In this document: positions 1-64,000 of the stretch, in pieces
Layout: each line of letters opens with the position of its first letter
How positions within the stretch are numbered: the first letter of the stretch is position 1
Origin: Collimonas humicola
GTDB taxonomy: Bacteria; Pseudomonadota; Gammaproteobacteria; Burkholderiales; Burkholderiaceae_D
Direction of reading: 5' to 3'
Length of the DNA: 64,000 bases
Assembly (NCBI RefSeq): GCF_018304945.1
Contig: NZ_JAGQEE010000007.1
Span: 62,001-126,000 of the forward strand
Notes under the pieces: model-generated
The model's input: only the letters and a program-made list of their open reading frames with translations
Databases searched by the model: none
What the model was told of the DNA's origin: nothing
Position numbers and translations under genes: made by a program

Positions 1-281
1 TCATGGCTTCGGTCTGTACCGGCGCCTTCCTGCTGGCCAAGGCCGGCCTCCTGAACGGGCTGGATGTGACGACGCATTGGGAAGACCTGGAGCAATTGCA
101 AGAGGGTTTTCCGAGCCTGAACGTGAAGAGCGGCGCAGCCTGGATAGATTGCGGTAAAGTAGTGACCTCCGGCGGCATATCGGCGGGCATCGACATGAGC
201 TTGCACCTGGTCGAGCGCTTGGCTGGACGTCCGCTGGCCGACGCCACCGCCAGACAGATGGAGTACCGATGGCTGCAATAG
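1..281 (+). CDS. DJ-1/PfpI family protein, 3' part (5' end outside the window)
   Basis: The reading frame is open at the left edge and ends with TAG at 279-281, so only about the last 92 residues are present. They contain the class I glutamine amidotransferase-like elbow S-V-C-T-G-A-F-L, whose Cys is the usual nucleophile of DJ-1/PfpI and isonitrile hydratase-like proteins, then a THW motif and a GGI(S)AGIDM segment typical of the family. No DNA-binding domain follows, so this is a stand-alone DJ-1 domain rather than a GlxA-type regulator. The next gene starts 13 bases before its stop, which suggests co-transcription. The substrate is unknown. Confidence 0.75.
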   Translation, partial: MASVCTGAFLLAKAGLLNGLDVTTHWEDLEQLQEGFPSLNVKSGAAWIDCGKVVTSGGISAGIDMSLHLVERLAGRPLADATARQMEYRWLQ

Positions 282-1276
282 CTGACAATTCGCGCCGGGC
301 CGGGACCACGATCCCGGTCTATTTCCTCCTGCGCGACGCCACCATGACGCTTGACCTGATGGGTCCGGCGGAGGTGCTGCGCTACGCCAACCGGATCGCC
401 GAGCGCGAAGGCCGCGCCGATTTTTTCGACCTGCGTTATGTCAGCGCGGCCGAGCGCATCAGCACCTCGCTCGGGCTCGGCCTGACCGGATTCGGTCCTT
501 TGCCGGACAGCCTGCCGCACAACGCCATGGTGGTGCTGCACGGCTGCGTCGGCAGCGACGACGATTTCAGCAGCGCCAACGACCAGCGCGCCGTCGCCTG
601 GCTGCGCGCCCAATGGCGGGATAGCCATCGCCTGCTGTGCAGCTGCACCGGCGCCTTGCTGGCCGGCTACGCAGGTTTGCTGGACGGCCGCCAGTGCACC
701 ACGCATCACAGCCATTGCGACGACTTGCGCCGCATCGCGCCGCGCGCCCATGTACTGGAAAACCGCATCTTCGTTGAAGACCGCAATATCTACACCAGCG
801 CCGGCGTCACCACCGGCATCGACCTGACGCTGCACGTGGTTGCGCAAATCGCCGGCCATGCCCGCAGCGCTTCGATTGCGCGCTCGCTGGTGATCTACAT
901 GCGCCGCGCCGGCAGCGATCCGCAGCTGTCGCCATGGCAGGCTTGCCGCAATCACTTGCACCCCGCGGTGCACCGGGTGCAGGACGCCGTCATCGGCGAC
1001 CCCGCCCGCGACTGGGACCTGCAGCAGCTGGCCGACATCGCCTGCACCAGCGAACGCCACCTCACCAGGCTGTTCCGCGAACATACCGGCTGCAGCCTGG
1101 TCGACTACATCCAGCGCATCCGCGTCGCCCTGGTGCGCGAACTGCTGACGCAATCCAAGCTCGACATGGAGCAGGTAGCGCAGCAGGCCGGCTTCAATTC
1201 AACCCGCCAGCTAAGACGCGTATGGAGCAAATTCGAAAATTTCCCACCCAGCCAGCAACGCCAGCTCAGTAGTTAA
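269..1276 (+). CDS. GlxA-family transcriptional regulator (DJ-1/PfpI domain plus AraC-type HTH)
   Basis: This 335-residue protein has an N-terminal DJ-1/PfpI-like sensor domain (about residues 14-190, with the elbow C-S-C-T-G-A near residue 125). A C-terminal AraC/XylS double helix-turn-helix follows (about 225-330), with LADIACTSERHLTRLFREH and VAQQAGFNSTRQLRRVW segments. The ATG at 269 lies inside the end of the preceding DJ-1 gene, so the pair is probably translationally coupled and the regulator may control its partner. The stop codon TAA lies at the outer edge of a long palindrome (1274-1331). Effector and targets cannot be read from the sequence. Confidence 0.88.
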   Translation: MAAIADNSRRAGTTIPVYFLLRDATMTLDLMGPAEVLRYANRIAEREGRADFFDLRYVSAAERISTSLGLGLTGFGPLPDSLPHNAMVVLHGCVGSDDDFSSANDQRAVAWLRAQWRDSHRLLCSCTGALLAGYAGLLDGRQCTTHHSHCDDLRRIAPRAHVLENRIFVEDRNIYTSAGVTTGIDLTLHVVAQIAGHARSASIARSLVIYMRRAGSDPQLSPWQACRNHLHPAVHRVQDAVIGDPARDWDLQQLADIACTSERHLTRLFREHTGCSLVDYIQRIRVALVRELLTQSKLDMEQVAQQAGFNSTRQLRRVWSKFENFPPSQQRQLSS

Positions 1277-1331
1277 ATGGGGTCAGAGTCGAATTTTTTG
1301 AAGAACAAAAATTCGACTCTGACCCCATTTA
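1274..1331. repeat. Perfect 25-bp inverted repeat with GGGGTCAGAGT core
   Basis: The arms at 1274-1298 and 1307-1331 are perfect complements separated by the 8-base loop tgaagaac. The arm contains GGGGTCAGAGTCGAATTTTT. The element starts within the stop codon of the preceding regulator and fills the gap to the convergent recJ gene, so its transcript would form a long hairpin at the 3' end of either gene and may act as a bidirectional terminator. The same core and the same loop recur at 10406-10467, which marks it as a dispersed repeat family rather than a chance hairpin. Confidence 0.9.
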
Positions 1332-1367
1332 GCGGACTACGGAGTACAAATATTTGCATCCGCCAAC

Positions 1368-3062
1368 CTACATCGGTTCCGCGTGCTCCACCATCAGCTG
1401 CACCTTGGTCACGCCGTTATATTCGTTCGCATCCAACCGGAACGCCACCTTAGCCTTGCTGCCCAGCTCATCGGTATGGCCGAACCAGATCGCGTCATAG
1501 CGTGTGCCATTGCGCTCCAGCAGCAGCTTCAGGTGCTTCTCCTTCAGGATGCGCTGGCTGACCACTCGGAACTCATCGCAAAACAGCGGCGGCGCAAAGC
1601 CCTGACCCCACACCTGGCCATCCATCAGCTCGATGAACTGCGTGGTGTAGTAGGCATCTTCCAGCGGGCCGTCGGTTTCCACCACGCGTTCCAGCTGGCT
1701 CTTGCCCAGCCACTCGCGCCCGACTTTTTCAAAGGCCTCGGCAAAGGCTTCAAACGCGTCGGCGCGGATAGTCAGTCCGGCAGCCATTGCATGGCCGCCG
1801 AATTTCTGGATCAGGCTGGGTGCGTGCTTGGACACCAGGTCCAGCGCATCGCGCAGATGAAAGCCGGGAATCGAGCGTCCCGAGCCCTTGATCAAGCCTT
1901 CGCCGCCCGGCGCAAAGGTAATCGTCGGCCGATAGAACTTGTCCTTCAGGCGTGACGCCACGATGCCGATCACGCCCTGATGCCATGAGGCGTCGAACAC
2001 GCTGATGGTGGTGCTGTCTTGCGGCTTGAAATCATCCAGCAAGGCCAGCGCGGTATCCTGCATGCCGGCTTCGATGTCGCGCCGCTCGCGGTTGATGGCA
2101 TCGAGCTGCTGAGCGATGGCCCAGGCGCGGCCTTCGTCGTCAGTGGTCAGGCATTCGATGCCGAGCGCCATGTCGGCCAGGCGGCCGGCCGCATTCAGGC
2201 GCGGTCCCAGTGCAAAGCCCAGGTCGAAAGGCGTGGCGCGGCGCGCCTCGCGCCCGGCGGCGCGGAACAGGGCGGCAATGCCGGCATGCATGCGGCCGGC
2301 GCGCATGCGCTTCAAGCCTTGCGCCACCAGGATGCGGTTGTTGGCGTCCAGCTTGACGACGTCGGCCACGGTGCCGAGCGCCACCAGGTCCAGCAGCACG
2401 TCCAGTTTCGGCTGGCTCTTGGCGTCGAACACGCCGCGCTTGCGCATTTCTGCGCGCAGCGCCAGCAAGACATAGAACATGACGCCGACGCCCGCCAGGT
2501 TTTTGCTGGGAAAGCCGCATTCCGGCTGGTTGGGATTGACGATGACGCGCGCCGCCGGCAAGGTGTCGGCCGGTAAGTGATGGTCGGTGACCACCACCTC
2601 GATGCCGCGCCGGTTGGCTTCTTCCACGCCGTCGATGCTGGCGATGCCGTTGTCGACCGTGACGATGATGTCGGGTGATTTCTCGCGCGCGGTCAGTTCG
2701 ACGATCTCCGGCGTCAGGCCGTAGCCGTATTCGAAGCGGTTCGGCACGATGAAATCGATGTTGGCGCCCAGCAGCCGCAAGCCGCGCAGGCCGACTGCGC
2801 AGGCGGTGGCGCCGTCGCAATCGTAGTCGGCGACGATCACCATTTTCTTTTGCGCGGCAATGGCGTCGGCCAGGAAGCTGGCGGCGGCGTCGATGTGCAG
2901 CAGGCCGGCGGGCGGGATCAGCGCCGTCAGTTCGCTTTCCAGCTCCTTGACGTCAAGCAGGCCGCGCGCGCTGTAGACGCGGGCCAGCACCGGATGGACG
3001 CCGCTCTGGTGCAGCCGTTCGGAGTCGCGGAAGGAATAGGGGCGGGTGGCGATACGGGTCAT
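1368..3062 (-). CDS. recJ: Single-stranded-DNA-specific exonuclease RecJ
   Basis: This is a 564-residue DHH-family 5'-3' exonuclease acting on single-stranded DNA in RecF-pathway recombination, mismatch repair and base excision repair. The metal-binding motifs are clear: ADYDCDG (Asp79, Asp81, Asp83), VTVDNG (Asp137) and TDHH (Asp160-His161-His162). LGTVADVV and GPRLNAAGRL follow, then the DHHA1 and C-terminal OB-type regions. The length is normal for RecJ. The start ATG overlaps the stop of the upstream unknown gene by four bases (ATGA), indicating translational coupling. The 3' end faces the palindrome at 1274-1331. Confidence 0.97.
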   Translation of the reverse strand: MTRIATRPYSFRDSERLHQSGVHPVLARVYSARGLLDVKELESELTALIPPAGLLHIDAAASFLADAIAAQKKMVIVADYDCDGATACAVGLRGLRLLGANIDFIVPNRFEYGYGLTPEIVELTAREKSPDIIVTVDNGIASIDGVEEANRRGIEVVVTDHHLPADTLPAARVIVNPNQPECGFPSKNLAGVGVMFYVLLALRAEMRKRGVFDAKSQPKLDVLLDLVALGTVADVVKLDANNRILVAQGLKRMRAGRMHAGIAALFRAAGREARRATPFDLGFALGPRLNAAGRLADMALGIECLTTDDEGRAWAIAQQLDAINRERRDIEAGMQDTALALLDDFKPQDSTTISVFDASWHQGVIGIVASRLKDKFYRPTITFAPGGEGLIKGSGRSIPGFHLRDALDLVSKHAPSLIQKFGGHAMAAGLTIRADAFEAFAEAFEKVGREWLGKSQLERVVETDGPLEDAYYTTQFIELMDGQVWGQGFAPPLFCDEFRVVSQRILKEKHLKLLLERNGTRYDAIWFGHTDELGSKAKVAFRLDANEYNGVTKVQLMVEHAEPM

Positions 3063-4132
3063 GGCAGCAATCTGTCGAGGGTTGGCTTGAGCCAGAATTT
3101 TTTTAACGCGAAGCGGCTGGTGCTCAGTTCAAGCACGTGGCTGCTGTCGGTAATGACGAGGGACAGGCTATCCAGACGCCCCTGTTGCATGGCTTGCAGC
3201 AAGGGTGCGAACCAGGCGCTTTCCATGGCTTTCAGCTGTTCCAGCCAGCTCGACCATTCGCCGGTGAGGGCCGGCTGGATCAGCGGGTCCAGCGTCAGCA
3301 GGCCTTTTTCAGGCTTGGCGGCGATGACATCGGCTGCGCCGGCATTGGTGCGGGCAGCCTTGGCATACTGGCCGAGACCGTTGAAGCCGTCCGGCAGATT
3401 GAATACCTCGCGCTGGCCGGCGCTTGACGCTGCAGCCGGCGAGCCGCCCCATAGCCACAGGGAGTTGACTGCCTGACGGCCTTGCATCTGGCGGCGTTCG
3501 TTCAGGGGATGGGCGAACCATAGCATCTGCACTTCATTCTGCAGCTTGCGCCAGGCGCGGGCGCCTTCGCCTTGCGGCATCCAGATGTCGATGTTATGGC
3601 CGCAAGCGGCGTCCGGCGTCGAGGTAAGCAGCCCCTGCCAGTCGTCGGCGCGCATGAACCAAGTGTTGGCGCTGCCGTAGACCAGTTCGCGGTCAACTTC
3701 GGCAAACAGCGGCGCCGCGGCATCGAACAGTTCACGCGAATCCGACTCGGACAGGCCGATCTGGCGGATATCGGTCAGCACCAGGTGATCGCGGGCGATA
3801 TGGATGTGTGCCGGGTGCAGCATGAACCACGCGCCTTGCTCCGCCGGCAGGCCCAGCGCGCGCATGGCGGCGCAGGCCAGGGCAGGGCTGTTATGTGCGT
3901 CATGTCCTTGCTCGGGACTCGCAGGAGAAAACGGCGGCAGGGGAAATTGCGAGCTTAGCCACATTTCATGCGGCAGGGCGCGTGCAAAATCGTCGAACTC
4001 TCGACGGGAATGCTGATTTTTTGCGCGCGCCATCAGCGTGGCAAGGGCGGGCAGCTTCAATTCGCGCAATAAATCGCGCGCCAGTTCCGGTGGAGGCAGG
4101 CCGAATGGCAATAGGATAGTTAAATGACTCAT
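3059..4132 (-). CDS. Conserved hypothetical protein coupled to recJ
   Basis: This 357-residue soluble protein starts MSHLTILLPFGLPPPELARD. I chose the ATG at 4132 because the frame upstream of it runs antisense through the DinB gene and has no protein-like character. There is no signal peptide or membrane segment. A protein of this type often precedes recJ in Burkholderiales and is sometimes named phosphoglycerate mutase-like, but I see no alkaline-phosphatase-fold metal motifs that would prove that role. Its stop overlaps the recJ start (ATGA), so the two are co-translated. The function is unknown; a link to RecJ is suggested by position only. Confidence 0.8.
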   Translation of the reverse strand: MSHLTILLPFGLPPPELARDLLRELKLPALATLMARAKNQHSRREFDDFARALPHEMWLSSQFPLPPFSPASPEQGHDAHNSPALACAAMRALGLPAEQGAWFMLHPAHIHIARDHLVLTDIRQIGLSESDSRELFDAAAPLFAEVDRELVYGSANTWFMRADDWQGLLTSTPDAACGHNIDIWMPQGEGARAWRKLQNEVQMLWFAHPLNERRQMQGRQAVNSLWLWGGSPAAASSAGQREVFNLPDGFNGLGQYAKAARTNAGAADVIAAKPEKGLLTLDPLIQPALTGEWSSWLEQLKAMESAWFAPLLQAMQQGRLDSLSLVITDSSHVLELSTSRFALKKFWLKPTLDRLLP

Positions 4133-4276
4133 GGCGAGATTGTAGGGCATCCGGCGGGGAGGCGGCGAATTTGGCGGGATTTGGCCCGTCGGATCGTGAT
4201 CGGGGAGAAAATGTAAGGATGGAGAAAACCCGATAGAATTTCCCCAATCTTTCATCGCCAGACGACGCCAGCCATC

Positions 4277-4795
4277 ATGAACGCAAAAAACCTGTTTACT
4301 ACCCTGTTTGAATACAAAGCCTGGGCCAACGACACCTTGTTTGCCGCCGTCAGCGCTTTGCCGCAGGATGCGCACGAGCGCGAAAAGCATGACGCGACGC
4401 GCATCCTGAATCATGCCTACGTGGTGGACCGCATATTTGAAGCCAATCTGCAGCGCCTGCCGCACGACTACAAGGGCTTGAATACGCCGGCTACTCCTGC
4501 GCTTGCCGATCTGCGCGCGGCGGTGCGCGAGACCGATGGCTGGCTGCTGGCGTATGCGGGCGGCCTGAGCGAAGCGGAGCTTGATGAAACCGTCGACTTC
4601 ATTTTCGTCGACGGCTCGCCGGGGCGGATGTCGCGTGCCGAAATGCTGATGCATGTGCTCACGCATGGCAATTACCATCGCGGCGCGGTCGGCCGTATCC
4701 TTGCGCAGATCGGTGTGCCGCCGCAGCGCGATACGCTCACGGTGTTTATGCATCGGCCGGAGCGTGCGTCTGCCGGCCAGTTGCAGACGTCGTAG
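4277..4795 (+). CDS. DinB-family putative metal-dependent enzyme
   Basis: This 172-residue protein has the DinB/YfiT four-helix bundle pattern, with the three metal-ligand histidines in the usual places: His46 (ILNHAYVVDRIF) and His130 and His134 (HVLTHGNYHRG). The N-terminal segment FEYKAWANDTLF is typical. Members include thiol-dependent transferases and hydrolases, often stress-related; the substrate here is unknown. It is transcribed divergently from the recJ-linked gene and converges on the PstS-like gene with a gap of only 15 bases. Confidence 0.88.
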   Translation: MNAKNLFTTLFEYKAWANDTLFAAVSALPQDAHEREKHDATRILNHAYVVDRIFEANLQRLPHDYKGLNTPATPALADLRAAVRETDGWLLAYAGGLSEAELDETVDFIFVDGSPGRMSRAEMLMHVLTHGNYHRGAVGRILAQIGVPPQRDTLTVFMHRPERASAGQLQTS

Positions 4796-4810
4796 CCGTC
4801 GGCTGCTGTA

Positions 4811-5875
4811 TTAGTCCAGCTTCTTGATTTCCTTCTTCAAATCGTCCGCCGACAAAGGCAGGTATCCAGTCTTGCTGCCGGCGGCGCCGGCCATCAGGTT
4901 TTGCCCGGCGGGCGACAGGATCAGCTTCAGGTAATTCCTGTACTGTTCGTCCAGCGGCTGAGCCGGAGGCCGGTTCAGATACAGCTGCACATACACCGCC
5001 GGCGGATATTTTCCCGAGGCTACATTGTCGCGAGACGGCGTGACGGCAGCCGTGCCATCAGCCGCCGACAAGGGCAATATGCGCAGCAATTCCGGCAGCG
5101 CAGCGGTGTCGCCCGGAGCGAGCAAGGCAATCCCGTAAGGATCATCCGCGACTGCGGCCAATACCGCTTGCCGGCTGTCCAGCGCCTCGTAGTGCGAAGC
5201 GTACGAGTGCTTGCCGAGATGCCCGGTGCGCAACACCGTGGCGCTGCCGCCGTCGTCGCGCAGGCCGTACAGATGGATGCGGCGCTGTTGCCAGCTATCT
5301 TTCAATCCCAGTTGCGACCAGAAATTGATGTTGCCGGCGGCGGCGCCCGCGGTGAATACCCGGGCCAGTTGTTGCATGCTCAGGCCGGGCAGGGGATTGC
5401 GCCGGTTGACATAGACCGCGGGCGCGTTCTGGCCGTAGCCGGCGTAGCCGATGCGCAGCAGGAACGGCGCGTAGCCCCAGACTTGCCGGAAGGCGGCGAT
5501 TTCGGCGGCGCTTGCTTCATGGGTGACTACGACGATGGAGGCGGCGCCAGCGGTCAGCGCCGGCAAGCCGGTGACGGATCCCTTGAGCGCCATGTCGATG
5601 CGCACCGCCGGTTGCGTACCGGCGAACATGGCGTTGATCTGTGTGAACAGATCCGACGTGCCCTCGGCGCCGGCCAGGGTCAAGCGTACTGCATCGCGTT
5701 GCGGCTGGTTTGAGGCGGCTGCCGCGCTCAGCTTGTCTGGCTCGGGAGCCGACATGGCAGCGGAGCTTGCCGCTAACGCTAAAAGACATAGTGAAAAAAC
5801 GACGGATACTGCCTGCGGCACCGATGTGCGCATGCGTGAGCTGATGTTCATGGAATACCGAAAGAAATGGGACAT
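4811..5875 (-). CDS. PstS-like periplasmic substrate-binding protein (first of two paralogues, downstream)
   Basis: This secreted protein of about 354 residues has the PBP-like fold of phosphate-binding PstS proteins. A signal peptide is evident (VVFSLCLLALAASSAAMSA), followed by a TLAGAEGTSDLFTQINAMF start of the first lobe and a C-terminal lobe with YVQLYLNRPP and NYLKLILSPAGQ. I used the ATG at 5875; an ATG at 5851 would also give a good signal peptide. It lies 8 bases behind the next PstS-like gene, with which it shares layout and an LKKL-type tail, so the pair looks like a tandem duplication. No permease or ATPase gene is near, so it is not a normal Pst transporter component. Confidence 0.8.
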   Translation of the reverse strand: MSHFFRYSMNISSRMRTSVPQAVSVVFSLCLLALAASSAAMSAPEPDKLSAAAASNQPQRDAVRLTLAGAEGTSDLFTQINAMFAGTQPAVRIDMALKGSVTGLPALTAGAASIVVVTHEASAAEIAAFRQVWGYAPFLLRIGYAGYGQNAPAVYVNRRNPLPGLSMQQLARVFTAGAAAGNINFWSQLGLKDSWQQRRIHLYGLRDDGGSATVLRTGHLGKHSYASHYEALDSRQAVLAAVADDPYGIALLAPGDTAALPELLRILPLSAADGTAAVTPSRDNVASGKYPPAVYVQLYLNRPPAQPLDEQYRNYLKLILSPAGQNLMAGAAGSKTGYLPLSADDLKKEIKKLD

Positions 5876-5883
5876 GGCAAGCG

Positions 5884-6903
5884 TCAATCCAGCTTGCGCA
5901 ATTCAGCAAGGACTTCCGCCGCCGACAAGGGAATATACCCGCCGGCCTGGCTGGCGATGATTTCCTGGCCCTGGCGCGAGAGCACCAGGCGCAGGTACTC
6001 CTTTGCGACCGGGTCGAGCGCTTTGCCGGGTTCGCGCCGCAGATAGAAATACACATAGCGGCCGTATGGATAGCTGCCGGCGGCGACTTCCTGACGGCTG
6101 CCGCGCGTTTCGCTGCGCCCGTCTTCGGAGACAATGGCGAGCTGCCTGAGTGCGGCGTTTTCATGGCCGATGGCGGCAAACGCAATGCCGGCCGGATCCT
6201 GTTCCAGCCGTTTCAGGATGGTTTCGGTGCTGCCCCATTGTTCGTAGGCCGGCGTGAAAGTGCGTCCTTGCAGCGGCCCGGCCTGCATGTAGGTGCCCAT
6301 GCCGGTGTATTCGGGTGTGCCGAAAGGGTGGATGGCGCGTTCCTTCCAGTCGCCGCCGGCGCCCAGCTGGCCCCAGTGGGAAAGGTCGCCTTCCGGATTG
6401 CCGTTGCTGAAGATGCGCGCCACCTGGCGTGCGCTCAGGCGTTCGACCGGATTGACGCGGTTGACGTAGATGCCGATCGAGTACGACATCTCCTGCTGCG
6501 CGTCGTCGGAGGTATGGGCGATGCGGATTTCCAGCGGCGGTGCGCCGACGGCTTTTTCATAGGCTTCCAGCTCGGCCGCATTGGCGCCGCGTCCCATCGG
6601 ACCGAACAGCATGCGCCCGTATGTCAGCAGCGGCATGGTGGCGGTGGTGCCTTTGATGTGGCCGGCAAAGCGCAGGCCTGGATGGCTGCTGGCGAACAAG
6701 GCATTGAAGCGGTCGATCACGAACTGCGCGTGCTCGGCGCCGCCGATGCGGATGGCGCCTTGCTCATCCAGGTAGCTGGCCTGGGCCGGCAGTTGCACGC
6801 TGCGCGCCTGATACTCAGGCAGGCCGGGATCCAGCTCCGCCATCGCCGCGCCGGCGCAGCATGACAGCGCGGCAGCCAGCAGCGTTCTTGAATACACAGA
6901 CAT
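5884..6903 (-). CDS. PstS-like periplasmic substrate-binding protein (second paralogue, next to TonB receptor)
   Basis: This protein has about 339 residues, with signal peptide SRTLLAAALSCCAGAAMA and mature start ELDPGLPEYQ. The PBP-like domain has IRIGGAEHAQFVIDRFNALF in lobe one and YPYGRYVYFYLRREPGKALD plus EYLRLVLSRQGQ in lobe two. The start at 6903 is preceded by GAGG at 9-base spacing, and that site overlaps the TGA of the TonB receptor gene; the ATG at 6912 is less well placed. It therefore sits in the same Fur-linked transcript as the receptor. Ligand unknown: phosphate, or a ferric or siderophore complex, are possible. Confidence 0.82.
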   Translation of the reverse strand: MSVYSRTLLAAALSCCAGAAMAELDPGLPEYQARSVQLPAQASYLDEQGAIRIGGAEHAQFVIDRFNALFASSHPGLRFAGHIKGTTATMPLLTYGRMLFGPMGRGANAAELEAYEKAVGAPPLEIRIAHTSDDAQQEMSYSIGIYVNRVNPVERLSARQVARIFSNGNPEGDLSHWGQLGAGGDWKERAIHPFGTPEYTGMGTYMQAGPLQGRTFTPAYEQWGSTETILKRLEQDPAGIAFAAIGHENAALRQLAIVSEDGRSETRGSRQEVAAGSYPYGRYVYFYLRREPGKALDPVAKEYLRLVLSRQGQEIIASQAGGYIPLSAAEVLAELRKLD

Positions 6904-6914
6904 GGCTGTCATCC

Positions 6915-9074
6915 TCAGAAATTGAGCTTGGCGCTGAGCGCCAACTCGCGGCCGGCGCCGATATTGACGAAGGGCGTGCCGCTGCAGCAGCTGGCGGTGT
7001 AATAAGTCGAATCGAAAAGATTCTTGACGTTGAACTGCCAGTCTACCGATTGGCCTTCGATCAAAGTGTTCCACGACACGAACGCATCCATCACGCGGCC
7101 GTAAGGCAGGTGGTAGACCTTGCCGCTGCCGTCGCCCACCGGCAGGCTGCTGAACACGCGGGCGCCGGCGCCCGCGCGGACGCGGCCTTCGACCGGGCCA
7201 AGACGCGAGATGCCGAAATCGCGCGTCAGGTACAGCGAAGCCGTATGCTTCGGCGTGTTCGGCAAGGGATTGCCGGCCAGCTTGGGGTCGTCGGCGTAGC
7301 GCGCTTCGGTGTAGGCATAGCTGCCGACCAGGCTCAGGTTCTTGCTGATGCGGCCGGTGGCGTCGAACTCCAGGCCGCGCGAGCGCGCCTTGCCGGCATT
7401 GCGGGTGTAGTTGATGCCGTTGATGGTTTCGGTGGTCTGGATGTTGCGCTTCTGGATATCGAATACCGCCAGCGTCGCCGTCAGGTTTTCGGTTTCCAGC
7501 TTGGAGCCGATCTCATAGCCCTTGGCCAGTTCCGGCGGCAGCTCGCCGATCGGCGTGGCGATCGAAGTATTCGGCTTGAACGATTCGCTGTAGCTGGCGT
7601 ACATCGACCAGTCCGGCGCCAGCTTGTAGACCACGCCGGCGCGCGGCGTCGCCCGTCCGGCGGCGACCTTGCTGCCGACGATGAAGGGACGGCCTTTGCC
7701 GGTCAGTTCGTTGAAATATTCGTAGCGGGCGCCGGCCAGCAGGATCCAGCGTTCATCCAGGTGGATCGAGTCCTGCAGGAATACGCCGCGCGAGATCAGC
7801 TTGTCGGTCTGGTCGCTGTCGGCCGGGCTGATCTTGCTGCCGGCAGGCGTCAGCTGGCCGTAGACCGGGTTGTAGATGTTGAACTGGGTGTTGCTCGGGC
7901 CGCGATAAAGATCGCCCAGTACGCGGTAGTTGCGCATGTAGTCGACGCCGCCGACGATGTCGTGGCGCACATCGCCCCAGTTGAATTTTCCTTCCAGGTT
8001 CAAGGTCAGTGTGTGCGCCGACTGCACGCCGTTCTGGGTGGCGTCGACGCGCCGGGTGGCGGCGCCGGTGGCATAGTTGACTGACAGCACGCGCGCCTGC
8101 CAGTCGTTGTAATAGCTGCGGCTGAAGCCGTAGCCGCCGTGCAGGGTCCAGTCGGCGTTGAGCTTGTGGTCGAAGCGCAGGTTGACGGCGTCGGAACGGC
8201 CGGCCGAGACGTTGTAGGCTTCGTCGAAGCGGCGTTCCTTGGGCGTTGCCACCGGATTGCCGGTGCGCGGATCGATGATGGTGCCGCGGTCGATCGGCAC
8301 CGAATAATTCATGTGCTCGTAGGCGAACGACAGCGTGGTGTCGCGGCCATACCAGGCCAGCGACGGCGCCACCACCGACTGCGTGGTTTCGCCGAAATTG
8401 CGCCAATAGTTGTTGCGCTGATGGTCGGCGATCAGCCGGTAAGCCAGTCCGGAATCGCCGATCGGTCCGGTCAGGTCGATCTGTTCGCTGATGCCGCCGT
8501 AGCTGGAGCCGCTGAGCATGACGGAACGCTGGTTTTCCAGCAGCGGCTTCTTGCTGATGACATTGATCACGCCGCCCGGATCCATGCTGCCATAGAGCAT
8601 GGAGGAGGGCCCTTTCAGCACTTCGATGCGCTCAGTGGTCGGGGTGAAATTGCGCGGCTGGACCGACAGCATGCCGTCGCGCAGCATGGAGTTGTCGCGG
8701 TTGTCGCCGAAGCCGCGCTTGATGATGGCGTCCAGCGTGCCGCCCAGCGTATTGCCCATGCGGATGCCGGAGACCGTATCCAGCGATTCCGCCAGGCTGC
8801 TCGGCTGGCGGTCCTGCAGGAACTGGGAGGTGACAACACTGACCGCCTGCGGCACGTCGATCAGGGCAGCGTCGCTGCGGCTGGCGACGGAAGCGCGTTT
8901 CGCCTGGTAGCCGTTTTCGGCCGGATTACCGCCATCCCGGCTGGCTTTGACAGAGACCGTGGGCAGCACGTTTTCGGCTGCCGCGGCGTTGTTGTTTGAC
9001 TGTGTCGGCAGATCCGCTGCCATCGCGCCGTGCGTCAGCACGAGCGAACATATTCCTACTAATCGTTTTTTCAA
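6915..9074 (-). CDS. TonB-dependent siderophore receptor
   Basis: This 719-residue outer-membrane receptor has a signal peptide (MKKRLVGICSLVLTHGAMAA), a plug domain with VPQAVSVVTSQFLQDRQPSS, KRGFGDNRDNSMLRDG and RIEVLKGPSSMLYG-DPGGVINVISKKP, a 22-strand barrel, and a terminal strand ending in Phe (ALSAKLNF). The pattern fits the FhuA/FoxA/FcuA group of hydroxamate-type siderophore receptors; the exact ligand cannot be told. A Fur box lies 62-80 bases upstream of the start. It is the first gene of a transcript that continues into two PstS-like proteins. No TonB-ExbBD or siderophore synthesis genes are in the window. Confidence 0.94.
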   Translation of the reverse strand: MKKRLVGICSLVLTHGAMAADLPTQSNNNAAAAENVLPTVSVKASRDGGNPAENGYQAKRASVASRSDAALIDVPQAVSVVTSQFLQDRQPSSLAESLDTVSGIRMGNTLGGTLDAIIKRGFGDNRDNSMLRDGMLSVQPRNFTPTTERIEVLKGPSSMLYGSMDPGGVINVISKKPLLENQRSVMLSGSSYGGISEQIDLTGPIGDSGLAYRLIADHQRNNYWRNFGETTQSVVAPSLAWYGRDTTLSFAYEHMNYSVPIDRGTIIDPRTGNPVATPKERRFDEAYNVSAGRSDAVNLRFDHKLNADWTLHGGYGFSRSYYNDWQARVLSVNYATGAATRRVDATQNGVQSAHTLTLNLEGKFNWGDVRHDIVGGVDYMRNYRVLGDLYRGPSNTQFNIYNPVYGQLTPAGSKISPADSDQTDKLISRGVFLQDSIHLDERWILLAGARYEYFNELTGKGRPFIVGSKVAAGRATPRAGVVYKLAPDWSMYASYSESFKPNTSIATPIGELPPELAKGYEIGSKLETENLTATLAVFDIQKRNIQTTETINGINYTRNAGKARSRGLEFDATGRISKNLSLVGSYAYTEARYADDPKLAGNPLPNTPKHTASLYLTRDFGISRLGPVEGRVRAGAGARVFSSLPVGDGSGKVYHLPYGRVMDAFVSWNTLIEGQSVDWQFNVKNLFDSTYYTASCCSGTPFVNIGAGRELALSAKLNF

Positions 9075-9135
9075 AACCTTATCCTCACCGAGTTGCTTAT
9101 AGTTAATTTTATTTTTGTAATAGCCGTCATTATAT

Positions 9136-9154
9136 ATAAATGATAATCATTCGC
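9136..9154 (-). promoter_or_regulatory. Fur box upstream of the TonB receptor
   Basis: The 19 bases centred on ATGATAATCATT match the classical Fur consensus GATAATGATAATCATTATC at 14 of 19 positions, including an unbroken core of 13. It lies in the AT-rich gap between the receptor and the divergent aldo/keto reductase. Iron-dependent repression of the receptor operon is the expected effect. Confidence 0.82.
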
Positions 9155-9328
9155 AATTATAGTTATGTAATTTCTTAAAAGCTTTTGAAAAATGCCTCGT
9201 TTTGTTTTCGGAGACTGGGACGAATGCCGGCGGGGCGCTCTCGGCAGGGCGGGAAATAGCTCTGTAGAATCGTCCTGCCGGTAAAGCAGGATTTTCAAAG
9301 AGACCATCGTTTAAAGGAACAATCAGTC

Positions 9329-10363
9329 ATGAGTTATCACGCATCAAGCAAGCGCTACGACGACATGCAGTACCGTTTTTGCGGCCGCAGCGGCCTCAAG
9401 CTGCCGTTGTTGTCGATGGGGCTCTGGCACAATTTCGGCGACACCACCTCGCTGGCGCGCCAGCGCGAGATGGTGCATACCGCCTTCGACCTCGGCATCA
9501 CCCATTTCGACCTGGCCAACAACTACGGGCCGCCGTACGGCAGCGCCGAAACCAATTTCGGCCGCATCCTGAAGGAAGACTTGCGGCCTTACCGCGACGA
9601 GCTGATCATCTCGTCCAAGGCCGGCTGGGACATGTGGCCGGGGCCGTACGGCCAGGGCGGCGGTTCGCGCAAATACGTGCTGGCCAGCCTCGACCAGAGC
9701 CTGCAGCGCCTGGGGCTGGACTACGTCGATATCTTTTACTCGCACCGCTTCGATCCGGAGACGCCGCTGGAAGAAACCATGGGCGCGCTGGCGACCGCCG
9801 TGCAGCAGGGCAAGGCGCTGTATGTCGGCGTCTCTTCCTACTCGCCGGCCAAGACGGCGGAAGCGGCGCAGCTGCTGCGCGACTGGAAAGTGCCTTGCCT
9901 GATCCACCAGCCTTCCTACAACATGCTGAACCGCTGGATCGAGCAGGGTTTGCTGGATACGCTGCAGCAGGAAGGCATGGGCTGCATCACCTTTACCGCG
10001 CTGGCGCAGGGTTTATTGAGCGATAAATACCTGAACGGGATTCCGCAGGATGCGCGCATCAACCGCGAAGGCGGCGGTTCCCTGCAGCAGGCGCATCTGA
10101 GTCCTGAGAACCTGGCGCGGGTGCGGGCCTTGAATGAGATCGCCAAGGCGCGCGGGCAAAGCCTGGCGCAGATGGCGCTGGCCTGGGTGCTGCGCGATCC
10201 GCGCGTGACGACGACCTTGATCGGCGCCAGCAGCCCGGCGCAGATCCGGGAAAACGTAGCGGCCCTGGCGCGGCTGGATTTTTCCAAGGAAGAGCTGGCG
10301 GCGATTGATGTGCAGGCGCAGGATGGCGGGATTAATTTGTGGGAGAAGTCTTCCCAAGGGTAA
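9329..10363 (+). CDS. Aldo/keto reductase of the YghZ (L-glyceraldehyde 3-phosphate reductase) type
   Basis: This is a 344-residue NADPH-dependent oxidoreductase. The catalytic tetrad of the family is visible: Asp61 and Tyr66 (HFDLANNYGPPYG), Lys97 (SSKAGW) and His139 (YSHRFDPETPLEETMGAL). The long GPYGQGGGSRKY loop after the lysine is characteristic of the AKR14/YghZ group, which reduces small aldehydes such as methylglyoxal or glyceraldehyde phosphate. A good ribosome binding site (AAGGAAC) precedes the ATG at 9329. The gene ends just before the palindrome at 10406-10467. Its role in this neighbourhood, for example aldehyde detoxification, is an inference. Confidence 0.92.
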   Translation: MSYHASSKRYDDMQYRFCGRSGLKLPLLSMGLWHNFGDTTSLARQREMVHTAFDLGITHFDLANNYGPPYGSAETNFGRILKEDLRPYRDELIISSKAGWDMWPGPYGQGGGSRKYVLASLDQSLQRLGLDYVDIFYSHRFDPETPLEETMGALATAVQQGKALYVGVSSYSPAKTAEAAQLLRDWKVPCLIHQPSYNMLNRWIEQGLLDTLQQEGMGCITFTALAQGLLSDKYLNGIPQDARINREGGGSLQQAHLSPENLARVRALNEIAKARGQSLAQMALAWVLRDPRVTTTLIGASSPAQIRENVAALARLDFSKEELAAIDVQAQDGGINLWEKSSQG

Positions 10364-10405
10364 GCCAGTTTCTTGTGTGCGCAACGGCCACGGCTCCGTG
10401 GTCCG

Positions 10406-10467
10406 TTAAATTGGGGTCAGAGTCGAATTTTTTGAAGAACAAAAATTCGACTCTGACCCCAATTTAA
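10406..10467. repeat. Perfect 27-bp inverted repeat, second copy of the GGGGTCAGAGT palindrome
   Basis: The arms at 10406-10432 and 10441-10467 are perfect complements around the loop tgaagaac, identical to the loop of the copy at 1274-1331. The stem differs only at its base (TTAAATTGGGG against TAAATGGGG), with matching changes in both arms, so pairing is conserved. Like the first copy it fills the gap between two convergent genes (aldo/keto reductase and the GbdR-like regulator), consistent with a terminator role or a preferred insertion site. Confidence 0.92.
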
Positions 10468-10473
10468 TTTGTG

Positions 10474-11490
10474 CTATACGAATGCGGCGGGGTGCCGGTT
10501 TTGGGCTGCGAGAAGTGCTGCCGGGACTGTTGCTTGCTGGCGGCGTTCGGTGCTGGGCGCAACGCTGAATACTTCGCGGTAGGTCTTGCTGAAGTGACAG
10601 GCGGACTGGAAGCCGCAGGCGACGGTGATGCTGAGGATGGACATGTCGGTCTGGCGCAGCAGTTCCCTGGCCTTGCGCAGGCGCAGCGTCAGATAGTAAT
10701 GCGTGGGCGACATGCCCATGTGTTCCTTGAACATGCGCTGCAGCTGGCGCGGCGACGAGTTTGACAGCTGCGCCAGTTCATCCAGCGACAAGGGTTCTTC
10801 GATATTGGCTTCCATCAGCGACACCACTTCCACCATGGCCGGCCGGGCCGAGGTCATGCGCACCGTCAGCGGCACCCGCTGCTGGTCCTTGTGGTCGCGC
10901 ACATGTTCCAGGATGAACTGGTCGGCAATCGCGGCAATCGTGGTTTTCCCGACTTGTCCGGAAATCAGGTTCAGCATCATGTCCAGCGGCGCAATGCCGC
11001 CGGTGCAGGTGATGCGGTCGCGGTCCACCACAAACAGGTCAGGGGCGAACGCAACCGCGGGATAAGAGCGCTTCATCGACGACAGGTTTTCCCAGTGCGT
11101 GGCGCAGGTATAACCGTCCAGCAGTCCGGCTTCGGCCAGCGCGAAAGCGCCCGTGCACAGGCTGCCCAAGGTTATCCCTTGTTGCGCCAGGTTTCTCAGC
11201 AAGTCCAAGGTGGCGCTGTTGATGGCGCTGGCGATTTGGGTGCCGCCGCAGACGAAGACGGCATCGGCAGCCGGGCATTGGTCGGCGCGCATGGTGGTGA
11301 CGGCGAGGCCGTTGCTGGCGCTCACGGGGCCGCCTTCGGGGCTGATGATGGACCAGCGGTAGAGCGGCTTTCCTTCCAGGTAATTCGCCATGCGCAATAC
11401 TTCGATGGCATTTGAAAATGCCAGCATCGTAAAGCTATTGAGCGGCATGAAAGCAAAGTGGGTGAAGGAATTGGAAGTGCTTTGAGACAT
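10474..11490 (-). CDS. gbdR: GbdR-like AraC-family regulator of glycine betaine catabolism
   Basis: This 338-residue protein has a DJ-1/PfpI-like sensor domain (about residues 9-185, elbow LGSLCTGAFALAEAGLLDG) and an AraC-type HTH (about 215-315, LDELAQLSNSSPRQLQRMFKEHMG and ITVACGFQSACHFSKTYREVF). The ATG at 11490 is preceded by GGAGCAGG at good spacing and is preferred over 11508. It is divergent from the glyA-gbcB operon, and the opening (FAFMPLNSFTMLAFSNAIEVLRMANYL) is that of GbdR/CdhR-type activators. In Pseudomonas, GbdR senses glycine betaine and dimethylglycine and activates gbc, dgc and sox genes. That assignment rests on context and similarity, and a second close paralogue lies at 34377-35462. 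Confidence 0.8.
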   Translation of the reverse strand: MSQSTSNSFTHFAFMPLNSFTMLAFSNAIEVLRMANYLEGKPLYRWSIISPEGGPVSASNGLAVTTMRADQCPAADAVFVCGGTQIASAINSATLDLLRNLAQQGITLGSLCTGAFALAEAGLLDGYTCATHWENLSSMKRSYPAVAFAPDLFVVDRDRITCTGGIAPLDMMLNLISGQVGKTTIAAIADQFILEHVRDHKDQQRVPLTVRMTSARPAMVEVVSLMEANIEEPLSLDELAQLSNSSPRQLQRMFKEHMGMSPTHYYLTLRLRKARELLRQTDMSILSITVACGFQSACHFSKTYREVFSVAPSTERRQQATVPAALLAAQNRHPAAFV

Positions 11491-11943
11491 GACCTGCTCC
11501 GTTGGCAAACATCAGCGATGGACAATGTAACGTTGAAATGGCCGAACTAACAAACGCTTTCGGTTGTGCGTCGCAATAAGCATGCCAAGCCGAACGGACG
11601 CCGCCTCGCCATCCGCCGCAGGACCAATTGCCGCCTGGATTCGCGCGGCGCAGGACTATGCTGCCCGGCGTTTCGGATAGCGGGCAATGCGTGATCATCT
11701 GCGTGCGATCGATAGCAATAAATATACAAACGGCCACGTGGCGATCCCGCTTTTTGTGCACGCGATCCATTTCGGCGCAAGCGGCGTCAGCAGGCGTCGA
11801 AAACGGCGCTTGGCTAAAAGTGACAGCAATGTCGCAAATTGAAAGGTTCCCGTCAGATCAAGTCAATAGCGGCCAAAGGCTTGGGAGAAGAATGATGTCA
11901 AGAGTTAGCCCGATTGACGCATCTCCCTTTCCAGGATCTCGTA
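11491..11943. promoter_or_regulatory. Divergent control region between gbdR-like gene and glyA operon
   Basis: This 453-base gap has no convincing gene. It holds two copies of a GTCGCAA motif (11570-11577, gtcgcaat; 11829-11840, atgtcgcaaatt), which also occurs upstream of the choline transporter and the ChoX-like gene and is a candidate binding site for the GbdR-like activators. The 12-mer aatgatgtcaag at 11891-11902 is repeated upstream of sdaA (39313-39324). An AGGA ribosome binding site precedes glyA. No riboswitch fold is recognisable by eye. Confidence 0.5.
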
Positions 11944-13212
11944 ATGACACTTCCCGCATTTTCCCAGTCGCTGGCGGAACGCGACGCGCCGATTAAGCGC
12001 GCTATCGACCTCGAACTGCAGCGCCAGCAAAACCAGATCGAAATGATCGCCTCGGAAAACATCGTCTCGCGCGCGGTGCTGGAAGCGCAGGGCTCGGTGC
12101 TGACCAACAAGTACGCCGAAGGTTATCCGGGCAAGCGCTACTACGGCGGCTGCGAATTCGCCGATCAGGTGGAAACCCTGGCGCTGGAGCGCGTCAAGCA
12201 GCTGTTCGGCGCCAGGTTCGCCAACGTGCAGCCGCATTCCGGCGCCCAGGCCAACGGCGCCGTCATGCTGGCGCTGGTCAAGCCGGGCGAGACGGTGCTT
12301 GGCATGTCGCTGGACGCCGGCGGCCATCTGACGCACGGCGCGCGGCCGGCTATGTCGGGCAAGTGGTTCAACGCGGTGCAGTACGGCGTCAGCCGCGACA
12401 CCTATCTGATCGACTATGAGGAAGTCGAAGCGCTGGCCAGGCTGCACAGGCCGCGCCTGATCATCGCCGGCTACTCGGCCTATCCGCGCCAGCTCGATTT
12501 CGCCCGCTTCCGCGCCATCGCCGACAGCGTCGATGCGCTGCTGATGGTCGACATGGCGCATATCGCCGGCCTGGTGGCGACCGGCCATCATCCGAGCCCG
12601 GTGCCGCATGCGCATGTCGTCACTTCGACGACCCACAAAACCTTGCGCGGCCCGCGCGGCGGCTTCGTGCTGACCAACGACGAAGACATCGCCAAGAAAA
12701 TCAATTCGGCCGTATTCCCGGGCTTGCAGGGTGGCCCGCTGATGCACGTGATCGCAGGCAAGGCGGTGGCCTTCGGCGAGGCGCTGGAATCGGAGTTCAA
12801 GGAATACATCGGCAAGGTGGTCGCCAACGCCAAGGCGCTGGGCGAGGTGCTGCTGGCCGGCGGCGTCGACCTGGTCACCGGCGGCACCGAAAACCATCTG
12901 CTGCTGGTCGATTTGCGTCCCAAGGGCTTGAAGGGTACGCAGGTGGAGCATGCGCTGGAGCGCGCCGGCATCACCTGCAACAAGAACGGCATTCCCTTCG
13001 ATACCGAAAAGCCGACCGTCACTTCCGGCATCCGTCTCGGCACGCCGGCCGGCACCGCGCGCGGCTTCGGCGTCGATGAGTTCCGCACCATAGGCCGCCT
13101 GACGGTAGAGATCTTCGACGCCCTGGCGCGCAAGCCGGAAGGCGATGCCGAGGTCGAGCAAAAGGTGCTGGCTGAAGTACAGGCGCTGTGCAAGCGTTTC
13201 CCTATCTATTAA
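11944..13212 (+). CDS. glyA: Serine hydroxymethyltransferase
   Basis: This 422-residue PLP enzyme interconverts glycine plus 5,10-methylene-THF with serine plus THF. The PLP lysine is Lys232 in the motif [14 protein letters not shown], and other hallmarks are [15 protein letters not shown] and VDMAHIAGL. The ATG at 11944 has an AGGA site at proper spacing; a TTG at 11914 in the same frame is less likely. It heads the glycine betaine operon, so it probably serves catabolism, turning glycine and the released one-carbon units into serine for SdaA, as the glyA1 copy does in Pseudomonas. A housekeeping copy may exist elsewhere. Confidence 0.96.
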
Positions 13213-13227
13213 GGTAAAGGAGCAAGC

Positions 13228-14199
13228 ATGAGCAACCTCCATCAGCAAAGCCTGGTCATCGACGGCCTGAACATCTCCAAGTGGGAGCGGCCGGTATTCG
13301 AAGACATGAAGAAAGGCGGCCTGAGCGCCGTCAACTGCACCATCTCGGTGTGGGAGAACTTCCAGGGCACGGTCGGCAACGTGGTCGACATGAAGAACCT
13401 TATCCGCGACAACGCCGACCTGTTGACCCTGGTGCGCGGCGTCGACGACATCAAGCGCGCCAAGCAGGAAGGGCGCACCGGCGTCATCCTCGGTTTCCAG
13501 AACGCCCATGCGTTTGAAGACAATCTCGGCTATATCGAAGTGTTCGCAGAGCTGGGCGTGCGGGTGGTGCAGCTTTGCTACAACACGCAGAACCTGATCG
13601 GCACCGGCTGCTACGAGCGCGACGGCGGTCTGTCCGGCTTCGGCCGCGAAGTGATCGCCGAGATGAACCGGGTCGGCATCATGGTGGATCTGTCGCATGT
13701 CGGCGGCAATACCTCCACCGAAGCGATCCTGGCGTCGAACAAGCCGGTGTGCTATTCGCATTGCCTGCCGTCCGGCCTGAAGCAGCATCCGCGCAACAAG
13801 AGCGACGAGCAGCTGAAGTTCATCGCCGACCACGGCGGCTTCATCGGCGTCACCATGTTCCCGCCTTTCCTCAAGCGCGGCAGCAGCGCCAATGTCGACG
13901 ACTATGTGGAAGCCTTCGATTACATCATCAAGCTGGTCGGCGACGACTGCGTCGGCATCGGCACCGATTTCACGCAAGGCTACGGCAAGCCTTTCTTCGA
14001 ATGGCTGACGCACGACAAGGGACGCCATCGCCGCCTGACCGATTTCGGCACGGTGATCAACCCGGAAGGCTTCCGCACCATCGGCGATTTCCCCAACCTG
14101 ACCACGGCCATGGAACGCGCCGGCTGGAAGGAAAGTCGCATACGCAAGGTGCTGGGCGAAAACTGGCTGCGGGTGTTCGGCGAAGTCTGGGCCGCCTGA
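13228..14199 (+). CDS. M19 (renal dipeptidase)-like protein of the betaine cluster, degenerate metal site
   Basis: This 323-residue protein has the peptidase M19 TIM-barrel pattern and corresponds by context to PA5396 of Pseudomonas. Conserved are the histidines in VDLSHVG (His157) and CYSHC (His178), with the usual 21-residue spacing, and Asp in GIGTDFTQG. The N-terminal H-x-D zinc motif of true dipeptidases reads DGLNIS here (Leu14, Ile16), and the bridging Glu of the EGGHA segment is Gln91 (GFQNAHAF). A normal dinuclear zinc dipeptidase centre is therefore unlikely. It sits 15 bases after glyA in the operon. Its true reaction is unknown; a role in betaine, dimethylglycine or one-carbon metabolism is inferred from position. 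Confidence 0.88.
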   Translation: MSNLHQQSLVIDGLNISKWERPVFEDMKKGGLSAVNCTISVWENFQGTVGNVVDMKNLIRDNADLLTLVRGVDDIKRAKQEGRTGVILGFQNAHAFEDNLGYIEVFAELGVRVVQLCYNTQNLIGTGCYERDGGLSGFGREVIAEMNRVGIMVDLSHVGGNTSTEAILASNKPVCYSHCLPSGLKQHPRNKSDEQLKFIADHGGFIGVTMFPPFLKRGSSANVDDYVEAFDYIIKLVGDDCVGIGTDFTQGYGKPFFEWLTHDKGRHRRLTDFGTVINPEGFRTIGDFPNLTTAMERAGWKESRIRKVLGENWLRVFGEVWAA

Positions 14200-14228
14200 C
14201 AGCTCTACCTAAATACCGAGGAGTAGCG

Positions 14229-14753
14229 ATGCAACCACAATTGCCGATTGAAGTCGATGCCGAGACCGGCGTCTGGACTACCGACAAGCTGCCGATGCTG
14301 TACGTGCCGCGCCATTTTTTCACCAATAACCATACCGCGGTGGAAGCGGCGCTCGGGCGCGAAAAATATGCCCAGATCCTGTACGACGCCGGCCACAAGT
14401 CCGCCTATTACTGGTGCGAAAAGGAGGCCCGGCAGCATGGCATGTCCGGCCTCGACGTCTACAAGCACTACCTGAAACGCCTGTCGCAACGCGGCTGGGG
14501 CCTGTTCTCCTTTACCGAGGTCGATGCCGCCAATGCCAGCGCCAGCATCAGGCTGGCCAATTCATCGTTCGTGCTGCAGCAGCCCGAAGCGCAAGGCAAG
14601 CTGTGCTACATGTTCGCCGGCTGGTTCGCCGGCGCCATGGACTGGGTGTCCGACACCACCGGCAATCCGCGCCGCGCGGCGTGCAGCGAAACCCAGTGCG
14701 GCGGCGAAGGACACGCGCATTGCGTCTTCACGGTTACACCGCTTTCCGCCTAG
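14229..14753 (+). CDS. V4R/DUF5943-like protein of the betaine cluster
   Basis: This 174-residue soluble protein corresponds by position to PA5397, between the M19-like gene and dgcA. The fold pattern resembles the 4-vinyl reductase (V4R) domain, and the C-terminus carries a CSETQCGGEGHAHCVF cluster of three Cys and a His, a plausible metal-binding site. The ATG at 14229 has a GAGGAG site. The family is conserved with dimethylglycine catabolism genes, but I know no demonstrated activity. A sensor, a folate- or corrinoid-related accessory, or an assembly role are all open. Confidence 0.82.
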   Translation: MQPQLPIEVDAETGVWTTDKLPMLYVPRHFFTNNHTAVEAALGREKYAQILYDAGHKSAYYWCEKEARQHGMSGLDVYKHYLKRLSQRGWGLFSFTEVDAANASASIRLANSSFVLQQPEAQGKLCYMFAGWFAGAMDWVSDTTGNPRRAACSETQCGGEGHAHCVFTVTPLSA

Positions 14754-14767
14754 GGCCAAAACCGATC

Positions 14768-16831
14768 ATGCGCTATCCCACTTTGTTTTCGCCGCTGACC
14801 CTGAACCAGGTAACCCTGCGCAACCGCGTAGTCAGCACCGCACATGCCGAAGTCTATGCGGAAGCAGGCGGTTTGCCCGGCGAACGCTATATCCGCTACT
14901 ACGAGGAAAAAGCCAAGGGCGGCCTCGGCCTGGCGATCTGCGGCGGCTCCAGCACGGTGTCCATCGACAGCCCGCAAGGCTGGTGGAAATCGGTCAACCT
15001 GACTACCGACAAAGTGATCGAGCCTTTGTCGCGGCTGGCGGAAGCGATGCACCGGCACGGCGCCAAGATCATGATCCAGGCCACCCACATGGGGCGCCGC
15101 ACGGCATGGCATGGCGAGAACTGGCCGCACCTGGTCAGCCCGTCGGGAATCCGCGAGCCGGTCCATCGCGGCAACGCCAAGATCATCGAGATCGAAGAAA
15201 TCCGCCGCATCGTCGCCGACTTCGCCGCCGCCGCCAAGAGAGTCCAGCAAGCCGGCATGGACGGCATCGAGATTTCCGCCGCCCACCAGCAGCTGATCGA
15301 CCAGTTCTGGAGCCCGCGCGTCAACCAGCGCAGCGATGAGTACGGCGGCAGCCTGGAAAACCGCATGCGCTTCGGCATCGAAGTGTTGACGGCGGTGCGG
15401 GAAGCGGTCGGCAAGGATTTTTGCGTCGGCCTGCGCATGTGCGGCGATGAATTCCATGAGGATGGCGTCGATCACGAAACCGCCAAGCAGATTGCGCAGG
15501 CGATGTCTGCCAGCGGCCTGATCGATTTCCTGAGCGTGGTCGGCTCCGGCGCCGATACCCACAACACGCTGGCCAATTGCATGCCGCCCATGGCCTTGCC
15601 GCCGGAACCTTTCGTGCACCTGGCGGCCGGCATCAAGGCAGTGTCCAGCGTGCCGGTGATGCACGCGCAAAGCATACGCGACGCCGGCCAGGCGGAACGC
15701 ATACTGTCGACCGGCATGGTGGACCTGGTCGGCATGACGCGCGGGCAGATCGCCGATCCGTACATGGTGATCAAGATCCGCGACGGCCGCGAAGACGAAA
15801 TCAAGCAGTGCGTCGGCGCCAATTATTGCATCGACCGCCAGTACAACGGCCTCGATGTATTGTGCGTGCAGAATGCCGCCACCTCGCGCGAACAGAGCAT
15901 GCCGCACCAGATTGCCAGCAGCCGCGGACCTAAGCGCAAGGTGGTGGTGGTCGGCGCCGGTCCGGCCGGGCTGGAAGCGGCGCGCGTGGCGCGCGAGCGC
16001 GGCCATGAGGTGGTTCTGTTCGAGCGCAGCGAAGCGGTCGGCGGCCAGATCAACCTGGCCGCCAAGGCGCCGCAGCGCGAACAGATGGCCGGCATTGTGC
16101 GCTGGTTTGACATGGAAACCAGGCGTCTCGGCGTCGACCGCCGGCTGGGCGTCAATGCCGATGAAGCCATGATCATGGCTGAACAGCCCGATATCGTGGT
16201 GCTGGCCACCGGCGGCAGCAACTACACCGGCCAGGTTGCGGCATGGGGCATCGCCGAGGGTTTGTCGGTCAGCTCCTGGGACATTTTGCAAGGGCGGGTC
16301 GCACCGGGCAAGAACGTGCTGGTGTATGACGGCATCAGCACCCACGCCGGCTTCGGCGTCGCCGATTTCCTGGCCAGCCGCGGCAGCCTGGTGGAAATCG
16401 TCACGCCCGACGTCAAGATCGCCGACGACACCGGCGGCACCACCTTCCCGATTTTTTATCGCCGCCTGTATGCCCAGGGCGTGATTCCGACGCCGAACTA
16501 CTGGCTGGACCGGGTCTATGCCGAAGGCGGCAAGAAGGTGGCAGTGCTGCGCAACGAGTACACCGAGCTGCAGGAGGAGCGGGTGGTGGACCAGGTGGTG
16601 ATTGAAAACGGCATCCTGCCCAACGACCAGCTGTACTGGTCGCTCAAGCCGCAATCGCTCAACCGCGGCCAGACCGACGTCCACAAGCTGTTCGCCGCCG
16701 AGCCGCAGCCGGCTCTGTCGGAAACGCTGGGCGACGGCCGTTTCCTGCTGTTCCGGGTCGGCGACTGCATCTCCATGCATAACATCCACGCCGCGATCTA
16801 CGATTCGCTGCGCCTGTGCAAAGACTTCTGA
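14768..16831 (+). CDS. dgcA: Dimethylglycine demethylase subunit DgcA (OYE/TMADH-like flavoprotein)
   Basis: This 687-residue flavoprotein of the trimethylamine dehydrogenase/2,4-dienoyl-CoA reductase family has an FMN TIM barrel (about 1-340, starting MRYPTLFSPLTLNQVTLRNR), an iron-sulphur loop, then FAD/NAD(P)-type Rossmann domains (VVVVGAGPAGLEAARVARERG near 395). With DgcB it oxidises dimethylglycine to sarcosine and formaldehyde. The cluster loop reads QCVGANYC (Cys348, Ala351, Cys354) with Cys366, so the second of the four cysteines of TMADH is replaced by alanine. I used the ATG at 14768, 14 bases after the previous stop; the frame upstream of it overlaps the V4R gene. Confidence 0.93.
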   Translation: MRYPTLFSPLTLNQVTLRNRVVSTAHAEVYAEAGGLPGERYIRYYEEKAKGGLGLAICGGSSTVSIDSPQGWWKSVNLTTDKVIEPLSRLAEAMHRHGAKIMIQATHMGRRTAWHGENWPHLVSPSGIREPVHRGNAKIIEIEEIRRIVADFAAAAKRVQQAGMDGIEISAAHQQLIDQFWSPRVNQRSDEYGGSLENRMRFGIEVLTAVREAVGKDFCVGLRMCGDEFHEDGVDHETAKQIAQAMSASGLIDFLSVVGSGADTHNTLANCMPPMALPPEPFVHLAAGIKAVSSVPVMHAQSIRDAGQAERILSTGMVDLVGMTRGQIADPYMVIKIRDGREDEIKQCVGANYCIDRQYNGLDVLCVQNAATSREQSMPHQIASSRGPKRKVVVVGAGPAGLEAARVARERGHEVVLFERSEAVGGQINLAAKAPQREQMAGIVRWFDMETRRLGVDRRLGVNADEAMIMAEQPDIVVLATGGSNYTGQVAAWGIAEGLSVSSWDILQGRVAPGKNVLVYDGISTHAGFGVADFLASRGSLVEIVTPDVKIADDTGGTTFPIFYRRLYAQGVIPTPNYWLDRVYAEGGKKVAVLRNEYTELQEERVVDQVVIENGILPNDQLYWSLKPQSLNRGQTDVHKLFAAEPQPALSETLGDGRFLLFRVGDCISMHNIHAAIYDSLRLCKDF

Positions 16832-16833
16832 CC

Positions 16834-18738
16834 ATGAGCGCGGCGGCTTCTTCTCTCAATCTGTTCATCACGGTCCTGTTCTGGCTTTCGCTGGCGGGGC
16901 TGGCGGCGGGCATGGCGCGGCGGGCTGCCCTGTGGCGCGCAGGCCGTGCAGCGCCGGTGGCCTGGCCAGGCTTGCTGGCCATCCCCAAGCGCTATTTCGT
17001 TGACCTGCACCATGTGGTGGCGCGCGATCCGTACATTGCCCGCACCCACGTGGCCACCGCCGGCGGCGCCATCGCCGCCATGGCGCTGGTGGCGGTCAAC
17101 TACGGCTTGATGCTGTATGCGCCAGCCCTGAATACCGCAATCGGCTTGTTCGCGCTGCTGATGCTGGTGGGCGTGCTGTTCGTCTGGCATCGCCGCCGCA
17201 CGCCGCCGGCGCGGCTGTCGCGCGGCGCCTGGATGCGGCTGCCATGGATGCTGTCCGCGTTTGCGCTGGGCATGCTGGCGCTGGGCTTTGTCCCACTGCA
17301 ATTTGTCTCCGGTGCCAGCGCGCTGGCGACCGTGGTCTTGCTGGGCCTGGGCGCCTGGACCCTGACTGTCGGCGCTGCCCGCGGCGGTCCGATGAAGCAC
17401 GCGCTGGCCGGCTTGCTGCACCTGGCCTTTCATCCACGTCCGGAACGCTTCAATAAAACCGCCGGCGGCGCCCCGACTACCGCGCTCAAGTCCTTGCAGC
17501 TGGAACAGGGCGAGCTGGGCGTCGGCAAACCGATCGAGTTCCGCTGGAACCAGTTGCTGAGCTTTGATGCCTGCGTCCAGTGCGGCAAGTGCGAAGCCGC
17601 CTGCCCGGCGTTTGCCGCCGGCCAGCCCTTGAATCCTAAGAAGCTGATCCAGGACATGGTGACCGGCATGGCAGGCGGCAGCGACGCCGGTTTCGCCGGC
17701 AGTCCTTATCCCGGCATCCCGCTCGGCGGCCATCAAGGCAGCCCGCTGGAGGCGATCGTACCCGGCCTGATTTCCAGCGACACGCTGTGGTCCTGCACCA
17801 CCTGCCGCGCCTGCGTGCAGGAGTGTCCGATGCTGATCGAGCATGTGGACGCCATCGTCGATCTGCGCCGCCATCAAACCTTGCAGTTCGGTGCCGTGCC
17901 GGGCAAAGGACCGGAAGTGCTGGCCAATTTGCGTGAAACCGGCAGCGCCGGCGGCTACGACCTTGGGGCGCGCTACAACTGGGCGCTCGACCTGGATGTC
18001 CGGCGGATCAGCGCCGGCCAGCCGGTCGACGTGCTGCTGCTGGTGGGCGAAGGCGGCTTCGACATGCGTTACCAGCGCAGCCTGCGCGCACTGGTCAAGG
18101 TGCTGCAAGCCGCGCAGGTCGATTTCGCCGTGCTTGGTTCGCTGGAAAGCGATTGCGGCGATGTCGCCCGCCGCCTTGGCGATGAAGCCACCTTCCAGAA
18201 CCTGGCGCAGCAGATGATTGCGCAGCTGTCGGCGTTCACCTTCAGGCGGATTGTGACGGCCGATCCGCATGTCATGCACTGCTTGCGCAACGAATATCCG
18301 GCGCTGGGCGGGCGCTACGAGGTGCTGCATCACACCGGCTTCATGGCATCGCTGGTCAGCGAAGGCAAGCTCAAGCCGCGCGCAGCCGCCGACAGCGATC
18401 AGCGTTTCACCTATCACGATCCCTGCTACCTGGGCCGCTATAACGGCGAAACCGAAGCGCCGCGCGAACTGTTGAAACTGCTGGGCCTGCCGCTGCACGA
18501 AATGGAGCGTCACGGCATGCGCGGCCGCTGCTGCGGCGGTGGCGGCGGCGCGCCGCTCACCGATATCCCCGGCAAGCAGCGCATTCCCGACATCCGCATC
18601 CACGATGCGCGCACGGTAGGCGCCGATACGGTGGTGGTGGCTTGTCCGAACTGCACCGCGATGCTGGAAGGCGTCGTGGGACCGCGCCCCGAGGTGCGCG
18701 ATATCGCCGAACTGCTGGCCGCTGCATTGGAGCATTGA
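16834..18738 (+). CDS. dgcB: Dimethylglycine demethylase subunit DgcB (membrane Fe-S electron-transfer protein)
   Basis: This 634-residue protein has an N-terminal hydrophobic region with several membrane segments (about 1-190). Two [4Fe-4S] motifs follow, CVQCGKCEAACP (Cys247-257) and CTTCRACVQECP (Cys321-331), then two CCG (heterodisulfide reductase-type) domains with HDPCYLGRYNG and RCCGGGGGAP. It resembles the fused electron-transfer partners that pass electrons from flavoproteins to the quinone pool. It starts 2 bases after dgcA and is followed directly by the ETF pair, so DgcA, DgcB and EtfAB probably form one electron-transfer route during dimethylglycine oxidation. Confidence 0.93.
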   Translation: MSAAASSLNLFITVLFWLSLAGLAAGMARRAALWRAGRAAPVAWPGLLAIPKRYFVDLHHVVARDPYIARTHVATAGGAIAAMALVAVNYGLMLYAPALNTAIGLFALLMLVGVLFVWHRRRTPPARLSRGAWMRLPWMLSAFALGMLALGFVPLQFVSGASALATVVLLGLGAWTLTVGAARGGPMKHALAGLLHLAFHPRPERFNKTAGGAPTTALKSLQLEQGELGVGKPIEFRWNQLLSFDACVQCGKCEAACPAFAAGQPLNPKKLIQDMVTGMAGGSDAGFAGSPYPGIPLGGHQGSPLEAIVPGLISSDTLWSCTTCRACVQECPMLIEHVDAIVDLRRHQTLQFGAVPGKGPEVLANLRETGSAGGYDLGARYNWALDLDVRRISAGQPVDVLLLVGEGGFDMRYQRSLRALVKVLQAAQVDFAVLGSLESDCGDVARRLGDEATFQNLAQQMIAQLSAFTFRRIVTADPHVMHCLRNEYPALGGRYEVLHHTGFMASLVSEGKLKPRAAADSDQRFTYHDPCYLGRYNGETEAPRELLKLLGLPLHEMERHGMRGRCCGGGGGAPLTDIPGKQRIPDIRIHDARTVGADTVVVACPNCTAMLEGVVGPRPEVRDIAELLAAALEH

Positions 18739-18740
18739 AG

Positions 18741-19904
18741 ATGGCAACCACCATGGCAACAGCAGGCATCAGGCGGATAGATCCGCGTCGTCCGTTCACG
18801 CTCAATGCCGACGGCTTGAAGCGCATCGTGCTGGGACAGACGGGCGCTGCAGGCCTTGATCTGCAAGCGCTTCCGCCCGCGCCGGCGCAGCATCCGATCA
18901 AGCCGCAGCGCCTGGCAGCCGATGCTCGGCTGGCAAAATACCTGCTGGCGGTGGTGCACAGCGACCGCGGCAGCCTTGACGAACATGCGCGGCAGGCAGT
19001 GGCCGCTGCTGCCCTGCTGGCGGATGGCGTCACGGAAGTGGTGCTGCTGGTGTTCGGCGAGCTGAACGACGATGCGGCCGCCCTCGGCGCCGACCGCTGC
19101 ATCGTCCTGCCGCAATACGGCAGTCATCTGTTTGCGCCGGAAGCGGAGCTGGCGGCCCTGGCCGCCTTGTTCAAAGAATTGCAGCCAGCGCATGTGTTCA
19201 TGCCGGATAACGGCGTCGCCGACAGCGACCTGGGACGGCGCCTGGGGGCGGCCATGAGCGTGGCCAGCATCGCCACGCACGTGGTGGAGATCAAGCAAGA
19301 AGGGTTGGCGGTCTATAGGCAGCAAGGCAGCCTGATGGCGCGCCGCGAACTGACGGCAATCGTGCTGCTGGAAGCCGATGCCGTGGATGCGCGCTTGCCC
19401 TTCCTTGGGCGCGGGCAGCGGGACGAGCAGCTCGCCGCTACGCTCGGCGTCGCGGCCAGCAACGCTCCAGCAGGAGCATTTACCGACCTCGGCGTCAAAA
19501 CCATGGCGGCTTCGCAAATGGCGCTGGATGAAGCCGATTTCATCGTTTCGGCAGGCAATGGCGTCGGCGATGTCGCACTGTTCAACTCGCTGGCGCAGGT
19601 GCTGGACGCCGCGGTGGGCGCCAGCCGGGTTGCGGTCGACGACGGTAAGTTCGAACGCGACAAGCAGATCGGCGCCACCGGCAAGACGGTCAGCGCCAGC
19701 GCTTACCTGGCCTTCGGTATTTCAGGCGCGGTCCAGCACCTGCAGGGCATCAAGGATTGCCGCCATGTGATCGCGGTCAACCTGGACGCCAGCGCCCCCA
19801 TGATCAAGCGCGCCGATCTCAGCATCATCGGCGACGCGCAGGAACTGATGTCAGCTTTGCTGCAACAGGTCAGGCAAGCCCGCGCGGTGGAGGCAGCACC
19901 ATGA
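18741..19904 (+). CDS. etfA: Electron transfer flavoprotein alpha-subunit-like protein of the Dgc system
   Basis: This 387-residue protein is longer than a housekeeping ETF alpha (about 310), owing to an N-terminal extension of about 70 residues. The C-terminal FAD-binding domain is clear: ATGKTVSASAYLAFGISGAVQH and AVNLDASAPMIKRADLSIIGD. The ATG at 18741 is two bases after the dgcB stop, with GGAG upstream at 8-base spacing; an ATG at 18753 is possible. It overlaps the beta-like gene by four bases (ATGA). It is a dedicated ETF for dimethylglycine (and perhaps sarcosine) oxidation by context, comparable to the ETF-like pair beside dgcAB in Pseudomonas. Confidence 0.9.
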   Translation: MATTMATAGIRRIDPRRPFTLNADGLKRIVLGQTGAAGLDLQALPPAPAQHPIKPQRLAADARLAKYLLAVVHSDRGSLDEHARQAVAAAALLADGVTEVVLLVFGELNDDAAALGADRCIVLPQYGSHLFAPEAELAALAALFKELQPAHVFMPDNGVADSDLGRRLGAAMSVASIATHVVEIKQEGLAVYRQQGSLMARRELTAIVLLEADAVDARLPFLGRGQRDEQLAATLGVAASNAPAGAFTDLGVKTMAASQMALDEADFIVSAGNGVGDVALFNSLAQVLDAAVGASRVAVDDGKFERDKQIGATGKTVSASAYLAFGISGAVQHLQGIKDCRHVIAVNLDASAPMIKRADLSIIGDAQELMSALLQQVRQARAVEAAP

Positions 19905-20686
19905 GGCAGCAGGCTATCAAGCGGATTGCCGTACTGGTATCGATAGGCCGGCACCCGGTCAGCGGCGTGCCGCGCTACAGCCGCAACGACGCCGCCGCGC
20001 TCGGACTGGCGAGCGAACTGGCGCAGCAAGCGGCCGATGCCAGCATCGATGTGATCCATGCCGGCCAGGCCGGCAATCCTGCGCTGCCCGAGTATCTGGC
20101 GCTGGGCGCGGCCAGGATCAGCGTGATCGAAACGGCTGCGGCGCAGGACGTATTGCCGGCCTTGCAGGAGCAATTGCAAGCCTACGACCTGGTGCTGTGC
20201 GGCAGCCGCGCCGAGAGCGGCGAAGCCAGCGGCATGCTGCCTTATCGGCTGGCCGCGCGGCTGAACCTGCCTTTGCTGGCCGGGGTGATTGCGGTGACGC
20301 CGGGCAGCGATGCCATCGTCGCCCAGCAGTTCTTGCCGAAAGGACGGCGGCGCGAGGTCGCCTTGCCGCTGCCGGCTTTGCTGACGGTGCATCCGCTGGC
20401 GCCGTCCCGCTTGCGTTATGCCTATGCCAGGCTGCGTGCCGGCCGCATCAGCAGCCAGGTTTTTCCTGGGGAGACGAGCGATGCCGGCGAGGAATGGCAG
20501 GTCGAAGCCGCCAAAGCCTTGCCGCGCAAGCTGGCGGCGCCCGAGAAGCGTTCCGGCCATGCGCGCATGCAGGCGGCCACCGTGGCCGAAAGCCGAGGCG
20601 GCAAGGTGCTGCAGGAGGGCAGTGCGGCTGACAAGGCGCAGGCGGTGCTGGCTTATTTGCGCGAGCATCGCCTGGTCGATTATTAG
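19901..20686 (+). CDS. etfB: Electron transfer flavoprotein beta-subunit-like protein of the Dgc system
   Basis: This 261-residue protein of the adenine nucleotide alpha-hydrolase-like ETF beta fold opens IKRIAVLVSIGRHPVSGVPRYSRNDAAALGLA and has the DLVLCGSRAESGEASGMLPYRLA segment, equivalent to the DQSG-T loop of ETF beta. It is divergent from housekeeping EtfB and lacks the common signature of that protein. The start ATG overlaps the etfA stop (ATGA), which indicates stoichiometric translation. It should pair with the preceding alpha-like subunit to shuttle electrons from DgcA to DgcB or to the ETF-quinone route. Confidence 0.86.
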   Translation: MRQQAIKRIAVLVSIGRHPVSGVPRYSRNDAAALGLASELAQQAADASIDVIHAGQAGNPALPEYLALGAARISVIETAAAQDVLPALQEQLQAYDLVLCGSRAESGEASGMLPYRLAARLNLPLLAGVIAVTPGSDAIVAQQFLPKGRRREVALPLPALLTVHPLAPSRLRYAYARLRAGRISSQVFPGETSDAGEEWQVEAAKALPRKLAAPEKRSGHARMQAATVAESRGGKVLQEGSAADKAQAVLAYLREHRLVDY

Positions 20687-20721
20687 TTTGCAGATGCGTT
20701 TGCAAATACGTTTGCAATTGC
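20686..20721 (+). repeat. Three tandem 12-bp repeats before gbcA
   Basis: Three consecutive 12-base units, gtttgcagatgc, gtttgcaaatac and gtttgcaattgc, begin at the last base of the etfB stop codon and end 13 bases before gbcA. They fill most of the only long gap inside the operon. The spacing is about one helical turn plus 1.5 bases. They could be regulator sites for an internal gbcA promoter, an RNA processing signal, or slippage products. Confidence 0.75.
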
Positions 20722-20734
20722 GGCGGTTCCATAC

Positions 20735-22039
20735 ATGCACCACATGGAGAAAAAATTGAAAGTATCCAAAGAGATCCAAGCACTGATCGCCGAACGCCTG
20801 CCGGGCCATAGCCTGGATGCGCCGTTTTACCTGAGCCCGGAAATTTTCGAGATGGATGTCCGGGAGATTTTCGGCAAGCACTGGATCCATGTCGCGGTCG
20901 ATCCGGATATTCCCGAGCCGGGCGACTACGTGACGGTCGAGATCGGCCTCAATTCCATCGTGGTGGTGCGCGACGACGACATGGCGGTGCGCGCCTATCA
21001 CAACGTCTGCCGCCACCGCGGCGCGCGCCTGTGTTCCGAGCACAAGGGTTCGGTCGGCAACCTGGTCTGTCCCTATCATCAATGGACTTACAACCTGGGT
21101 GGCGAGCTGATCTATGCCGAACACATGGGCGAGAAATTCGACCGCTGCAAGCACAGTCTCAAGCCGGTGCACGTGGAAAACCTGGCAGGGCTGATCTTCA
21201 TCTGCCTGGCGGAACATCCGCCTGAAGATTTTTCGGTGATGCGCGCAGCCATGGCGCCGTATCTGCTGCCGCACGGCCTGCAGGATTGCAAGATCGCCAA
21301 GCAGGTCGACCTGATCGAAGAGGGCAACTGGAAGCTGACCATGGAAAACAATCGCGAGTGCTACCACTGCGCGACCAACCATCCGGAACTGACGGCGTCC
21401 TTGTTTGAATTCGGCTTCGGCTACCAGACCGCGCCCGGCAACGCCGAGCAGATCGGCGAGTTCAATCGCCTGGCCGCGGAGCGTTGCGCCGAATGGGAGC
21501 GCGGCGGCCTGCCGTCGGCCGAGATCGAGCGCCTGGACGAGCTGGTGAGCGGTTTCCGCACGCAGCGCCTGCCATTGGACCGCGCTGGCGAATCGCAGAC
21601 GCTCGATGGCAAGGTCGCCTGCGGGATGCTGCTGGGGCAGTTCAAACGCGCCGACCTGGGCGGCCTGTCGTTCTGGACCCAGCCGAATTCCTGGCATCAC
21701 TTCATGAGCGATCATATTGTCAGTTTTTCGGTCCTGCCCTTGTCGGCGGAACGCACGCTGGTGCGCACCAAATGGCTGGTGCACAAGGATGCGCGCGAAG
21801 GCATCGACTATCAGCTGGATAACCTGACGGCGGTGTGGAACGCCACCAACGACCAGGACAAGCGGCTGGTCGAGCTGTCGCAGCAGGGGGCGCGCAGCAG
21901 CGCCTATCAGCCCGGCCCTTATTCGCCGTTTACGGAAGGCCTGGTGGAAAAATTCTGCACCTGGTACATCGGCCGTCTGCAGGCAGGCTTGGCCGCGCCC
22001 GAGGCTGCTTCAGTGAGCCTGCTGCGGAGAATGGATTGA
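20735..22039 (+). CDS. gbcA: Glycine betaine monooxygenase, Rieske oxygenase subunit GbcA
   Basis: This 434-residue ring-hydroxylating-type oxygenase subunit demethylates glycine betaine to dimethylglycine and formaldehyde with O2 and electrons from GbcB. The Rieske ligands are CRH (Cys92, His94) and CPYH (Cys112, His115). The mononuclear iron region reads ENNRECYHCATNHPEL, with His211 and His216. Length and motifs match Pseudomonas GbcA. I used the ATG at 20735; another ATG at 20744 is in frame. It follows the triple 12-bp repeat and precedes gbcB by 8 bases. Confidence 0.95.
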   Translation: MHHMEKKLKVSKEIQALIAERLPGHSLDAPFYLSPEIFEMDVREIFGKHWIHVAVDPDIPEPGDYVTVEIGLNSIVVVRDDDMAVRAYHNVCRHRGARLCSEHKGSVGNLVCPYHQWTYNLGGELIYAEHMGEKFDRCKHSLKPVHVENLAGLIFICLAEHPPEDFSVMRAAMAPYLLPHGLQDCKIAKQVDLIEEGNWKLTMENNRECYHCATNHPELTASLFEFGFGYQTAPGNAEQIGEFNRLAAERCAEWERGGLPSAEIERLDELVSGFRTQRLPLDRAGESQTLDGKVACGMLLGQFKRADLGGLSFWTQPNSWHHFMSDHIVSFSVLPLSAERTLVRTKWLVHKDAREGIDYQLDNLTAVWNATNDQDKRLVELSQQGARSSAYQPGPYSPFTEGLVEKFCTWYIGRLQAGLAAPEAASVSLLRRMD

Positions 22040-22047
22040 AAGCCGAA

Positions 22048-23211
22048 ATGCTGCCGGGACCGGTCATGGAAACAAATAAACTGAATCGCCGGAATTTCTG
22101 GGACGCCATGCCGCCGCCGTGGAACAGCGAGAGCGAGGATACCTTGGTATGTTGCCAGGTGCGGACGGAGACGCATGACGTCAAGAGTTTTTTCTTCGCC
22201 ACGCCCGACGGCAGCGCCTTCATCTTCCAGCCCGGCCAGTTCATCACGCTGGAGCTGGAAATCGATGGCGAAGCCGTCAACCGCTGCTACACCGTTTCTT
22301 CGTCGCCGGCACGGCCGCATGCCATCTCGATCACGGTCAAGCGTGTGCCGGGCGGGCCGGTGTCGAACTGGCTGCACGATAACCTGAAAGCAGGCGACAA
22401 GGTCAAGGTGCTGCGGCCGGCCGGCGATTTCACCTGCGCGCTCCATCCGGCGGAGAAATACCTGTTCCTGTCGGCCGGTTCGGGCATCACGCCATTGATG
22501 TCGATGACGCGCGCCCATCACGACCTGTGCGACGACCGCGACATCGTTTTCATGCACAGCGCGCGCACGCCGGACGACATCATCTTCGAGCGCGAGCTGG
22601 GCCTGATCGCCGCCAGCCAGCAGAATTTCAAGACCCGTTTCATCTGTGAACGGCTGGGACAGCGGCGCGACTGGCCGGGACCGACCGGCATGCTGTCGCT
22701 GGCGGCGCTGAAACTGATGGCGCCCGATTTCATGGAGCGCGAAGTCTTCGTCTGCGGCCCCGCGCCCTACATGAAGGCGGTGCGCAGCATGCTGGATGAA
22801 GCAGGCTTCGACCGCGCGCGCTATCACGAAGAAAGCTTTTCCTTCGAGACTTTGCAGCTGGAGGCCGGACAGGCAAGCGCGGAAAACGGAGCAATCGGCG
22901 GAGCAGAAAGCGGCGCAACACCGGCAAGCAGCGAGCCAGCGGCGCTGGCCGGTTTCGAAATCAACTTCCAGAAAAGCAACCGTCAGATCGTCTGCGGCCC
23001 GCAGCAGCATGTGCTGGAAGCCGCCCGCAATGCCGGCGTGCGGCTGGCATCGTCCTGCGCCCAAGGGATGTGCGGCACCTGCAAAGTCAAGCTGGTTTCC
23101 GGCAGCGTCGACATGCAGCACAAAGGCGGCATCCGCCAGCGCGAAATCGACCAAGGCATGGTGCTCCTGTGCTGCAGCAAACCGCTAAGCAACCTCGTAG
23201 TAGACAAATAG
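22048..23211 (+). CDS. gbcB: Glycine betaine monooxygenase, reductase subunit GbcB
   Basis: This ferredoxin-reductase-type protein of about 387 residues feeds GbcA. Its order is an FAD domain (FQPGQFITLELEIDG, NRCYTVSSSP), an NAD domain (LFLSAGSGITPLMSM, EVFVCGPAPYMKAV), an Ala/Gly/Ser-rich linker of about 35 residues, then a plant-type [2Fe-2S] domain (SSCAQGMCGTCKV and LLCCSKP). An ATG at 22066 with a GGGA site is an alternative start. The last five codons lie in a segment duplicated just downstream (23373 on), so the gene end borders a repeat block. It closes the nine-gene operon. Confidence 0.94.
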   Translation: MLPGPVMETNKLNRRNFWDAMPPPWNSESEDTLVCCQVRTETHDVKSFFFATPDGSAFIFQPGQFITLELEIDGEAVNRCYTVSSSPARPHAISITVKRVPGGPVSNWLHDNLKAGDKVKVLRPAGDFTCALHPAEKYLFLSAGSGITPLMSMTRAHHDLCDDRDIVFMHSARTPDDIIFERELGLIAASQQNFKTRFICERLGQRRDWPGPTGMLSLAALKLMAPDFMEREVFVCGPAPYMKAVRSMLDEAGFDRARYHEESFSFETLQLEAGQASAENGAIGGAESGATPASSEPAALAGFEINFQKSNRQIVCGPQQHVLEAARNAGVRLASSCAQGMCGTCKVKLVSGSVDMQHKGGIRQREIDQGMVLLCCSKPLSNLVVDK

Positions 23212-23242
23212 AAAAGGCAGCAGAAACGCAGTCAATCACGCA

Positions 23243-23308
23243 GTCAATCGGGGTCAGAGTTTTTTTACGACAGTTTCATCGTCGTAAATTACTCTGACCC
23301 CGATTGAC
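23243..23308. repeat. Composite hairpin of the GGGGTCAGAGT family, copy A
   Basis: The outer arms of 18 bases (gtcaatcggggtcagagt at 23243-23260 and its complement at 23291-23308) enclose a second stem, tttacgac/gtcgtaaa (23264-23271 and 23281-23288), with loop agtttcatc. The outer stem contains the same core as the elements at 1274 and 10406, but the interior differs. It lies 31 bases after gbcB. Confidence 0.88.
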
Positions 23309-23408
23309 GGCCCAAAGAGCACCAGTCGTAGCAAACCGATGTAAATAAATTCGACTCCGACCCCAATTAATTCGTAGTAGACAAATAAGAAGGCGCACCG
23401 GAAACGCA

Positions 23409-23474
23409 GTCAATTGGGGTCAGAGTTTTTTTACGACAGTTTCATCGTCGTAAATTACTCTGACCCCAATTGAC
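23409..23474. repeat. Composite hairpin of the GGGGTCAGAGT family, copy B
   Basis: The arms at 23409-23426 and 23457-23474 (gtcaattggggtcagagt and its complement) enclose the same inner tttacgac/gtcgtaaa stem and loop as copy A. Relative to copy A the arm has T for C at one place, and the opposite arm has the matching A for G, so the stem is kept perfect by paired change. Confidence 0.88.
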
Positions 23475-23581
23475 GGCCCACGGAGCGCCAGCCGTAGCAA
23501 GCCGATGCAAATAAATTCGACTCCGATCCCAATTAATTCAATTAGCTGGTTACGGAGCACGAGCAGCAGTAAGTCGAAGAA

Positions 23582-23610
23582 AATCAATTCGACTCTGACC
23601 CCAATTGATT
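23582..23610. repeat. Solo arm of the GGGGTCAGAGT family
   Basis: This stretch carries cgactctgacccc flanked by aatcaatt and aattgatt, which are complementary, so it can form a small hairpin of its own. Two related solo arms, with gactccga instead of gactctga, lie at 23347-23372 and 23513-23538. The third arm ends 25 bases before the binding-protein gene, so the repeat block reaches its ribosome binding region. Confidence 0.7.
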
Positions 23611-23635
23611 GCAATAACATTGAAAGAGTCCTGCC

Positions 23636-24493
23636 ATGAATCCACTACGAAAACTATGCTGCCTTGTCCTCGCACTGACATGCCTCGCAAGCACGGGCGC
23701 GGTGAATGCTGAACCTAAGCCGGTCATCAGGATCGGCTATGTGGAAGGCTGGTCCGACAGCGTGGCGACGACCTATGTCGCGGCGCAAATCATCAGGCAG
23801 GATCTCGGCTATGAAGTCAAACTGATTCCGGTTTCCGCCGGCCTGATGTGGCAGGGCGTGGCGCGCGGCGACCTGGACGCGACCATGTCGGCGTGGCTGC
23901 CGGCTACCCAGGGTGCCTACTATGAAAAGCTGAAGGGCAAGGTGGTCAATCTGGGCGTCAATTATCCTGGCGCCAGGATAGGGCTGATTGTGCCTGCTTA
24001 TGTCAATGCCAGCAGCATTGCGGACTTGCCGGCGCAGAAAGCTGCTTTCGAGGGACGCATCGTCGGCATCGATGCCGGCGCCGGCGTCATGACCAAGACT
24101 GAACTGGCGATCAAGGAGTACGGCCTGGACTACAAGCTGCTGCCAAGCTCGGGCAGCGGCATGGCCGCTGAGCTGGAACGCTCGATCAGGAACAACAAGG
24201 CGATCGCGGTGACGGGATGGGTGCCGCACTGGATGTTCGCCAAGTGGAAACTCAAGTTCCTCGACGATCCGAAGAAGGTCTACGGCGAAGCCGAACATGT
24301 CGACAATATCGCCAATCCCGGCCTGGCGGCGAAGGCCAAGCCGGTCAATGACTTGCTGAAGAATTTTTCATGGAAGCCGGGCGAGATCGACAGCGTCATG
24401 CTGGCGGTGGAAAACGGCGCCAAGCCGGAAGCGGCGGCCAGGCAATGGCTGGATGCGCATCCGCAGCGCGTCCGCGAGTGGCTGCAAAAATAA
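23636..24493 (+). CDS. Orphan glycine betaine/choline/carnitine-type ABC substrate-binding protein (OpuAC family)
   Basis: This 285-residue periplasmic protein has a signal peptide (LCCLVLALTCLASTGAVNA) and an OpuAC domain. Tryptophans that usually form the quaternary-amine cage appear in EGWSDS, MSAWLPAT and TGWVPHWMF. There is no ATPase or permease beside it. Orphan binding proteins such as BetX and CaiX of Pseudomonas share the Cbc transporter, and here the transporter core lies at 32203-34282. Its position directly after gbcB suggests glycine betaine as ligand, but carnitine or another betaine is possible. The upstream region is the repeat block, so its promoter is unclear. Confidence 0.9.
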   Translation: MNPLRKLCCLVLALTCLASTGAVNAEPKPVIRIGYVEGWSDSVATTYVAAQIIRQDLGYEVKLIPVSAGLMWQGVARGDLDATMSAWLPATQGAYYEKLKGKVVNLGVNYPGARIGLIVPAYVNASSIADLPAQKAAFEGRIVGIDAGAGVMTKTELAIKEYGLDYKLLPSSGSGMAAELERSIRNNKAIAVTGWVPHWMFAKWKLKFLDDPKKVYGEAEHVDNIANPGLAAKAKPVNDLLKNFSWKPGEIDSVMLAVENGAKPEAAARQWLDAHPQRVREWLQK

Positions 24494-24512
24494 GGCAGCC
24501 GCAACGGCCTGC

Positions 24513-25982
24513 CTATTTCTCGTTGTAGGGTAAGGGCGGCCGCTCCGCAGCCGGTGGGCTGGCGGCGGCTATTTTCATGTCGCCGCCGAGCGCCTGATAC
24601 AGCTTGACCTGGCTGTTGAGCAGGTTGAGATTGTTGTCCGCCATGGCAATCTCAGCGGAGCGCAAGGTTTCCTGTGCGTCGAGCCAGATCTTCAGCGCCA
24701 CCGAACCGGCGCGGTAGCGCTCCTGGTACAGGCTTTCGACGTGCCGGGCCGCCGCCAGCGACTGTGCCAGCTTGAGGCCTTGGGCCTGGAACTGGCTGCG
24801 TGCGGACAGCGCGATTTCGACGTCGCGCAAGGCCTTGTAGAAAGTCTGGCGGAAGTCGACCGAGGCCTTTTCATAATCGATCTTGGAGACGGCGATGTTC
24901 AGCTGCATCTGGTTCCACTGCAGGAATGGAAAAGTCAGGCTGGAGGCCAGCGTGCCTACCGGGTTCTGCAGCAGGTTTTGCAGGCTGGTGCTGGCGCTGC
25001 CGAGGCTGCCGGTCAGGCTGAAGGTCGGGTAGTAGCTGGTGCGAATGGCGTCGGCGCTGGACAGCGTCTTGCGCAGGCGCAGTTCCGCCGCGCGCAAATC
25101 CGGGCGCCGCGCCAGCAGCTCGGCAGGCAGGCCGGCGTCGACAGCCGGCAGGGTCTCGGCGGCCAGCCGGTAATGTTCGCTGCCCTCGGTTTCCGGCGGG
25201 CCGTCGAACAGGATCGCCAGCGCGCTGCGGGTTTCAACCATGTCTTGCAGCAGCTGCGTATGGCCGGCCTGCTGCGACGCCAGCGAGCGTTCGGCTTCCA
25301 GCACTTCCAGGGAGGACACGGCGCCGGCGTCGTATTGCACGCGCACCAGCTGCAGGATCCTGGCGACATAGGCGATGCTTTGCTCGCTAAGGGCGATGCG
25401 CTGCTGCAGGTTGGCGATTTTCCAGTAGAGACCGGCAGTGGTGCCGATCAACGACAAGGCCGCGCTGTCGCGGTCTTCCGCCGTCGCCAGCGCCTCCCAT
25501 TGGGCGGCGTCGCGCTGGCTGGCCAGTTTTCCCCACAGGTCGACTTCATAGGCGACGCTTGCGCTCAGCGACTGGCTGCGGCTGCTGGCCGGCGCACCGG
25601 AAAGGCCTGGCGGATTATTGGATGAACCACCCAGGTTGCGGCTGTTGCTGGTGCTCAGGCCTAGCGAGACGGTTGGATTGGTGGCGGCGAGGCCGGCTTG
25701 CAGCTGCGCCCGCCGTACGAGGATGGCAGCCGCAGCCAGGTCGTTGTTGCGCGCCAGCGCCAGCTCGATCAGCTGATCCAGCTGCGGATCGTTGAAGTTG
25801 CGCCACCAGCGGTCGCGCTGGGTAGCGGCGCCGGCAGTCGGGATCGGCTGGTTCTGCCAGGCGGTCGGCATGCTGAGCGCTTGCGGCTGGTAGGGTGTGT
25901 GCAAGCTGCCGCAGCCAGCCAGCAGGCTGATGGCGGCAACGCCGAGAGTCATCTTGAAATTGCGCATGGGGATAGGTTTCAT
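24513..25982 (-). CDS. Outer-membrane efflux lipoprotein (NodT/TolC-like factor)
   Basis: This 489-residue outer-membrane factor of an efflux system has lipobox SLLAGC within the first 25 residues, giving a lipidated N-terminus. Two OEP repeats follow with the usual RRA(Q)[42 protein letters not shown] and [14 protein letters not shown] segments. The start at 25982 overlaps the macB stop (ATGA), so it is translationally coupled; an ATG at 25967 is in frame. It forms the outer-membrane channel for the MacAB-like pair upstream. It ends 19 bases from the convergent binding-protein gene, where a short hairpin (24493-24514) may terminate both. Confidence 0.92.
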
Positions 25983-27964
25983 TCTCGTGCCAAGGCCTCG
26001 ACCGGATCCAGGCGGGCCGCGTTGCGGGCGGGCAGAAATCCGAAGATGATGCCGATCAGGGTGGAGCAGGTGCAGGCGACCACGATCGAGGTGAGCGAAT
26101 AATGCATCTGGAAACTGCCGCCGAAACTGGCGAACAGCACGCCGATGCCGAGCGCCAGGCCGATGCCGAGCACGCCGCCCAGCAGGCACACCAGCACCGC
26201 TTCGATCAGGAACTGCCGCATGATGTCGCCCTGGCGCGCGCCGACCGCCATGCGCACGCCGATTTCCTGGATCCGTTCGGTGACCGAGACCAGCATGATG
26301 TTCATCACGCCGATGCCGCCGACCGCCAGCGAGATCAGCGCGATCATCGACACCAGCAGGGTCATGGTGCGGGTGGTCGATTCGATCGTCTTGCGGATGC
26401 TGTCGCTGTTCAGGATGTAGAAATCCTTGCTGCCGTGGCGCTGGGTGAGCAGTTTGACGATGCTCTGCTCGGCAGCGGCAGGCGAGGCGGCATCGTTGAT
26501 GCGCACCGCGATCGACTGCAGGGAAGACTGGCCGACGATGCGCTTCTGTGCAGTGGTGTAGGGCACCCACAAGGTCAGGCTGCTGCCGCCGCCGCTAAAG
26601 GAGCTTTTTTCCTTCTTGGCGACGCCGATGATGCGGCTCGGGACATTTCCCAGCATCAGCACCTGTCCGACAGGATCGCCGCCGCTGCCGAACAGTTTCT
26701 GGCGCGTGTTGTGGTCGATCACCACTTCCTGCAGCTGATGGCGGATGCTGTCCGGCGTAAAGGATCTCCCTTCCGCCATCTCGATCCCGTACACGCGGAA
26801 ATGCTGGTCGCCGACGCCTTGCAGCGAGGCGCTCACCGAGATGTTCCGGTAGCGCACCGTGGCCGCCGTGGTGACGCCGGGCGTGGCGCTGTCGGCATAC
26901 GGCTGCTGGGCCAGCACATCGGCATCGGCCGACACCAGGGTGCGCAGCGCGGAGGCCTTTTCGTCGCCCCAGTCCTTGCCGGGATAGATCGTGATGTTGT
27001 TGGTGCCGAGGAAGCTGATGTCCTTCAGGATCTGGCGGCGCGAGCCTTCGCCCAGCGCCACCACCGACACCACCGAGGCGATGCCGATGATGATCCCCAG
27101 CATGGTGAGGAAGCTGCGCAGCCGGTGCGAACGCATGGCCAGCAAAGCCATGCGGCAGGCTTCGACCAGGCTGGCGCCGGTGGCGCGCCAGGACGACTCC
27201 TGCTGCAGGCCGATCTGCGGCCGGCTGACGTTTGCTGCGGCAGCCGGCGCTGGAGCTGACACGATGCTGCCGCCGCTTTTGCTAGGACGGTCGGCGATGA
27301 TTTCGCCGTCGCTGATCTCGATGATGCGTTGCGCATATTCGGCCACGTGCATGTCGTGCGTGACGATGATCACGGTATGGCCTTCGGCATGCAGTTCCTG
27401 CAGGATCTTGATGACTTCCTGGCCGCTGTGGCTGTCGAGGGCGCCGGTCGGTTCGTCCGCCAGTATCACCTGACCGCCGTTCATCAGCGAGCGGGCGATG
27501 CTGACGCGCTGCTGCTGGCCGCCGGACAGCTGGCTGGGCCGGTGGTGGCTGCGGTTGGCCAGGCCCAGGCGCGCCAGCAGCTCATGTGCACGCTGCCTGC
27601 GCGCCGCCGCCGGCTTGCCGGCATAGATCGCCGGGATTTCGACATTGCTCGCGGCATCCAGGTCCGGCAGCAGATGATAGCGCTGGAAGATGAAGCCGAA
27701 ATGCTCGCGCCGCAGCTGCGCCAGCGCATCCGGCTGCATCTCGCCGGTAGCCTGGCCGGCGACGTGGTAGCTGCCGCTGCTGGGCCGGTCGAGGCAGCCG
27801 AGGATATTCATCAGCGTCGACTTGCCAGAACCGGATGGGCCGACCAGCGCCACCATTTCGCCGGCGGCGATCTTCAGGTTGATATTGTTGAGGACGGTGA
27901 CGGTTTCTTCGCCGGATGGAAAGCGCCGGTACAGTCCGCTCAGTTCTAGCAGTGCGGGTTCCAT
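25979..27964 (-). CDS. macB: MacB-type ABC efflux ATPase/permease
   Basis: This 661-residue fused protein has an N-terminal ABC ATPase (Walker [11 protein letters not shown] with Lys49; signature [14 protein letters not shown]; Walker [14 protein letters not shown]) and a C-terminal membrane part. The membrane part has one segment near 275, a large periplasmic MacB-PCD domain, and three FtsX-type membrane segments near the end. It is a mechanotransmission exporter that works with MacA and an outer-membrane channel to expel macrolides, peptides, lipopeptides or siderophores. It starts 2 bases after macA stops. The substrate is not deducible. Confidence 0.95.
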
Positions 27965-27966
27965 GC

Positions 27967-29160
27967 TCAGCCCGCGATCATGGCGCTTTGTTCGGCCGCG
28001 GGGGCGCCGTCGGCTTCACCGATGACAACCTTTTCCCCGGCCTTCAGGCCATCGAGCACCTGCGCCTGGACATTGTTGATGCCGATCCGCACCTGGCGGC
28101 TATCGACTATATGCTTGCCTTCCTTTTCCCGCAGCACCTTGACCAGATAGCGTCCATCCTTGCCGCGTTCGCCCAGCGCGGTCGAGGGAATCATCAGTGC
28201 GCCCTTGGCTTCGTTCAGGACGATGGAGACCTGCGCAGTCATCGAAATGCGCAGCTTGTTGTCGGGATTGGGGACGTCGAACAGGGCGTTGTAGTACACC
28301 GGCGCTGCGGTTGCATTGGTCTTGCTTTTATCTGTGCCGTCGCTGCTGATCGAATCCGGCGCCGGATCGACGCTGCGCAAGGTGCCGTGGTAGCGGTGGT
28401 CGGGATCGCCCAGGATGGTGAAGAAGGCCGGCTGCTGCGGCTTGACGCGGATGACGTCGGCTTCCGACACCAGCGCTTTCACGGTCATGGTTTTCAGTTC
28501 GGCCAGGATGATGATGGTCGGCGCCAGTTGTGCGGAATTGACGGTTTGCCCTTCCTTGGTGACGATAGACACTACCTTGCCATCCATCGGTGCGGTGATC
28601 TTGGTGTAGCCGAGGTTCAGCATGGCGGTGCTGACAGTGATCTTGGCCTGTTCGATCTGGGCGTTGAGCGCATCGATATCGGCCAGGGTCGATTGCAGCG
28701 TGGCTTGCGCGCTTTCATAGTTCTCGCGCGAACCGGCATCGCCCGCCAGCAAGCGCTGCTGGCGCGCAAAATTCAGGCGCGCCTGCGCCAGGCTGGCCTG
28801 TTTGGAACGCAGCTGGGCGCGCACCTGGTTCAGCCCCGCCTGCGCGTTTTGCAGCGCGTTCTGCTGCGTCAGCGAATCGATCTCCGCCACCAGCTGGCCT
28901 TTCTTTACCTCCTGGCCCAGCACCACCTTCAGCGATTTCAGCTGGCCGGATACCTGGGCGCCGACATTCACCTGCTGCAAGGCTTCCAGCGAACCGCTAG
29001 CCAGCACGGTGTCCTGGATGTCGCCGGTGGTGACCGGCGCGGTGAGATATTGCGGTTCTTTGCCAGCGGAAAAGAAATGTCGGTAGAGACCGAAGGCAAT
29101 CAGTAAAAGTAGCCCTGCGGAAACAATGTAGGTCAGGGGTCTGTTTTTCAATAAACGCAT
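27967..29160 (-). CDS. macA: MacA-type periplasmic adaptor (membrane fusion protein)
   Basis: This 397-residue protein has an N-terminal membrane anchor ([18 protein letters not shown]), a biotinyl/lipoyl-like hybrid motif, a long coiled-coil hairpin (about 95-170, rich in Gln, Ala and Leu), and a beta-barrel with [10 protein letters not shown] and [26 protein letters not shown]. It bridges MacB and the outer-membrane factor. I chose the ATG at 29160 because the sequence before it is not protein-like. It is the first gene of the macA-macB-outer-membrane factor operon. Confidence 0.93.
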
Positions 29161-29453
29161 GATGGGAGTCCACGGATTGCCGGATCGCCATGTTCTGCCA
29201 TTCACTATGCCATGATGAAATAATGAGTAGAGAAAATGACACGTGTTGGATCTTAGCATCCGGGTCCTTGCCATGGTCCGAATGCGGCTAGCGCATCGCG
29301 CATGGCTGTGCATCAGAAGCCGCGCCGGCGCATAAGTTCCCTTGCAACGAGTGCAAGCCGGCGGTTGTCAGCGCGTTTCCTTTGCCGTTACTATGGGTTC
29401 ACGCCGCGCTGGCAACGTACCGGCTTTCGCGTATCTCATTAAAGAGGATGCTT

Positions 29454-30731
29454 ATGGATCTGCTTATTCGAAATGCCTCGCTGCCGAACGGCAGGACCGG
29501 GGTCGATATTGCTATTGCCGGCGGCCGCATCAATGCAGTGGGCGTGGCGCTGGCGGTCGACGCCGCGCAGGAAATCGATGCCGGCGGCAACCTGGTGACG
29601 CCGCCGTTTGTCGATGCCCATTTCCACATGGATGCCACCCTCAGCTACGGCCTGCCGCGCGTCAACAGCTCCGGCACGCTGCTGGAGGGGATTGCGCTGT
29701 GGGGCGAACTGAAGCCCATGCTGACGCAGGAAGCGCTGGTGGCGCGCGCCATGCAGTATTGCGACTGGGCGGTGGCGCGCGGCTTGCTGGCGATCCGCTC
29801 GCATGTCGATATCTGCGACGACCGCCTGCTGGCGGTGGAGGCGCTGCTGCATGTCAAGCGCCGGGTCGCGCCTTATCTCGATTTGCAGCTGGTGGCGTTT
29901 CCGCAGGATGGCTTGCTGCGCAGTCCGAATGCGTTCGCCAACCTGAAGCGGGCCATCGCCATGGGCGTTGACGTGGTCGGCGGCATTCCGCATTTCGAGC
30001 GCACCATGGCCGAGGGCGCCGAGTCGATCAAGCTGCTGTGCGAGTTCGCCGCCGAAAAAGGGCTGCGCGTCGACATGCATTGCGACGAATCGGACGACCC
30101 CATGTCGCGCCATATCGAAACCCTGGCCTTCCATGCGCGGCGGCTGGGATTGCACGGCCTGGTGGCGGGATCGCACCTGACCTCGATGCATTCGATGGAC
30201 AACTATTACGTCAGCAAGCTGCTGCCGCTGATCCGCGAAGCGGGCGTGGCGGCGATCGCCAATCCGCTCATCAACATCACCTTGCAGGGCCGCCACGACA
30301 CTTACCCGAAACGGCGCGGCATGACCCGCGTGCCGGAAATGCTGGCAGCCGGGATCGAGGTCGCCTTCGGCCATGATTGCGTGATGGATCCCTGGTACAG
30401 CCTGGGATCGGGCGATATGCTGGAGGTGGCGCACATGGGCTTGCATGTGGCGCAGATGACCGGGCAGGAAGCGATGCACGCCTGCTTCATGGCGGTGACG
30501 GAAACGCCGGCGCGCATACTCGGCCTTGGCGGCTACGGCCTGGCGCCGGGCTGCAATGCCGACCTGGTGGTGCTGGACGCCGGCTGCACGGTGGAGGCGA
30601 TCAGGCTGCGCGCCGGCAGGCGCTATGTGATCCGGCGCGGCAAGGTGATCAGCCAGTCGCCGGCGGCGCAAGCCACCCTGAGCTTGCCGGGCCGGCCGTC
30701 GGCGCTCGATTTCCGCCTGCATTCCGCCTGA
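29454..30731 (+). CDS. codA: Cytosine deaminase-like amidohydrolase
   Basis: This 425-residue zinc/iron amidohydrolase is closely similar in motif order to E. coli CodA: AHFHMD (His56, His58), RSHVDICD, VAFPQDG, DMHCDESDD, NPLINITLQGR and GHDCVMDPWY (Asp308). The numbering is offset by five from E. coli, so all metal ligands are present. The neighbouring pocket residue, Asp314 in E. coli, is Cys309 here, which may alter the substrate (cytosine, 5-methylcytosine, isoguanine or creatinine-like rings). The ATG at 29454 has a GAGG site. No codB permease is adjacent. Confidence 0.88.
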   Translation: MDLLIRNASLPNGRTGVDIAIAGGRINAVGVALAVDAAQEIDAGGNLVTPPFVDAHFHMDATLSYGLPRVNSSGTLLEGIALWGELKPMLTQEALVARAMQYCDWAVARGLLAIRSHVDICDDRLLAVEALLHVKRRVAPYLDLQLVAFPQDGLLRSPNAFANLKRAIAMGVDVVGGIPHFERTMAEGAESIKLLCEFAAEKGLRVDMHCDESDDPMSRHIETLAFHARRLGLHGLVAGSHLTSMHSMDNYYVSKLLPLIREAGVAAIANPLINITLQGRHDTYPKRRGMTRVPEMLAAGIEVAFGHDCVMDPWYSLGSGDMLEVAHMGLHVAQMTGQEAMHACFMAVTETPARILGLGGYGLAPGCNADLVVLDAGCTVEAIRLRAGRRYVIRRGKVISQSPAAQATLSLPGRPSALDFRLHSA

Positions 30732-30760
30732 CCCGAAAACCGTCAGGCGGCCCCGGTTTG

Positions 30761-31624
30761 TCAGAAGGTTTTGGTCAGCGACAGCACCAGCGTTGTGGCC
30801 AGCGGATTGGAGACTGCCGCCACGCCGGCTGAATTCAGGACGCCGGTAGTGTAATGATCGTAGACGCCGTTCTTGCCCCAGCCCTTGGTGACCGCGCCGG
30901 TGACCGACCAGCCGCCGTCGAAGGACTTGCTCAGCGCCGCTTTGCCGTCCTGGAAGCTGTAGGCGGAAAAATTCCTTACCCGTTCGTTACCGTAATGCAG
31001 CAGCAGGCTGTAGCCGCTGCCGAGATCGAAAGTGCCGTTCAGGTCGAGATAGCCGGAGCCGCGGCTGTGCTGGCCGCTGCCTATGCCCAGCGTGGCGCTG
31101 TTGTAGCCGAAATAGTCCGGCGTGTAGGTCAGCCAGTACTTGACGTTGAACCATTTATAGGTGAGCGAGGCGACCGCTTCGCCATAGTTGTACTTGGTGC
31201 GGGCAAACGATACTTCCGCGCCCGGGTAGACGTAGTAGTAGATCTGCCCGGTGTAAGTCAGGTCGCCGGCGCTGCCGGTATAGCCGCCATACAAGTCCCA
31301 CTCGACCGAGCCGTTCTCGATGAAATGATCGCTCACGCTCGACATCCAGGTGCCGGCAAACAGGCCGCTCGGATGGGCATAGTCGACGCCGCCCTGTATC
31401 GCCGGCTTGCCCCAGGTCTGGCGGAAACCGCGCGAGACATATTGCGATGCGATCGTGACGTTGGCGGTGAACGGCGATGCCGGAGCGACGGCGGGCGCCG
31501 CAGCCGGCGCAGCAGCAGCGCCGCCGCCGTCGCTGGTCTGGGCCAGTGCAGGCAGGTGCAAGGCGCAGGCCATCAGCGCCGCCAGCCACGGAGTTATCCT
31601 GATTCTGTTGAATTTCTGAAACAT
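30761..31624 (-). CDS. TorF-family putative porin
   Basis: This 287-residue outer-membrane beta-barrel has a signal peptide (WLAALMACALHLPALA), an Ala/Pro-rich linker, the opening NVTIASQYVSRGFRQTWGKPA and alternating aromatic strands. It ends LVLSLTKTF with a C-terminal Phe. The SRG(F/I)-x-Q motif and the YAH-x-SG(L/F)-x-GTW(M/N)SS pattern mark the TIGR02001/TorF family, whose solute is unknown. A GGGAG site precedes the ATG at 31624. It converges on the cytosine deaminase gene with a 29-base gap. Confidence 0.88.
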   Translation of the reverse strand: MFQKFNRIRITPWLAALMACALHLPALAQTSDGGGAAAAPAAAPAVAPASPFTANVTIASQYVSRGFRQTWGKPAIQGGVDYAHPSGLFAGTWMSSVSDHFIENGSVEWDLYGGYTGSAGDLTYTGQIYYYVYPGAEVSFARTKYNYGEAVASLTYKWFNVKYWLTYTPDYFGYNSATLGIGSGQHSRGSGYLDLNGTFDLGSGYSLLLHYGNERVRNFSAYSFQDGKAALSKSFDGGWSVTGAVTKGWGKNGVYDHYTTGVLNSAGVAAVSNPLATTLVLSLTKTF

Positions 31625-32202
31625 GTCTGCTGCTCCCTTTGAATGCGTTTCCATTTTGACATCGACCGCATTTGATGACGATTGCCGGCGATTGCTGCAA
31701 ACAGAAAACGAGACTGCATGGATGCGGCGGCAGTCGAATCGCTGCCGTGCCGGTGCGGCAACGCGCGCCAGGTTGATGTGTGGGGCGATTACCTGCGGAT
31801 AATTATTGTCCCGGCGTCCAAACGCAACTCCCCGCAATTGCGACTAAAAATGATGGAATTGCGACATACCGCCTGCGTGCCGGCCGCCACCAGTCATGGC
31901 ACGACACGTGCTTCGTCGTTTTTGATTAAGCGCTTGTCGTAAATCGTCATTCGATCAAAGACCTTTGTCGCGACTATGTCATTAACGCTGGACGAAGTTT
32001 TCCGTGGATTTCCCGCGATCGTGACGGTCGGGCCGATGCCGCTGCTGCTTGTCTTTCCTGCTGTGCTGCACATACACTCTGCGGCAGTGGATTTCAAACA
32101 AGCGGGCAATGACCGTCAGGCTAGACCCGCACGCTAGCGATACGTTGCAGCAAGGCATTGTCCCGGCAGCAACTGATCGCATGCATTATCAGGAGACAGG
32201 TA
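31625..32202. promoter_or_regulatory. Control region upstream of the choline/betaine transporter
   Basis: This 578-base divergent gap has no convincing gene. Its clearest signal is a direct repeat of aattgcgac at 31836-31844 and 31857-31865, exactly 21 bases apart (two helical turns), the arrangement expected for an AraC-family activator dimer. Read on the other strand the unit is GTCGCAATT, the same motif found upstream of glyA and of the ChoX-like gene. An AGGAGA ribosome binding site lies at 32191-32196. Confidence 0.5.
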
Positions 32203-33393
32203 ATGAAGTCTGCAAAAGTAGTGGTCGACCGTTTGTACAAGGTCTTCGGCAACAATCCGCAACTGGCCTTGAGCATGCTCGAAAAAGGGCACTCCAAGGA
32301 CAAGATATTCGCCGAAACCGGGCAGGTGGTCGGCGTCCACAACGTTTCCTTCGAGGTGCAGGAGGGCGAGATCTTCGTCTTGATGGGGCTGTCCGGCTCC
32401 GGCAAGTCGACCCTGATCCGCCTCATCAACCGCCTGGTCGATCCGAGCGCCGGCAATGTCCTGGTGGATGGCCAGAACGTGGCGCAGATGACGAATTCGC
32501 AATTGATCAAGCTGCGCCGGCGCGACATGAGCATGGTGTTCCAGTCGTTCGCGCTGATGCCGCACCGCACCGTGCTCTCGAATGCGGCCTTCGGCCTGGA
32601 AGTGGCCGGCGCCGGGAAAAAAGAGCGCGAACGGCGCACCATGGCGGTACTGGAACAGGTCGGCCTGGCGCCGTTCGCCAACAAGCTGCCGTGCGAACTG
32701 TCGGGCGGCATGCAGCAGCGCGTCGGCCTGGCGCGGGCGCTGGCGGTCAATCCGTCGCTGATGATCATGGACGAAGCCTTCTCTGCGCTCGATCCGCTCA
32801 AGCGCAAGGAAATGCAGGACGTGTTGCTGGATCTGCAAAAGGAGCAGCGTCGCACCATCATCTTTGTTTCGCACGACCTGGAAGAAGCGCTGCGCATCGG
32901 CAGCCGCATCGCCATCATGGAAGGCGGCCGCCTGGTGCAGGTCGGCACCGCCCAGGAAATCATCGACAACCCGGCGGAAGAATATGTGCGCGCCTTCTTC
33001 GACGGCGTCGACACCAAGCGCTACCTGACCGCCGGCGACCTGATGCAAGCCAACGCCGTGCCGCTGGTGGCCTCTGCCAGCGAAGTGCATGCCAATGGCG
33101 AGCTGTACGCCAGAAGCCGCTCCGACTACGCCTTCGTGGTGGACGGCGCGCGCAAGGTGCAGGGCATCGTCGCCACCCGCCGCCATGCCGACGCCAGCGG
33201 CAATCCCCAGGCCAGCGGCATGGACCGGATCGAGGCGATCCATCACCGCAGCAGCCTGGAAGACGTGATGGACAAGCTGATAGTGAGCCGCTCGCCCTTG
33301 CCGGTGGTGGACGGCGACGGCTGCTATTGCGGCGCGATCAGCCAGGCCATGGTATTGAAAGCTTTGTCAACATCCCGAGGTTCGCATGTCTGA
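32203..33393 (+). CDS. Choline/glycine betaine ABC transporter ATPase (ProV/OpuAA family)
   Basis: This 396-residue ATPase has Walker [11 protein letters not shown], signature LSGGMQQRVGLARAL, Walker B LMIMDEAFSALDP and a C-terminal region with a pair of CBS-like motifs (TAGDLM and LPVVDGDGCYCGAIS), as in ProV and CbcV. The ATG at 32203 has AGGAGA upstream. It overlaps the permease gene by eight bases. It forms the energising subunit for uptake of choline, betaine or carnitine with the permease and one or both binding proteins in this window. Confidence 0.94.
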   Translation: MKSAKVVVDRLYKVFGNNPQLALSMLEKGHSKDKIFAETGQVVGVHNVSFEVQEGEIFVLMGLSGSGKSTLIRLINRLVDPSAGNVLVDGQNVAQMTNSQLIKLRRRDMSMVFQSFALMPHRTVLSNAAFGLEVAGAGKKERERRTMAVLEQVGLAPFANKLPCELSGGMQQRVGLARALAVNPSLMIMDEAFSALDPLKRKEMQDVLLDLQKEQRRTIIFVSHDLEEALRIGSRIAIMEGGRLVQVGTAQEIIDNPAEEYVRAFFDGVDTKRYLTAGDLMQANAVPLVASASEVHANGELYARSRSDYAFVVDGARKVQGIVATRRHADASGNPQASGMDRIEAIHHRSSLEDVMDKLIVSRSPLPVVDGDGCYCGAISQAMVLKALSTSRGSHV

Positions 33394-34282
33394 GCACCTT
33401 CCGCTGGGACGCTGGGTCGACCAGTTCGTCCATTACATCCTCGACAAGCACGGCAACAGTTTCGACAGTTTCGGCAACGCCATCAGCTGGTTTGCCGAAT
33501 CCATAGAGCACGGCTTGCAAGCATTGCCGCTGTGGCTGCTGATGGGCTTCTTCATCGCGCTGGGCGTCTGGCGCGTCGGTTTCAAGTTTGCGCTGTTCAC
33601 CGCGGTGTCGTTTTTCGTGATCTACAACACCGGTTTCTGGGACCAGACCATCGTCACCCTGGGGCTGACCATTTCCTCCACCCTGATCAGCCTGGCGCTG
33701 GGGATTCCGGTCGGCGTCTGGGCCGCCAAGAGCAAGCGGGTGGCGATGATCGTGCGGCCCATCCTCGACCTGATGCAGACCATGCCGGCCTTCGTCTACC
33801 TGATCCCGGCCGCCATGATGTTCGGCCTGGGCCGGGTGCCGGGCATTATTTCCACCGTGATTTTTGCGATGCCGCCGGCGGTGCGCCTGACCGCGCTCGG
33901 CATCCGCCAGGTCAACAATGAAATCGTCGAAGCCGGCCAGGCCTTCGGCTGCACCAGCTGGCAGCTGCTGTACAAGGTGCAGTTCCCGAACGCCTTGCCT
34001 TCCATCATGGCGGGCATCAACCAGACCATCATGATGGCCTTGTCGATGGTGATCATCGCCTCCATGGTGGGCGCCGGCGGCCTCGGCAACGATGTGCTGG
34101 CCAGCATCCAGCGGCTCGATATCGGGCTTGGTTTCGAGAGCGGCCTGAGCGTGGTGCTGCTGGCGATCGTCCTGGACCGCATTACCGAAAGTTTCGGCCG
34201 CACGCCGGAAGCCGGCAAGGTGCAGCGATTTTTCCGGCTGCGCAAATGGTTTCGCAAGAGTCCGGCGCTGGCCGCCGGCTAG
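33386..34282 (+). CDS. Choline/glycine betaine ABC transporter permease (ProW/OpuAB family)
   Basis: This 298-residue inner-membrane permease has an N-terminal soluble stretch of about 45 residues, then about six or seven membrane segments. The cytoplasmic coupling loop is typical (EAGQAFGCTSWQLLYKVQFPNALPSIMAGINQTIMMALSM is the region around the EAA motif, residues about 190-230). It starts eight bases before the ATPase stop. It is the only permease in the window and probably serves several binding proteins. Confidence 0.94.
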   Translation: MSEHLPLGRWVDQFVHYILDKHGNSFDSFGNAISWFAESIEHGLQALPLWLLMGFFIALGVWRVGFKFALFTAVSFFVIYNTGFWDQTIVTLGLTISSTLISLALGIPVGVWAAKSKRVAMIVRPILDLMQTMPAFVYLIPAAMMFGLGRVPGIISTVIFAMPPAVRLTALGIRQVNNEIVEAGQAFGCTSWQLLYKVQFPNALPSIMAGINQTIMMALSMVIIASMVGAGGLGNDVLASIQRLDIGLGFESGLSVVLLAIVLDRITESFGRTPEAGKVQRFFRLRKWFRKSPALAAG

Positions 34283-34376
34283 CAGGCCGGCAGGAGCATG
34301 CGCAACTTGAGCAAGATTGCAGCAACGTGATCCGCGCGCTGGAAGTCCAGCGCCGGTAGCCAAAGATGGAGGCAGG

Positions 34377-35462
34377 ATGTCTTCGCAGCAGCTAGCTTCA
34401 AAACCGGTTTCACCGCACAGCGCGGCGCCAGCGGCGGTGGTCCATTTCGGTTTCCTGACCTTGCCGAATTTTTCGATGATCGCCTTCGCCAGCGCCATCG
34501 AAGTCCTGCGCATGGCCAACTACATCAGCCGCCAGACCTTGTACCGCTGGTCGGTGATCAGCGTCGACGGCTTGCCGGCGCAGGCCAGCAACGGCTTGCC
34601 GATCACGCCGACGCTGACGCTGGAACAGGCCGGCACGCCCGACATCCTGTTCGTCTGCGGCGGCGTCAAGATCCACGAGGCGGTCAACGATAAGCTGAAC
34701 GCCATGCTGACCCAGCTGGCGCGGCGCAATGTCATGCTGGGCGGGATCTGCACCGGCAGCTATGCACTGGTCAAAGCCGGCCTGATGAACGGCTACCAGT
34801 GCGCCATCCACTGGGAAAACATCTCGGCCCTGCGTGAGGATTTTCCACGGGTGCTGTTCACCGAGGGGCTGTTTGCAGTAGACCGCGACCGCCTCACCTG
34901 TTCCGGCGGCACCGCACCGATCGACCTGATGCTGAACCTGACCGCCAACCGCTACGGCAAGACGCTGGCGGCGGAAATTTCCGAACAGTTCATCCTGGAA
35001 CGGATACGCGACGGCGCCTACCAGCAGCACATTCCGATTGCAGCGCGGCTCGGCTTCAGCCGCAAGGAGCTGATCGAGGTGGCGCGGCTGATGGAAACCC
35101 ACATCGAGGAAACCCTGTCGTTTGAGGAGATCGCCAGGCTGGTGGGCTTGTCGCAGCGTCAGCTGCAGCGCATGTTCAAGTATTACCTTGATGTCACGCC
35201 TACCCATTACTACCTGCAGCTGCGTTTGCGGCGCGCCCGCGAACTGCTGCTGCAGACCACAATGTCGATCATGAGCGTGACCGTGGCTTGCGGTTTCCAG
35301 TCGTCCTGCCATTTCAGCAAGGCTTACCGCAACCAGTTCGGACGTTCGCCCAGCAGCGAGCGGCACCTGCGCCATCCTTACCTGGCCGCGGTCGACGAAT
35401 TGCCGCCGTTGCCGCCGCTGCCGCTGGCGCCGGACGAGCTGTTTGACGCAGGCAGGCAATAG
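34377..35462 (+). CDS. Second GbdR/CdhR-like AraC-family regulator
   Basis: This 361-residue DJ-1/PfpI plus AraC HTH protein is closely similar in layout to the regulator at 10474-11490. The sensor elbow reads LGGICTGSYALVKAGLMNG and the HTH reads FEEIARLVGLSQRQLQRMFKYYLD and VTVACGFQSSCHFSKAYRNQF. It has a Pro/Leu-rich tail (LPPLPPLPLAPDEL) that the other lacks. GGAGG lies four bases before the ATG at 34377. It sits between the transporter genes and the ChoX-like gene, so it may govern choline, betaine or carnitine uptake. Which of the two is the functional GbdR cannot be told from sequence. Confidence 0.9.
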   Translation: MSSQQLASKPVSPHSAAPAAVVHFGFLTLPNFSMIAFASAIEVLRMANYISRQTLYRWSVISVDGLPAQASNGLPITPTLTLEQAGTPDILFVCGGVKIHEAVNDKLNAMLTQLARRNVMLGGICTGSYALVKAGLMNGYQCAIHWENISALREDFPRVLFTEGLFAVDRDRLTCSGGTAPIDLMLNLTANRYGKTLAAEISEQFILERIRDGAYQQHIPIAARLGFSRKELIEVARLMETHIEETLSFEEIARLVGLSQRQLQRMFKYYLDVTPTHYYLQLRLRRARELLLQTTMSIMSVTVACGFQSSCHFSKAYRNQFGRSPSSERHLRHPYLAAVDELPPLPPLPLAPDELFDAGRQ

Positions 35463-35463
35463 C

Positions 35464-35473
35464 ATGTCGCAAT
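35464..35473 (+). promoter_or_regulatory. Candidate activator half-site upstream of the ChoX-like gene
   Basis: The sequence atgtcgcaat matches the GTCGCAAT motif repeated in front of the transporter operon (31836-31865) and near glyA (11570, 11829). It begins two bases after the regulator's stop and 170 bases before the binding-protein gene. The assignment is by recurrence only. Confidence 0.35.
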
Positions 35474-35641
35474 CGGTCTAAGCCCTTGCGCGCATGCGAG
35501 TAATTTCTGGCTTGTACGAGCACGCATGGTTCCCGCTGAGCGCGGGCCTTGCGTCGAAGTGCGAAGCTAAGCGTTTAATTGATGCCGATGCAGTGCAACC
35601 GGGAGCGTCGGACTTTCGTCTTTGCCACAGGAGAAAATGCA

Positions 35642-36598
35642 ATGAAATCATTCAAGCTGGCGCTGGCCGGCATGGGCATGGCCTCGGCCTGTTTTATGCT
35701 GATGCCGGGTTCCGCGCAGGCGCAGGAGCCGCAATCGTGCAAGAACGTGCGTTTCGCCGATGTCGGCTGGACCGATATCGCCGCCACCACCGGCCTCGCA
35801 TCTGCTGTTTATGAGGGGCTGGGCTATCACACCAGCAAGACCATCGCTTCGGTGCCGATCACCTTTGCCGGCGTCAAGAACAAGCAGATCGACCTGTTCC
35901 TCGGTTACTGGGCGCCGACCATGGATCCGATCATCGCGCCGTTCGTCAAGGACAGTTCGGTGAAGGTGCTGGCCACGCCTAACCTGACCGGCGCCAAATA
36001 TACGCTGGCGGTGCCGACCTATGCTTACGATGCCGGCCTCAAGACCTTTGCCGACATCGCTAAATTTTCCAAGGAGCTGGACGGCAAGATCTACGGCATC
36101 GAGCCCGGCAACGACGGCAATGCGCTGATCCAGGGCATGATCAGCAAGAACCAGTTCAACCTGAAGAACTTCAAGATGGTGGAATCCAGCGAGGCCGGCA
36201 TGCTGATCGAGCTGGGCCGGGCGGTCAAGCAAAAGAAATGGATCGTGATCCTGGGCTGGGAGCCGCATCCGATGAATGTGCAGCAAAAGATCAGCTACCT
36301 GAGCGGCGGCGATGAGGTGTTCGGCCCCAACTACGGCGAAGCCAAGGTCTACACCGTGACCGCGACTGACTACGCAGCACGTTGCCCGAATGCCGACAAG
36401 CTGGCGGCCAACCTGCAATTTTCCACCGGCATCGAAAACCAGCTGATGGGACGCATCATGGACAAGGAAGATCCGAAGACCGCGGCCAAGGAATGGCTGA
36501 AGAAGAATCCGCAGGCCCTGGAAAAACTGCTGGCCGGCGTCAAGACCTTCGACGGCAAGGACGGTTTGCCGGCGGTGAAGACTTCACTCGGATTGTAA
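35642..36598 (+). CDS. Choline-type ABC substrate-binding protein (ChoX/CbcX-like)
   Basis: This 318-residue periplasmic protein has a signal peptide ending SAQAQ. An OpuAC domain follows with the aromatic cage of choline binders suggested by VGWTDI, FLGYWAPTM and LGWEPHPM. The ATG at 35642 has an AGGAG site. It lies downstream of the ATPase and permease, separated by the second GbdR-like regulator. It is distinct in sequence from the orphan protein at 23636, so each probably delivers a different quaternary amine to the same permease. Confidence 0.93.
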   Translation: MKSFKLALAGMGMASACFMLMPGSAQAQEPQSCKNVRFADVGWTDIAATTGLASAVYEGLGYHTSKTIASVPITFAGVKNKQIDLFLGYWAPTMDPIIAPFVKDSSVKVLATPNLTGAKYTLAVPTYAYDAGLKTFADIAKFSKELDGKIYGIEPGNDGNALIQGMISKNQFNLKNFKMVESSEAGMLIELGRAVKQKKWIVILGWEPHPMNVQQKISYLSGGDEVFGPNYGEAKVYTVTATDYAARCPNADKLAANLQFSTGIENQLMGRIMDKEDPKTAAKEWLKKNPQALEKLLAGVKTFDGKDGLPAVKTSLGL

Positions 36599-36692
36599 CG
36601 GAGCAAACAATCGGGGGCGTCGTCCCCGGCGAGGCAGGATCGCCCAGACGGCAAATTTCAGATTTCATAACATCCTGACTGGAGGAGACACA

Positions 36693-37895
36693 ATGTCGGA
36701 AAATCGCGGCGTGGTTTATATCGAACAGGGCAAGGTAGAAATACAGTCCATCCCATTCCCCAAGCTGGATAATCCGCAAGGCCGGAAAATCGAGCATGGC
36801 GTGATCCTGAAAGTGGTGTCCACCAATATCTGCGGATCCGACCAGCACATGGTGCGCGGCCGCACCACGGCCCAGGCGGGGCTGGTGCTGGGCCATGAAA
36901 TTACCGGCGAAGTGATCGAGACCGGCGCCGATGTCGAAACCATCAGGAAGGGCGACCTGGTGTCGGTGCCGTTCAACGTCGCCTGCGGCCGCTGCCGCAC
37001 CTGCAAGGAACAGCACACCGGCGTCTGCGAGACCGTCAATCCGGCGCGCGCCGGCGGCGCCTACGGCTATGTCGACATGGGCGGCTGGATCGGCGGCCAG
37101 GCCGAGTACGTGATGGTGCCTTATGCCGATTTCAACCTGCTGCGCTTCCCGGACAAAGCACAGGCGATGGCCAAGATCCGCGACCTGACCTGCCTGTCGG
37201 ATATCCTGCCGACCGGCTACCACGGCGCGGTCACCGCCGGCGTCGGTCCCGGCGCTACCGTGTATGTCGCCGGCGCCGGTCCGGTCGGACTGGCGGCGGC
37301 TGCTTCCGCGCGTTTGCTGGGGGCGGCGGTGGTGATTGTCGGCGACGTCAATCCTTTGCGCCTGATCCATGCGCGCAGCGTCGGCTTTGAAACGGTGGAC
37401 TTGTCCACCGATGCTTCGCTCAGCGATCAGATCGCGCAGATACTGGGCGTGCCCGAGGTCGATTGCGCGATTGACTGCGTCGGCTTTGAAGCGCGCGGCC
37501 ACGGCCATGCCGGGGCGCAGGCGGAAGCGCCTGCCACCGTGCTCAATTCGCTGATGGAAGTGACGCGGGTAGCAGGCAAGATCGGCATCCCCGGCTTGTA
37601 CGTGACGGACGATCCGGGCGCCGTCGACAGCGCCGCCAAGCGCGGCAGCCTGAGCATCCGCCTCGGCCTCGGCTGGGCCAAGTCGCATAGTTTCCATACC
37701 GGCCAGACGCCGGTGATGAAGTACAACCGCCAGCTGATGCAGGCCATCCTGTGGGACCGCATCAAGATTGCCGATATCGTCGGCGTTGAGGTCATTACCC
37801 TGGACCAGGCGCCGGCCGGCTATCAGCAGTTCGATGCCGGGGCGCCGAAGAAGTTTGTCATCGATCCGCATCATTTGCTGAAAAAAGCGGCTTGA
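36693..37895 (+). CDS. fdhA: Glutathione-independent formaldehyde dehydrogenase
   Basis: This 400-residue zinc-containing medium-chain dehydrogenase resembles Pseudomonas putida FdhA. The catalytic zinc ligands are Cys47 (STNICGSD) and His68 (VLGHEITGEV); the structural zinc loop is CGRCRTCKEQHTGVC; the NAD-binding motif is VAGAGPVGLAAA. It oxidises formaldehyde to formate with tightly bound NAD. In this setting it removes formaldehyde released by GbcAB, DgcAB and SoxBDAG. GGAGGAG lies before the ATG. In Pseudomonas the gene follows the sox operon; here it follows the ChoX-like gene. Confidence 0.95.
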   Translation: MSENRGVVYIEQGKVEIQSIPFPKLDNPQGRKIEHGVILKVVSTNICGSDQHMVRGRTTAQAGLVLGHEITGEVIETGADVETIRKGDLVSVPFNVACGRCRTCKEQHTGVCETVNPARAGGAYGYVDMGGWIGGQAEYVMVPYADFNLLRFPDKAQAMAKIRDLTCLSDILPTGYHGAVTAGVGPGATVYVAGAGPVGLAAAASARLLGAAVVIVGDVNPLRLIHARSVGFETVDLSTDASLSDQIAQILGVPEVDCAIDCVGFEARGHGHAGAQAEAPATVLNSLMEVTRVAGKIGIPGLYVTDDPGAVDSAAKRGSLSIRLGLGWAKSHSFHTGQTPVMKYNRQLMQAILWDRIKIADIVGVEVITLDQAPAGYQQFDAGAPKKFVIDPHHLLKKAA

Positions 37896-37903
37896 TGGAG
37901 TAG

Positions 37904-37930
37904 GGCCGCCGGCCGTTTGGCGCGGCGGCC
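37904..37930 (+). terminator. Hairpin between fdhA and the threonine aldolase gene
   Basis: An 8-base GC stem, ggccgccg/cggcggcc (37904-37911 and 37923-37930), with an 11-base loop is followed by gtatttg on the plus strand. It lies in the 42-base gap between convergent genes. The U-run is weak, so its efficiency is uncertain. Confidence 0.5.
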
Positions 37931-37937
37931 GTATTTG

Positions 37938-39026
37938 TCAGGCAGGCGCCAGCAGCGCCTGGAACTGATCCAGCGCCGTAACAACCTGCTGGTCGGACAG
38001 CGACAGCAGCGCCTCTCCCACATACCACTCGATATAGCACTGCTGCGGCAAGGCCGCGTCGCTGGCGCGGCCAAACAGCCAGACGCCGTGTTCCCTGGCC
38101 AGCTGGTCGCGCGCGGCGTTCGCTGCCTCGCGCTCGACCGGCAGGTAGAGATGCAGCATATTGCAATGCGGTTGGCGCGGGTTGACTTGCCAGCGCGGGT
38201 AGCGCGTCAGCAATTGATACAGTTCGCGCGTGCGCTGCAGGTAGGCCGGCATGCGCGCCAGCTTTTCATCCAGACGCATTGCCGCTGCCACCACATAAGG
38301 TGAGCGCTGATAGACGTTGCCGCCCATGCGTTTCATCCATTCGGATGCGCGGCCGATGAAATCCCGTGTGCCCAGCAGCATGGCGCCGCCCAGACCGTCG
38401 ATACCTTTGTAGAGGGAGACATAGGCGCTGTTAAAGCCGGCTGCCACGCTGGCCGGCGGCTGGTCGTAGCCGGCGGCGGCTTCCCACAGGCGCGCGCCGT
38501 CCAGGTGCAAATGAATATTCTTTTCACTGCAGTATTGCTTGACTGCTTCCAGCTGTTCCCAAGCCGGCAGCTGGCCGCCGATTTCACGCATGGGCAGCTC
38601 ATACAGCGCTGCTCCCAGTCGGTCCGGCAAGGCTTTCAGGTCATCCGCCGTCCAGGGCCGGAACGGGCCGCCGACATTGAGTACGGTGAAATGGTCGAGC
38701 AGCTGATAGTTGCTGCTTTCGTGGCGCAAGATATGCGCCGTCGGATGGAGCGCCACCAGCCGCTTGTTCTTGTCCTGGCAGGCAATGCGCAATGCTACTG
38801 TTTGCGCCATGGTGCCGGTGATCATGAAGCGGGCCGCCTCGAAACCCAGCAATCCCGCTACCTTGTTCTCGAAATCCTGGATCAGCTTGCCTTCGCCATA
38901 GCTGTCGTGCTGGATATCATGCTCCTCGCACCAGGCCGCCATCGCGGCAAAATCCTGGGCGGCGGAGCGCGGTGCGGATGCAGAAAAGAAGGTATGGCAT
39001 TGATTGCGTAGATTGGCGTTAGACAT
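37938..39026 (-). CDS. Low-specificity L-threonine aldolase-type PLP enzyme
   Basis: This 362-residue member of the beta-eliminating lyase/threonine aldolase family has the PLP lysine in YVSLYKGIDGLGGAM. The substrate-binding histidine region is ALHPTAHILRHES and the cofactor aspartate is in HLHLDGARLWEAA. It would cleave threonine or related beta-hydroxy amino acids to glycine plus an aldehyde. It is divergent from the leader-sdaA-sox operon, and glycine or serine turnover fits that neighbourhood. The usual N-terminal FRSDT motif of LtaE is replaced by ASAPRSAAQDF, so it belongs to a divergent branch. Confidence 0.86.
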   Translation of the reverse strand: MSNANLRNQCHTFFSASAPRSAAQDFAAMAAWCEEHDIQHDSYGEGKLIQDFENKVAGLLGFEAARFMITGTMAQTVALRIACQDKNKRLVALHPTAHILRHESSNYQLLDHFTVLNVGGPFRPWTADDLKALPDRLGAALYELPMREIGGQLPAWEQLEAVKQYCSEKNIHLHLDGARLWEAAAGYDQPPASVAAGFNSAYVSLYKGIDGLGGAMLLGTRDFIGRASEWMKRMGGNVYQRSPYVVAAAMRLDEKLARMPAYLQRTRELYQLLTRYPRWQVNPRQPHCNMLHLYLPVEREAANAARDQLAREHGVWLFGRASDAALPQQCYIEWYVGEALLSLSDQQVVTALDQFQALLAPA

Positions 39027-39453
39027 ATCTGGTGGCTGAGGTGTTTTTGGCTAGGTCGGGGAAAGGAAGCTTGCTATCCTACCGCGATTTGGCATTGCCG
39101 CCGCGAAAGCCATTTCTCGTTTGCAGGGGAAAAGCTTGCCGCCCTGGCCGAAAATGCCTAATTGGCAAGGTTTGTGCGCTTAACTTATCCCCTACAAGGA
39201 AATGTCATCGCATTGAGGTTGCCACTTGGTCGTAAAATTAAAATGTCGTGCTTGTCGGAAAAGGACAAACACTTGTCAGCTACGGAAAATAGACCAGCCG
39301 CTGCAAGGACAAAATGATGTCAAGGAATAGCACTGCGGTTATCGCTGAAGGCAGCATCGATCAGCACTGTTGCACTGTACTCTTGCGTTGTGGCGTCTTG
39401 CGCGGCCGGTGATGTTTGCCGAGAAAAATACTTCAACCCACCCAGGAGTTGTC
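39027..39453. promoter_or_regulatory. Divergent control region upstream of the sdaA-sox operon
   Basis: This 427-base gap has no convincing gene. It contains two similar imperfect palindromes, aaggacaaacacttgtca (core 39264-39277) and aaggacaaaatgatgtca (core 39308-39321). Both fit GACA-N6-TGTC and lie 44 bases apart, close to four helical turns. The second overlaps the 12-mer aatgatgtcaag, also present upstream of glyA (11891). These are candidate operators shared by the two catabolic operons. No riboswitch fold is evident by eye. Confidence 0.45.
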
Positions 39454-39504
39454 ATGAACGGTTTTACAGAATTTTGCCAGAGTATGAAATCGGGTTGTCT
39501 ATGA
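39454..39504 (+). CDS. Putative 16-residue leader peptide coupled to sdaA
   Basis: This small frame encodes [16 protein letters not shown]. It has the best ribosome binding site in the region (AGGAG, six bases before the ATG), while sdaA itself has only a weak GGG. Its TGA overlaps the sdaA ATG (ATGA), a standard arrangement for translational coupling. No Ser or Gly codon run is present (one Ser-Met-Lys-Ser-Gly stretch), so classical attenuation is not obvious. It could set sdaA translation by re-initiation. Alternatively it is a non-functional relic of an upstream fusion. Confidence 0.55.
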
Positions 39505-40892
39505 ACATCAGCACATTCGATTTATTCAAGGTCGGCATCGGCCCATCCAGTTCGCACACGGTGGGACCGATGATTGCCGCCAACCGGTTCGCTGCGTATT
39601 TGCACGACGCAAATCTGCTCGATGCGGTGCACGCGGTGCGCGTCGAGCTGTACGGTTCGCTCGGCGCCACGGGCAAGGGCCACGGCAGCGACAAGGCGGT
39701 ATTGCTGGGGCTGGAAGCCAACCTGCCGGACACCATCGACCCTGACCACGTCGAGCCGCGGCTGGCGGAAATCCGCAGCAGCAAGAAGCTGCTGCTGAAC
39801 GGCACCCATCCGATCGGCTGCGTGGAAAAGGAGCATATGCTGTTTTTCCGGCGCGAGGCTTTGCCGCAGCATCCGAACGGCATGCGCTTCGTCGCCCTGG
39901 ATGCGGCTGGCAGCGCGATAGCGGAGAAAGAATATTACTCGGTCGGCGGCGGTTTCGTGGTCAGCAAGGAAGGTCAGCGCGTCAACCTGGTGCAGGCCGG
40001 CAGCGTGCAGCCGGAAGGCGAGCTGCCTTATCCCTTCCACTGCGGCGACGACCTGCTGCGCATGTCGGCGGAAAGCGGTTTGACCATCGCTGCCCTGATG
40101 ATGGAAAACGAAAAGCACTGGCGCTCGGAGGAAGAAGTGCGCGCCAAGCTGCTGGGAATCTGGGATGTGATGGCGGCGGCGGTCAAGCGCGGCTGTTCCA
40201 TCGATGGCGAACTGCCGGGCCCGATGAAGGTCAAGCGGCGCGCTGCCGAACTGTACCGGCAGCTGAAGGATCGTTCCGAGGAATCGTTCACCGATCCTTT
40301 GGCTATGCTGGACTGGGTCAACCTGTATGCGATGGCGGTCAATGAAGAAAACGCCGCCGGCGGCCGCATCGTCACGGCGCCGACCAACGGCGCGGCAGGA
40401 GTGCTGCCGGCGGTGCTGCATTACTACACCAAGTTCATTCCGGGCTCGAACAAGGACGGCGTCATGACCTTCATGCTGACGGCGGCGGCGATCGGCCTGA
40501 TCTACAAGGAAAATGCATCGATCTCGGGCGCTGAAGTCGGCTGCCAGGGCGAGGTCGGGGTGGCATGTTCGATGGCGGCAGGCGCGCTGGCGGCTGTGCT
40601 GGGCGGCAGCACCGAGCAGATCGAGAACGCCGCCGAAATCGGCATGGAACACAATCTCGGCATGACTTGCGATCCGGTCGGCGGCTTGGTGCAGATTCCC
40701 TGCATCGAGCGCAATGCGATGGGCGCGGTGAAGGCGATCAACGCCGCCCGCATGGCCCTGCGCGGTAACGGCAAGCACTATGTGTCGCTGGACAAGGTCA
40801 TCAAGACCATGATGCAGACCGGCGCCGACATGAAGACCAAGTACAAGGAAACATCACGCGGCGGTTTGGCGGTAAATGTCATTGAGTGCTGA
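39501..40892 (+). CDS. sdaA: L-serine ammonia-lyase (iron-sulphur type)
   Basis: This 463-residue enzyme converts L-serine to pyruvate and ammonia. The beta-domain motif [13 protein letters not shown] (residues 12-24) starts the protein, and the alpha-domain cluster cysteines appear in [17 protein letters not shown] and IPCIERN, with [15 protein letters not shown] between. The length fits single-chain SdaA. The start overlaps the leader peptide. It is the first enzyme gene of the sdaA-soxBDAG-folB transcript and completes betaine carbon flow through glycine and serine to pyruvate. Confidence 0.96.
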
Positions 40893-40945
40893 GTAGCTTT
40901 CGGCATTCAATGTTGACGAAACGGTTCCGGAATTTTGAGGGGTTT

Positions 40946-42190
40946 ATGAGCAATTATTCGATATTCAGCTTGATCCGCAACAGCCTCTCCTACCATGAAA
41001 ACTGGCAGCGGGCCTGGAAAAGCCCGGAACCGAAAAAGGAATACGACATCGTCATCGTCGGCGGCGGCGGCCATGGCCTGGCTACCGCCTACTACCTGGC
41101 CAAGGTGCACGGCTTGCGCAACATCGCCGTCATCGAAAAGGGCTGGATAGGCGGCGGCAACACCGCCCGCAACACCACCATCGTGCGTTCCAACTACCTG
41201 TGGGACGAATCTGCGATGCTGTATGAAAAGGCCATGCAGCTGTGGGAAGGCCTGTCGCAGGATCTCAACTACAACGTCATGTTCAGCCAGCGCGGCGTGA
41301 TGAACCTGGCGCATACCTTGCAGGATGTGCGCGACACCGAGCGCCGCATCAACGCCAACCGCCTCAACGGCGTCGATGCCGAATGGCTGACGCCGGCGCA
41401 GGTCAAGGAAATCGTTCCTATCATCAATCTCAACAGCCACTATCCGGTGCTGGGCGCTTCGTTCCAGCGCCGCGGCGGGGTAGCGCGGCACGACGCGGTG
41501 GCCTGGGGCTTTGCCCGCGGCGCCGACGAGCGCGGCGTCGATATTCTGCAGAATTGCGGCGTCACCGGCATCCGCCGCGAGAACGGCGCGGTGACCGGGG
41601 TCGACACCGTCAAGGGTTTTATCAAGGCCAAGAAAGTGGCCGTGGTCGCTGCCGGCCATTCCAGCGTGCTGGCGGCGATGGCGGGCATCCGCCTGCCGCT
41701 GGAAAGCCATCCGCTGCAGGCGCTGGTGTCGGAGCCGATCAAACCGGTGCTCGATACGGTGGTGATGTCGAACGCGGTGCATGCCTACATCAGCCAGTCC
41801 GACAAGGGCGACCTGGTGATCGGCGCCGGCGTCGACCAGTACGCCGGCTACGGCCAGCGCGGCAGCTATCAGGTGATCGAAGGCGCCTTGCAGGCGATCG
41901 TCGAAATGTTCCCGGTGTTCAGCCGGGTCCGCATGAACCGCCAGTGGGGCGGGATCGTCGACGTTTCGCCAGACGCCTGCCCGATCATTTCAAAGACGCC
42001 GGTAAAGGGTTTGTACTTCAACTGCGGCTGGGGCACCGGCGGCTTCAAGGCGACGCCGGGTTCGGGCTGGGTCTTCGCCCACACCATCGCCAACGACAAT
42101 CCGCACCCGCTGAACGCGCCGTTTGCGCTGGACCGTTTCTACAGCGGCCACCTGATCGACGAGCACGGCGCCGCCGCCGTCGCCCACTGA
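40946..42190 (+). CDS. soxB: Sarcosine oxidase subunit beta
   Basis: This 414-residue catalytic flavoprotein subunit of heterotetrameric sarcosine oxidase has an FAD-binding [16 protein letters not shown] motif near residue 34 and the [17 protein letters not shown] segment carrying the histidine that bears covalent FMN in this enzyme class. The C-terminal substrate region has [16 protein letters not shown]. It oxidises sarcosine to glycine, giving methylene-THF and H2O2. GAGGGG lies before the ATG at 40946. It is 53 bases after sdaA and followed by soxD, A and G. Confidence 0.96.
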
Positions 42191-42240
42191 TCCTGCCTTT
42201 CGCATCCTGATTCAATCCGCCATCTGTCTGGAGAACCACC

Positions 42241-42528
42241 ATGTTACTGATCACCTGCCCTTGGTGCGGGCCGCGCGCCGAGAGTGAGTTCCATTGCGGC
42301 GGCGAAGCCGGTATCGCCCGTCCGCTGGAAACCGAAAAACTGAGCGACGAAGCCTGGGGCGACTACCTGTTCATGCGCACGAATCCGCGCGGCGTGCACC
42401 GCGAGCAGTGGGTGCATAACCAGGGCTGCAGGCGCTGGTTCATGGCCGAGCGCGATACCGTCACTTACGAATTCCTCAGCTACAGCAAGTTCGAAACCAA
42501 GCCTGCCGCCGACGGCGCAGGAGCCTAA
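42241..42528 (+). CDS. soxD: Sarcosine oxidase subunit delta
   Basis: This 95-residue zinc-binding small subunit has ligands CPWCG (Cys6, Cys9) and HNQGCRRWF (His59, Cys63), with the conserved FHCGGEA and LFMRTNPRG-x-HREQW segments. GGAG precedes the ATG. It ends one base before soxA. The size and all motifs are standard. Confidence 0.95.
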   Translation: MLLITCPWCGPRAESEFHCGGEAGIARPLETEKLSDEAWGDYLFMRTNPRGVHREQWVHNQGCRRWFMAERDTVTYEFLSYSKFETKPAADGAGA

Positions 42529-42529
42529 G

Positions 42530-45500
42530 ATGGGCCAACCGATGAACCAGACACACAGACTGGCGAGCGGCGGCCGCCTCGACCGCGCCGTTCCCCTCAC
42601 TTTTACCTTCAACGGCAAAAGCTACCAGGGCTACCAAGGCGATACCCTGGCTTCGGCGCTGCTGGCCAACGGCGTGCATTTCGTCGCGCGCAGCTGGAAA
42701 TACCACCGCCCGCGCGGCATCGTCACGGCCGGCGTGGAAGAGCCGAATGCGCTGGTGCAGCTGGAAAGCGGCGCCTTCACCGTGCCAAACGCCCGCGCCA
42801 CGGAAATCGAGCTATACCAGGGCTTGAGCGCGACCAGCGTCAACGCCAGCCCCAGCATCGAAAACGACCGCATGGCGATCAACCAGCTGTTCGCCCGCTT
42901 CATCCCGGCCGGCTTCTACTACAAGACCTTCAAGTGGCCGCGCAGCTGGTGGGGCAAGTATGAAGAAGTGATACGCGAAGCCGCAGGCTTCGGCAAGGCG
43001 CCCGCCGAGCGCGATCCGGACCGCTATGAAAAAACCTATGCCCATTGCGACGTGCTGGTGGCCGGTGCCGGCCCGGCCGGCCTGGCGGCGGCGTGGGTGG
43101 CGGCGCAATCCGGCGCGCGGGTAGTGCTGGTCGACGACCAGTCGGAACTGGGCGGCAGCCTGCTGTCCGGCCGGGCGCAGATCGACGGCTTGCCGGCCGC
43201 CGCGTGGGTAGCGAAAATCAGCGCGGAATTGCAGGCCTCGCCGGAAGTGACGATCCTGTCGCGCAGCACGGCATTCGGCTACCAGGATCACAACCTGGTG
43301 ACGGTGACCCAGCGCCTGAGCGAGCATTTGCCGCTGGCGCAGCGGGGCGGCAAAGTGCGCGAGCGCCTGTGGAAGGTGCGCGCCAAGCACGTGATATTGG
43401 CGACCGGCGCCCATGAGCGGCCTATCGTGTTCGGCAATAACGATCTGCCCGGCATCATGCTGGCCTCGGCGGTGTCGACCTATATCCATCGCTATGGCGT
43501 GCTGCCTGGACGCAAGGCGGTGATCTTCGCCAACAATGACGATGCCTACCAGACCGCGCTTGATTTGAAGAGCAACGGCGCCGAAGTGACCGTGGTCGAT
43601 CCGCGTCCGACTGGCAACAGCAACAGTAACAGCAGCGGCAGCAGCCTGCCGGCCGCCGCCAAGCGGCAGGGCGTGAACATCATCAACGACGCCGTGGTGG
43701 TGACTGCGCATGGCCGCCGCCACGTCAAGAAGGTGGAAGTCGCCGCGCATAGCGATGGCGTGCCGGGGCAGTTCATCACGTCGCTTGCCTGCGACTTGCT
43801 GGGCGTCTCCGGCGGTTGGAATCCAGTCATACATCTGTTCGCCCAGTCCGGCGGCAAGGCGCACTGGAACAATGAAAAAGCCTGCTTTGTGCCGGGCTCG
43901 GCGATGCAAAAGGAAACCAGCGCCGGCGCCGCCAATGGCGATTTCAGCCTGGCCGGCGCTTTGCGCGACGGCGCACTGGCCGCGCAGCAGGCTGTCGAAT
44001 CGGTTGGCTTGAAAGCGGCGGCGCTGCCGAATTGGAAAGTGGCGGAACTGTCGGAAGCGCCGCTCATGCCGCTGTGGCTGGTGGGCGACCGAAAACGCGT
44101 CGGGCGCGGCCCCAAGCAGTTTGTCGATTACCAGAACGATGTCTCCGCCGCCGATATCTATCTGGCCGCGCGCGAGGGCTATCATTCGGTCGAACACGTC
44201 AAGCGCTACACCGCGCTCGGTTTCGGCACCGACCAGGGCAAGCTCGGCAATATCAACGGCATGGCGATCCTGGCGGAAGTGCTGGGCCAGAGCATCCCGC
44301 AAACCGGCACCACGACTTTCCGCCCGAACTATACGCCGGTGAGCTTCGGCACGGTGGCCGGCCGCGAACTGGGCGAGTTCCTGGCGCCTATCCGCAAGAC
44401 CTGCATCCATCCCTGGCATCTGGAGCAGGGCGCCTTGTTTGAAGATGTCGGCAACTGGAAGCGTCCCTGGTACTACCCGCGCGGACAGGAAGACCTGCAT
44501 GCGGCGGTGTCGCGCGAATGCCTGGCGGCGCGCAACAGCGTCGGCATTCTCGATGCCTCCACCCTGGGCAAGATCGATGTGCAGGGACCGGATGCCGTCA
44601 CGCTGCTGAACTGGATGTATACCAATCCCTGGAACAAGCTGGAGGTCGGCAAGTGCCGCTACGGCCTGATGCTGGACGAGAACGGCATGGTGTTCGACGA
44701 CGGTGTCACGGTGCGCCTGGGCGAGCAGCATTTCCTGATGAGCACCACCACCGGCGGCGCGGCGCGCGTGCTGGACTGGATGGAGCGCTGGCTGCAGACT
44801 GAATGGCCGCACCTGAAGGTCAACCTGACTTCCGTGACCGATCATTTCGCCACCTTTGCAGTAGTGGGGCCGAACGCCCGCCGCGTGCTGCAGAAAGTCT
44901 GCAAGGATATCGATTTCTCCAACGAGAAATTTCCCTTCATGTCTTTCCGCGAAGGCAGCATCAACAGCGTCTTCACCCGCATCATGCGCATCAGCTTTTC
45001 CGGCGAACTGTCGTATGAGGTGAACGTGCCGGCCAACATGGGGCGGGCGATCTGGGACGCCATCATCGAAGCAGGCAAGGAATTCGACATCACGCCTTAC
45101 GGCACCGAAACCATGCACGTGCTGCGCGCCGAGAAGGGCTACATCATCGTCGGCCAGGATACCGACGGCTCGGTCACGCCGTTCGACCTGGGGATGGGCG
45201 GCCTGGTGGCCAAATCCAAGGATTTCCTCGGCAAGCGCTCGCTGTCGCGCTCGGATACCGCCGGCGAGAACCGCAAGCAGCTGGTGGGCCTGCTCAGCGA
45301 AGACAAGGATTTCGTGCTGCCGGAAGGCAGCCAGATCCTGGCCGAGCCCAGCAACGAGCCGACCGCCAGCATGATAGGGCATGTGACGTCCAGCTACTTC
45401 AGTCCGATCCTGCAGCGCTCGATCGCTTTCGCGCTGGTCAAGGGCGGCCTCGGCAAGATGGGGCAGGAAGTCAGCATATCGCTGGAGAACGGCCGCAATA

Positions 45501-45565
45501 TTGCCGCAAAGATCAGCAGCCTGGTGTTCTACGATGCAGAAGGAGTCCGTCAACATGTTGAATGA
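42530..45565 (+). CDS. soxA: Sarcosine oxidase subunit alpha
   Basis: This 1011-residue subunit has an N-terminal ferredoxin-like SoxA domain (FTFNGKSYQGYQGDTLASALLANGV is the segment at about 22-46), an NAD-binding domain (VLVAGAGPAGLAAAWVAAQSG near 176), and a C-terminal aminomethyltransferase (GcvT-like) folate domain from about 620 (GILDASTLGKIDVQGPDA). It binds NAD and THF and forms methylene-THF. A low-complexity Asn/Ser insertion (TGNSNSNSSGSS) sits near residue 360. It overlaps soxG by 11 bases. A downstream ATG at 42542 is possible. Confidence 0.96.
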   Translation: MGQPMNQTHRLASGGRLDRAVPLTFTFNGKSYQGYQGDTLASALLANGVHFVARSWKYHRPRGIVTAGVEEPNALVQLESGAFTVPNARATEIELYQGLSATSVNASPSIENDRMAINQLFARFIPAGFYYKTFKWPRSWWGKYEEVIREAAGFGKAPAERDPDRYEKTYAHCDVLVAGAGPAGLAAAWVAAQSGARVVLVDDQSELGGSLLSGRAQIDGLPAAAWVAKISAELQASPEVTILSRSTAFGYQDHNLVTVTQRLSEHLPLAQRGGKVRERLWKVRAKHVILATGAHERPIVFGNNDLPGIMLASAVSTYIHRYGVLPGRKAVIFANNDDAYQTALDLKSNGAEVTVVDPRPTGNSNSNSSGSSLPAAAKRQGVNIINDAVVVTAHGRRHVKKVEVAAHSDGVPGQFITSLACDLLGVSGGWNPVIHLFAQSGGKAHWNNEKACFVPGSAMQKETSAGAANGDFSLAGALRDGALAAQQAVESVGLKAAALPNWKVAELSEAPLMPLWLVGDRKRVGRGPKQFVDYQNDVSAADIYLAAREGYHSVEHVKRYTALGFGTDQGKLGNINGMAILAEVLGQSIPQTGTTTFRPNYTPVSFGTVAGRELGEFLAPIRKTCIHPWHLEQGALFEDVGNWKRPWYYPRGQEDLHAAVSRECLAARNSVGILDASTLGKIDVQGPDAVTLLNWMYTNPWNKLEVGKCRYGLMLDENGMVFDDGVTVRLGEQHFLMSTTTGGAARVLDWMERWLQTEWPHLKVNLTSVTDHFATFAVVGPNARRVLQKVCKDIDFSNEKFPFMSFREGSINSVFTRIMRISFSGELSYEVNVPANMGRAIWDAIIEAGKEFDITPYGTETMHVLRAEKGYIIVGQDTDGSVTPFDLGMGGLVAKSKDFLGKRSLSRSDTAGENRKQLVGLLSEDKDFVLPEGSQILAEPSNEPTASMIGHVTSSYFSPILQRSIAFALVKGGLGKMGQEVSISLENGRNIAAKISSLVFYDAEGVRQHVE

Positions 45566-46160
45566 AACCCAGCTTTTTCAGGTACAGCAGGAATCGCCGT
45601 TGGCGGAACTGGGACAGTTGCTGGCGCCGCTCACGGCAGGCGCCGACCAGCCGGTCCGGCTGGAAGAGAAGCCTTTCCTGGAACTGATCAATATCAAGGG
45701 CGAGGCTGGATCAGCAAGCTTCCTGCGGGCAGTCAAGGATCGCACCGGCGTCGCATTGCCGGTGCAGCCGAATACGATCGCCGAAAGCGAACAGTTCGTC
45801 ATCTACTGGCTGGCGCCGAATGAATGGCTGATCCAGTCCAGGCAGCCGCGCCTGCCTGCGCTGTGCGCCGACCTGGCCGGCGCGCTGGCGGGAGAGTTCG
45901 CCTCGGTGGTGGATGTCAGCAGCGGCAGCACCAGCCTGGTGCTCAGCGGCACAAAGGCGCGCGCAGTCTTGCAGAAGGGCTGCCCGCTGGATTTCCATGC
46001 CGGCGTATTCAAGCCTGGCCAGTGTGCGCAGAGCCATTACTTCAAGGCCGGCGTCCTGCTTCGTCCTTTGGACGACGGCGCCTATGAACTGATCATCCGC
46101 CGCAGCTTTGCCGACTATTTCGGCCGGATCCTGCTTGACGCCTGTCAGGAGTATTTTTGA
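45555..46160 (+). CDS. soxG: Sarcosine oxidase subunit gamma
   Basis: This 201-residue subunit is GcvT/YgfZ-like in fold, with WLAPNEWLIQS, VVDVSSGSTSLVLSG and RRSFADYFGRIL as family landmarks. The start lies 11 bases inside the soxA end, with AGGAG about 10 bases before the ATG at 45555. It completes the soxBDAG set. Its stop shares one base with the ATG of the folB-like gene (TGATG). Confidence 0.93.
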   Translation: MLNETQLFQVQQESPLAELGQLLAPLTAGADQPVRLEEKPFLELINIKGEAGSASFLRAVKDRTGVALPVQPNTIAESEQFVIYWLAPNEWLIQSRQPRLPALCADLAGALAGEFASVVDVSSGSTSLVLSGTKARAVLQKGCPLDFHAGVFKPGQCAQSHYFKAGVLLRPLDDGAYELIIRRSFADYFGRILLDACQEYF

Positions 46161-46603
46161 TGAAAAGCGAGAACATCGCCAGCGGCGTGCGCTGGCAGAT
46201 TTTCGTCGAGGGCTTGTCGGCGATGACCAGTGTGGGCCTGCATCCGCACGAGCATGAAAAGCCGCAGGCGGTCGAACTGGACATCGAACTGTCGTACAAG
46301 ACCGGCGGCAGCGGCGCAGGCGACGTCGACGCCGCCGCGGTGATCGACTACGATCATTATTGCAGCGTGGTCACCGCCTTTCTGCAAGCCAAGCCGCATA
46401 CGCGCCTGCTGGAAACGCTGGCCTCGGAAGTGGCCAGCCTGTCCTTCCGCCAATTCCCCATGCTCGATGAAATACGGGTGGCGATCCACAAACCGAAGAT
46501 CCGTCCCAACACCGCCCGCCTGGGCGTAGCCTCAAGCTGGACGCGCTGGAGTTATGAAACCCTGCTTGTCTTGCAGCCCTTGGAAAGCAGTGTTGTCGCT
46601 TGA
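46160..46603 (+). CDS. Dihydroneopterin aldolase (FolB)-like protein in the sox operon
   Basis: This 147-residue protein has the FolB fold signature: IFVEGLSAMTSVGLHPHE near the N-terminus, then VIDYDHYCSVVTAFL, LLETLASEVASLSF and a conserved Lys in VAIHKPKIRPN. Canonical FolB makes the pterin precursor of folate. Its coupling to soxG (TGATG) points to a role linked to the THF demand of sarcosine oxidation, as the enzyme itself or as a paralogue with a different pterin substrate. It is longer than typical FolB (about 120) because of a C-terminal tail after the fold. Confidence 0.85.
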   Translation: MKSENIASGVRWQIFVEGLSAMTSVGLHPHEHEKPQAVELDIELSYKTGGSGAGDVDAAAVIDYDHYCSVVTAFLQAKPHTRLLETLASEVASLSFRQFPMLDEIRVAIHKPKIRPNTARLGVASSWTRWSYETLLVLQPLESSVVA

Positions 46604-46663
46604 GCGGGCAGGACCACCGGATAATAGCGGTCCTCGTAGCGGTGTGGGGCTGCAACTACGGGT

Positions 46664-47962
46664 CTATCGCGTCATCAGATATTCAGCAAGCGCATGGTAG
46701 GCTGGCAAGGAAGCGTTATCTATGTCCGGTGCATTGGCCGCCGTCTTGTTTGAAGCCAAGCGGGCGATGACCATTTTTGCTGCGGGATCGATATAGATCG
46801 CTTGCCCATGAACGCCGCGCGCCATATACGCGCCGTGCTTGTTATGCGATACCCACCACATGTTGCGATAGCTCCATCCCGGCAGGGTTCGATAGCCGGC
46901 GGCGGCAAAGAACCCCCTGTCGCCGCCATTGCGGATATCTGCCACAACGGCTTTAGGCACAATTTGCTGGCCATTGAAAAAACCGTCGAGCCGCATTGTT
47001 TCGCCAAAGCGCGCCATGTCCCGCAGGCACAAATTCAAACCGCCGCCGGCAAATTCATTGCCAATGGTGTCAACCGAGAAGTAGGCATCTTGCTCTGTTC
47101 CCAGTTTGCTCCAGATCATTTCTTGTAAATTTTCTCCCACTGATTTTTTTGTTACGCGGCGAATCACCCAGCCAAGCACATCGGTGTTAACGGTCTTGTA
47201 GGCAAAGACTTTACCGTGATCGCCTTCTTTTTCTACTGTTTCAAGATACTCATAAAACGTTTGCGGCTTGTCGTCGCCGTAATCAGGCGGACGTGGAATC
47301 ATGCTGCCGGCAAGCATATGTTTGTAAATTTCTGCGTCCTGGCAGGTATAGTCCTCAGAGTATTTGATGCCGGTAAGCATATCCAGCACTTGACGTATGG
47401 TTGCGTCGCCAAAACCGGTCCCTTCAAGTTCTTCTACATATTCGGACACCGCTGCGGTCTCATCTATCAAGCCCTCTGCAACCAGCATGGCGCCGATGGT
47501 GCCAAAAAATGATTTGGTGACTGACATCACGACATGCTGTTTTTCAGGGGTGAGCACGCCGAAATAGCGTTCATAGACGATTTTCCCGTCGTGAAGCACG
47601 ACAATTCCGTCCGTGTAGTTGGCGGCCAGCGACTGCTTCCAGGTCATTGGGGCAACGCCTACTAACGGTTGGAACGATACATTGTCTATATCCGCGTCTG
47701 CGCGCTTGTCTGCCGGTAACAGGCTGACCGGTCCGCTGCCTCGCGCTACGACAGTGCTGGGAATAAATTGGCGGGAATTGGAAAACGACCAGCGAGTTTT
47801 GGGGAACGTGGAAGAGCCGCCATCCGAGAATCTGATTATTTTATCGGGAGGGGGAGGTGAGCCGATCATCCATCCCATCTTTACCGGATCTGTCTCCTCA
47901 GCGTCTCCAGATTTTTGCGCGATTTGAACGTCCGTGTTTTGGGCTAATGCAGAATCAAACAT
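46664..47962 (-). CDS. Serine hydrolase of the beta-lactamase class C/6-aminohexanoate-dimer hydrolase type
   Basis: This 432-residue protein has the SxxK nucleophile motif S147-V-T-K150 (HVVMSVTKSF), a YKTVNTDVLGWVI segment supplying the catalytic Tyr, and a late GVHGQAIYIDP motif replacing the KTG box. This pattern is closest to NylB-like carboxylesterases rather than true beta-lactamases. An AAAGGA site supports the ATG at 47962. The N-terminus begins SALAQN, like the end of a signal peptide, but no hydrophobic core precedes it. Codon use is visibly more AT-rich than in neighbours, which suggests acquisition by transfer. Confidence 0.88.
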   Translation of the reverse strand: MFDSALAQNTDVQIAQKSGDAEETDPVKMGWMIGSPPPPDKIIRFSDGGSSTFPKTRWSFSNSRQFIPSTVVARGSGPVSLLPADKRADADIDNVSFQPLVGVAPMTWKQSLAANYTDGIVVLHDGKIVYERYFGVLTPEKQHVVMSVTKSFFGTIGAMLVAEGLIDETAAVSEYVEELEGTGFGDATIRQVLDMLTGIKYSEDYTCQDAEIYKHMLAGSMIPRPPDYGDDKPQTFYEYLETVEKEGDHGKVFAYKTVNTDVLGWVIRRVTKKSVGENLQEMIWSKLGTEQDAYFSVDTIGNEFAGGGLNLCLRDMARFGETMRLDGFFNGQQIVPKAVVADIRNGGDRGFFAAAGYRTLPGWSYRNMWWVSHNKHGAYMARGVHGQAIYIDPAAKMVIARLASNKTAANAPDIDNASLPAYHALAEYLMTR

Positions 47963-48460
47963 GTGCTATTCCTTTATATTTTATTTTTATCGTGCTCGCG
48001 CAGCAGAAAATCAAAAATATGCACATTCAATGAAAACAGTCGCGAGCTTGCGATGAATTGAGTCTGTCGGTAAAAGGCTTGAATCTGTCGATCGTCAAGG
48101 AAAATTCTTCAAATCCACGGCCTTTATACCGCAATGAATTTCTCAGTACAGCTGTCAGAGTTCGCAGTAAATGACATGATGCGCCGCACAAAAATTGCTC
48201 TCTGGATATTTTGCAGAAATCGCTGCAGGCGACGCTCGATGGGCTGGTTTGTTTTTTTAACGGGAACGCTGCAAATTTGATCAGATTCGTCTACCATTTG
48301 CCATGAGCCGCACAATTCAAACCATAACTCCACAGAATATTTTCCTTTCCCAAAAGCATCTTCAACAGCAGAGATATCGGTCGTCGAGAAACCGAATCGA
48401 TAGGCATTGTGCTAATGTCGCTGCCACAGAATTTTCGTTAGCGTATCCAGGAGACCATCA
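47963..48460. other. AT-rich spacer between the serine hydrolase and maeB
   Basis: This gap of about 500 bases has no gene I can support. It is clearly more AT-rich than its surroundings, like the adjacent hydrolase. A 69-codon open frame on the minus strand (48124-48333) has no recognisable motif and only weak start signals. AGGAGA at 48448-48453 serves maeB. Confidence 0.5.
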
Positions 48461-50770
48461 ATGAGCACCCCCACCATTCTTTCGGCGGCCGAGCAGGCCC
48501 TGCGCGATGCTGCGCTGGAATATCACCGCAGCCCGACGCGCGGCAAGATCGCCGTGGTGCCGACCAAGCCTTTGTCGAACCAGCGCGACCTGTCGCTGGC
48601 ATATTCTCCGGGCGTGGCCTACGCCTGCCTGGCGATCCATGAAGATCCTGAGATGGCGGTGGAATACACTTCGCGCGCCAACCTGGTCGGCGTGGTCACC
48701 AACGGCACCGCCGTGCTGGGCCTGGGCGATATCGGCCCGCTGGCCGGCAAGCCGGTGATGGAAGGCAAGGGCTGCCTGTTCCATAATTTCGCCGGCATCG
48801 ATGTGTTCGATATCGAATTGGCCGAACGCGATCCGGACAAGCTGGTCGAGATCATCGCGGCGCTGGAGCCGACCCTGGGCGGCATCAACCTGGAAGATAT
48901 CAAGGCGCCGGAATGTTTCTACATCGAGAAGAAGCTGCGCGAACGCATGAAGATCCCGGTCTTCCATGACGATCAGCACGGCACCGCCATCATTTCATCG
49001 GCTGCGCTGCTGAACGGCCTGGAACTGGTCAACAAGAAGATCGGCGAAGTCAAGCTGGTAGCATCAGGCGCCGGCGCCGCGGCGATTGCCTGCCTCGACC
49101 TGATGGTTGAACTCGGCGTCAAGCGCGAAAACATTTTCGTCTGCGATTCGCGCGGCGTGATCCACGACAAGCGTGAAGACAAGCTGGATGTTTCCAAGCA
49201 GCGCTACCAGCAAAGCACCGACGCGCGCACCTTGGCCGATGCGATCGTCGGCGCCGACGTCTTCCTCGGCTGTTCGGCGCCTGGCGTGCTGTCGCAGGAT
49301 ATGGTCAAGGCCATGGGCAGCCAGCCTATCATCCTGGCGCTGGCCAATCCGGAACCGGAAATCCGTCCGGAGCTGGCGCTGGAAGCGCGGCCGGATTGCA
49401 TCATCGCCACCGGCCGTTCGGATTATCCGAACCAGGTCAACAACGTGCTGTGCTTCCCTTACATTTTCCGCGGCGCGCTCGATTGCGGCGCCACCAGCAT
49501 CACCGAAGCCATGAAAGTGGCCTGCGTGCGCGAGATCGCCGACCTGACCAAGGCCGAGATCAGCGAAGAAGTGGCGTCGGCCTATGCCGGACAGGAATTG
49601 CAGTTCGGCCCGGAATACATCATTCCAAAGCCTTTCGATTCGCGCCTGATCCTGCGCATCGCGCCTGCGGTGGCGCGCGCCGCCGAAGAGTCGGGCGTGG
49701 CGACGCGTCCGATCAAGGACATGGATGCCTATCGCCAGTCGCTGATGCGTTTCGTCAGCCACACCGGCATGTTCATGCGCCCGGTATTCCTGGCTGCGCG
49801 CGGCGAGCCGCAGCGCATCGTCTATGCAGAGGGCGAAGACGAGCGCGTGCTGCGCGCGGTGCAGATCGCACTGGAAGAAAAGCTGGTGCGGCCTATCCTG
49901 ATCGGCCGTCCGGCCGTGATCGAAGCGCGTATCAAGCGCGCCGGCCTGCGCTTGCAGGCGGGACGCGATTTCGAGCTGATCAATCCGGAAGACGACGTCC
50001 GTTTCCGCCAGTACTGGGAGGCCTATCACGAGATCAAGGCGCGCGACGGCGTGACGCCGGAGATGGCGAAATCGACCTTGCGCCGTTCGAACACGACCAT
50101 TGCGTCGATGCTGGTCGAGCTGGGCGGCGCCGACGGCATGCTGTGTGGCCTGGTGGGGCGCTTCGACAGCCACTTGGAGCATGTCAGCGACATCATCGGC
50201 CTGCGCGAGGGCGCCAAAGGCTTCGCCGCCATGAACGGCCTGGTGCTGGACAAGCACACTTTGTTCATCGCCGACACCTTCGTCAACGACGATCCGAGCG
50301 CAGAACAGCTGGCCGACATTGCTGCCATGGCGGTGGAAGAAGTGCGCCGTTTCGGCGTGCCGCCCAAGGTGGCTTTCCTGTCGCATTCGATGTTCGGCTC
50401 CAGCAACCGGCCTTCGGCCAAGAAGATGCGCGCTGCGCGCGACCTGTTCGTCAAGCGCATGCCGGATGTCGAGGCCGATGGCGAGATGCACGGCGATGCC
50501 GCCTTGAGCGCGGAATTGCGCGCCCAATACCTGCCGAAATCGACCTTGTCGGGCGATGCCAATGTGCTGATCACGCCGAACCTGGATGCTGCCAACATCC
50601 TGTTCAACGTGCTGAAGATGACCGGTGGCCAGGGCGTGACGGTGGGGCCGGTGCTGCTGGGCGCTGCTGCCCCGGTGCACATCCTGAACCCGTCGGCCAC
50701 GGTGCGCCGCGTCGTCAACATGACAGCGCTGGTGGTGGCGAATGCGATTTCAGCGAAGCAGAAAGTGTGA
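48461..50770 (+). CDS. maeB: NADP-dependent malic enzyme (MaeB, with phosphotransacetylase-like C-terminal domain)
   Basis: This 769-residue enzyme converts malate to pyruvate and CO2. The malic enzyme part spans about 1-425, with [38 protein letters not shown] and [13 protein letters not shown]. The C-terminal Pta-like domain (about 440-769) is regulatory, not catalytic, in MaeB enzymes; SHSMFGSSN and [19 protein letters not shown] belong to it. AGGAG precedes the ATG. A strong terminator follows 36 bases after the stop. It supplies NADPH and pyruvate, relevant for growth on amines but not specific to it. Confidence 0.96.
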
Positions 50771-50805
50771 TCGCTTAGTGTGATCGCTTAATATCTCAGA
50801 CCTGT

Positions 50806-50847
50806 AAAAAATCCCCGGCGCGACATCTGTAGCGCCGGGGATTTTTT
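50806..50847 (+). terminator. Rho-independent terminator of maeB
   Basis: This is a perfect 16-base stem, arms 50806-50821 and 50832-50847, with a 10-base loop. The GC core is tccccggcgc, flanked by six A on the left and six T on the right. The A/T flanks would let it work in both directions, though only maeB is nearby. Confidence 0.93.
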
Positions 50848-50962
50848 ATGCATGGATGGCTGAGGAAAGTCGCCGGGCTGCGTCCGGCGAACATGCCGCG
50901 GCCGCTGTCCTGGTTCAACAGCGCCGTCCTCGACGGTTCCGCATTTCTATATATTGCAAAAC

Positions 50963-50982
50963 AGCTGTACGTTCATACAGTG
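50963..50982 (+). promoter_or_regulatory. LexA (SOS) box upstream of the FAN1-helicase operon
   Basis: CTGT at 50965-50968 and ACAG at 50977-50980 are separated by exactly eight bases, matching the CTGT-N8-ACAG LexA consensus used by gamma- and betaproteobacteria. A TAATAT candidate -10 element begins at 50984, so bound LexA would block this promoter. The box lies 55 bases before the ATG of the VRR-NUC gene. Confidence 0.78.
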
Positions 50983-51036
50983 CTAATATACGCAAAAGCG
51001 ACGCTTATTGCGGCACTGAGCCCCTGCACCCGGAAC

Positions 51037-52695
51037 ATGAACAAAACGCTGGAAAACCGTTTCTACTACCTGGACAACTTCGTCACCGTTGTGGACTCGG
51101 TGCGCGCCCGCTATCGTCATTTGCTGAGCCTGGAAGAGCAGGCCTTCGTCGATGGTTTCGGCAATCTGCCGCAAGCCTCGGCGGCATTGCTGGTGCGGAT
51201 GGTGATGCGCAAGGGCGAGCTGTTCCGGCTCAGCAAGCTGCGTTACGATGAAATCGGCTGCGCCGCCAGCGCGGCGGCGGCGCTGATTGCAGCGGGCTGG
51301 GTCGAGCCGCGGCCGCTGCTGGATATCGGCCAGCTGTTCCGGGTACTGAACAAGGCCGAGATCGCCGCCGCTTTCCCGCAGCTGCGGCAGGTGGCGCGCA
51401 AGAGCGAGCAGCTGGATTTCCTGCGGCAGGCAGGAGGCGGTGCGGCGGGCGTGCGCAGCCTGGAGGAATGGTGGCCCGGCGCCGCCGACAGCCTGCTGCA
51501 GCTATGCGAACCGGTGGCTGCGCTGTGCGACCGCCTGCGCCTGATGTTTTTCGGTAACCTGTACCAGGACTGGTCGGAATTCGTGCTGTCCGAACTGGGC
51601 ATCTTCAAATATGAGCAGGTCGATCTGTCGCCCGCCGCGCAAGGCTTCAGCAGCCGCCAGGATATCGATGACTACCTGCATCTGCATGCCTGCCGCGAAC
51701 GCTTTCTCGGCGGCGAGGAGCCGCAGGCGGTAGCGGCGGATATATCCGCCCAGCCCTATCCGAACCCATGGTTGGAAGAGCGCCGCGGCAAGCTGCTGTT
51801 CCAGGTCGCCCAGCACTATGAACGCAATGGCGAGCTGGCGCCGGCGCTGCGCCTGTATGCCGGCAGCAGCCGGCCCGGCGCGCGCCTGCGGGCGATCCGG
51901 GTGCTGGAGCGCTGCGGCCAGCCTGAAGCAGCATTTGCATTGGCGCAGCAGGCAGAACAGCAGGCCGAGAGTGAAGCCGAACAGCAGCAACTGCTGCGCG
52001 TCATGCCGCGTCTGCGGCGCGCGCTTGGCCATCCCAGATTGACGCCGTCCGCTGCCGTCAGCATCGCACAGCACGAAATCGCCTTGCCGCGGCCTGCTCC
52101 GGGCATCTCGGTCGAGCAGGCGCTCAGCCGGCACCTGGCCTGTGCCGATGCGCCGGCGCTGTATGTCGAAAACGCCCTGATCAATTCGCTGTTCGGCCTG
52201 TTGTTCTGGGATGCCGTGTTCACGCCGGTGCCTGGCGCTTTCTTCCATCCGTTCCAGAGCGGACCGGCCGATTTGCACGGTCCTGATTTCCGTTTGCGCC
52301 GGGCGCTGCAGTTCGAGGCCGGCTTTGCACTGCTGCGTAGCGGCGGCTACCGGCAGGCCATCCTGCACAATTTCCGCATCAAGGAAAATACCCAGTCGCC
52401 GTTCGTGTTCTGGGGCGCGATCGATGCGCCATTGCTGGCTATGGCGCTGGATTGCCTGCCGCCCCAGCACCTGCAGCTATGTTTCGAACGCATCCTGCAA
52501 GACATCAAGAGCAACCGTTCCGGCCTGCCTGATCTGATCCAGTTCTGGCCGGCGGAGCAGCGCTACCGGATGATCGAGGTCAAGGGCCCGGGCGACCGCC
52601 TGCAAGACAACCAGATCCGCTGGCTGGATTATTTCGCCCGGCATGACATCCCGGTTGCTGTGTATTACGTGCAATGGACCGGGGAGAGCGCGTGA
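51037..52695 (+). CDS. FAN1-like structure-specific nuclease (VRR-NUC domain)
   Basis: This 552-residue protein is collinear with bacterial FAN1. The nuclease triad sits in the C-terminal VRR-NUC domain, Asp499 (GLPDLIQFW), Glu514 and Lys516 (MIEVKGPGDRLQDNQ), with an upstream Glu378 (YVENALINSLFG). These match the spacing of the catalytic residues I recall for P. aeruginosa FAN1 (386, 507, 522, 524) at a constant offset of eight. The middle region is helical repeat-like. FAN1 cuts 5' flaps and unhooks interstrand crosslinks. I used the ATG at 51037 because the frame upstream covers the LexA box and promoter. The stop overlaps the helicase start (TGATG). Confidence 0.92.
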   Translation: MNKTLENRFYYLDNFVTVVDSVRARYRHLLSLEEQAFVDGFGNLPQASAALLVRMVMRKGELFRLSKLRYDEIGCAASAAAALIAAGWVEPRPLLDIGQLFRVLNKAEIAAAFPQLRQVARKSEQLDFLRQAGGGAAGVRSLEEWWPGAADSLLQLCEPVAALCDRLRLMFFGNLYQDWSEFVLSELGIFKYEQVDLSPAAQGFSSRQDIDDYLHLHACRERFLGGEEPQAVAADISAQPYPNPWLEERRGKLLFQVAQHYERNGELAPALRLYAGSSRPGARLRAIRVLERCGQPEAAFALAQQAEQQAESEAEQQQLLRVMPRLRRALGHPRLTPSAAVSIAQHEIALPRPAPGISVEQALSRHLACADAPALYVENALINSLFGLLFWDAVFTPVPGAFFHPFQSGPADLHGPDFRLRRALQFEAGFALLRSGGYRQAILHNFRIKENTQSPFVFWGAIDAPLLAMALDCLPPQHLQLCFERILQDIKSNRSGLPDLIQFWPAEQRYRMIEVKGPGDRLQDNQIRWLDYFARHDIPVAVYYVQWTGESA

Positions 52696-54953
52696 TGGCG
52701 ACGGCCCCTGCGCAATACGTGGTCGCCGTGCGCGCGCTGTGCGAATTCACGGCCAAGCAGGGCGATCTCGACCTGCGCTTCACACCGTCGCCGACGGCGC
52801 AGGAAGGCATCACCGGCCATGCGGTGGTGGCGGCGCGCCGTTCCCCAGGTTATGAGGCGGAAGTCAGCCTGAGCGGCAGCTTTGGTCCCTTGCTGGTGCG
52901 CGGCCGCGCCGACGGCTACGATCCGCGCCTCAACCGGCTGGAGGAAGTCAAGACTTATCGCGGCGACCTCGGCCGCATGCCGGACAACCATCGCCATCTG
53001 CACTGGGCGCAGGTCAGGATCTACGGCCACCTGCTGTGCCAGAGCCGCGGCCTGGACGAGCTGCAGCTGGCGCTGGTCTACTACGATATCGCCAGCCAGA
53101 AGGAAACCTTGCTGACCGAGCACCTGACCGCGGCACTATTGCGGCAATTCTTCGAAGATCATTGCCAGCGCTTCCTGGCCTGGGCCGAACAGGAAATGGC
53201 CCATCGCACTGCGCGCGACGTGCAGCTGACGGCGCTGCAGTTTCCGCATGCGGATTTCCGTCCCGGCCAGCGCATCATGGCCGAAGCTGTCTACAAAAGC
53301 GCCGTCAGCGGCCGCTGCCTGCTGGCGCAGGCGCCGACCGGTATCGGCAAGACCGTCGGCAGCCTGTTTCCGATGCTGAAGGCGAGTCCGGGCCAGGCCT
53401 TGGACAAGATCTTTTTCCTGGCGGCCAAGACTTCCGGAAGGGCGCTGACGCTGGAAGCCGTGGCGCGCATCAGGCAAAGTGCGCCGGCCTTGTCCTTGCG
53501 CGTGCTGGAACTGGTGGCGCGAGACAAGGCGTGCGAACATCCGGACAAAGCCTGCCACGGCGAATCCTGCCCCTTGGCGCAAGGCTTCTACGACCGCTTG
53601 CCGCAGGCGCGCAGTGCGGCGTTCGACGCCGGTGCGCTGGACCGCGATGGCTTGCGCCGGGTGGCTGCCGAACATCGTGTCTGTCCCTATTACCTGAGCC
53701 AGGAAATGGCGAGCTGGTCGGATGTGATCGTCGGCGACTACAACTACTATTTCGACATCAGCGCCATGCTGTATGGCATGGCCAGCGTCAACCAGTGGCG
53801 GGTGGGAGTGCTGGTGGACGAGGCGCACAATATGATAGACCGGGCGCGCAAGATGTATTCCGCGGAAATGGAATACAGCCAGCTGAAAGCCCTGCGCCGC
53901 AACGCGCCGCCGGCGCTCAAGCGCGGGCTGGACCGGGTCAGCCGGCAGTGGAACGGCCTGGGCAAGGAGCAGGAAGGCGACTACCTGCATTATGCGGAAA
54001 TCCCTGAGGCGTTTGTCGGCGCGCTGCTGCAGGCGGTGGCGGATATCACCGACTATATGGTGGAGCATCCGGCCGCCATGGACAGCCATCTGCAGCAATT
54101 TTATTTCGACGCTTTGCACTTTACCCGCATGGCCGAGCTGTTCGGCTCGCATTCCTTGTTCGACATCACACGCCAAAACGGGCAGGGCAGCACCCTTTGC
54201 ATCCGCAATATCGTGCCCGCGCCTTTCCTGACGCCACGTTTCGCCGCAGCGCGCAGCACGGTGCTGTTTTCCGCCACCTTGAGCCCCTGGCATTTTTACA
54301 GCGATACGCTGGGCATGCCGGCTGACACTGCCTGGATCGATGTCCCGTCGCCATTCACCGCGGACCAGCTGCAGGTGCAGCTGGTGACCGCCATCTCGAC
54401 CCGTTTCCAGCACCGCGATCGTTCGCTGGCGCCTATCGTCGAACTGATCGCGCGCCAGTACCGGCAGCAGGCCGGCAATTACCTGATGTTTTTCAGCAGC
54501 TACGATTATCTGGAAAAGGTCGCCGCGCTGTTCGCCGAGCAGTATCCGGAGATTCCGCTATGGCTGCAGGCGCGCCGCATGGATGAACGGGAAAGGGAAG
54601 ATTTCCTGGCGCGCTTTACCGACACCTCGCAAGGGATAGGCTTTGCGGTGCTGGGCGGCTCGTTCGCCGAGGGTATCGACCTGCCTGGCGCGCGCTTGAT
54701 CGGCGCTTTCATCGCCACACTGGGGCTGCCGCAGATCAATCCGGTCAATGAACAGATCATGCGCCGCATGGGGGAAACCTTCGGCAACGGCTACGACTAC
54801 ACCTATCTCTATCCCGGCATGCAAAAAGTGGTGCAGGCTGCCGGCCGCGTGATCCGCACCCAGCAGGACCGCGGCGTGGTGTACCTGATCGACGATCGCT
54901 TTGCGCGGCCGGAAATCAGGCTGCTGCTGCCGGCATGGTGGCAGGTTGCGTGA
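52695..54953 (+). CDS. XPD/DinG-family DNA helicase with N-terminal PD-(D/E)XK nuclease domain
   Basis: This 752-residue protein has two parts. Residues about 1-165 carry a RecB/Cas4-like nuclease signature: RGRADGYD (Asp73), LEEVKTYR (Glu84, Lys86) and HWAQVRIYGHLL (Gln106, Tyr110). Residues about 180-752 form a superfamily 2 Rad3/XPD helicase: Walker A APTGIGKT (Lys219), four cysteines for an iron-sulphur cluster (280, 287, 292, 330), DEAH at 375-378, and late motifs GGSFAEGIDLPG and QAAGRVIRTQQDRG. It is coupled to the FAN1-like gene and so probably acts with it in SOS-induced DNA repair, unwinding and trimming damaged DNA. Confidence 0.93.
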   Translation: MATAPAQYVVAVRALCEFTAKQGDLDLRFTPSPTAQEGITGHAVVAARRSPGYEAEVSLSGSFGPLLVRGRADGYDPRLNRLEEVKTYRGDLGRMPDNHRHLHWAQVRIYGHLLCQSRGLDELQLALVYYDIASQKETLLTEHLTAALLRQFFEDHCQRFLAWAEQEMAHRTARDVQLTALQFPHADFRPGQRIMAEAVYKSAVSGRCLLAQAPTGIGKTVGSLFPMLKASPGQALDKIFFLAAKTSGRALTLEAVARIRQSAPALSLRVLELVARDKACEHPDKACHGESCPLAQGFYDRLPQARSAAFDAGALDRDGLRRVAAEHRVCPYYLSQEMASWSDVIVGDYNYYFDISAMLYGMASVNQWRVGVLVDEAHNMIDRARKMYSAEMEYSQLKALRRNAPPALKRGLDRVSRQWNGLGKEQEGDYLHYAEIPEAFVGALLQAVADITDYMVEHPAAMDSHLQQFYFDALHFTRMAELFGSHSLFDITRQNGQGSTLCIRNIVPAPFLTPRFAAARSTVLFSATLSPWHFYSDTLGMPADTAWIDVPSPFTADQLQVQLVTAISTRFQHRDRSLAPIVELIARQYRQQAGNYLMFFSSYDYLEKVAALFAEQYPEIPLWLQARRMDEREREDFLARFTDTSQGIGFAVLGGSFAEGIDLPGARLIGAFIATLGLPQINPVNEQIMRRMGETFGNGYDYTYLYPGMQKVVQAAGRVIRTQQDRGVVYLIDDRFARPEIRLLLPAWWQVA

Positions 54954-54977
54954 GCCGGTGCTGTCGCTGCGGAGCCG

Positions 54978-55223
54978 TCAATCGAACAGCTCTTGCCAGA
55001 AGCTTTCCTTTTTCTTGGGACGGCGGTAGTCGTTGTAATGCGAGCCATGCTGCGGCGCGCGGAGCTCCGGCTGTGCGGCTGTTTCCTGCGTCGATTGCTG
55101 GATGATCTTGTCCAGTTCGCCGCGGTCCAGCCAGACCCCGCGGCAGCCGGGACAATAATCGATTTCAATGCTCAGGCGCTCGCTCATCACCAGCTCCTTG
55201 TCTTTACATACCGGGCAATACAT
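54978..55223 (-). CDS. Small zf-TFIIB domain protein
   Basis: This 81-residue protein has a zinc ribbon, YCPVCKDKELV and YCPGCRGVWLDRGELDKI, then a charged, disordered tail ending KKKESFWQELFD. Members are widespread in bacteria with no established role. It lies between the convergent helicase gene and the YccA-like gene. The gap to the helicase stop is 24 bases. Confidence 0.88.
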   Translation of the reverse strand: MYCPVCKDKELVMSERLSIEIDYCPGCRGVWLDRGELDKIIQQSTQETAAQPELRAPQHGSHYNDYRRPKKKESFWQELFD

Positions 55224-55252
55224 AAACGTTCTCCATTATCCTGAAAGTCGAT

Positions 55253-55279
55253 CGGGCCGGACGGCGTACGCCCGGCCCG
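55253..55279 (-). terminator. Hairpin downstream of the YccA-like gene
   Basis: The 8-base stem cgggccgg/ccggcccg (55253-55260 and 55272-55279) has an 11-base loop and lies immediately after the YccA-like stop on the minus strand. The U-tract is poor, so this may be a weak terminator or an mRNA 3'-end stabiliser before the zf-TFIIB gene. Confidence 0.45.
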
Positions 55280-55283
55280 GGGT

Positions 55284-55970
55284 TTACTCTTTGCTGACGA
55301 AGCCGAGCAGCTGCAGCAGGCTGGTAAACAGGCTGAAAATCGAAACGAACAGGCTGACCGTCGCCATTACGTAATTGGTCTCGCCGCCGCGCACGATATT
55401 GTTGGTTTCAAACAAAATCATGCCGGACATCAGCAGCACGAACACTGACGATACGGTCAGCGACAAGGCCGGGATGCTGAAGAACAGCGCCGCCAGTCCC
55501 GCCACGAAAGCCACCAGCACGCCCACTGTCAGCATGCCGCCCATGAAGGACAGGTCGCGCTTGGTGACCCGCGCATAGGCTGACATCCCCAGGAAAATGA
55601 TGGCGGTGCCGGCCAGCGCCATCGTCACGGTCAAGCCGCCGTTGGCCATGCTCAGGTACTTGCCGAGGATCGGTCCCAGGGTGTAGCCCATGAAGCCGGT
55701 CAGCGCGAACACCAGGCCGACGCCGAGGCCGCGGTCGCGGTATTTGGTGACCAGGAACAGCAGGCCGAAATAGCCGGCCAGGGTGATGACGATGCCAGGC
55801 CCTGGCAGGTTCAGCGCCAGCGCGGCAGCGGCGACGATGGCGCTGAAGCCCAGGCACAGCGACAGCAGCAGGTAGGTGTTGCGCAAGACCTGGCGCGCGG
55901 CGCCGTCCATCACCGTGGTGGCGGCATAGCTGGCGCCGCGGTTGCGCAGGGTGTCGTAGCGGTTGTTCAT
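55284..55970 (-). CDS. Bax inhibitor-1/YccA family membrane protein
   Basis: This 228-residue inner-membrane protein has seven hydrophobic segments. The family landmarks are LRNTYLLLSLCLGFSAIVAA at about residue 29, FALTGFMGYTLGPIL, and a C-terminal DE-like site replaced by the segment MILFETNNIVRGG. YccA-type members associate with the FtsH protease and modulate membrane protein quality control. It follows the HPF-like gene by 16 bases on the same strand, so both may share a transcript. Confidence 0.93.
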   Translation of the reverse strand: MNNRYDTLRNRGASYAATTVMDGAARQVLRNTYLLLSLCLGFSAIVAAAALALNLPGPGIVITLAGYFGLLFLVTKYRDRGLGVGLVFALTGFMGYTLGPILGKYLSMANGGLTVTMALAGTAIIFLGMSAYARVTKRDLSFMGGMLTVGVLVAFVAGLAALFFSIPALSLTVSSVFVLLMSGMILFETNNIVRGGETNYVMATVSLFVSIFSLFTSLLQLLGFVSKE

Positions 55971-55986
55971 GATGTTCTTTCGTTAA

Positions 55987-56349
55987 TTAGATAACCGCCG
56001 GCTCAAGCGCCGGCGCCAGGTACTTGGTGTGGGAAATCGATCTGGTGCGCGCCAGCAGGCGTGCGGTCGCCTGGGCGGCGCGATGCGCAGCCTGGTCGAC
56101 CATGGCTGCAATATCGCTGCCTTTCTCCGTGATCACCACGGTCGGCAAGCCGTTCAGGGTCAGCTGGATCTGGCATTGCTTGTCGATGCCGCCGCGCGGA
56201 CCGTTCTGGTCGCTGATGCGCACCTTCATTGCCTGGATGTTGTAGTGCTTGCGGTCCAGCGCGAGGCTGAGCCGGTTGCTCACATACTCGCGCAGTCTGC
56301 GGCTGAGTTTTACACCTTTGGTAGCGATGATCGCGATGGTCGGTTTCAT
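55987..56349 (-). CDS. HPF/RaiA-like ribosome-associated protein
   Basis: This 120-residue protein has the sigma-54 modulation/HPF fold pattern: beta strand IAIIATKGVKLS, helix LREYVSNRLSLALDR, strand IQAMKVRISDQNGPRGGIDKQC and helix MVDQAAHRAAQATARLLAR. I chose the ATG at 56349, with GGAG upstream, over a longer frame. Short HPF proteins bind the 30S decoding region and inactivate ribosomes under stress. This one sits outside the usual rpoN neighbourhood, so a specialised or accessory role is possible. Confidence 0.82.
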   Translation of the reverse strand: MKPTIAIIATKGVKLSRRLREYVSNRLSLALDRKHYNIQAMKVRISDQNGPRGGIDKQCQIQLTLNGLPTVVITEKGSDIAAMVDQAAHRAAQATARLLARTRSISHTKYLAPALEPAVI

Positions 56350-56447
56350 CAAAGACTCCAGTTCGTTTGAGGAGCAATCATCATATGGCCGCGACATGAA
56401 TTAAAAAAGCGAAGATAATCGAAGAATTACTTCGGAAAAACAGAACA

Positions 56448-57368
56448 ATGAAACCATCGTCGCTGAACTTTCGGCATCTTCACTATTTCTGGGTGGTGGC
56501 CAAGGAAGGCAGCGTCACGCGCGCCGCCGAACGGCTGGGGCTGGCGGTGCAAACCGTCAGTGCCCAGCTGTCGCTGCTGGAACAAGAGGTCGGCAAGGCG
56601 CTGCTGGCGCCGCAAGGGCGGCGGCTGGTGCTGACCGAGGCAGGGCGCCTGGCGCTCGGCTACGCCGACCAGATTTTCCTGCTGGGCGAGCAGATGCAGG
56701 AGGCGCTGGCGGCGGCCGACGATGAACCTACCATGCGGCTGGCGGTGGGAATTTCAGATTCACTGCCGAAACTGATTTCTGCACGTCTTCTGGAAGCCGC
56801 CCTGCGGCTGCCGCAGCGTGTCAAGCTGGTGTGTTTTGAAGACAAGTTCGAAGCGCTGCTGGGCGACCTCACGCTGCACAAGCTGGACGTGGTGCTGACC
56901 GACCGGCCGGCGCCGTCCAGTACGGCGCTGCGGGTGTTCAGCCATTTGCTGGGCGAAAGCGATATCGCGCTGTTCGGCAGCAAGGAGCTGGCCAAGCGCT
57001 ATCGCCCCAAATTCCCGGCCAGCCTGCGCGGTGCGCCTGTGCTGCTGCCGACCCGCAACAACGTGATTCGCGGCCGTATCGATCACTGGTTCGAAACTCG
57101 CGAATTAAGGCCGGATGTGGTGGGCGAATTCGACGACAATGCCTTGCTGAACACTTTCGGCCGCAGCGGCCTCGGCCTGTTCCCGGCGCCGTCCGCGCTG
57201 GCGGCGGATGTCGAGGAACAGTTCGGCGCAGTGCTGATCGGCCAGCTGGAGCAGGTGCATGAACAGTTTTACGCGGTCTCGAATGAACGCAAGATCAAGC
57301 ATCCGGCGGTGGAGGCGATCCTGTCTGCCATCCATGGCCGGGTGTTTACCCAGGCCAGGCGCAGGTGA
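56448..57368 (+). CDS. LysR-family regulator, NhaR-like
   Basis: This 306-residue LysR protein has a winged HTH at residues about 8-66 (HLHYFWVVAKEGSVTRAAER, VQTVSAQLSLLEQEVG). The NhaR-type opening LNFRHLHYFWVVAKEGSV and a substrate-binding domain with LTDRPAPSS support this sub-family. NhaR activates a sodium/proton antiporter and stress genes; no antiporter gene is in the window, so the target is open. It is divergent from the HPF-like gene. Confidence 0.9.
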   Translation: MKPSSLNFRHLHYFWVVAKEGSVTRAAERLGLAVQTVSAQLSLLEQEVGKALLAPQGRRLVLTEAGRLALGYADQIFLLGEQMQEALAAADDEPTMRLAVGISDSLPKLISARLLEAALRLPQRVKLVCFEDKFEALLGDLTLHKLDVVLTDRPAPSSTALRVFSHLLGESDIALFGSKELAKRYRPKFPASLRGAPVLLPTRNNVIRGRIDHWFETRELRPDVVGEFDDNALLNTFGRSGLGLFPAPSALAADVEEQFGAVLIGQLEQVHEQFYAVSNERKIKHPAVEAILSAIHGRVFTQARRR

Positions 57369-57384
57369 CAGCCATCGCGATCTG

Positions 57385-58416
57385 CTATGAGATTGACAAG
57401 GCCCGCCTGTGTTCTCCCGGACTGCTTCCGGTCCATTTCTTGAAGGCGCGATGGAAGGCGCTGGGATCGGCAAAGCCGAGGCTGATGGCGATTTCTTCGA
57501 TGCTCCGGGCCGAGCCGCTCAGGTAGTTGATCGCCAGGTCGCGCCGCAAATTGTCCTTGATCGCCTGGTACGATTGTCCTTCCTGGCTGAGCTTGCGGCG
57601 CAGCGTCGAGGCTGGCGTTTGCAGCTGCCGCGCCAAGCTGTCGAAATCCGACCATTCATTCATCGGCAGCTGGCGCAGGTGGCGGCGGATGGTGGCTGCC
57701 AGGCTGTCGTGGTTGCTGTATTTCACCAGCAGGTTGCCGGGCGCTTCGCGCAGGAAGGCGGGCAGCGTACGCTGGTTCTGCACGATCGGCAGCGCCAGGC
57801 AGGCGGCGTCGAAGGTGATGCTGGTGCGCGCCTGGCCGAAGCGCGCCTGGTCGCAGAAGCGGATCTTGTAGTCGAGGCTGGCGGGCGGTTCGTCGCAGCG
57901 GAAATCGGCTGACAGCAGCTGGATGCGGCGGCCGATCAGCCAGCTGCCGACGCCATGCACGAACATCAGGAAGGTGGCGTAGGTGAACATGCGGCGCGGG
58001 CTGCCGCTTTCATTGATGACGATGCAGGCCACGCCATCTTGTTGCGACAGGCTCGCCGAAATGTCATCCAGCACCAGTCGCAGGAAATCCAGCATGCGCG
58101 ACAAGGCCTTGCCCAGGTTGGCGCTGTGCAGGGCGCTGCGGCACAGCAGGTTGAAGCTGCCGACCCGCATCGGATGGCTGTCCATGCCGAAGAATTCGTC
58201 GTCGGTCGCTTGCGAGATCAGATACCACAGGCGGCCGTAATTGGCCGCCGCCACCCGCGCGTGCGACGACGCCAGCAGGCGCGGCGAAATTCCCGCCTGC
58301 AGCAGCAGCGCATCGGCATCCATGCCGCGCAGGCGCATGCAGTGCAGCGCTTCGCCGACGAGGCCAATGGCGATCGTCCCTTTCTCCCAGTCTTCCATAA
58401 GCCCCAAATTAGTCAT
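57385..58416 (-). CDS. AraC-family regulator with Arabinose_bd-type sensor domain
   Basis: This 343-residue protein has a PF12625-type sensor (about 20-215, LLLQAGISPRLLASSHARV near the start) and an AraC HTH at the C-terminus (DFDSLARQLQTPASTLRRKL and IEEIAISLGFADPSAFHRAFKKWTG). GGA at six bases supports the ATG at 58416. It is divergent from the acyl-CoA synthetase/SDR operon, the usual arrangement for an activator of a fatty or organic acid catabolic unit. The inducer is unknown. Confidence 0.92.
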   Translation of the reverse strand: MTNLGLMEDWEKGTIAIGLVGEALHCMRLRGMDADALLLQAGISPRLLASSHARVAAANYGRLWYLISQATDDEFFGMDSHPMRVGSFNLLCRSALHSANLGKALSRMLDFLRLVLDDISASLSQQDGVACIVINESGSPRRMFTYATFLMFVHGVGSWLIGRRIQLLSADFRCDEPPASLDYKIRFCDQARFGQARTSITFDAACLALPIVQNQRTLPAFLREAPGNLLVKYSNHDSLAATIRRHLRQLPMNEWSDFDSLARQLQTPASTLRRKLSQEGQSYQAIKDNLRRDLAINYLSGSARSIEEIAISLGFADPSAFHRAFKKWTGSSPGEHRRALSIS

Positions 58417-58561
58417 TGCAATTCCGCTCAGCCGTAATGATCGCTTTTAACATGGCCCCAAGTCACTAAATATCCTAGACTTAGCCGCAGCAGCTCGATT
58501 TCTCATGACAACAAAACAAGAACTGGCCAAGCCAGTCATTTTAGGTTAGAGGAGAACATTC

Positions 58562-60235
58562 ATGTCATCTGGTTTCCCAAGCGCAGCCACGGCCCATGCC
58601 ATACCGGACTATGCGCAGTTCTATGCCGATTTCAAGCTCGACAGCGTGGCCGCCGAACTGGCCGGCAACCTGGAGACGGGCGTCAATGCCAGCGTCGAAT
58701 GCTGCGACCGCCACGCTACGCCTGGCCGCATCGCCCTGAACTGGGAAGGCAAGGATGGCCGCAGCGCCAGCTATACCTTCGCCCAGCTGCAGGAGTTGTC
58801 TGGTCGTTTTGCTAATTTCCTGAGGGCGCAGGGCGTGCAGCCGGGCGACCGCGTCGCCGGTCTGTTGCCGCGCACGCCGGAACTGTTGGTGGCGATCCTC
58901 GGCACCTGGCGCGCCGGCGCTGTGTACCAGCCGCTGTTTACCGCCTTCGGTTCGAAATCGATCGAGTACCGGGTTGCCGCCAGCGAGGCCAGGCTGATCG
59001 TCACCGATGCCGACAATCGCCACAAGCTGGACGAAGTGCCGCAATGCCCGCCGGTCATGACCGTCAACGGCGCCAGCGCGCTGGCCGCCGGCGACTTCGG
59101 TTTCTGGGATGAGATGGGCAAGCACTCGACCGAATTTGCGCCGGTGATGCGCAAGGCCGAAGACGCCTTCATCATGTTGTTCACCTCCGGCACCACCGGC
59201 CCGGCCAAGGGCGTATCGGTGCCGCTGAAGGCGCTGCTGTCGTTCTATGTCTATACGCGCTATGCGGTCGACCTGCGGCCCGAGGATGCCTTCTGGAACA
59301 TCGCCGATCCGGGCTGGGCCTACGGTCTGTATTACTGCGTGACCGGGCCGCTGATGATGGGCCACGCGATTACTTTTTACGAAGGTTCCTTCACCGTAGA
59401 AAGCACCTACCGCATCATCAAGAAATACGGCATCACCAACCTGACCGGATCGCCGACCGCCTACCGCATGCTGATCGCCGCCGGCGCGGAGGCCGCGGCG
59501 CCGGTCAAAGGTCAGCTGCGCGCGGTCAGCAGCGCCGGCGAACCGCTCAACCCGGAAGTGATACGCTGGTTCCGCGAACATCTGGACACGCTGATCAACG
59601 ATCACTACGGCCAGACCGAAACCGGCATGGTGCTGTGCAATCACCATGGCTTGCAGCACGAGGTGCACATGGGTTCGGCCGGCCTTGCCATGCCGGGCTA
59701 CCGGCTGGCGGTGCTCGACGACGATGAGAAGGAACTGGGCGTCGGCGAGCCGGGCGTGCTGGCGGTGGACCGTCCGCGTTCACCCATCTACTGGTTTCAG
59801 GGCTACTGGCAGCAGGACAGCAGCCGCGACGCCAGCGACTATTACGTCACTGGCGATACGGTGGAGCTGAACCAGGATGGCAGCATCAGCTTTATCGGCC
59901 GCGGCGACGACATCATTACTTCTTCCGGCTACCGCATCGGTCCGTTCGACGTGGAAAGCGCGCTGCTGGAGCATCCGGCGGTGGTCGAGGCGGCTGTGGT
60001 CGGCAAGCCGGACCCGGAACGCACGGAACTGGTCAAGGCCTTCGTGGTCCTCGGCAAGGATTACGCGCCGAGCGCCGCGCTGACGGAGGAGCTGCAGCAA
60101 TACGTCAAGCGCCGCCTGGCCGCGCATTCCTATCCGCGCGAAATCGAATTTTTGACAGAATTACCCAAAACCCCTAGCGGCAAACTGCAGCGCTTCATCT
60201 TGCGCAACCAGGAAATCGCTAAAGCTAAACTGTAG
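58562..60235 (+). CDS. AMP-forming acyl-CoA synthetase (acetyl-CoA synthetase-like)
   Basis: This 557-residue ANL-superfamily enzyme has AMP-binding motif LFTSGTTGPAKG, INDHYGQTETGM, the ATP-binding YYVTGD segment, the GRGDDIITSSGYRIGP hinge and the acceptor-loop lysine in TPSGKLQRFILR. Length and motif variants place it near short- to medium-chain acyl-CoA synthetases. GGAGA precedes the ATG at 58562. The substrate is probably a carboxylic acid whose CoA ester is further oxidised by the SDR gene 22 bases downstream. Confidence 0.93.
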   Translation: MSSGFPSAATAHAIPDYAQFYADFKLDSVAAELAGNLETGVNASVECCDRHATPGRIALNWEGKDGRSASYTFAQLQELSGRFANFLRAQGVQPGDRVAGLLPRTPELLVAILGTWRAGAVYQPLFTAFGSKSIEYRVAASEARLIVTDADNRHKLDEVPQCPPVMTVNGASALAAGDFGFWDEMGKHSTEFAPVMRKAEDAFIMLFTSGTTGPAKGVSVPLKALLSFYVYTRYAVDLRPEDAFWNIADPGWAYGLYYCVTGPLMMGHAITFYEGSFTVESTYRIIKKYGITNLTGSPTAYRMLIAAGAEAAAPVKGQLRAVSSAGEPLNPEVIRWFREHLDTLINDHYGQTETGMVLCNHHGLQHEVHMGSAGLAMPGYRLAVLDDDEKELGVGEPGVLAVDRPRSPIYWFQGYWQQDSSRDASDYYVTGDTVELNQDGSISFIGRGDDIITSSGYRIGPFDVESALLEHPAVVEAAVVGKPDPERTELVKAFVVLGKDYAPSAALTEELQQYVKRRLAAHSYPREIEFLTELPKTPSGKLQRFILRNQEIAKAKL

Positions 60236-60257
60236 AAAATCGTAAAGAAGAGAAAAT

Positions 60258-61025
60258 ATGCAAATCGAAAACAATGTATTCCTGATTTCCGGCGGCGGTT
60301 CCGGCCTCGGCGCTGCCACTGCCGCCATGCTGGTGCAAGGCGGCGCCAAGGTGGTGATCGCCGACATCAACCAGGAGGCCGGCGCCGCGCTGGCGGCGCA
60401 GCTGGGCAGCAATGCCCGCTTTGTCGCGACCGACGTCTGCAGCGAAAGCAGCGCGCAGGCAGCCGTGGACACTGCAGTCAAGGTATTCGGCGGCCTGCAC
60501 GGCCTGATCAGCTGCGCCGGCGTGGCCCCTGCCAAGCGCATCGTCGGCAAGGAAGGCCCGCATGGGCTGGAAGACTTTACGCGGGTGGTGCAGATCAACC
60601 TGATCGGTACCTTCAACATGATGCGCCTGGCGGCTGATGCGATGAGCAAGGGCGAGCCGAATGCGGACGGCGAGCGCGGCGTGGTCATCAATACCGCTTC
60701 GGTGGCGGCCTTCGACGGCCAGATCGGCCAGGCGGCCTATGCTTCGTCCAAGGGCGGCGTGGTGGCGCTGACCCTGCCGGCGGCGCGCGAGCTGTCGCGC
60801 CACGGCATCCGCGTGATGACGATTGCGCCGGGCATCATGGAGACGCCGATGCTGCTGGGGATGCCGGCGGAAGTGCAGGAAGCGCTGGGGAAAATGGTGC
60901 CGTTCCCGCCGCGGCTGGGCAAGCCGGCGGAATTCTCGGCTTTGGTGAAGACCATCCTGGAGACGGTTTACCTGAACGGCGAAGTGATCCGCCTGGACGG
61001 CGGCATCCGCTTGGCGCCGAAGTGA
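60258..61025 (+). CDS. Short-chain dehydrogenase, 3-hydroxyacyl-CoA dehydrogenase type II-like
   Basis: This 255-residue SDR has cofactor motif [12 protein letters not shown], Asp in VIADINQ favouring NAD, the NTAS segment and YASSK catalytic pair. The C-terminal [14 protein letters not shown] and [15 protein letters not shown] segments are typical of the HSD17B10/HADH2 group. It likely oxidises a 3-hydroxyacyl-CoA (branched or short chain) made from the product of the upstream synthetase. It is co-transcribed with that gene. Confidence 0.92.
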
Positions 61026-61034
61026 TTGCCTGAA

Positions 61035-61068
61035 GCGGGCCGGATCAGCCAAAGCTGGTCCGGCCTGC
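61035..61068. terminator. Bidirectional hairpin between the SDR and thioredoxin-like genes
   Basis: The arms at 61035-61049 and 61054-61068 form a 15-base stem with two G-U type pairs and a four-base loop (caaa). It lies in the 48-base gap between convergent genes. There is no long U-run, so it is a plausible but not certain terminator. Confidence 0.6.
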
Positions 61069-61073
61069 AATTC

Positions 61074-61526
61074 CTAGCGTTTTACAATTTCCTTGTTGAA
61101 GAAATCATAGATGCCGTTCTCGCCCATGCGGCGCGCATCGGCCAGCTCGCCAGCCTTGGTCGAGTAGATGATCTTGTTGTCCGGGCTGAGCAGCACTGCC
61201 GCCGGAATGCCTTTTTTGATCGGGTTGCCGTAAGACTGGGCAACGTCGAGATTCTTGTCGAAATTGCCGACATCGACCTTCACCAGAATGAATTTGCCGT
61301 CGATCAGGGCCGCGCTCTTGCCGTGCAGGGCCTTGTCCAGCTCGCGGCAATCGGTGCACCAGTTGGCGCCGAACACCAGGATCACCTGCTTCTGGCTGGC
61401 CTGCGCCTGGCTCAGGGCCTGGCTGACGTCGGCCTTGGCGTCGGCTTTTTCGTCGTAGGGCAGGTTGGCCGCCGACACTGCCTGCGCCAGCAGCAAACCC
61501 AGGCACAGTGCAAAGAATTTTTTCAT
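61074..61526 (-). CDS. Exported thioredoxin-family protein
   Basis: This 150-residue protein has a signal peptide (LCLGLLLAQAVSAA) and a thioredoxin-like domain. The redox motif is ANWCTDCREL (WCxDC), and a GIPAAVLLSPDNKIIYS segment includes the cis-Pro. The TDC variant is typical of periplasmic Thioredoxin_7/DUF255-like proteins rather than general thioredoxin. It probably reduces or protects periplasmic thiols; the partner is unknown. Confidence 0.9.
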   Translation of the reverse strand: MKKFFALCLGLLLAQAVSAANLPYDEKADAKADVSQALSQAQASQKQVILVFGANWCTDCRELDKALHGKSAALIDGKFILVKVDVGNFDKNLDVAQSYGNPIKKGIPAAVLLSPDNKIIYSTKAGELADARRMGENGIYDFFNKEIVKR

Positions 61527-61721
61527 GATGCGGTCCTCAATAGTTCCGAATGGTTTGGATAGGCATCCGCCAGCGGACGGATGCTTACGAATGCGGTTGT
61601 GTATCTGAGAGTATATTTCGTTTTGGCAATTGATGGCGCCATTCCGGTTTTTGGTGTCATTCGATATTGAACGATAGCACCTGCTTAGGATCAGAGTAAG
61701 CGCATTTAGCTGGAAAGCCCC

Positions 61722-63038
61722 GTGAGTCTGTCAAATTATGGCAAACTGCGGGCTGATTTTGGGAGCCTCGCATTGAGCATCATAAAAAACTTACCATTTG
61801 AGTGGCTGGTCGGCATCCGCTACACCCGTGCGGGCAAGCGCAGCGGCCGCAACAGCTTCATTTCCTTCATTTCCCTGATTTCGATGGCCGGCATAGCCCT
61901 TGGCGTCGCCGCGCTGATCGTAGTGCTGTCGGTGATGAACGGCTTCCAGAAGGATGTGCGCGACCGCATGCTGTCGGTGCTGGCGCATATCGAAGTGTTC
62001 GACGCTTCCGGCTCCATGCAGAACTGGGAAGAAGTGGCCAAGCAGGCCTTCAAGAACAAGGAAGTGATCGGCGCTGCCCCCTATGTCGATGCGCAAGCCA
62101 TGCTGGTGCGCGACAGTGTCCTGCGCGGCGTGGCGGTGCGCGGCGTCTTGCCGGCCGAGGAGCCGAAGGTGTCGGACGTCGCCAAGAAGGTCAAGCAAGG
62201 CAGTTTCAGCGACTTGAAGGCGGGCGAATTCAATATCGTGCTGGGGATCGAACTGGCGCATGCCTTGAGCGTCGGCATCGGCGACAAGGTGACGCTGATG
62301 GCGGCGCAGGGACAGGTGACGCCGGCCGGCGTGATTCCGCGCTTGCGGCAATTTACCGTGGCCGGGATTTTCGAGGCCGGCCATTTTGAATACGATTCGA
62401 CCCTGGCCTTCATCCACCTGGACGATGCGGAAAAGATGTTCCGCCAGGATTCGCCGTCCGGCGTGCGCCTGAAGGTGACCGACATGCTGGAAGCGCCGCA
62501 GATCGTGCGGCAGCTGGCGACCACGCTGCCGCCGAACCTGTACCTGCGCGACTGGACCCAGCAGAACAGCAACTGGTTCGCCGCGGTCAAGACCGAGAAA
62601 CGCATGATGTTCATCATCCTCACCCTGATCATCGCGGTGGCGGCGTTCAACCTGGTGTCGACGCTGGTGATGACGGTGACCGATAAGCAGGCTGACATCG
62701 CGATCCTGCGCACCCTGGGCGCATCGCCCGGTTCGATCATGAAGATTTTCATGATCCAGGGTGCGCTGGTGGGCTTGATCGGCACCGCCATTGGCGTCGG
62801 CGGCGGCGTGCTGATCGCCTTGAATATCGATGTCATCGTGCCGTTCATCGAAAACATGCTGCATGTGCAGTTCCTGCCGAAGAGCGTGTACGTGATCACC
62901 GAATTGCCGTCAGACCTGCGCTGGCCGGACGTCTGGACCATCGGCAGCGTCGCCGTGGTGCTGGCCTTCCTGGCGACCCTGTACCCGAGCTGGTGGGCCG
63001 CCCGGGTGAAACCTGCCGAGGCATTGCGTTATGAGTAA
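61722..63038 (+). CDS. lolC: Lipoprotein-releasing system transmembrane protein LolC/E
   Basis: This inner-membrane protein of about 438 residues has one N-terminal membrane segment ([22 protein letters not shown]), a large periplasmic domain, and three FtsX-type segments from about 305. [21 protein letters not shown] is the family's N-terminal signature, at residues 26-46. With LolD it releases outer-membrane lipoproteins to LolA. The frame starts at GTG 61722; a TTG at 61773 with GGGAG upstream would give the shorter N-terminus usual in LolC and may be the true start. It overlaps lolD by eight bases. Confidence 0.94.
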
Positions 63039-63750
63039 TACAATCAATACAAATAATCAAAACAATAATCCGGTGGTGCTTTCCTGCCGCGGCCTGGGCA
63101 AGACCTTTACCCAGGGCAGTTATTCGGTCAAGGTCTTGAACGGCATCGATATCGATGTCGTCAAGGGCGAGCAGGTTGCCATCGTCGGCGCTTCCGGTTC
63201 CGGCAAGTCAACCCTGCTGCATTTGCTGGGCGGCCTGGATGCGCCGACCGCCGGCAATGTCAGCTTGCTCGGCAAGGACTTCACCACGCTGGGCGAAAAG
63301 ACCCGCGGCGACCTGCGCAACAACGCGCTCGGTTTCGTCTACCAGTTCCATCATCTGCTGCCGGAATTTTCGGCGCTGGACAACGTCGCCATGCCGCTCA
63401 TGATCCGCCGCCTCAAGCGCAGCGATGCGCAGCAGCAGGCGCGCGAAATCCTGACGCGGGTCGGCCTGGGCGAGCGCGTGATCCACGTGCCGGGCGAGCT
63501 GTCCGGCGGCGAACGCCAGCGGGTGGCGCTGGCGCGGGCGCTGGTGACCAGGCCGGCCTGCGTGCTGGCCGATGAGCCGACCGGCAACCTGGACCGCGCC
63601 ACCGCGCAAATGACTTTCGATCTGATGCTGGAATTGTCGCAGACGCTCGGCACCGCTTTCGTTATCGTCACCCACGACATCGAACTGGCGCGCCGCTGCG
63701 GCCGCATCCTGCACCTGTCGGACCGTGGGCTGGAGCCGTATCAGGACTAG
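63031..63750 (+). CDS. lolD: Lipoprotein-releasing system ATPase LolD
   Basis: This 239-residue ABC ATPase has Walker [20 protein letters not shown], the Lol-specific [16 protein letters not shown] segment, signature [15 protein letters not shown] and Walker [12 protein letters not shown]. It has an Asn-rich N-terminus ([11 protein letters not shown]) not needed for the fold. It starts inside the lolC end and is followed by a strong terminator. Confidence 0.96.
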
Positions 63751-63769
63751 GGCTTGTTAAGCGGAGGAA

Positions 63770-64000
63770 TCAGGAAGCCGGCGTCGCCAGATTGCCGGCT
63801 TCTTTGTTTTGCAGGCTGCCGAAAAACGGCGCGTACTGGCGCGTGAACTGGGCGCCGAAGACCGCGCCGGCGATCGCGATCACCGGGATCAGCATCGGCG
63901 CCATCGAGAACAGCGTGTAGAAGGCCAGCGCCGCGCCTTTGCTGCAGGAGCGCCGCTTGAACCATTCGTTCAAGGATGCCTGTAGCTCTACATGCCGAAG
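63770..64000 (-). pseudogene. YihY/BrkB-family membrane protein, C-terminally truncated, open at the window edge
   Basis: The frame is open at the right edge and ends with TGA at 63770-63772. The visible residues include NEWFKRR and GAALAFYTLFSMAPML, the N-terminal signature and first membrane segment of YihY/virulence factor BrkB proteins (usually about 280-400 residues). The protein then stops shortly after AVFGAQFTRQYAPFFG, so five of the expected six segments are missing. The lolD terminator lies inside its end. This looks like a remnant left by deletion or insertion next to lolD; a short functional protein is less likely. Confidence 0.65.
63774..63810 (+). terminator. Rho-independent terminator of lolCD
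   Basis: The 9-base perfect stem gaagccggc/gccggcttc (63774-63782 and 63794-63802) with an 11-base loop is followed by TTTGTTTT (63803-63810). It lies 24 bases after the lolD stop and overlaps the 3' end of the opposite YihY-like frame. Confidence 0.85.

Follow-up and report, generated by a model that had tools for sequence, protein, structure and literature searches.

A FAN1-like nuclease gene and an XPD/DinG-type helicase gene stand end to end in this DNA behind a candidate LexA box, which raises the question of whether they form a single damage-inducible repair unit and on what lesion such a unit would act. Both genes lie on the forward strand of the window (the whole 64,000-nucleotide stretch that we analyzed), with the FAN1 homologue (552 aa) at 51037 to 52695 and the helicase (752 aa) at 52695 to 54953. 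The FAN1 TGA (52693–52695) and the helicase ATG share one base, at 52695, bearing out the overlap described in the initial annotation. Upstream, a forward-strand hairpin at 50804 to 50849 (z −7.3) is a predicted terminator 3′ of a malic-enzyme-like gene (named by eye) and is separate from the box; it closes that gene and thereby leaves the FAN1–helicase operon isolated. The terminator emerged by folding, and a simple promoter and terminator scan of 50750 to 51100 gave no match. By eye, the ORFs neighboring the operon resemble housekeeping genes.

The first protein contains FAN1_HTH, FANC_SAP, and VRR_NUC domains, all above the Pfam gathering cut-offs, and matched PaFAN1 (PDB 4r89) with an E value of 2.5e-167. 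Its residues D499, E514, and K516 correspond to the catalytic D507, E522, and K524 of PaFAN1, as numbered in the available text of PMC9635880, and by these residues and its domains the predicted product is a FAN1 (the KIAA1018 group of VRR-NUC proteins). According to the accessible part of PMC4103454, PaFAN1 cuts 5′ flaps and FAN1 orthologues favor them; crosslink unhooking has been credited to PaFAN1 (Gwon 2014 and Jin 2018, as cited in the available text of PMC12796719). A phage origin of FAN1 was rejected, as 50,697 phage records contained 0 FAN1 matches.

In the second protein, Helicase_C_2, DEAD_2, and DEAD exceeded their Pfam gathering cut-offs and HBB fell below its own. The helicase motifs are present, with Walker A at 213, DEAH at 375, and four candidate FeS cysteines (C280, C287, C292, and C330), of which C287 is missing from some distant alignment rows. 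Pfam offered no family for residues 1 to 182, even at an E value of 10. Structure matching predicted a PD-(D/E)XK nuclease fold for this N-terminal domain (52695 to 53240, forward strand), in which H42, E56, D73, E84, K86, Q106, and Y110 are invariant across 22 alignment rows. After Finegoldia magna DinG (9kqh), the folds nearest to the domain were SSO0001 (which we take to be a Cas4), RecE, and EXO5, with lambda exonuclease, MGME1, and AddAB near an E value of 0.001; among matches with E values up to 0.001, TM-scores beyond 9kqh were only about 0.35 to 0.54. This predicted fold places the helicase in the recently named EndoDinG subgroup, with an N-terminal PD-(D/E)XK domain bearing the H, E, D, E, and K residues joined to an XPD/DinG core with a CCCC FeS signature, and the protein appears to carry a nuclease of its own, whose activity we infer from the model. 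The "nuclease-helicase" label of the initial annotation is thus supported, but its analogy to FANCJ is loose: the closest solved structure to the helicase is F. magna DinG, with XPD next.

The two genes stay together in many relatives, although all counts given here are of related genomes and not of independent events. Of 80 named loci, 79 have the helicase adjoining FAN1 and one ends just after FAN1; these were the best 80 of at least 262 confirmed relatives and consequently lean to close ones. In a sample of the window's own family, 65 of 145 genomes carry FAN1, every one of the 65 also carries the helicase, and 64 have the genes adjacent. Among Pseudomonadaceae, the genes adjoin in 29 of 30 loci (the best-scoring 30 of 165 FAN1-bearing genomes), and at the remaining locus (L176) the 183 bases available after FAN1 contain no helicase. 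Adjacency therefore reaches well beyond close relatives, and the two-gene operon proposed initially is supported. At adjacent loci the aligned helicase start falls between −15 and +129 bases from the aligned end of FAN1, except at class-sample locus L134, which was counted as adjacent despite a gap of 1125 bases (1.1 kb). The pairing is looser across the class than in the window's family, and the unit is not universal: the helicase adjoins FAN1 in 7 of 12 class-wide loci other than our own, and 4 of the 13 FAN1-bearing genomes in that sample yielded no helicase partner. There, one locus (L130) ends at a contig edge directly after FAN1, another genome (G060) has the helicase N-domain on a different contig (E 2e-19), and a weak FAN1_HTH match below the cut-off with stops inside (G210) was dropped. 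Up to 20 of the 145 family genomes carry the helicase and lack FAN1 (in 18 of them the region upstream was read), so the helicase has a role of its own. This count derives from 21 "helicase only" genomes, of which one has a piece of FAN1 beside the helicase (G565, L266), one has only about 50 bases upstream (G538, L249), and one lies outside the loci read (G548).

The predicted LexA operator, CTGTACGTTCATACAG, lies at 50965 to 50980 (no strand assigned), 56 bases 5′ of the FAN1 ATG at 51037, confirming the CTGT-N8-ACAG box noticed initially. A single box in one window is near chance and unremarkable alone: 0.41 exact matches are expected per window, and 32 of 100 shuffles had one. Genome-wide, ACTGT-N8-ACAG gave 41 strand matches versus 23 for a reversed control, only about a two-fold excess, and we rejected the idea that the box is significant on count alone. 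We built a matrix from seven boxes of the window's genome, of which five precede recA, dinB, lexA (two boxes), and an imuA-like gene (identified by eye) and two are unassigned; by this matrix the box ranks first in the window (16.5 versus 4.8 bits) but scores under the training SOS boxes (20–35 bits). The same genome encodes a LexA domain (G000:C11:1254731), and since the motif precedes these SOS genes, it fits the host LexA. With LexA in the genome, a box upstream, and boxes before orthologues, the operon is predicted to belong to the LexA/SOS regulon, and LexA would bind at this site.

Conservation of the box across loci is far above chance. Allowing one mismatch, 107 of the 110 related loci carry it at −150 to +20 of FAN1, against 287 such sites in the 991,245 other bases of those loci. 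Most of these loci are from Pseudomonas, and G274 and G275, at minimum, are entered twice. The box is kept between flanks that, by eye, share little, which supports the SOS control claimed in the initial annotation. One mismatch is present in 59 of 68 boxes in the named Pseudomonas set. A look upstream in other genomes, as that annotation had suggested, also found the box at 25 of 30 family FAN1 loci (the best-scoring 30 of 65; search −260 to +20, with all 25 positives also within 200 bases), the other 5 having none under two mismatches; class-wide, only 4 of 12 loci other than our own had one and 8 had none under two mismatches. Before helicases without FAN1, boxes occurred in 4 of 21 cases (search −200 to +20), a count that omits L266, includes L249 with its short upstream stretch, and takes two of its four positives from plasmid-collection records (L185 and L212); in the family sample alone, the figure is 2 of 19.

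Published Pseudomonas data agree with the proposed damage induction. According to the available text of PMC12796719, UV-C and ciprofloxacin induce PA1865, the FAN1 gene of P. aeruginosa, and hydrogen peroxide represses it; PA1865/PA1866 are UV-induced yet listed outside known regulons. A P. aeruginosa-like genome has 12 sites matching CTGTAT-N6-ACAG, among them those of FAN1 and recA and several unassigned ones, versus 1 for the reversed control. There the box and the start codon annotated for FAN1 overlap, which may be why these genes were placed outside known regulons; the LexA box may account for the UV-C induction that PMC12796719 left open. PA1044-PA1045 at first resembled this operon because, in the literature available to us, it is LexA-regulated and includes a "DinG"; it was rejected, as the FAN1 gene is PA1865 and the two Helicase_C_2 genes of the P. 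aeruginosa-like genome are ∼0.92 Mb apart. A loose scan of 8.5 kb around the second of these genes found no box, so its published LexA control was not reproduced in that relative.

We consider it probable that the locus is a LexA-repressed, damage-induced operon whose FAN1 and EndoDinG helicase act together on crosslinked or blocked duplex. LexA would repress the operon until DNA damage switched it on; the helicase would then move 5′ to 3′ along single-stranded DNA into the blocked duplex and open it, its own nuclease would trim the displaced strand, and FAN1, as a 5′-flap nuclease, would cleave the 5′ flap next to the lesion, thereby unhooking it. Crosslinks as the main substrate are suggested by analogy to published work on PaFAN1 and S. 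aureus ExoDinG. A more specific version, for which we put the chances at about even, is that the two proteins make up a single damage-induced apparatus for unhooking crosslinks, comprising two nucleases and a helicase, as a pared-down bacterial equivalent of a Fanconi-type pathway. In this version FAN1 would depend on EndoDinG and not vice versa, and LexA control would have escaped notice in Pseudomonas because of the overlap between the operator and the start codon annotated for FAN1.

The SOS-controlled operon could instead serve mainly stalled forks, flaps, or double-strand ends, a reading we regard as possible but somewhat doubtful. The fold neighbors of the nuclease domain trim ends and flaps, the 5′-flap preference of FAN1 orthologues suits such a role, and UV-C and ciprofloxacin are not classical crosslinkers; however, PaFAN1 is credited with unhooking, and the related nuclease-helicase DinG of S. 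aureus is specific for crosslinkers, its crosslink resistance needing both nuclease and helicase (available text of PMC12345164). It is unlikely that FAN1 and the helicase work separately and simply share a transcript as two genes of the SOS response: helicases without FAN1 and the partnerless FAN1 genomes of the class sample would fit this, but FAN1 never occurs without the helicase among the 65 family genomes, and the genes keep their tight spacing.

That the box is a functionless chance match, as its near-chance count might suggest, is very improbable given its retention between dissimilar flanks and the induction of PA1865. We give even less credence to a module directed against plasmids or phages, as in CRISPR-associated DinG. 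The helicase scores 423 bits against one PADLOC model (typeIV_DinG, PDLC01439), but other typeIV_DinG models among the PADLOC matches listed reach at most 38 bits, FAN1 matches no PADLOC model, and both the housekeeping-like neighbors and the phage records speak against it; a type IV CRISPR-associated DinG was rejected, with Csf4 models weak and no cas genes seen by eye among the ORFs of 46000 to 60000. If FAN1 and EndoDinG do work as a damage-induced pair, bacterial FAN1 gains a partner and a regulator, and the operon offers a small model in which a structure-specific nuclease and an XPD-family helicase possibly cooperate on crosslinks, pointing to a simple bacterial route for repairing crosslinked DNA.

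Our literature search found no description of FAN1 paired with an EndoDinG-type helicase, but each half has known counterparts. PaFAN1 (PA1865; PDB 4r89, 5y7g) shares the HTH-SAP-VRR-NUC architecture and identical catalytic residues, and the same helicase follows FAN1 in the P. aeruginosa-like genome; unlike here, the available PaFAN1 literature mentions neither LexA control nor a helicase partner. The helicase matches F. magna DinG (9kqh) over its full length in sequence and structure and resembles the EndoDinG subgroup (PMC11981726, section 3.7) in its predicted nuclease domain and FeS core, although there the conserved D begins the third strand and here D73 lies late in it; that review mentions neither "FAN1" nor "VRR." S. 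aureus ExoDinG (SaDinG), in a paper whose available text does not mention FAN1 (PMC12345164), likewise fuses a nuclease to a DinG helicase, but its nuclease is a 3′-5′ exonuclease in the same polypeptide. As described in the same text, B. subtilis MrfAB similarly combines a nuclease with an SF2 helicase against mitomycin C damage, using members of other families, a DEDDh exonuclease and a 3′-5′ helicase.

The putative SOS operon described in the initial annotation is real as an arrangement: a FAN1 gene (51037-52695, plus strand) is followed by a helicase gene (52695-54953, plus strand), and a predicted LexA box, CTGT-N8-ACAG, lies upstream of FAN1 at 50965-50980. The genome spans 5.62 Mb in 24 contigs, and the nearest named relatives by FAN1 are other Collimonas (80-82% identity). 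Because the 5' neighbor, by eye a gene for a malic-enzyme-like protein, stops ahead of a strong hairpin and the next plausible gene on the 3' side of the helicase is convergent, the two genes most likely form an operon with its own promoter region carrying the box. A simple sigma-70 scan found no promoter near the box. An alternative, longer FAN1 frame starts at 50848 and would take in the box, but the alignment with the sister Collimonas genes begins only at the 51037 ATG.

Pfam models FAN1_HTH, FANC_SAP, and VRR_NUC were detected in FAN1, whose top solved-structure match is Pseudomonas aeruginosa FAN1 (4r89; E 2.5e-167). Other chains named "Fanconi-associated nuclease 1" matched residues 358-548 (about 1e-19 to 1e-21), and two such chains matched residues 10-115 (7e-4 to 9e-4). 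In an alignment of 18 FAN1 proteins, D499 and K516 never vary, and E514 is almost invariant. The helicase core is of the XPD/DinG type and carries a Walker A motif, a DEAH motif, and four cysteines; residues 1-182 matched no Pfam model. The predicted structure of these residues (pLDDT 90) best matched Finegoldia magna DinG (9kqh; E 3e-13), followed by SSO0001, which we take to be a Cas4, and by RecE, EXO5, Cas4, lambda exonuclease, AddAB, and MGME1 (E 2e-6 to 1.4e-3; TM-scores about 0.35-0.55 for these matches after 9kqh). Residues H42, E56, D73, E84, K86, Q106, and Y110 do not vary across 22 helicase proteins with identity down to 27%. A review lists H, E, D, E, and K for EndoDinG (PMC11981726, section 3.7), and these residues and the strand and helix positions agree with our N-domain model, except that the review places the D early in the third strand whereas D73 falls late in it. 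The full-length model (pLDDT 85) also best matched 9kqh, whose sequence match likewise spans the full length, and then XPD chains, including the fifth-ranked 8rev, in which XPD has stalled at an interstrand crosslink. PADLOC model PDLC01439 (type IV CRISPR DinG) scored 423 bits on the helicase (52695-54953); matches of this sort may lead to chromosomal EndoDinG genes being mislabelled as CRISPR-associated.

Adjacency of the two genes, which the initial annotation had proposed to survey, held among named loci and in two families and was looser class-wide. Of 80 named loci (the best 80 of 262 confirmed relatives), 79 have the helicase after FAN1, and the 80th stops just past FAN1. The window's family, taken to be Burkholderiaceae as GTDB defines it, was sampled with 145 genomes: 65 carry FAN1_HTH and 86 carry the helicase N-domain, and no FAN1 genome lacks the N-domain (Fisher p 4e-23, a descriptive value, the genomes being related), which lies within 2.5 kb downstream on the same strand in 64. 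In the exception (G534), FAN1 sits close to the end of its contig, and the helicase lies on a separate one; in another genome (G590), the N-domain is split over two frames. FAN1 was present in 165/198 Pseudomonadaceae genomes, and a helicase start follows it in 29 of the 30 loci read (the best 30 of 165); Pseudomonadaceae is the name presumed here for the family of the Pseudomonas resinovorans genome (G274). In the class-wide sample (n = 274; class taken as Gammaproteobacteria), 13 genomes had FAN1 above the cut-off, 10 the helicase domain, and 9 both, and the helicase lies downstream at 7 of the 12 FAN1 loci other than the window's own, once across 1.1 kb. No helicase partner was detected in four FAN1 genomes of this sample, of which two are incomplete (G195 at 58% and G069 at 88%) and the other two have atypically long frames (G143, 722 aa; G256, 755 aa). 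FAN1_HTH was absent from all 14 named control genomes.

Between FAN1 and the helicase, L134:7200-8344 holds a short, weak helicase N-domain piece (E 6e-4) together with a second, 39-aa piece of the FAN1 C-terminus, which suggests a gene junction duplicated around an insertion. A Listeria record of 2.9 Mb from the plasmid collection encodes a full-length EndoDinG-like helicase (L183:5923-8325; 35% identity), with no FAN1 recognized beside it and no FAN1 match anywhere in the record. On a Legionella lytica plasmid (L184:4154-12876), the genes for an EndoDinG-like helicase (5992-8433) and a GIY-YIG nuclease (8426-9988) overlap, beside Ku, a UdgX-family protein, umuD, and two Y-family polymerase genes, a repair island pairing this helicase type with a nuclease other than FAN1.

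The comparison supports the predicted SOS control well: within -150..+20 of FAN1, the best box match is exact in 34 and one mismatch away in 73 of 110 loci (107/110 together) and worse in 3, while the remaining 991,245 bases of these loci hold 22 exact and 265 one-mismatch sites. By eye, Collimonas, Undibacterium, Massilia, other betaproteobacteria, and Burkholderia arboris keep the box between flanks that are little alike. Counted by group at -260..+20 (exact/one mismatch/worse), the box scored 4/0/0 in Collimonas, 5/1/2 in other named betaproteobacteria, 9/59/0 in named Pseudomonas, 19/10/1 in the Pseudomonadaceae sample, 23/2/5 in the Burkholderiaceae sample (best 30 of 65 loci), and 2/2/8 in the class-wide sample, where 8 of 12 were worse than one mismatch. 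FAN1-less helicases have the box in 4/21 cases versus 25/30 for FAN1 operons (Fisher p 8e-6, descriptive because the genomes are related), or 2/19 once two plasmid-collection records are removed. In the window's genome, the motif also stands before recA, dinB, lexA (twice), and an imuA-like gene (identified by eye on the translations), which argues that it is LexA's. Strong LexA-like boxes at L099:1480-1600 and L199:1480-1600, from the window's genome and a P. aeruginosa-like genome, precede seemingly the same radical-SAM-like gene (by eye). A FAN1-like frame of 722 aa that lacks the helicase partner (L137:5450-7655) has the box TACTGTTTTTATAGACAGTA at -46, so SOS control of FAN1 may not depend on helicase pairing.

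The P. aeruginosa-like genome G404 (96% identity to P. aeruginosa FAN1 over 103 residues) has CTGTAT-N6-ACAG at 12 places versus 1 control match; the sites include recA (by eye) and FAN1, and several others lie beside genes unnamed or not SOS-like. Its FAN1 box reads CTGTATGCATGAACAG. The deposited P. aeruginosa FAN1 chain starts MHEQ, and its residue 1 aligns with translation from an ATG within this box. Because the annotated start falls inside the box, the box was possibly overlooked; judging from the G404 DNA, scans confined upstream of that start may miss it. A 2026 transcriptome study (PMC12796719) reports that UV-C and ciprofloxacin induce PA1865, the P. aeruginosa FAN1 gene, that hydrogen peroxide represses it, and that PA1865 and PA1866 are among the induced genes assigned to none of the LexA, Prt, and Alp regulons. 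From G404 gene order and the numbering, PA1866 is presumably the helicase.

Among the papers listed by searches of open-licence PMC literature, we found no description of FAN1 paired with an EndoDinG-type helicase or under LexA, and none that joins "LexA regulon" with "VRR-NUC". The neighborhood has been noted in general terms, since one paper places most VRR-NUC groups, FAN1's among them, next to DNA-metabolism genes (PMC9635880). A crosslink role, as the initial annotation proposed, is plausible by analogy. FAN1 orthologues, the Pseudomonas one included, cleave 5' flaps (PMC4103454), and Staphylococcus aureus ExoDinG, which combines nuclease and helicase and belongs to the superfamily of the window helicase, is reported to be needed with both activities intact for mitomycin C and formaldehyde resistance (PMC12345164). 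Because of these two precedents, we infer that unwinding and trimming by the helicase could expose a flap, which FAN1 would then cut beside the crosslink. The combination of nuclease and helicase against crosslink damage is of a kind already known in other forms.
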